Virus record (IMG/VR): IMGVR_UViG_3300031565_000490 | Coordinates: 1 to 20,229 of that record | Length of the DNA: 20,229 nucleotides | Reading direction: 5' to 3' (one strand) | Source: a virus | Shown here: positions 1-20,229 of the stretch, piece after piece | Layout: every line of letters starts with the position of its first letter | Numbering within the stretch: position 1 is the stretch's first letter | Made by a program: the position numbers and the translations under genes | The notes under the pieces: model-generated | Database searches by the model: none | Seen by the model: the letters and a program-made list of their open reading frames with translations, nothing else | What the model was told of the DNA's origin: nothing

Positions 1-10
1 GTAATACGCT

Positions 11-360
11 TTGCAGTCAACCGAAATTCTAAATGAATATATCGAGTTGTACAAGTTCGTTGATTCTCTGAGAAGGAACATCTCAAGAAGCAGAGCAGAT
101 CATTCCTATCCCACTGGTGGGATTCTCAAAGGAAAAAGCTGTATCGTGCTGAGAACGCCTTCAGGAACAATGACCGGGTTACTTTTCAACAATTTGCTTC
201 TTTGGTTGAGGCACAGAAGTATGCGGACAAGTTCCTAACTTCGGCCTGGGTTGTTCAACGATGGGGTGAACAGGCTCCAGTCAAAGTCAAGTGCACTTCA
301 GTTGGTGATGCCTGGTATCGAAGGCGCACCCATGAAATATCAATCAAATATTTCAAATAG
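11..360 (+). pseudogene. Broken gene, possibly a remnant of a phage putative metallopeptidase
   Basis: A convincing protein reads in frame 1 from about 64 to the TAG at 358-360, but it has no ATG and is closed upstream by TGA at 61-63. The 5' part continues best in frame 2 from a TTG at 11 (EYIELYKFVDS...). A -1 shift within the TCTCT stretch near 65-69 would join the two into one protein of about 116 residues containing SHWWDSQRKKLYRAENAF and a later LTSAWVVQRWG. That layout recalls the N-terminal half of phage 'putative metallopeptidase' proteins (R-x-x-L/VYxAE, then a helix ending in SxWxxxRW). If so, the protein stops before the expected HExxH zinc site. The family match is from memory and uncertain. 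The frame break may be a sequencing error. The window may also start inside the gene. Confidence 0.4.
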
Positions 361-368
361 GAGATGAT

Positions 369-599
369 ATGGATTTTCCAAACGGCTATGACAAAAGCAA
401 AGCTAAATTAGGTGATCATGTTGATCAATTTTGTGACCACAGGGCTGAGTGTGGTGCTAAATGCTCATTGCGGCCCACGTCTGAAGTAGATCGAGATGCA
501 GATATTGCCTATCCAGATGAGGTACATTGTGAACGGTTCAGGACGGCTGAGGATGGAATCGTTGGGGCCGATGTTGTAGAATTGGGGGTATGGAAATGA
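369..599 (+). CDS. Small Cys-rich hypothetical protein
   Basis: A 76-residue acidic protein of unknown function. ATG 369 is preceded by GGAGATGAT (360-368), a good ribosome binding site, and starts 8 nt after the previous stop. Four cysteines and one histidine cluster in the central part (FCDHRAECGAKC, then a later VHCERF), which could coordinate one metal ion. No known domain is recognised. The stop TGA (597-599) overlaps the ATG of the next gene (596) as ATGA, implying translational coupling. It is the first of several consecutive short Cys-containing proteins, a typical accessory region of a phage. Confidence 0.6.
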   Translation: MDFPNGYDKSKAKLGDHVDQFCDHRAECGAKCSLRPTSEVDRDADIAYPDEVHCERFRTAEDGIVGADVVELGVWK

Positions 600-853
600 T
601 CATGCTCATGGCTGGCGAAAAGCTCATGCAATGTTCAGTTTGTGAACATCTAACGATTGTCCCCAAAAAGAATCCAGCAGATCGTATACGTTGTAAGCGG
701 TGTGGCAATGCTATTTTGAAGACGGTCAAGGCTCAACCCACCAACATCCATGGCGTGGGCCGGAATAAGGTTGCAGATTTGGGATTGGCACTCTTGATGG
801 AAATGGGGGCCGGGGCTCCTGATATTGAAGAAAAAGAATGGGGGATAAAATGA
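596..853 (+). CDS. Small zinc-ribbon protein
   Basis: An 85-residue protein with two CxxC knuckles near its N-terminus (CSVCEHLTIV, then RCKRCGNAIL), spaced as in a minimal zinc ribbon, followed by a Gly/Ala-rich tail. ATG 596 is chosen over ATG 590 because it forms a 4-nt ATGA overlap with the preceding stop and sits about 8 nt after a GGGGG tract. From 590 that spacing would be too short. The ribbon suggests nucleic-acid or protein binding, but no partner can be named. Its stop again overlaps the next ATG (850-853). Confidence 0.65.
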   Translation: MIMLMAGEKLMQCSVCEHLTIVPKKNPADRIRCKRCGNAILKTVKAQPTNIHGVGRNKVADLGLALLMEMGAGAPDIEEKEWGIK

Positions 854-1020
854 GAAATTATTGCTATATTTGCGGTAAATATGGGTGGCACGGCCCTAAA
901 TGCGACCCAAAGCGAGTAAAACGCCATCGTGCTGATATGGAAGCAGCTAACACAAGAGGGGGTGGCCCAAACCCGGTAAATACGCGTGTTGAGGCCGATG
1001 ATCGAAGGGTGAATAAATAA
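850..1020 (+). CDS. Small zinc-knuckle-like basic protein
   Basis: A 56-residue basic protein beginning YCYICGKYGWHGPKCD, a Cys/His cluster that could bind one zinc ion, followed by an Arg/Lys-rich stretch (PKRVKRHRAD) suited to nucleic-acid contact. Start ATG 850 is preferred to the in-frame ATG 838: it makes an ATGA overlap with the previous stop and follows GGGGAT (841-846). The TAA at 1018-1020 ends this coupled run of three genes, just before a promoter. The function is unknown. Confidence 0.55.
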   Translation: MRNYCYICGKYGWHGPKCDPKRVKRHRADMEAANTRGGGPNPVNTRVEADDRRVNK

Positions 1021-1042
1021 GTGAAAATATATTTATTTTCTA

Positions 1043-1079
1043 TTTTGCTTCTCTAATTTATAGCGTATACTTTAAGTAT
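1043..1079 (+). promoter_or_regulatory. Promoter/operator repeat, copy 1
   Basis: A -35-like TTTTGC (1043-1048), a 17-nt spacer and a -10 TATACT (1066-1071). The -10 is embedded in the perfect palindrome ATACTTTAAGTAT (1067-1079), which looks like an operator. Closely related elements lie at 4236, 9693 and 11585, each directly after the end of a gene run. The alternative -35 TTGCTT would leave a 15-nt spacer. The element is seen directly. Its promoter role is inferred from position, recurrence and the -10 match. Confidence 0.75.
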
Positions 1080-1221
1080 GAGCGAGCAAGAATACAAATG
1101 TCAGGTTTGTGGAAAGGTCACAAAAGAGACGGAACTCATGGGCCGTAAAGATTCTGAAGGGTACTATGTTCTGTATTGCGATTGTGGGAGTAGCAATATT
1201 AAGAATTGCGAGGCCAAATAA
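1078..1221 (+). CDS. Small zinc-ribbon protein, probably leaderless
   Basis: A 47-residue protein, MSEQEYKCQVCGK..., with an N-terminal CxxC and a C-terminal CDCG...C group, i.e. a compact zinc ribbon. No other in-frame start exists before the first cysteine pair, and the frame is closed upstream at 1054-1056. The ATG lies only 6 nt after the TATACT box and has no Shine-Dalgarno sequence, so the transcript is probably leaderless or nearly so. It ends one nucleotide before the next small ORF. Function unknown; a DNA- or RNA-polymerase-binding role is possible but not shown. Confidence 0.6.
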   Translation: MSEQEYKCQVCGKVTKETELMGRKDSEGYYVLYCDCGSSNIKNCEAK

Positions 1222-1222
1222 T

Positions 1223-1345
1223 ATGTGGACTAAATTACAAAATAAGTGGTGGGTGTTCTACCACACAGAGGGCGGGCCGTTCAATACCATATCAGTCAGG
1301 AATATGTTGATATTGACGGCGCTCGTATTCATAGCACATTGCTGA
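1223..1345 (+). CDS. Short predicted membrane protein
   Basis: A 40-residue ORF that begins two bases after the previous stop. GAGG lies about 9 nt upstream. The N-terminal half is aromatic and polar (MWTKLQNKWWVFYHTEGG). The C-terminal part NMLILTALVFIAHC is hydrophobic enough for one short membrane segment. Its stop TGA lies within the GAGGA that serves the next gene, so the three ORFs tile neatly. The same frame is open further upstream (from 1109), but that part overlaps the zinc-ribbon gene and is not supported. No known family; small phage membrane proteins often act on the host envelope, which is only a guess here. Confidence 0.4.
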   Translation: MWTKLQNKWWVFYHTEGGPFNTISVRNMLILTALVFIAHC

Positions 1346-1356
1346 GGAACAATAAC

Positions 1357-1941
1357 ATGTGGCAATCATATGGAAAAGGAAAAACACAGGCACAATTACA
1401 ATTTACCCATAGCATAACTTCAACGGCTAAGAAACAGAAATGCGAAGGGCCATGCGGCAAGACGCTGCCGTTGGATGATTTTGGTGTGTGGAAACGCCGC
1501 AACGGGAGACGTAAAGTGTGCCAAATTTGTCGAGCAACCAACGAGTCAGCCAAGAACGACAGGACACGGCCGGGGGCAGATCGGCTCAGGCAGCTTTGGA
1601 CTCGTGAGGAGATCAAGTTTGTTGTGGAGCGTAGAGACTTGCCTGATGACGTTATTGCTCGGCATCTCAAGCGGACAATTGCGGCTGTGAGGGGACGGCG
1701 ACGTATACTTGGTCTGAGTCATAAGCGGGGCAAACCGACTCCCAAGCCGGTGTTCAATGAGTTTGGCCAGCATCGTGAGGACAGTATCAAGGCCATCACA
1801 GTTGAGACCATTGGCAATAAGATCATGGTCTATTGTAACACCCACACAAGGCAAATCAATATCTTTGCGGCCTTCATTAGCAAGGGGCTGACTGGCGAGG
1901 ATTTCAAAGCTTGGGAAATTGGAGTGACAGCGGGATGTTAA
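1357..1941 (+). CDS. Zinc finger plus Myb/SANT-like helix-turn-helix DNA-binding protein
   Basis: A 194-residue protein. Residues ~30-65 hold a four-cysteine zinc finger (KCEGPCGKTL...KVCQICR). Residues ~88-125 hold a Myb/SANT-like helix-turn-helix (LWTREEIKFVV...DDVIARHLKRTIAAVRGRRRILGL), the pattern of small phage and bacterial DNA-binding proteins in which 'W-T-x-E-E' opens the first helix and 'R-T-x-x-A-V' the recognition helix. The rest (KIMVYCNTHTRQINIFAAFI) is uncharacterised. ATG 1357 is chosen because TGAGGA lies 9 nt upstream; the longer frame from 1246 overlaps the preceding ORF. It is a plausible regulator of the nearby repeated operators, but this is inference. Confidence 0.65.
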   Translation: MWQSYGKGKTQAQLQFTHSITSTAKKQKCEGPCGKTLPLDDFGVWKRRNGRRKVCQICRATNESAKNDRTRPGADRLRQLWTREEIKFVVERRDLPDDVIARHLKRTIAAVRGRRRILGLSHKRGKPTPKPVFNEFGQHREDSIKAITVETIGNKIMVYCNTHTRQINIFAAFISKGLTGEDFKAWEIGVTAGC

Positions 1942-2231
1942 CACACATCAACACAGAAATTGACATCAACATTGAGTACAAAGAGACCGTGCTCAAATTT
2001 CAGATGGTTCCTGTGAGCGGTTCAATCGAGATTGGATTGGCTACCTACTGGGAAACGTCTTGGAGTGAGGTCAGCCTTCATATTGATATGACAGCAGCCG
2101 AAATTCGGGATTGCGTGGTACAGCAGTTTATCGATACCGGTGGGCCAATCCCACCCTGGGCCTACGCTGATGGTCAGGAAATATTGGATGAGTTGGAAAA
2201 ACATATTGAGGCCCATATCGATGTCGATTGA
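1935..2231 (+). CDS. Hypothetical protein
   Basis: A 98-residue acidic protein with no recognisable domain. It starts at ATG 1935, inside the end of the preceding gene (7-nt overlap), with GGAG about 11 nt upstream. An alternative ATG at 1911 would extend the overlap and lacks a clear site. The pattern of alternating hydrophobic residues in the first half (INIEYKETVLKFQMVPVSGSIEIG) suggests beta strands, and the C-terminus (ILDELEKHIEAHIDVD) a helix. Function unknown. Confidence 0.6.
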   Translation: MLTHINTEIDINIEYKETVLKFQMVPVSGSIEIGLATYWETSWSEVSLHIDMTAAEIRDCVVQQFIDTGGPIPPWAYADGQEILDELEKHIEAHIDVD

Positions 2232-2240
2232 GGAGAGATT

Positions 2241-2531
2241 ATGGAACAAATATGGCAGATAATTATCTATTGTGAGAACGGATCGACCTATACTCTGTTT
2301 GGTGATGGGAATTTATTCCAAGCTGAGTTGAGAGCCTGGCATGAGTACTCAGCACACGACATTCAAGAAGCACAAGAAGCACAGGCCAGTTTTGCCGAAG
2401 ACTATGTTGATGGTGATGGTTTTCAGGTCAGGACTCTTCAGGGATTCTCTCACGAGTTTGGTCAACTTTCTGTTACAGTGGGGTATCGTTTCAATGAGGT
2501 CGTAGGCATAACAGTATTGAGGGTGAGGTAA
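2241..2531 (+). CDS. Hypothetical protein
   Basis: A 96-residue acidic protein preceded by a strong GAGGAGAG site, 9 nt after the previous stop. It has mixed beta-strand-like segments (WQIIIYCENGSTYTLF and LSVTVGYRFNEVVGITVLRVR) around a Gln/Ala-rich helix (EAQEAQASFAEDY). No family is recognised. It lies in the same coupled run as the helicase at 2781, so it may be an early or middle accessory protein. Confidence 0.6.
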   Translation: MEQIWQIIIYCENGSTYTLFGDGNLFQAELRAWHEYSAHDIQEAQEAQASFAEDYVDGDGFQVRTLQGFSHEFGQLSVTVGYRFNEVVGITVLRVR

Positions 2532-2532
2532 A

Positions 2533-2781
2533 ATGATAAACGAGACAAAAGATAGAAAGGTGCTTTGTGTGGATGGCGACCCAGGTAGTTGGTTACTGGG
2601 CTCTGGTATGCATGAAGGTAACTATGGTGAAGAAGCAATGGGCCCGTTTAAGCCCGAAAAGAGAACACAATTCTGGAAGCCCAATTGGGCTAATGAGCAT
2701 TTATTATACACCACTGCCCAACGGGCAGCCATTAAGGCAAGATGGCCTGATACATGTTTTGAAATTTCTCCTGGAATCTAA
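2533..2781 (+). CDS. Hypothetical protein
   Basis: An 82-residue protein that begins one nucleotide after the preceding stop, with GAGGTAAA just upstream. It is rich in Trp, Gly and Pro (GDPGSWLLGSGMHEGNYGEE, QFWKPNWANEH) and has no identifiable domain, signal peptide or membrane segment. Its TAA overlaps the helicase ATG (TAATG, 2779-2783), so it is probably translationally coupled to that gene. No function can be assigned. Confidence 0.55.
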   Translation: MINETKDRKVLCVDGDPGSWLLGSGMHEGNYGEEAMGPFKPEKRTQFWKPNWANEHLLYTTAQRAAIKARWPDTCFEISPGI

Positions 2782-4226
2782 TGACCTACAAATACAAAAC
2801 AAAACCGTTCGATCATCAGCACGAGGAATTCACGCATCACGGGGCTGACCCGGTGCGTGCTATCCTCTGGGAGCAGGGTGTGGGCAAGACCAAGCCCGTG
2901 ATTGATTCCACGGCCTATTTATACGAGCAAAAGGAAATTGACGGCCTGATGGTTATTGCTCCCAACGGTGTCCACCGCAATTGGGTGTCCGATGAGATGG
3001 TTGCTCACATGCCAGATCGAGTTATGACACAGGTGAAGTCACATGTTTGGTATAGTACTGATGCTCAGCGGCATATGAGGGCCTTTGAGGAGACGCTCAA
3101 GCATGACGGCTTGAGCGTCTTGGTCATGAGCTATAATGCCATCTGGACTAAGCGGGGCCAAAAGGCGTGGAAAGCCTTTTTGAAACAGCGGCGGTGTATG
3201 TACGTGCTTGATGAATCCCATCGGATTGGGGAACCGGGGGCCAAGTGGTCAAAGCGTATTTTAGGCAGTAAGACAGTGGCCCCATTTAAGCGTATTCTCA
3301 CCGGGACACCGACGGCCGGAAAACCGTTCAAGACTTATAACCAGTTGCGTTTTCTGGAGCCAGATGTGTGGCGTCAATATGGCATTAGCGATTTCGCCAC
3401 GTTCAAAGCCTTTTTCGGAATTTGGGAGACCGTTCATCTTAGTGAAGATCGTTCGTTCCCGAAATGCGTGGCCTATAAGAATCTGGATATTCTGAATCAT
3501 GAGTTGTTGCGGCTCGGAACGCGACTGACCAAGGATCAGGTGCTTGACCTACCACCAAAGATATACAGCAAGCGGTATGTTGAGTTGACTCCCAAACAAA
3601 AACAATTATATCAGCAGATGATTCAAGAATATGAAATTGAGTCAGCCCTGGGCACGCTCACTGCCGAATTGGCCATTGTCCGGCTCCTGCGGCTTCAGCA
3701 AATCATTTGCGGCTATTTGCCAGGCTCAGATGATGATGATGCCTTGGTGCCAATACCGGGTGGCAATCCTCGATTGGACTTGGTTGCCGAGATTTGTGAA
3801 GACTTAGGTCATCAAACTATCATATGGGCACGATTCCAAGAGGATCATCGACTCATCCATGAGCATAAATTGTTCCGAAACAACAGTGTGATGGTCAATG
3901 GAACCGTGACTGGCAAACCAAGGGACGCGGCACTTGACCGATGGAAAGCAGGGGATGTACAATTTCTCATAGCGTCACCGGCCGCAATCGGCATGGGCTA
4001 TACGCTGAATCAGGCTAAAACGTGTATCTACTATAGCAACGATTTTAATTTAACAAATCGGTTGCAATCAGAAGATCGGCCGCATAGAATTGGCCAAGAG
4101 GACAAAGTCCATTACATTGATTTGTGTGCTCGGGGGACGGCTGATACTCGGATCATTGAGACCCTGCGCAAGGGCCTTCATATTTCACAAGTTATTCAGG
4201 GGGATACGATGAAAGATTGGATTTAA
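2781..4226 (+). CDS. SNF2-like superfamily 2 DNA helicase/translocase
   Basis: A 481-residue protein with a complete SF2 helicase motif set. Residues 33-37 GVGKT form motif I. DESH (144-147) replaces DEAH as motif II. LTGTP (173-177) is motif III, and QSEDRPHRIGQ near residue 440 is motif VI, typical of the SNF2/RapA group (QAxDRxHRIGQ). An SSMGxG-like motif V is visible as PAAIGMGYTLNQA. Such phage proteins are ATP-dependent dsDNA translocases, proposed to remodel protein-DNA complexes during replication or recombination. The gene starts by TAATG overlap. A perfect 12-bp inverted repeat lies within its coding sequence (3091-3120). Confidence 0.9.
   Translation: MTYKYKTKPFDHQHEEFTHHGADPVRAILWEQGVGKTKPVIDSTAYLYEQKEIDGLMVIAPNGVHRNWVSDEMVAHMPDRVMTQVKSHVWYSTDAQRHMRAFEETLKHDGLSVLVMSYNAIWTKRGQKAWKAFLKQRRCMYVLDESHRIGEPGAKWSKRILGSKTVAPFKRILTGTPTAGKPFKTYNQLRFLEPDVWRQYGISDFATFKAFFGIWETVHLSEDRSFPKCVAYKNLDILNHELLRLGTRLTKDQVLDLPPKIYSKRYVELTPKQKQLYQQMIQEYEIESALGTLTAELAIVRLLRLQQIICGYLPGSDDDDALVPIPGGNPRLDLVAEICEDLGHQTIIWARFQEDHRLIHEHKLFRNNSVMVNGTVTGKPRDAALDRWKAGDVQFLIASPAAIGMGYTLNQAKTCIYYSNDFNLTNRLQSEDRPHRIGQEDKVHYIDLCARGTADTRIIETLRKGLHISQVIQGDTMKDWI
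3091..3120. repeat. Perfect 12-bp inverted repeat inside the SF2 helicase gene
   Basis: AGACGCTCAAGC (3091-3102) and GCTTGAGCGTCT (3109-3120) are exact reverse complements separated by a 6-nt loop, ATGACG. The stem has 7 G-C pairs and would be stable in RNA or in ssDNA. There is no following T-run, so a classical terminator is unlikely. It encodes part of ETLKHDGLSVL between motifs Ia and II. Confidence 0.8.
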
Positions 4227-4235
4227 TATTTTCCA

Positions 4236-4270
4236 TTTTGCTTTTCTAATCTATAGCGTATACTTTAATT
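4236..4270 (+). promoter_or_regulatory. Promoter/operator repeat, copy 2
   Basis: TTTTGC (4236-4241), a 17-nt spacer and TATACT (4259-4264), almost identical to copy 1 through the -10. The right half of the palindrome differs (TTTAATTAA rather than TTTAAGTAT), so the operator may be weakened here. A normal leader with AGAGGAGA follows before the ATG at 4286. This should drive the replication and nucleotide operon from 4286 to 9691. Confidence 0.75.
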
Positions 4271-4285
4271 AAGAGGAGAAATATA

Positions 4286-4843
4286 ATGACAATAGACCCA
4301 TACGCAGATTTTCGTGCTGATGGTGGCCCAAAAGAGGATGCCTTTGCGAAATTGAACGAGTTGGTAGTACGATTGACTCAGGCTGAGATTGACGTGGCCA
4401 ATGCTCAAAAGGCTCTCAAAACGGCTCAAGAGCAGTTGCGGCAGTTGGATGAATTTGATATTCCGGCCTATATGGATGAATTGGGGCTTAGTGATTTCAC
4501 AACCAAGGCTGGAGTCAAGATTGAGGTCAAGAGCACCATTCGCGCTTCTATCGGCAAACGCAAGGCCGAGGCCTATGCTTGGCTCTTAAAGAATAACCAT
4601 AGCGGACTCATCAAGCGCACTGTAATGGTGGCATTCAATGCGGCTGAGGGCAAAAGTGCTGAGGCATTATTGAAGGAACTGGTTGAACGGAACCTTGGTG
4701 CCGGGGCTAAGCAAGAAATGAAAGTTGAGGCAGCAAGCCTCACGGCCTGGGCACGGCGGCAACTCAAGGATGGCCATGAAGTTCCGGCTGATATCTTTGG
4801 AATCTATGATCAACGATCAACAAAAGTCACTCTACCAGAGTGA
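4286..4843 (+). CDS. Conserved phage protein with N-terminal coiled coil
   Basis: A 185-residue protein with an N-terminal coiled-coil-like helix (residues ~10-55: LNELVVRLTQAEIDVANAQKAL...), then a segment with alternating strands and helices, ending in ADIFGIYDQRSTKVTLPE. This layout (coiled coil, 'IPAYMDELGLSDFTTKAGVKIEVK', then a 'HEVPADIFGIY' tail) matches a widespread uncharacterised family found in the replication regions of podo- and siphoviruses. Its role is not established; proximity to the next gene suggests a partner in ssDNA handling. AGGAGA lies 8 nt before ATG 4286. The gene directly follows promoter copy 2. Confidence 0.7.
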   Translation: MTIDPYADFRADGGPKEDAFAKLNELVVRLTQAEIDVANAQKALKTAQEQLRQLDEFDIPAYMDELGLSDFTTKAGVKIEVKSTIRASIGKRKAEAYAWLLKNNHSGLIKRTVMVAFNAAEGKSAEALLKELVERNLGAGAKQEMKVEAASLTAWARRQLKDGHEVPADIFGIYDQRSTKVTLPE

Positions 4844-4865
4844 GGCGCCACGCGCTGGAGCGCCT
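4843..4865 (+). terminator. Intergenic hairpin, attenuator-like
   Basis: AGGCGC (4843-4848) and GCGCCT (4860-4865) form a perfect 6-bp GC-rich stem with an 11-nt loop, starting on the last base of the preceding stop codon. No T-run follows, so a partial terminator or mRNA-processing/stability element is more likely than a full terminator. It precedes the probable SSB gene. Confidence 0.45.
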
Positions 4866-4905
4866 AAAAGAGTCCACCGCACAACAGTATTGTAGGAGCA
4901 TAAGT

Positions 4906-5712
4906 ATGAGCAATGATTTAGCAAACAGAAACGCAGCATTGGCGACTCAGGATTTTGGTGAGTTCGCCGGGGCAGGGATGGAGAATGTCACACAGGCCGA
5001 TGTATCAATCCCATTCCTGGGCTTGATCCAGGCCCTCAGTCCGCAGGTTCAGGCAGGCGATGCCAAGTTCATCGATGGTGCCAAACCTGGTCAGTTATTC
5101 AACACAGTCACCAATGAGCTGATTGGTGATGGCACCACGGCCTTTTTCGTGGCCTGTTGTAAGGAAAGCAAGTTTGTCGAATGGGTGCCGCGCGATAAGG
5201 GTGGGGGCCTTGTTGCGATGCACGAGCCCAATTCGGAGTTTGTTCTTGCTTGTAAGCGGGCAGCAACGGATCAGTTCAGGCTCACGACGGATGAGGGCAA
5301 CGACCTTCTTGAGACCCACTATGTCTATGGTCTGCTCATCGAGGGTGCTGAGGGCAAGACCGTTGAGACGCCTATCGTTATTGGCTTCTCATCCAGTAAG
5401 ATCAAGGTGTACAAGGCCCAACTCATGACACGGATTCGCACCATCAAAGGCACTCCGCCGATGTTTGCTTTCAGGTTCAAAATTACATCGGTGCCTGATA
5501 AGAACAAAAAGGGCCAGCCGTATTTCAATCTCAAGATTGAACCGGCTTGCGGCGATATGGCCGCCAGCGCCAATCTGCCGGGTACTGAATTTGAGGGTTT
5601 GCTTGTTGAGGGCAAGGCACTCGTGGAAGCTGTCCACGGTGGCCGGGCCAAAGCTGACCATCAGTCAGCGGCAGATCAGCAGGAAAAATCAGATGGGGAT
5701 GAACCGTTCTAA
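4906..5712 (+). CDS. Probable single-stranded DNA-binding protein
   Basis: A 268-residue protein. ATG 4906 is chosen because TAGGAG (4893-4898) lies 7 nt upstream; the open frame from 4840 has no such site and crosses the hairpin. The body (SIPFLGLIQALSPQVQAG..., TTAFFVACCKESKFVEW, PPMFAFRFKITSV) resembles a phage family found beside replication genes and often labelled as ssDNA-binding. The last 20 residues are acidic and end SDGDEPF, close to the DDDIPF tip of bacterial SSB that recruits partner enzymes. The assignment rests on this tail and on context: helicases on both sides and DNA polymerase in the same genome. An OB fold is not provable by eye. Confidence 0.6.
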   Translation: MSNDLANRNAALATQDFGEFAGAGMENVTQADVSIPFLGLIQALSPQVQAGDAKFIDGAKPGQLFNTVTNELIGDGTTAFFVACCKESKFVEWVPRDKGGGLVAMHEPNSEFVLACKRAATDQFRLTTDEGNDLLETHYVYGLLIEGAEGKTVETPIVIGFSSSKIKVYKAQLMTRIRTIKGTPPMFAFRFKITSVPDKNKKGQPYFNLKIEPACGDMAASANLPGTEFEGLLVEGKALVEAVHGGRAKADHQSAADQQEKSDGDEPF

Positions 5713-5727
5713 ATCAACCCCCACTCC

Positions 5728-5752
5728 GGCCGTGCTCATCAAGGGCACGGCC
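5728..5752 (+). terminator. GC-rich hairpin after the SSB-like gene
   Basis: GGCCGTGC (5728-5735) and GCACGGCC (5745-5752) form a perfect 8-bp stem with a 9-nt loop. There is no poly-T tail. It lies in the 82-nt gap between the SSB-like gene and the helicase gene and shares base C5752 with the next hairpin, so the two can stack or compete by one pair. Confidence 0.6.
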
Positions 5753-5790
5753 ACCCCACAGGGGCCGTTGATGACGACCTCTGTGGGGTG
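5752..5790 (+). promoter_or_regulatory. 10-bp hairpin covering the helicase ribosome binding site
   Basis: CACCCCACAG (5752-5761) and CTGTGGGGTG (5781-5790) form a perfect 10-bp stem with a 19-nt loop. The 3' arm contains GGGGTG, the only Shine-Dalgarno-like tract before the helicase ATG at 5795, so folding would hide it. This suggests translational control of the helicase by RNA structure or by a protein that binds the hairpin. Seen directly as sequence; the regulatory role is inference. Confidence 0.6.
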
Positions 5791-5794
5791 AAAT

Positions 5795-7036
5795 ATGAAA
5801 TGGAGTCCTCAACAAATTAAAGCAATCGACGCCGTCAACCAGTGGCGGAAAAAGGCAGACCAACCTGTGTTTCGGTTGTTCGGGTATGCTGGAGTGGGCA
5901 AAACCACACTGGCAACGCACTTGGCCTCGGGAGTTGGTCGTGTTCAATTCGCAGCCTATACTGGCAAGGCAGCCTCAGTGATGCGAAATAAGGGTTGTCG
6001 TGGAGCCAGTACCATTCACAGCCTTATCTATATGCCCTCAAGTAAATCCCGAGCCACGTTGCTTGAGCTTCAAAGTGCGTTGGCCGAAGTCATCAATGAA
6101 CTGAGTCATGAACCTGAGTATCGGACTCCCGACCCGCCACCCATGGACGATAATTCAGAGGTTAAGAGGCTGAAAACCGAAATTCGTGAGGAGCAGGAAC
6201 GGCTCAAACGGCCATCTTTTGTTCTCAATCCTGACTCAGAAATTCGTGGTGCTGACCTTGTTGTGATTGATGAATGCTCTATGGTGGATAAAAGGATTGG
6301 TGAGGACTTGCTCAGCTTTGACGTACCAATATTGGTGTTGGGAGACCCGGCCCAATTACCGCCAGTCATGGGTGGCGGCTTCTTCACCAATGCTGAACCG
6401 GACGTGATGCTGACAGAAATTCACCGACAGGCTGCTGGCAATCCCGTCATCGACCTGGCCACCAAGGTGAGACAAGGCGAACACCTACAGGCGGGCCAAT
6501 ATGGGGACAGCCTGGTGATTGATGGTAAGCCACCCGAGGATTTGGTAACCAGGGCTGACCAAATTCTGGTGGGCAAGAACATCACCCGGCGAAAAGTCAA
6601 CGACAAGATGCGGCGACTCCTGGGCTATGGGAACGATCCACTACCAGTGACTGGGGACAAAGTAGTGTGCCTGCGAAATGATCATGAAGAGGGCCTGCTC
6701 AACGGCACCCTTTGGGAAGTCACACACGCAGATAAACTTGATGGGGTAGATTTGATGTCGTTATCGGTTGAGGGTGAGTTTGGCAAAACCACAGTCTCGG
6801 CCCACACCCATTACTTCCTGGGCATTGAGGACAAACTGCCGTATTACGAAATCAGAGAGGCCCAGTGTTTCGATTATGGCTATGCCTTGACCACGCACAA
6901 GGCCCAGGGATCGCAATGGTCGAATGTGTTTATATTCGATGAAAGTTGGGTGTTCCGGCAAAAAGACCACAGTAGACGGTGGCTGTATACTGCCATCACA
7001 CGGGCGGCTGATAAGGTGATAATTTGTAGAGCATAG
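5795..7036 (+). CDS. SF1B (RecD/Dda-like) 5'-3' DNA helicase
   Basis: A 413-residue helicase with all core motifs: GYAGVGKTT (residues 30-38, Walker A), TGKAASV (Ia), VVIDECSM near 160 (Walker B), GDPAQLPP (III), ALTTHKAQGSQW (V) and YTAITRA (VI). This is the Dda/RecD2 arrangement, associated with 5'-3' unwinding at replication forks. An insertion of charged residues (~90-150, SEVKRLKTEIREEQERLKRP) between motif Ia and II looks helical. ATG 5795 is the only good start. The upstream hairpin masks its ribosome binding site. It sits between the SSB-like gene and the reductase in the same operon. Confidence 0.9.
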   Translation: MKWSPQQIKAIDAVNQWRKKADQPVFRLFGYAGVGKTTLATHLASGVGRVQFAAYTGKAASVMRNKGCRGASTIHSLIYMPSSKSRATLLELQSALAEVINELSHEPEYRTPDPPPMDDNSEVKRLKTEIREEQERLKRPSFVLNPDSEIRGADLVVIDECSMVDKRIGEDLLSFDVPILVLGDPAQLPPVMGGGFFTNAEPDVMLTEIHRQAAGNPVIDLATKVRQGEHLQAGQYGDSLVIDGKPPEDLVTRADQILVGKNITRRKVNDKMRRLLGYGNDPLPVTGDKVVCLRNDHEEGLLNGTLWEVTHADKLDGVDLMSLSVEGEFGKTTVSAHTHYFLGIEDKLPYYEIREAQCFDYGYALTTHKAQGSQWSNVFIFDESWVFRQKDHSRRWLYTAITRAADKVIICRA

Positions 7037-7046
7037 AGGAGAATAA

Positions 7047-8840
7047 ATGGCACCAACATTAGATTTTTCAGAGGCAATTCACCAAGAAAAGTATCGTAGC
7101 AAGGGTGAATCATTCAAAGAAGCGATGAACCGGTTGGCCGGGGCCTTGGCTGATAACCCAGACCATTTCAAGGCTTTCCGTGATACCCTGCTTGACATGA
7201 GATTCATGCCGGGTGGTCGTATTCAAGGAGCCATCGGATCGACCAAGGGCCATGCGGTGACGGCCTATAACTGCTTTGTCTCAGGCCGGATTGAGGATTC
7301 ATTCGTTGACGGCCGGGGCTCCATCATGGATATAGCCAAAGAGGCTGCCACCACAATGAGGATGGGTGGTGGAATTGGGTATGACTTCAGCACGTTGAGA
7401 CCGCGCGGGGCCTACATCAAAAAGCTACAGTCAAGCTCATCAGGGCCGATTTCATTTATGGAGATATATGATGCAATCTGCCGGTGTATCGCATCATCTG
7501 GCCACCGACGTGGTGCTCAGATGGGTGTTATGAGGGTTGACCACCCAGATATTGAGGAGTTCATTCACGCCAAGCAGCCCCCAAAGGCGGCTGAACCTAT
7601 CATGGAGCAATTGGCCAAGGCAGAACCGAACACCGTTGAATGGCGACAGTGGTACACCGCGCTCCAGGCCGTTTATCAACTGACTGGCTTCAATATCAGT
7701 GTGGCTGTCACTGATAAATTTATGAAAGCGGTCAAATTTGGCAGTCGGTTTGCATTGCGATTTGGGGGCCGGGTTTATCGAGAAATTGATGCCAAGGCCC
7801 TGTGGGAGATGTTGATGCGGTCTGCTTGGGACTGGGCCGAGCCAGGGATCATTTTCATCGACACGGTCAACCGGATGAACAATCTCAGCTATTGTGAGGA
7901 AATCATTGCGACTAACCCATGCGGCGAACAGCCTTTGCCAGCCCACGGAGCATGTCTCCTGGGCTCATTCAACCTGACCAAATATATCACCGAATTGGCA
8001 GGCCAGAGCCATCAAATATTTGACTTTGAGCAATTCAGGGCCGATATTCCACATGTAGTCCGAGCAATGGACAATGTAACTGACCTTGCCTCATTCCCGC
8101 TATATGAGCAAGAGAAGATGGCCAAGGCCACGCGGCGAATGGGTCTTGGTGTTACTGGTCTGGCCAATGCGGTTGAGGTTTTGGGTATGCCTTATGGTTC
8201 AAAAAGTTTTATCCGCATGACTGAACAAATTCTCCAGACTTTGGCTCGGGAAGCATACAGGGCCTCGGCTCTGTTGGCAAGTGAGAAAGGCTCTTTTCCA
8301 AGATATGACACAGACAAATATCTTGCGGCCCCATTTATCCAGGGCCTTGATGCAGAAACCAGGGCCTTGATTGCGGCTCATGGTATCCGTAACAGTCACT
8401 TGACCTCAATCGCACCAACCGGGACAATTAGCCTGTGTGCTGACAACGTTTCGTCCGGGATTGAGCCGGTGTTCGCCTACAACCAAAAACGATTGGTGAA
8501 GATGCCCGAGGGTGATGTTGAGACCAATTTCGAGGATTATGGAGTGCGGGTATTTGGAGTGAAGGGCAAGCGGGCTCAGGACGTAACGATAGATGAGCAC
8601 TTGGCCGTCTTGGCTTGTGCCTCGGCCAACGTTGACTCGGCCGTAAGTAAAACCTGTAACGTACCCAGCAACACACCATGGGTTGACTTCAAGAGTCTGT
8701 ACATGAGGGCCTGGGAGTTGGGCTGTAAGGGCCTGGCGACTTACCAAGTGGGCGGCAAACGGGCCGGGATCATTACCTCAACGGACAACGAAAGCTCATG
8801 CCGACTTGACAAAGAGACCGGCAGGAAGGAATGTGAGTGA
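7047..8840 (+). CDS. nrdJ: Adenosylcobalamin-dependent (class II) ribonucleotide reductase
   Basis: A 597-residue reductase that converts ribonucleotides to deoxyribonucleotides through a cysteine thiyl radical generated from vitamin B12. N290-P-C292-G-E294 is the catalytic Asn/Cys/Glu motif. C76 (TAYNCFVSG) is the first redox cysteine, and the APTGTISL...SSGIEPVFAY loop is present. The last residues carry two cysteines (SSCRL...KECE), expected to relay electrons from a thioredoxin or glutaredoxin. No R2-like subunit or activase is seen in the window, which fits class II, independent of oxygen. GAGGAGA precedes ATG 7047. The length is at the short end for NrdJ. The stop overlaps the next gene by TGATG. 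Confidence 0.92.
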   Translation: MAPTLDFSEAIHQEKYRSKGESFKEAMNRLAGALADNPDHFKAFRDTLLDMRFMPGGRIQGAIGSTKGHAVTAYNCFVSGRIEDSFVDGRGSIMDIAKEAATTMRMGGGIGYDFSTLRPRGAYIKKLQSSSSGPISFMEIYDAICRCIASSGHRRGAQMGVMRVDHPDIEEFIHAKQPPKAAEPIMEQLAKAEPNTVEWRQWYTALQAVYQLTGFNISVAVTDKFMKAVKFGSRFALRFGGRVYREIDAKALWEMLMRSAWDWAEPGIIFIDTVNRMNNLSYCEEIIATNPCGEQPLPAHGACLLGSFNLTKYITELAGQSHQIFDFEQFRADIPHVVRAMDNVTDLASFPLYEQEKMAKATRRMGLGVTGLANAVEVLGMPYGSKSFIRMTEQILQTLAREAYRASALLASEKGSFPRYDTDKYLAAPFIQGLDAETRALIAAHGIRNSHLTSIAPTGTISLCADNVSSGIEPVFAYNQKRLVKMPEGDVETNFEDYGVRVFGVKGKRAQDVTIDEHLAVLACASANVDSAVSKTCNVPSNTPWVDFKSLYMRAWELGCKGLATYQVGGKRAGIITSTDNESSCRLDKETGRKECE

Positions 8841-9691
8841 TGGCGTATGAGAAATTGAACATTCAGGACTTCGGCCGGCAATTGCTTGAGACCAATGACC
8901 TCGATCCGGTGTATGTGGCCCTTCACAAGCTCCTGTCGCAGGATATCTGGACATTGGATCAGATCAAACGGTGGCTGGTAGCATATTGGTGCTTCTACAA
9001 TTGCGGTTTTGCCAGCTATATCAGCGAATTTGAGCGTGACCAATATTGGAATGAGATGTTTGTGGCGGCCGAAAATGAGGTTGAGTGCCCAGCAGGTTGT
9101 AGATACCCAAGAGGGGCTGAGCGCCGACGTTTCCGAGGTAAGAACGCTACAGACGCCGTTACGATGTTGAATCTCAACTACAACAGGCCCGAGGATATGG
9201 TTGACTTCATCATCGGTGAGAATCACCTTGAAACGCAATGCTTCAAGGCGATATGTGACAGAGTCAAACAGCACCGAGGATTTGGCCCATGGATTGGCTT
9301 CAAGGTTGCTGATATGATCGACCGGATACTTGGTATATCGGTTGATTTTGACCAGGCGGCCATCTTCATGTTCAAAGACCCGGTTAAGGCTGTGATCATG
9401 CTCTGGCGTCAAGCAACAGGTTATGGCAAAGAGGCCCGACCAAAAGACCTGCCGGCCACCATCGGCCAAGTTGTGGCCACGCTCACGGATGAATTCAAAG
9501 AGTTCAAGGCACCACCGCTGTATGACCGGCCGGTGGGCCTTCAAGAAGTTGAGACCGTGCTGTGTAAGTGGAAATCGCACATGAACGGGCACTACCCGCT
9601 GCTCAAGGATACAATCGAGATCAACGAAGGTCTTGCACCCTGGGCCGGATTTACATCGACAAGAGAATTTCGAGAATATATGCCAAAATAA
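8840..9691 (+). CDS. Alpha-glutamyl/putrescinyl-thymine pyrophosphorylase-like protein (clade 2 type)
   Basis: A 283-residue protein of the glycosylase-fold family predicted to act on hypermodified thymine. The signature PRGAERRRFRG is at residues 90-100, preceded by the helical YWCFYNCGFASYIS block (50-61). A helix-hairpin-helix-like stretch FGPWIGFKVADMIDRIL (148-164) follows. In the described pathway, 5-hydroxymethyl-dU in DNA is first phosphorylated, then a pyrophosphorylase-family enzyme replaces the pyrophosphate with an amine or amino acid. The subclass is assigned from motif memory. ATG 8840 overlaps the reductase stop, with AAGGAA upstream. A long antisense frame exists here but is a shadow. 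Confidence 0.75.
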   Translation: MAYEKLNIQDFGRQLLETNDLDPVYVALHKLLSQDIWTLDQIKRWLVAYWCFYNCGFASYISEFERDQYWNEMFVAAENEVECPAGCRYPRGAERRRFRGKNATDAVTMLNLNYNRPEDMVDFIIGENHLETQCFKAICDRVKQHRGFGPWIGFKVADMIDRILGISVDFDQAAIFMFKDPVKAVIMLWRQATGYGKEARPKDLPATIGQVVATLTDEFKEFKAPPLYDRPVGLQEVETVLCKWKSHMNGHYPLLKDTIEINEGLAPWAGFTSTREFREYMPK

Positions 9692-9692
9692 A

Positions 9693-9733
9693 TTTTGATT
9701 CTCATTCCTATATCGTATGCTTTAAGTATGGAG
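9693..9733 (+). promoter_or_regulatory. Promoter/operator repeat, copy 3 (diverged)
   Basis: TTTTGA (9693-9698), a 17-nt spacer and TATGCT (9716-9721), with TTTAAGTATG following as in copy 1. One -10 base differs (TATGCT), which breaks one arm of the palindrome. After the element, GGAGCGAACAA resembles the AGCGAGCAA that follows copy 1, so this looks like a decayed duplicate of the copy 1 promoter plus gene start. It begins two nt after the preceding TAA. Confidence 0.65.
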
Positions 9734-9761
9734 CGAACAATAACTTTAATGAGGAGAAAAC

Positions 9762-9821
9762 ATGAAGACACTTAACACCATACTGGGGCTCTGGTTCATC
9801 CTTTCGGGAAGAACATTGTAG
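9762..9821 (+). CDS. 19-residue hydrophobic leader-type peptide
   Basis: ATG 9762 follows a strong GAGGAG (9751-9756) at good spacing and encodes MKTLNTILGLWFILSGRTL before TAG. The peptide has a basic start and a hydrophobic core (ILGLWFIL). It could be a short membrane peptide or a translated leader ORF that senses ribosome progress, because two hairpins and no other gene lie in the next 80 nt. Too short for homology; the support is the ribosome binding site and its position after a promoter. Confidence 0.4.
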   Translation: MKTLNTILGLWFILSGRTL

Positions 9822-9828
9822 GAGCCCC

Positions 9829-9849
9829 GCCCAGTGCACACTCCTGGGC
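9829..9849 (+). terminator. Leader hairpin 1
   Basis: GCCCAG (9829-9834) and CTGGGC (9844-9849) form a perfect 6-bp stem with a 9-nt loop, 8 nt after the short leader ORF. It is followed by AATAATAATAATAA rather than a T-run, so it is attenuator-like at most. Together with hairpin 2 it fills the noncoding leader. Confidence 0.45.
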
Positions 9850-9868
9850 AGCAATAATAATAATAACC

Positions 9869-9881
9869 GCCACAATGTGGC
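9869..9881 (+). promoter_or_regulatory. Leader palindrome 2 upstream of the HTH gene
   Basis: GCCACA and TGTGGC flank a single A (9869-9881), a perfect interrupted palindrome. The one-base centre is too tight for a good RNA loop, so a dimeric protein-binding operator is at least as likely as a hairpin. It ends 7 nt before the AGGAG of the helix-turn-helix gene at 9902, making autoregulation by that protein a testable idea. Confidence 0.45.
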
Positions 9882-9901
9882 CTAATTTAGGAGAATAGAC
9901 A

Positions 9902-10162
9902 ATGGCTATACTGAAACCTCAAAAAGCTGAAAAGTTGTGTGATTGGTTGAGAAGAAACAGAACAAGGTTGGCGGGGTCAGGGTTGACCTACAGAAAAGTG
10001 GCTGAGAAAGCAACGAGGGATCTGGGATTCTTGGTAAAGGACTACCACATCAATTACCGCATACACGAGGTGATGAATGGAGTACCACCTGTAATACCCA
10101 TAACATTGGCCAAGCCTGTCCAGTGCCCGAGTTGTGGACAATGGAGAACCTATGATAATTAA
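9902..10162 (+). CDS. Small helix-turn-helix protein with C-terminal CxxC
   Basis: An 86-residue basic protein. Residues ~10-60 (LCDWLRRNRTRLAGSGLTYRKVAEKATRDLGF...INYRIHEVM) have the helix-turn-helix layout of small phage DNA-binding proteins, in which 'LTYRKVAEKAT' is the first helix of the pair. The C-terminus carries CPSCG, half of a zinc-binding site that could be completed in a dimer. AGGAG (9889-9893) is 8 nt before ATG 9902. The gene follows promoter copy 3 and the palindrome at 9869, and overlaps the kinase gene by 11 nt, so it probably regulates this small operon. Confidence 0.6.
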   Translation: MAILKPQKAEKLCDWLRRNRTRLAGSGLTYRKVAEKATRDLGFLVKDYHINYRIHEVMNGVPPVIPITLAKPVQCPSCGQWRTYDN

Positions 10163-10721
10163 CATCCGAGGAACAAGCGGGTCAGGGAAGTCTACCCTGG
10201 CCCGACGGGTGATGGAGCAATACACCGGTTGTCGCTCCAGAATCAAACGGCCGGGCCGCAGGCAGCCTTTTGGTTACATTCTTGCCCGTGGGCCGCAGAA
10301 TCCACCAGGCAAGGCCCTTATCGTCATCGGGCACTATGAATCACCTTGTGGTGGCTGTGATACCATCAAGACCTATGATGAGGTGTTTCAGGCCGTGAGA
10401 GACGCACATGATGCAGGATATGATGTGCTGTTTGAGGGCTTGCTTTTGAGCACTGATAAGAACCATATGACAAAATTGGCTCAAGAGTATGAACACCTCA
10501 TTGTCGGACTGGATGTGCCAGTTGATGAGTGCCTACGGTGTGTCAACGAAAGACGACGGGCTAAGAAGCCAGATACTGAGGACGTCAACCCAAAGGGCAC
10601 TATCTCAAAACACGGCACCAATCAACGGATTATGGCTCATTTCATCCAGGCCGGGTTGAATGCTGAGCGGCACTCAAGAGCCAGTGCTTTCAATCGCATA
10701 GCTGAGGAATTGAATATATGA
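10152..10721 (+). CDS. P-loop kinase, candidate 5-hydroxymethyl-dU DNA kinase
   Basis: A 189-residue P-loop NTPase with RGTSGSGKST at residues 6-15 (Walker A), a Walker B-like VLFEGLLLS segment and an Arg-rich lid (VNERRRAKKPDT). Fold and size match small nucleotide or polynucleotide kinases. Because pyrophosphorylase-type genes lie within the same cassette, the likeliest role is the kinase that pyrophosphorylates 5-hydroxymethyluracil in DNA, activating it for the next step. A deoxynucleotide monophosphate kinase is the main alternative. ATG 10152 is preferred to an in-frame GTG at 10134, since GGAG (10143-10146) is correctly spaced. The stop overlaps the next gene by ATGA. Confidence 0.7.
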   Translation: MIINIRGTSGSGKSTLARRVMEQYTGCRSRIKRPGRRQPFGYILARGPQNPPGKALIVIGHYESPCGGCDTIKTYDEVFQAVRDAHDAGYDVLFEGLLLSTDKNHMTKLAQEYEHLIVGLDVPVDECLRCVNERRRAKKPDTEDVNPKGTISKHGTNQRIMAHFIQAGLNAERHSRASAFNRIAEELNI

Positions 10722-11584
10722 AAGAATTCACTTTGATAGAATCCGAGGTTGCTGAATACTTCCGCACGGCTCGTGAGCGATACCGGATTATGCTGCGGAA
10801 AAACGCCGGGATGCCAAAGCCTTGGTCTAATGACCCGGTGTTCCAGGATTGGTTCTTTTGCAATGTGTTCCGTGAGGATGACAAAACTACCAAATGGATC
10901 AAGGAGCATATCCGGGAGCCACACAGAAATGACTCATGCGTGTTCTGGATGATGGTTGCCTGCCGGTTGTTCAATAAAATCTCCACACTGGAGAAGTTAT
11001 TATCGGCCGGGGTTTTTGATCGTTGGTGGGATCGTACTCAGGCCGAGGTCGCACTTGAAGGTACATCACCGCTATGTGGGGCAGGCTATATGGTTCACAC
11101 ACCATATGGAATGGCGAAACTACCCGGCTGTCTCAAGTTAATTGATGATGCGGCTCAGGATAATGATCGACGTATCCAGCTTATTCAACCAGGCCGCACC
11201 AGTCTCCAAGAAGTTTTTGAGATGCTCCTACCGGCCGATTGCTTTGGCCCATTCATGGCATACGAGATTGTCACAGACCTACGGCACACCTATCTGCTTG
11301 AAAACGCACCGGACATCATAACATGGGCCTCTCCTGGGCCAGGGGCTTGTTTGGGTCTCAGCCGATTGGTGGGTGAAAAGGTCTCGTACGGGAGCGCTGC
11401 GGATCGAGCAGCGGCCGTGGATTGTATGCAGCAGATCGTCACGGCTGCTGGCACGTATTGGTGGCCGAACCATTGGCCTCATTGGGAAATGCGAACGGTT
11501 GAGCATTGGCTGTGCGAGCATGCTAAGTATACCAAGGTGGCTATGCTTGGAAAACGCATGAAACGAAAATATTCTGGAAAATAA
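10718..11584 (+). CDS. Alpha-glutamyl/putrescinyl-thymine pyrophosphorylase-like protein (clade 3 type)
   Basis: A 288-residue protein of a second, divergent branch of the same functional family as the gene at 8840. Its signature is clear: GMPKPWSNDPVF (residues 31-42) then FCNVFREDDKTTKWI (47-61), followed by VFWMMVACRLFN and a glycosylase-like CFGPFMAYEIVTDL around 170. These proteins are predicted to act on pyrophosphorylated hmU in DNA, exchanging pyrophosphate for an amine or amino acid. Database names also use '5-hmdU DNA kinase helical domain' for related proteins, so the exact catalytic role is open. The gene overlaps the kinase (ATGA) and ends just before promoter copy 4. Confidence 0.78.
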   Translation: MKEFTLIESEVAEYFRTARERYRIMLRKNAGMPKPWSNDPVFQDWFFCNVFREDDKTTKWIKEHIREPHRNDSCVFWMMVACRLFNKISTLEKLLSAGVFDRWWDRTQAEVALEGTSPLCGAGYMVHTPYGMAKLPGCLKLIDDAAQDNDRRIQLIQPGRTSLQEVFEMLLPADCFGPFMAYEIVTDLRHTYLLENAPDIITWASPGPGACLGLSRLVGEKVSYGSAADRAAAVDCMQQIVTAAGTYWWPNHWPHWEMRTVEHWLCEHAKYTKVAMLGKRMKRKYSGK

Positions 11585-11623
11585 ATTTGCTTTTCCAATC
11601 TTATAGCGTATACTTTAAGTATG
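11585..11623 (+). promoter_or_regulatory. Promoter/operator repeat, copy 4
   Basis: ATTTGC (11585-11590), or TTTGCT shifted by one to keep a 17-nt spacer, then TATACT (11609-11614) inside the perfect palindrome ATACTTTAAGTAT (11610-11622). The spacer is one base longer than in the other copies. It starts right after the TAA of the pyrophosphorylase gene. The first ATG of the HNH gene follows the -10 by 6 nt, as in copy 1. Confidence 0.75.
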
Positions 11624-11960
11624 GCAAATATGAGAAAAATCAACAGTGGTCATGCGATGCCAGCAATATTTGACAGGGATTTGACCTTGCGACTATTGAA
11701 TGGTCTCAAGAAAAAACAATGAGACCGGTTGCTGGGAATGGCAAAAATGTAAAGATGAGCATGGCTATGGTAAGATCAAATATAACGGTAAGAGCCATTG
11801 GGTTCACCGAATTGCTTATGCAGTCTTCAAAGGTGATATTCCCGAGGGCATGACCATTGACCACGGCTGTCGGAGTCGGGCCTGTTGTAACCCAGACCAT
11901 TTGGAAGTAATGACGATGAGTGAGAATTCAAAGAGGAGATGGGCAGTATGCAAGTCATAA
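11621..11960 (+). CDS. HNH endonuclease with apparent frameshift
   Basis: The C-terminal 86 residues (frame from 11700) are a typical HNH nuclease: GCWEWQKCKDEHGYGKIKYNGKSHWVHRIAY, then TIDHGCRSRACCNPDHLEVM with the His-Asn-His and zinc cysteines. That frame is closed at 11697-11699 and has no ribosome binding site. A matching N-terminus, MANMRKINSGH...DRDLTLRLLNGLKK, reads in frame 2 from ATG 11621. The two join by skipping one base in the A6 run at 11711-11716. Either an extra A was sequenced, or the gene is broken or slips. The position immediately upstream of the thymidylate synthase-like gene is typical for a free-standing homing endonuclease. The start is probably leaderless. Confidence 0.65.
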
Positions 11961-12952
11961 ACACACGGAACGTACACCAGGCTTTGCCCAAGGTCATGTA
12001 TCTGATTAAGACCCAAGGCGTGGCCAGGGACAGTCGCAACGGGCCGGTTCTCAAGGTGCCGGGGCCTGTGACAATTTGTTACGAGAAGCCAAAAGAACGG
12101 GTGATGTTCTGGCCAGAGCGTAATGCCAACCCATTTTTCCATTGCCTTGAGGCTTTGTGGATGTTGGCGGGCCGGAATGACGTGGCTTTTCCTGCCGGGA
12201 TCGTTCGGAACATGGCCAATTTTTCAGATGATGGGGATACTTTTAACGGGGCTTATGGCTACCGCTGGCGTCAACATTACGGTTTTGATCAGTTGACACG
12301 TATAGCTCAAGCATTGGCCAAAGACCGATATGACCGGCGACAGGTTTTATCAATGTGGGACGGGGATCAAGATTTAGGCTCTAATTCAAAAGACGTACCT
12401 TGCAACACGCAGGCATACTTCAGCCGGACGGACACCGGGGCATTGGACATGACGGTCACAAATCGTTCCAATGATGCCGTCTGGGGTGCTTTGGGAGCCA
12501 ACGCGGTTCACTTCTCAATGCTCCAGGAATATCTGGCAGTCATGATTGGTTGTGAGGTTGGTAAATACTGGCAGGTGACCAACAATCTTCACCTGTACCT
12601 TGATCATCATAGAGAATTGATGGAGAAAATGGTACACCCAATATCCTTTAACTACGAGAACAGTTGTCCATATGAAAGGGGTATTGCGAAGCCCACCCCA
12701 CTTATCCTTGATGGGGACGTGGCAACATTTGACAGCAACGTTGCGACACTACTTGACACAGATATGCCCCTGGGCATGACTGATTGGTTCTGTCGCAATA
12801 TAGCAAATCCACTGTTACAGGCTATTCGAGCCTATAAAGCCAAACAGGCTGACCGAGTCAATGTTGCTCAAAGCATATTGGCGAAGAACATGCCTGTAGA
12901 TTCTGATTGGCTGAAGGCGGGATGGGAATGGCTTGAAAGGAGAGCTAAATGA
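11948..12952 (+). CDS. Thymidylate synthase-family enzyme, candidate dUMP hydroxymethylase
   Basis: A 334-residue member of the ThyA fold family. The catalytic cysteine is C152 in DVPCNTQAYF; canonical TS has PCH here, this has PCN. R130/R131 (DRRQVLSMWDGDQD), NRSND (172-176), N185 and HLY (215-217) fill the dUMP-binding roles. Asn rather than Asp at the base-recognition position indicates dUMP, not dCMP. In this gene context it is likely to make 5-hydroxymethyl-dUMP for base hypermodification, although plain dTMP synthesis cannot be excluded by sequence. ATG 11948 is preferred over 11939 because AGAGGAG ends at 11938. It overlaps the HNH stop and the next gene (ATGA). Confidence 0.82.
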   Translation: MQVINTRNVHQALPKVMYLIKTQGVARDSRNGPVLKVPGPVTICYEKPKERVMFWPERNANPFFHCLEALWMLAGRNDVAFPAGIVRNMANFSDDGDTFNGAYGYRWRQHYGFDQLTRIAQALAKDRYDRRQVLSMWDGDQDLGSNSKDVPCNTQAYFSRTDTGALDMTVTNRSNDAVWGALGANAVHFSMLQEYLAVMIGCEVGKYWQVTNNLHLYLDHHRELMEKMVHPISFNYENSCPYERGIAKPTPLILDGDVATFDSNVATLLDTDMPLGMTDWFCRNIANPLLQAIRAYKAKQADRVNVAQSILAKNMPVDSDWLKAGWEWLERRAK

Positions 12953-13494
12953 CAGTCTACGAGAATGTAGCAATGCGACGTGAGGCCGGGGCCATAGAGC
13001 GATGGCATGTAGTCCCGCATCATGGAAGTATTACAGTAGCCAGTCACAGTTGGAATGCTACTATGTTGCTTTTGGAATTATACCCTAAAGCATCACGAAG
13101 GCTCATTGTCTATATGCTTCATCATGATGTAACGGAGCGATGGACAGGAGACATACCAGCTTCGGCCAAGGCCATGTTCCCTTTAATAATGCAAGGTGTT
13201 CAAGAAGCCGAAATAAGTTTAGAGGATGAGATGAGCCTACCATCAACTCGTAATTTGTCCTCGACAGAACGTGCTTGGGCTCGGGCCATTGATGCTTTGG
13301 AGATGATGCTTTGGTGTCATGAGCAAATAGCAATGGGCAATCGAATGGTTGAGCCCGCCTTGGAACAATTGGCCATGTGGATTATGGATGAGGATTGGAT
13401 TCCAGCGGCTATAAAAACGTTTTACAAAAATTACAAGTGGAAACGATACCCAGATTATCTAATTGAGAGGGGCAAATATGGCGACAACGAGTAG
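12949..13494 (+). CDS. HD-domain 5'-deoxynucleotidase, YfbR-like
   Basis: A 181-residue HD hydrolase. Visible metal and substrate residues follow the YfbR pattern: RWH at 18-20, ASHSW with H33, MLHHD with H59-D60, E63, TGDIPASAK (67-74) and a late AIDALEMM aspartate. YfbR-type enzymes dephosphorylate deoxynucleoside monophosphates. In a hypermodification cassette such an enzyme could remove dTMP or balance hmdUMP, though its specificity is unknown. AAGGAGAG precedes ATG 12949, which overlaps the upstream stop by ATGA. The open frame continues 17 nt into the next gene. Confidence 0.8.
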   Translation: MTVYENVAMRREAGAIERWHVVPHHGSITVASHSWNATMLLLELYPKASRRLIVYMLHHDVTERWTGDIPASAKAMFPLIMQGVQEAEISLEDEMSLPSTRNLSSTERAWARAIDALEMMLWCHEQIAMGNRMVEPALEQLAMWIMDEDWIPAAIKTFYKNYKWKRYPDYLIERGKYGDNE

Positions 13495-13900
13495 TGATGG
13501 ACATTTGAAATTCATTCCGGTAATAGCCCAGGAAGATGCAGATGGGCTCCTGAAAGCACATGAGAGTTATGGTGACTCTTGGAAGAAACGTGGCGGAGTA
13601 GGGGCTTATATGGTTATGATCCGCAAGTTTGACCGGATGGAACGGGCTGTGGAAAAGGCCGGTTGGGATATTTTCAAAGCTGTTGAGGCCGATCCGAGAG
13701 TTGAGGGCCTTGTGGATGACATCCGAGACGCCAGGCGGTATTTGCTGCTGATTGAATCGACGCTGCGTGAGCAGGGCCTTGTCGAGGGTGGGAATCACCG
13801 GGACAATCTTGAGCGCCAGCCGAAAGGCGCTTGTGATGATATCCATTGCGGTCATCCTGGTTGTGATGCTGTGCGTGCGATGGCTGAGGAGAAATCATGA
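13478..13900 (+). CDS. Nmad1/MazG-like nucleotide-modification-associated protein
   Basis: A 140-residue, mainly helical protein. The block AHESYGDSWKKRGGVGAYMVMIRKFDRMERAV (residues ~30-60) is the DUF1599/Nmad1-type motif (YGxSW...K.DR), a family repeatedly seen with phage DNA-modification genes and related to MazG-type nucleotide pyrophosphohydrolases. The C-terminus has a Cys/His group (CDDIHCGHPGCDA) that may bind metal. GAGAGGGG precedes ATG 13478; the longer frame from 13463 is not supported. It overlaps both neighbours, so it is in the same coupled run. Biochemical function is not established. Confidence 0.65.
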   Translation: MATTSSDGHLKFIPVIAQEDADGLLKAHESYGDSWKKRGGVGAYMVMIRKFDRMERAVEKAGWDIFKAVEADPRVEGLVDDIRDARRYLLLIESTLREQGLVEGGNHRDNLERQPKGACDDIHCGHPGCDAVRAMAEEKS

Positions 13901-14382
13901 AACACAAACACAAACAAGAATATACCATTGGCTTTATGTTCAATGAGAGCATGACGGAAGTGCTGCTAATTCTCAAAGCCCACGGGCCGAAGTGCGTAGT
14001 GGGCCAGTGGAACGGGATCGGCGGGCATTTGGAGCCGGGTGAGACACCGCTTGAGTGTCAAATGCGGGAATTTGAAGAGGAGACCGGAGTGAAAACTGAT
14101 CCGGCCGATTGGGCGCTTTTCACCAAACTACAAGGCCCTGATTTCATTGTCCATTGCTTCTGGGGCCGGAACACTCATGCTGTATTGAGTGCCAGGACAA
14201 CAACAGATGAGCGGGTTGAGATCGTCCTTATTAGTTCAAAACTTGACAATCTTAACTTGGCTCCCAATCTTCAGTGGTTTATTCCGTTCCTGTGCGACAC
14301 AAGCACCAAAAACCACCTTGGTGTGGTTTTAGCAACCTATTGTAAGGAGGATAACTATCCAAATTCAAATTCCACTATTTAA
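13897..14382 (+). CDS. Nudix hydrolase
   Basis: A 161-residue protein with a perfect Nudix box, G43-x5-E49-x7-REFEEETGV (57-65), preceded by GQWNGIGGHLEPGE. Nudix enzymes hydrolyse nucleoside diphosphates linked to another group, here possibly a nucleoside triphosphate, which would sanitise or shape the dNTP pool. The substrate is unknown. Start ATG 13897 overlaps the preceding stop (ATGA) with GAGGAG upstream. The C-terminal tail after IPFLCD is unusually polar and contains the hairpin at 14309-14330. It runs past the ribosome binding site of the polymerase gene. Confidence 0.85.
   Translation: MKHKHKQEYTIGFMFNESMTEVLLILKAHGPKCVVGQWNGIGGHLEPGETPLECQMREFEEETGVKTDPADWALFTKLQGPDFIVHCFWGRNTHAVLSARTTTDERVEIVLISSKLDNLNLAPNLQWFIPFLCDTSTKNHLGVVLATYCKEDNYPNSNSTI
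14309..14330 (+). terminator. Hairpin with T-tail upstream of the polymerase gene
   Basis: AAAACCAC (14309-14316) and GTGGTTTT (14323-14330) form an 8-bp stem with a 6-nt loop and end in TTTT, resembling a weak rho-independent terminator or attenuator. It lies within the 3' coding end of the Nudix gene and 14 nt before the polymerase Shine-Dalgarno, so partial termination would lower polymerase expression. Confidence 0.45.
14344..14359 (+). promoter_or_regulatory. Perfect Shine-Dalgarno with no ATG/GTG/TTG start
   Basis: AAGGAGG (14344-14350) is a near-perfect ribosome binding site. At the normal distance, and in the polymerase frame, the codon is ATC (14357-14359), not ATG, GTG or TTG. It decides the most likely polymerase start. 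The next possible start, TTG 14420, has only AAGGG nearby. Confidence 0.6.
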
Positions 14383-16273
14383 GCCCGAGGGAGGCTACAC
14401 CCCACCAAGGGTTCAAAATTTGCCTTCATGGCAAAATGCTGGTCGAGTCTCAATTGACATTGAGTGTCGAGACGATCAGCTGAAGACGCTGGGGCCAAGC
14501 GTCAGGCGTGGTGGGTACATCTGTGGTTACTCATTTGCTATTGAGGACGGGCCAGCCGAGTATGTGCCAATCAGGCACGCGGGTGGAGACAATGTCGACA
14601 ATCCTAAAATGGCGCTTCAGTACCTGCGCGACCAAGCCAAGAACTTCACCGGCGACCTTTGTGGTGCCAACATCCAATTTGATTTGGATTACTTGGCTGA
14701 GGCAGATATTGAGTTCCCCCAAGTAAAGTGGTTCCGAGATTGTCAAATTGCGGAGCCATTGCTGGATGAACTCCAATTCTCCTATTCTCTGGACAACATA
14801 GCCATACGGCGGGGCCTACCAGGAAAAGATGAAACCATGCTGAATGATGCTGCAAAAGCCTACGGCGTGGATCCAAAAAGTGAGATGTGGAAGTTGCCGG
14901 CTCGATTTGTGGCTCAGTATGGTATTCAAGATGCGCGATTGCCTCTTCAATTGCTCAGGCGCCAAGAGCGGGAGATTGATGAGCAGGGCCTCTGGGATGT
15001 CTACAATCTTGAGTCACGGCTTTTGCCTGTATTGGCGAGGATGCGACGCCGTGGTGTGAGGGTTGATTTTGATAGATTGGATCAAGTTGAAAAATGGGCT
15101 ATTGAGGAGGAGCAAACTAAGCTGGATGAGGTTTTTCACCACACAGGTGTAAGGATCATAGTAGACAACGTCAATAAGCCGTTATGCCTTGCCGGGGCAC
15201 TTGAGGCCATCGGCGTGACAGTGCCTCTGACCCCATCGACCCACCAACCGTCTGTCGACAACGAGTTGCTCATAAACTTGAAACATCCAGTGGGTGATGC
15301 CCTGGTGCGGGCTCGTAAGGTCAATAAGCTCCGCACCACGTTTGCTGAGTCCGTTCGTAGACACGCTATAGGTGACCGGATTCATTGTACTTTCAACCAA
15401 CTCAGGCGTGAATCGGACTCAGGACAGGGTGACGGCCAGGGTGCCAGATATGGTCGTTTGTCCTGCTGTGAGCCAAATCTTCAACAACAACCAAGTCGAG
15501 ATGATTTCGCTAAAATGTGGCGGTCAATTTATGTACCAGATGAGGGTGGAATTTGGTCTTGTAACGACTTCAGTCAACAGGAACCAAGATGGCTTGTCCA
15601 TTATGCTGAATTATGTAGGTGTCCTGGAGCAAAAATAGCAGCTGATAAATACCGTAATGATCCTTTAACTGATAATCATACGATGATGGCTCGTACTATA
15701 TATGGCCTATTGGATAATGAAGAACCGACCAAAGTTCAACGCACCAATGCCAAGATCATCTTCCTGGGCTTGTGTTACGGAATGGGCGGGGCCAAGTTGG
15801 CGCGGGGCCTATATCTGCCAACCAAATGGATAACTAATCGGCGTGGAGAAAGAATTGAGGTGGCCGGAGATGAAGCCCAGGCGGTATTGGATTTGTTTAA
15901 CAAGCGGGCTCCGTTTGTTAAGATGATGGCTCAAAGGACACAGTCACGGGCTAATGACCGAGGGTATATAGAAACGATAGCAGGACGGCGTTGCCGATTT
16001 CCTGAAGACACCAATGGTGGTTGGGATTGGACTCATAAGGCCTTGAATCGGCTCATTCAAGGCTCTTCGGGGGATCAAACCAAGGTGGCGATGGTTGAGG
16101 CTGATGCGGCCGGATTTGCTATCCAATTACAGGTTCATGATGAATTAGACCATACCGCAGCGGATCAGAATGAGGCCCAGGAATTGGGTCAGTTGATGCG
16201 AGAATGTGTTACAGCAAATGTGCCATTTAGGGTTGATACAGAAATAGGGCCAAGTTGGGGAGAGGCAAAATAA
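14357..16273 (+). CDS. Family A DNA polymerase with 3'-5' exonuclease
   Basis: About 638 residues if it starts at ATC 14357 (617 from TTG 14420). The upstream part (IPLFKPEGGYTPPRVQNLPSW) matches the usual N-terminus of this phage polymerase group, supporting the earlier start. Exonuclease motifs: SIDIEC, NIQFDLDYL, and YGIQDARLPL. Polymerase motifs: A, NDFSQQEPRW; B, RTNAKIIFLGLCYG; C, QVHDELDH. The residue equivalent to E. coli Pol I F762 is Leu (codon 15764-15766), a variant known in environmental phages. There is no 5'-3' exonuclease domain. It is the replicative polymerase, working with the helicases, SSB-like protein and primase in this window. Confidence 0.92.
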   Translation: MQIQIPLFKPEGGYTPPRVQNLPSWQNAGRVSIDIECRDDQLKTLGPSVRRGGYICGYSFAIEDGPAEYVPIRHAGGDNVDNPKMALQYLRDQAKNFTGDLCGANIQFDLDYLAEADIEFPQVKWFRDCQIAEPLLDELQFSYSLDNIAIRRGLPGKDETMLNDAAKAYGVDPKSEMWKLPARFVAQYGIQDARLPLQLLRRQEREIDEQGLWDVYNLESRLLPVLARMRRRGVRVDFDRLDQVEKWAIEEEQTKLDEVFHHTGVRIIVDNVNKPLCLAGALEAIGVTVPLTPSTHQPSVDNELLINLKHPVGDALVRARKVNKLRTTFAESVRRHAIGDRIHCTFNQLRRESDSGQGDGQGARYGRLSCCEPNLQQQPSRDDFAKMWRSIYVPDEGGIWSCNDFSQQEPRWLVHYAELCRCPGAKIAADKYRNDPLTDNHTMMARTIYGLLDNEEPTKVQRTNAKIIFLGLCYGMGGAKLARGLYLPTKWITNRRGERIEVAGDEAQAVLDLFNKRAPFVKMMAQRTQSRANDRGYIETIAGRRCRFPEDTNGGWDWTHKALNRLIQGSSGDQTKVAMVEADAAGFAIQLQVHDELDHTAADQNEAQELGQLMRECVTANVPFRVDTEIGPSWGEAK

Positions 16274-16673
16274 TGTCAACCGAGAAAAACTATTATGTGT
16301 GCCTGAGATTTCATAAAGGCCAGAGCTACACTTGACGCTCAACTATCAAAAGAATCTCACACCAGGACAGATGGCTGAACTGATTACCAAGGTCAATTCT
16401 GTTATGAAGGGCCCCCAAGGCCAATTCATTGCCCGATTCAACCTTGAGGCTTGGTATGGGCCACAGCACACGGTCAGAGTCTTGGAGCCACGTAACCAAG
16501 AGGCCTCAGCATGGCCAAGGTGGGTGAGTATGTTGGTCGAGATCGAGGGCCGGGACACAAAATATCCTTGGGCTCCACATATAGTATGCTCAGATAAATC
16601 GCTACAGCTTAGGGTTGTAGCTGTGAGTTTAATGTGCAAGAAAGTTGAGGTGGCAAGATGGGATTTGAGTTAA
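16273..16673 (+). CDS. Hypothetical protein with apparent frame break
   Basis: ATG 16273 overlaps the polymerase stop (TAATG) and has a strong GGGAGAGG site, but the frame stops after 20 residues at TGA 16333-16335. A second frame opens at TTG 16332, overlapping as TTGA, and encodes 113 residues to 16673. The first 20 residues (YYVCLRFHKGQSYT) run naturally into LTLNYQKNLTPGQMAELITKV as one strand-then-helix unit, so a single ~133-residue protein with a -1 shift near 16330 is likely. Alternatives are TTGA re-initiation or a sequencing error. No known domain is recognised. It ends inside the dCMP deaminase start region. Confidence 0.5.
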
Positions 16674-17122
16674 GCGAAGAACAAGTTTGGAGTAGACGGT
16701 GGTTGGAAATGACTGATCTGCTAAAAGGATGGTCACATGACCCATCCACCAAGTTAGGAGCAGTCATCGTGAGGCCGGACAATTCGATTGTTTCTTATGG
16801 AGTGAACAATTTCCCTCATGGAGTTGCAGATACCTCAGAGCGGCTTGAGAATCGGGAAGTCAAATATGAGTTGGTTGTTCACGCAGAAACCAATGCCCTG
16901 CTTCACGCCCATGAATCTGTCCGAGGTTACGCCCTATATTGTACCACTGTGCCATGTTGCCGCTGTGCTGTGAATATCCTCTCGGCTGGGATTGCCAGAG
17001 TGATTTATTGGGAACCAACAGCAGATTATTTGGCCCGATGGCAGGAATCGGTCAACAAGACATTGGCTCTATTCGATGAAGCCAGAATACTATACTATCC
17101 TGTTAGGAGAGACCATGTCTGA
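16658..17122 (+). CDS. Deoxycytidylate (dCMP) deaminase
   Basis: A 154-residue zinc enzyme that converts dCMP to dUMP. H75-A-E77 (VVHAETNAL) provides the zinc ligand and proton shuttle, and P99-C100...C103 (VPCCRC) provides the other zinc cysteines. The N-terminal GWSHDPSTKLGAVIV is typical. dUMP is the substrate of the ThyA-family enzyme at 11948, linking this gene to the modification or thymidylate branch. GAGGTGG precedes ATG 16658. It overlaps the preceding gene by 16 nt and the next by 8 nt. Confidence 0.88.
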   Translation: MGFELSEEQVWSRRWLEMTDLLKGWSHDPSTKLGAVIVRPDNSIVSYGVNNFPHGVADTSERLENREVKYELVVHAETNALLHAHESVRGYALYCTTVPCCRCAVNILSAGIARVIYWEPTADYLARWQESVNKTLALFDEARILYYPVRRDHV

Positions 17123-17516
17123 GTCCGGGATGAGAAAAAATTTGGTACAACGTCTCAAGAAATTGGATGCTTGTGCTGTCGAGAATCCAGCGGGGCCAGG
17201 GACGCCTGATGTCAATTTCATCGGCGGCTTTATAGAACTGAAATGGTTGCGGGCCTGGCCAAAAAGAGAGGGCACAGTGGTCACACTGGATCACCCACTG
17301 CTGCAGTCTCAAAAGGTGTGGATCAAACGCCGAATCAGGCGTGGTGGGGCCGTATGGGTGCTATTACAGTGTGGCCGGGAATGGTTACTGTTTTGGGGGG
17401 ACGTTGCCGTTCAATATTTAGGTACAGAGACACGGGCCGAATTGTATTATCATGCACGGGCCGTTTGGCGTAAGGGTTTGGATGTGGGTGAATTGATTGC
17501 GATTATTGGAGAATGA
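17115..17516 (+). CDS. VRR-NUC-type PD-(D/E)XK nuclease
   Basis: A 133-residue stand-alone nuclease domain. The catalytic signature is GPGTPD32V...GGFIE41LK43, followed by a conserved helix HPLLQSQKVWIKRRIRRGGAVWVLLQCG, as in small phage VRR-NUC proteins. These act on branched or flap DNA in replication and repair. ATG 17115 is chosen because TTAGGAGA lies upstream; the frame is open from 17076 inside the deaminase gene. It overlaps the next ORF by ATGA-type contact at 17513-17516. Confidence 0.8.
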   Translation: MSESGMRKNLVQRLKKLDACAVENPAGPGTPDVNFIGGFIELKWLRAWPKREGTVVTLDHPLLQSQKVWIKRRIRRGGAVWVLLQCGREWLLFWGDVAVQYLGTETRAELYYHARAVWRKGLDVGELIAIIGE

Positions 17517-17518
17517 TG

Positions 17519-17791
17519 ATGAAAAGAACACGCAGAGTTTGGGGAATTTGGTACACGATAAGGGCCAATAGTAAGGCCAAGTGGAGTAAGCGTTGGACAG
17601 GCCCAATTGGTGTGTATGGAGTTGACCTCATTCCTTTTGATGTGAAAAATCGTTTTGCTGGCAGGCCCTTCGTCTTTACCACCCGCAAACAGGCCAGAGA
17701 AATGGCTGAGCACTTAGATGAAAAATCAAATAGGACGTGGACTTGGGTTAAACATCAAGTACGGCCTATAACTGTGACGTGGGAGTGGTGA
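17519..17791 (+). CDS. Hypothetical small basic protein
   Basis: A 90-residue Trp/Arg-rich protein (KRTRRVWGIWYTIRANSKAKWSKRWTG...) with a TTRKQAREMAEHL helix in the second half, similar to small phage proteins that end with a 'xARxxAxxL' helix. Three in-frame ATGs (17513, 17516 and 17519) are tandem. 17519 is chosen for its 6-nt spacing from GGAGA, but 17513 would give the usual ATGA overlap. The C-terminal TWTWVKHQV motif is repeated just downstream in a non-coding remnant. Function unknown. Confidence 0.55.
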   Translation: MKRTRRVWGIWYTIRANSKAKWSKRWTGPIGVYGVDLIPFDVKNRFAGRPFVFTTRKQAREMAEHLDEKSNRTWTWVKHQVRPITVTWEW

Positions 17792-17828
17792 TTGTGAAAG
17801 AACATGGACTTGGGTTAAACGTCAGGTA
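17735..17828 (+). repeat. 27-bp imperfect direct repeat: gene tail and downstream remnant
   Basis: 17735-17761 and 17802-17828 match at 24 of 27 positions (shared core TGGACTTGGGTTAAAC). In the first copy it encodes TWTWVKHQV at the end of the preceding gene. In the second it would encode TWTWVKRQV but sits after an in-frame stop and lacks a start. The interval 17792-17863 therefore holds a vestige of a duplicated gene end, and then GAGGAG for the methyltransferase. Confidence 0.7.
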
Positions 17829-17863
17829 TCGAACAACTAACAGAACATTGAGGAGATTGATGA

Positions 17864-18829
17864 ATGGAAACTAAAAATTCACTAACAATATTTACACAAG
17901 CGGCCCATTTACTCGCTGAAGCCAATACGATCCAGAAGGCCAAGGATTTGAAAGACCTTGCCTTAACAGCGGCTGACTGGGCCAAGCGTAAGGGCCTCGG
18001 CAAAGAGGCCGTTCAATATTGCGAATCATATAGCCGCCGGGCAGAGATACGCATGGGGGAGATGCTACTGGCGACGGAACGTGCAAAGGGAACCAAAGGA
18101 AGTTTCAAGGGAAAGGATATTTCCGGCAGTTACCTCGCGTTACCACCGGAAGATGATCCCCCCACTCTTCTCGAACTTGGCATATCGAAGAGGGAATCTG
18201 CGGAAGCCCAGATGATGGCGAGTGCAGGGGAAGAAACACAGGAAGAATATATTACAAATAAAACAAGCAAGACGAAAGTACGTCGCAAAAAGAAGGCAGA
18301 GGAGATCAAGAAGAAAGTATGTTTGCCTGATGCTAAGTACCGGGTGTTGTATGCTGACCCACCCTGGAGCTATGGTAACACCCAACCCGATTACCAAACA
18401 GAACAACGAGACCATTACCCAGTCATGTCGCTTAAAGAGATTTGTGAATTGCCGGTGGAATCTATTTGTGAGGACAATGCCGTCCTTTTTCTTTGGGTCA
18501 CTTCACCTATTTTAGAGGAGTCATTTGAGGTAGTCAGGGCGTGGGGCTTTAAGTATAAGGCAAGCTTTGTCTGGGACAAAGTAAAACACAATATGGGGCA
18601 CTACAATTCTGTTCGTCACGAGTTCCTTCTAATTTGCGTTCGCGGTTCTTGTCAGCCGGATGTAGCAAAACTTATTGATAGCGTACAGACGATTGAACGT
18701 ACAAAACATAGCAAAAAACCTGTGGAGTTTTACAAAATTATTGAAACGTTATACCATTATGGTAAGAAACTCGAATTATTTGCCAGGGGCAACCAGAAAG
18801 GGTGGGAACAATATGGAAACCAAGCCTAA
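17864..18829 (+). CDS. MT-A70-family N6-adenine DNA methyltransferase with helical N-terminal domain
   Basis: 321 residues. Residues 1-~150 are mostly helical (AAHLLAEANTIQKAKDLKDLALTAADWAKR..., RAEIRMGEMLLAT, a Lys-rich linker), a domain often fused to phage MT-A70 methyltransferases. Residues ~155-321 hold the catalytic domain: YADPPWSYG (the DPPW active-site motif for adenine N6), PVMSLKEICELPV, LFLWVTSP, WGFKYKASFVWDK, NSVRHEFLLICVRG. It probably methylates phage DNA to evade restriction. GAGGAG is 9 nt before ATG 17864. The first ~150 nt carry the GGCC-rich signature of the phage; the rest lacks it, suggesting a recombination junction near 18010. Confidence 0.85.
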   Translation: METKNSLTIFTQAAHLLAEANTIQKAKDLKDLALTAADWAKRKGLGKEAVQYCESYSRRAEIRMGEMLLATERAKGTKGSFKGKDISGSYLALPPEDDPPTLLELGISKRESAEAQMMASAGEETQEEYITNKTSKTKVRRKKKAEEIKKKVCLPDAKYRVLYADPPWSYGNTQPDYQTEQRDHYPVMSLKEICELPVESICEDNAVLFLWVTSPILEESFEVVRAWGFKYKASFVWDKVKHNMGHYNSVRHEFLLICVRGSCQPDVAKLIDSVQTIERTKHSKKPVEFYKIIETLYHYGKKLELFARGNQKGWEQYGNQA

Positions 18830-19280
18830 TTACCCAGATGCAGATAGGCTAACGGTCTTTAGCGAGGGTGAGGAGTATCAAGAATATATTGCTGAAATAT
18901 TTACCAGAGAATTGGGGATACCTATTGATTATTATACCACAAAATATGATCAAATAAATATAGGTGAAAGCAGGCAAGGCATAGAGGTGAAGTTGGATAA
19001 TAGGTGTACAGAAACGGGGAATGTTTCTATTGAAGTTGCTGAAAAGAGTTGTGTGGCCATGCCTTATTGGGCACCAAGTGGTATAATGAGAGAAGACAAT
19101 ACATGGCTTTATGTCCAAGGCAATTATGAAATAGTTTACCTTTTTAGTAAATTACATCTTCGTCGTATTTACAAAGTGAGGTATCAGGATAAAGTATGGA
19201 CACCAAAACCGACAATACAAACATTTTTAATGCCAACGGAAGTAGCGGAAACGATAGCCCTCAAGGTGATTCGGCCGTAG
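18813..19280 (+). CDS. PD-(D/E)XK-like endonuclease, hypothetical
   Basis: A 155-residue protein. The stretch EYQEYIAEIF..., ESRQGIEVKLDNR, TGNVSIEVAEKS and later APSGIMREDNTWLYVQGNYEIVYLFSK follow a phage family with a restriction-endonuclease-like core, in which E-V-K is the metal-binding and catalytic element. Start ATG 18813 is inside the end of the methyltransferase gene (17-nt overlap), preceded by AAGGGTGGG. Overlap with a DNA methyltransferase suggests a paired function, although a self-protecting restriction-modification pair is unproven. It shares the GGCC-poor block with the methyltransferase. Confidence 0.55.
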   Translation: METKPNYPDADRLTVFSEGEEYQEYIAEIFTRELGIPIDYYTTKYDQINIGESRQGIEVKLDNRCTETGNVSIEVAEKSCVAMPYWAPSGIMREDNTWLYVQGNYEIVYLFSKLHLRRIYKVRYQDKVWTPKPTIQTFLMPTEVAETIALKVIRP

Positions 19281-19300
19281 AACAAAGACAAAGGAGAATA

Positions 19301-20229
19301 ATGGTTGAACCTAATTATCAAGAATCAGTAAGTTTTCTTCAACGATGGTGTGAGAATGGCCCGTGGATTTTGACGGCTATTACTTTGGATAAGAAAAGTA
19401 TCGTCACCTCAACGTTCACCGAGCCGGACGCCGTGATGGAGTGGCTTGAGGAACACGGGGCTACGAAAAATATCTATTTTTCGGTGAATAAATGTAGATA
19501 CAGTGTTTCGAAAAAACCATCACGCGAAGATATTGAGAGCATGGACTGGTGTCATTTGGATCTGGATCCTCGGGCCGGGGAAAACATTGACGCCGAACGC
19601 AAAAGGATTATTCACTCCCTTCAAAACCCACCGGCGGGCATTCCTCACCCCACTGTTATCCTATTTTCTGGTGGGGGATTTCAGGCGATGTGGAAATTAT
19701 CGGAAGCTATTCCCATCCAGGGCCGGGAAATCGCATACGAAGACGCGAAAAGATATAATATCGCCTTGGAACTGGCCTTCTCGGGGGATCAAACTCATAA
19801 TCTTGATAGAATTTTTCGGCTCGTTGGCACGATTAATAGGCCCGACGCCCGTAAACTTTCCAAAGGACGTGTGCCCACGCTGGCCAAGCTCATCGAGTTC
19901 AACGACAACGTCTATCCTATCACCGCGTTCACGAAATCGGTGCCTGTCCAGGACAAAGCATCCGGCTTCGGCTCAGCCAATACCAAGATCAAACTGTCCG
20001 GGGACATCAAAAGAATCGATGACATAAATTCTCTCGGCGATAAAGTCAGCGACAATATCAAAGTTCTAATCGTACAAGGAATTTTGCCAGATTCGCCGAA
20101 CAAATACCCCAGTAGAAGTGAAGCCTTATTCGCAGTTTGCTGTTCATTAGTCCGTGCTGACCTAACCAACGATGAAATCTACGCCGTCATATCGGATCCG
20201 GGCTTCGCAATCTCCGCCTCGGTCCTCGA
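19301..20229 (+). CDS. Archaeo-eukaryotic-type primase, N-terminal part (runs off the window)
   Basis: 309 in-frame codons are open to the window end. Primase-type motifs are visible: CHLDLDP near residue 85 (DxD metal site), VILFSGGGFQAMWKL near 115 (motif II, with Gln where many relatives have His), and NLDRIFRLVGTINRPD near 170 (motif III, R-x-x-GTxN). This is the RepB/phage AEP primase layout, usually fused to a C-terminal helicase, which would lie outside the window. It would prime replication for the family A polymerase at 14357. AAGGAGA (19291-19297) precedes ATG 19301. The 3' half uses more C-ending codons than neighbouring genes. Confidence 0.78.
   Translation, partial: MVEPNYQESVSFLQRWCENGPWILTAITLDKKSIVTSTFTEPDAVMEWLEEHGATKNIYFSVNKCRYSVSKKPSREDIESMDWCHLDLDPRAGENIDAERKRIIHSLQNPPAGIPHPTVILFSGGGFQAMWKLSEAIPIQGREIAYEDAKRYNIALELAFSGDQTHNLDRIFRLVGTINRPDARKLSKGRVPTLAKLIEFNDNVYPITAFTKSVPVQDKASGFGSANTKIKLSGDIKRIDDINSLGDKVSDNIKVLIVQGILPDSPNKYPSRSEALFAVCCSLVRADLTNDEIYAVISDPGFAISASVL

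Follow-up and report, generated by a model that had tools for sequence, protein, structure and literature searches.

The slot between the amino acid:DNA transferase (ADDT) gene and the DNA kinase gene of this virus probably contains an ordinary phage operon promoter and a short leader in a place of gene turnover, and not an attenuator. The window, by which we mean the whole 20,229-base stretch of the virus record that was analysed, carries a thymidine hypermodification cassette at positions 8837–12952, and the phage probably decorates its own DNA. In the reading that we favour, RNA would start near position 9728 from a sigma70-type promoter that occurs four times in 20 kb; about 170 nt of leader would come next, and ORF 9902, the 5hmU DNA kinase and the helical domain protein would then form one tightly overlapping operon. 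The promoter repeat, the preservation of its place in a related contig (L004), the gene order and the Shine-Dalgarno sites are seen directly and form the basis of this reading. As a regulatory device the region is probably unimportant; its value lies in a PaMx11-type gene order with an unusual slot and in a promoter type that points to an uncultured phylum as a candidate host.

The window holds one hypermodification cluster, with an ADDT, a 5hmU kinase, a helical domain protein and a thymidylate synthase-like protein encoded by the following genes:

8837..9691, + strand: ADDT, the gene upstream of the leader (PF18724, E 4.2e-22).
10152..10721, + strand: 5-hmdU DNA kinase-like P-loop protein (PF18748, E 8.6e-7).
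10718..11584, + strand: 5-hmdU DNA kinase helical domain protein (PF18723, E 3.5e-37).
11939–12952: thymidylate synthase family gene (PF00303).

The match of the second gene to PF18748 agrees with a modification kinase downstream of the leader, as had been proposed in an earlier sequence-only reading of this DNA. The start of the kinase gene overlaps the end of ORF 9902 by 11 nt. The slot between the ADDT and kinase genes is 460 bases long (9692–10151) and holds the leader and ORF 9902.

The cassette is similar to that of Pseudomonas phage PaMx11 (Mesyanzhinovviridae, Abidjanvirus; gp46–gp51), in which the ADDT, kinase, helical and thymidylate synthase genes are present in the same order and are 39–55% identical. 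The gene order of the window matches that of PaMx11, which is RNR, ADDT, FAD oxidoreductase, acetyltransferase, kinase, helical protein, thymidylate synthase, HD, DNA polymerase and deaminase. However, in contrast to the window, where the slot is filled by the leader and an orphan ORF, the slot of PaMx11 contains the FAD oxidoreductase gp47 and the GNAT acetyltransferase gp48. We take gp46–gp48 to have the roles named here and presume that the ADDT of PaMx11 adds glycine. The closest relative found, L004 (IMGVR_UViG_3300005663_000235), is 59% identical to the window in ADDT, 73% in the kinase, 69% in the helical protein and 68% in the synthase, whereas its slot contains a GIY-YIG gene and a FAD oxidoreductase and is without the mini-ORF, the hairpins or ORF 9902. 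Conservation in close relatives had been suggested as a check on the leader, and in this relative it was not found. A FAD-family match is present in 15 of the 43 related contigs (L004–L046), downstream of ADDT in 13 and upstream of it in 2. Searches of the whole window with gp47, gp48 and the FAD protein of L004 gave no match at E ≤ 0.1, the best E value for gp47 and gp48 within the slot being 0.87. A relic of the FAD gene was also considered as a candidate and was rejected, as a profile of 20 FAD members omits ORF 9902 and the frames of the slot score −2.5 to −2.9 bits against 6.0 for the best shuffle.

As the slot differs in content between the window, PaMx11 and the related contigs, genes appear to be replaced rapidly where the leader and ORF 9902 lie, and since relatives carry tailoring enzymes there, both are most likely a recent filler and not a conserved device. 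However, L004 is only 59–73% identical in the flanking proteins and differs in slot content, so that non-conservation in this one contig cannot show the leader to be functionless. The slot without its usual enzymes predicts a simpler modified base. If the ADDT of the window adds glycine, as we presume for that of PaMx11, the product would stay an aminoacyl thymine, a prediction that covers the 20,229-base window; a tailoring enzyme may be encoded elsewhere in the genome.

The promoter is one of a family of repeats, all of which are located upstream of genes:

1034..1080, + strand: promoter copy 1; gene 1078 begins at its TATG, without a Shine-Dalgarno sequence.
4227..4273, + strand: promoter copy 2; precedes the Shine-Dalgarno-led gene 4286.
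9684..9730, + strand: promoter copy 3, of the same repeat family; overlaps the ADDT stop codon.
11577..11623, + strand: promoter copy 4; precedes the HNH gene.

Copy 3 reads CGTATGCTTTAAGTATG at 9714–9730 and lies within a 49-nt repeat (9684–9732). A scan of the 20-kb window with a 17-mer, allowing up to 3 mismatches, gave 4 matches against 0.01 expected, and two promoters are present at matching places in L004; the promoter copy reported by the sequence-only reading is therefore real. The core TATAGCGTATACTTTAA precedes genes in all four window copies, copy 3 differing from it by 2 mismatches, and the wider promoter pattern is found at 1059, 4252, 9709 and 11602. As judged from its sequence, the promoter repeat itself is real and of the sigma70 type. 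Copy 3 has a −35-like element TTTGAT (9694–9699) and a −10-like element TATGCT (9716–9721), from which transcription would start at about 9728. Its −35 element is poor, the spacing is 15–16 nt, and it is absent from the output of a sigma70-type consensus scan.

In L004 the promoter is present at 7155 and 9505, one copy following ADDT and the GIY-YIG gene, the other following the helical gene. At L004:7155 the Shine-Dalgarno-led ATG of the FAD oxidoreductase is situated 34 nt past the −10 element, and at window copy 3 the corresponding ATG of the mini-ORF is situated 40 nt past it. Copies 1 and 4 have an ATG 6 nt past the −10 element and no Shine-Dalgarno sequence (genes 1078–1221 and 11621), which suggests that these two genes are probably leaderless. 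Shine-Dalgarno-led starts follow copy 2 and L004:7155, and for copy 3 the Shine-Dalgarno-led ATG at 9762, which is 34 nt past the TATG at 9728, is the likelier start.

Between promoter copy 3 and the kinase gene, the following features are present:

9728..9775, + strand: 15-codon frame, opening at the promoter TATG and sharing 14 nt with the start of the mini-ORF.
9751..9756, + strand: Shine-Dalgarno sequence GAGGAG, 5 nt before the ATG of the mini-ORF.
9762..9821, + strand: mini-ORF MKTLNTILGLWFILSGRTL, 19 codons and a TAG stop.
9785..9828, + strand: hairpin GGGGCUCU/GGAGCCCC, overlapping the mini-ORF and its stop, without a U-tract.
9829..9849, + strand: 6-bp hairpin GCCCAG/CTGGGC, without a U-tract.
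9853..9866, + strand: AATAATAATAATAA tract, unstructured in the predicted fold and the sole perfect copy in the window.
9869..9881, no strand assigned: perfect 6-1-6 palindrome GCCACAATGTGGC, 20 bp before ORF 9902.
9889..9893, + strand: Shine-Dalgarno sequence AGGAG of ORF 9902, as read in the sequence.
9902..10162, + strand: orphan ORF 9902 (the 'HTH gene'), 86 residues, with three predicted helices and no family match.

The 19-codon ORF, the hairpin at 9829–9849, the AATAATAATAATAA tract and the palindrome had all been described from the sequence and are confirmed at these positions; the larger hairpin (9785–9828) and the 15-codon frame were absent from that description. A strong ribosome site at the mini-ORF had also been claimed, and this holds: 18 of 487 ATGs on the + strand of the window are led by a Shine-Dalgarno sequence as compared with 2 of 303 on the − strand, an enrichment that makes the start of the mini-ORF credible. 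The mini-ORF may be translated, be it into a small peptide or as what is left of the beginning of an earlier gene. It is not unusually hydrophobic, since 29 of 221 short ATG frames equal it in this, and its codon score of −0.001 is uninformative at 19 codons. No relative of the mini-ORF was found in L004, in 50,697 phage records or in PHROGs. The 15-codon frame begins at a leaderless position, has a codon score of −0.13 and is probably not a gene.

ORF 9902 is preceded by a Shine-Dalgarno sequence, which together with the 11-nt overlap with the kinase speaks for a gene. Its codon score of −0.037 is the lowest of 17 frames compared, the 15 other accessory frames (the HNH gene counting as two) ranging from 0.074 to 0.271, and is below the 5th percentile (0.10) of 86-codon stretches within genes. 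It may be recently acquired, or it may not be a gene. No relatives of ORF 9902 or the leader were found in the IMG/VR peptide scan, the GTDB peptide scan or L004; tblastn and blastn against 50,697 phage records returned only two chance rows (E 3–4), and a plasmid search with both gave one 29-nt row (E 0.1). In Pfam, ORF 9902 matched no HTH family, the zf-CW row (E 0.061) being below its cutoff, and NCBIfam gave nothing. Among PHROGs there is a weak row annotated as DNA binding protein (E 0.55), and among PDB sequences there are zinc-finger rows on residues 70–80 at E 0.017 and worse. The single-sequence AlphaFold model consists of three helices, two of them spaced as in HTH proteins, with a mean pLDDT of 74.3. 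Foldseek gave no match to this model at E ≤ 0.001, and the single weak row given by VIA is the homeodomain NKR-5-3B, at Z 2.2 with an rmsd of 3.5 across 52 residues.

Structure prediction had been put forward as a further check on the leader, and it did not single out the hairpin at 9829–9849. Compared with shuffled sequences, the stability of this hairpin alone corresponds to z −0.58 and that of the whole leader to z −1.2, and only the stretch 9763–9852 reaches z −2.4 (4 of 200 shuffles). This somewhat stabler fold is a counterpoint to the reading of an ordinary operon. An inverted repeat with 7-bp arms arises in 374 of 2000 shuffled leaders, and a palindrome of equal quality in 214 of 2000. 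An Rfam search of positions 9600–10200 gave no match at E ≤ 1. The hairpins and the palindrome are best taken as chance.

Leader-peptide attenuators exist as the trp/his type and the erm type, and the window likewise has a short, Shine-Dalgarno-led ORF upstream of an operon and over a hairpin. An attenuator had been one of the proposals of the sequence-only reading; here a ribosome on the mini-ORF would melt the hairpin at 9785–9828 and so alter downstream transcription or translation. The position of the mini-ORF stop codon inside this stable hairpin is in keeping with such a device, as is the z value of 9763–9852. However, unlike the trp/his- and erm-type systems, the window has no terminator, no predicted alternative fold that hides a site and no conservation. 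No intrinsic terminator is present on the + strand between 9692 and 9901, none of the three hairpins has a U-tract behind it, and the one terminator-like site in the leader is on the − strand (9881–9869). The ribosome site of ORF 9902 (9887–9894) is 0.48–0.59 unpaired in all four modelled ribosome states (no ribosome, or one placed on the mini-ORF at its start, middle or stop; these are states of a model, not of an experiment), so that its predicted accessibility does not depend on the position of the ribosome. The mini-ORF peptide is also without a run of one amino acid, and neither the mini-ORF nor the hairpins are kept in L004. On this evidence an attenuator is very unlikely. Binding of a predicted HTH protein of ORF 9902 to the palindrome at 9869–9881, with repression of its own operon, is improbable as well. 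The perfect palindrome just before ORF 9902, the HTH-like spacing of two helices in the model and the NKR-5-3B row would fit such an operator, but palindromes of this kind are readily produced by shuffling, no second copy within 1 mismatch is present in the window, and the palindrome is located about 140 bp downstream of the predicted transcript start. Moreover, the HTH call comes from a single-sequence model (pLDDT 74) that has no Foldseek match at E ≤ 0.001, Pfam and NCBIfam give no HTH family, the PHROG row is at E 0.55, and the codon score of ORF 9902 is negative.

The resemblance of the leader to the start of gene 1078, which had led to the proposal of a decayed duplicate of the first transcription unit, is borne out in part. 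The 12 bases after the ATG of the 9728 frame agree with those of gene 1078 at 10 positions (P ~2e-4 with the position fixed), and TTTAAGTATG is kept in 3 of the 4 promoter copies, as would be expected if promoter copy 3 had been copied along with the start of a 1078-like leaderless gene that later decayed. In free local alignment, however, 473 of 1000 shuffles do as well, so that the resemblance is not significant there, and nothing aligns past the 12 bases. In its upstream part, copy 3 is 80% identical to copy 4 across 45 nt and only 71% identical to copy 1, in a table of copy-to-copy identity from which the L004 rows, shifted by one base, are left out. The shared bases could also be the early transcribed region of the promoter, and we regard the duplicate, weakly supported as it is, as unlikely. 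It is likewise quite improbable that the mini-ORF and the slot are the remains of the FAD oxidoreductase of the relatives, or that an indel has split a small gene here. The succession of promoter, Shine-Dalgarno sequence and ATG is similar to that of the L004 FAD gene, and ORF 9902 scores 47 against the L004 FAD protein, the best of 89 L004 frames; 5 of 5000 shuffles score as high, and the small slot search gives E 0.003. Another frame is open at 9766–9885, and the nearby HNH gene is split between frames. Against this, the slot gives only the poor values mentioned above for gp47 and gp48, 28 of 200 shuffles equal its DNA alignment outside the promoter, and 39 open codons are not rare. An ordinary promoter and short leader are the probable reading of the region.

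A search of GTDB species genomes with the gapped promoter pattern gave three matches, and all three are in Candidatus Omnitrophota. As named by eye, two of them precede a toxin-antitoxin-like pair and one precedes a radical-SAM-like gene; at the toxin-antitoxin-like pairs, an operator-like palindrome contains the promoter core. Because these two matches are homologous, the three represent at most two independent events. Omnitrophota contigs L148 and L156 have leaderless promoters of the form TTTGM-N11-13-ATAGCGTATRCTT, with the ATG on or near the inferred start, as in the phage promoter type; in contrast to these, the likelier start at copy 3 is the Shine-Dalgarno-led ATG 34 nt further down. 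A shorter pattern searched in 237 Omnitrophota genomes gave 3 matches, 2 already known and 1 new, against 1 in 237 for the reversed-pattern control, so that this phylum-wide scan adds nothing significant. Bases 1–20000 of the window match DNA of 15 of the 237 genomes at E ≤ 0.01, all matches being short or about 67% identical; several are in the reductase gene and one is at 18464–18744, and none was seen to be a spacer or a prophage. The promoter thus provides a lead, not proof, that Omnitrophota are a possible host of the phage. It is highly improbable that the promoters are of a leaderless, Omnitrophota host type and that leaderless initiation of the 9728–9775 frame, which extends across the Shine-Dalgarno sequence and start codon of the mini-ORF, competes with Shine-Dalgarno-led initiation there and in this way sets expression of the modification operon.

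The toxin-antitoxin-like pair of Omnitrophota, identified by eye, is located at L147:5868–6520 and L146:2620–3265. The promoter core in L147 is half of the palindrome ATACGCTA-A-TAGCGTAT, and it is the right half that the phage promoter also has.

The HNH gene of the window (11621–11960) is split across two frames near 11711–11724. Its homologue at L004:10092–10430 is unbroken and, by eye, has an N-terminus that matches the upstream frame of the window gene. The split could be either an assembly error or a broken gene.

Among 98 IMG/VR stretches containing the promoter 16-mer, which were judged by eye for the wider promoter, it seemed to be present, besides L067 (the same contig as L004), only in L142 and L099; the other stretches are taken as chance. 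The L142 contig, which shares its metagenome of origin with L004, ends in the same promoter (13500–13548), and it may be another part of the L004 phage. In L099, a 98-kb viral contig, a very similar promoter on the − strand (7100–7190) precedes a GTG in the leaderless position and a small, membrane-protein-like frame.
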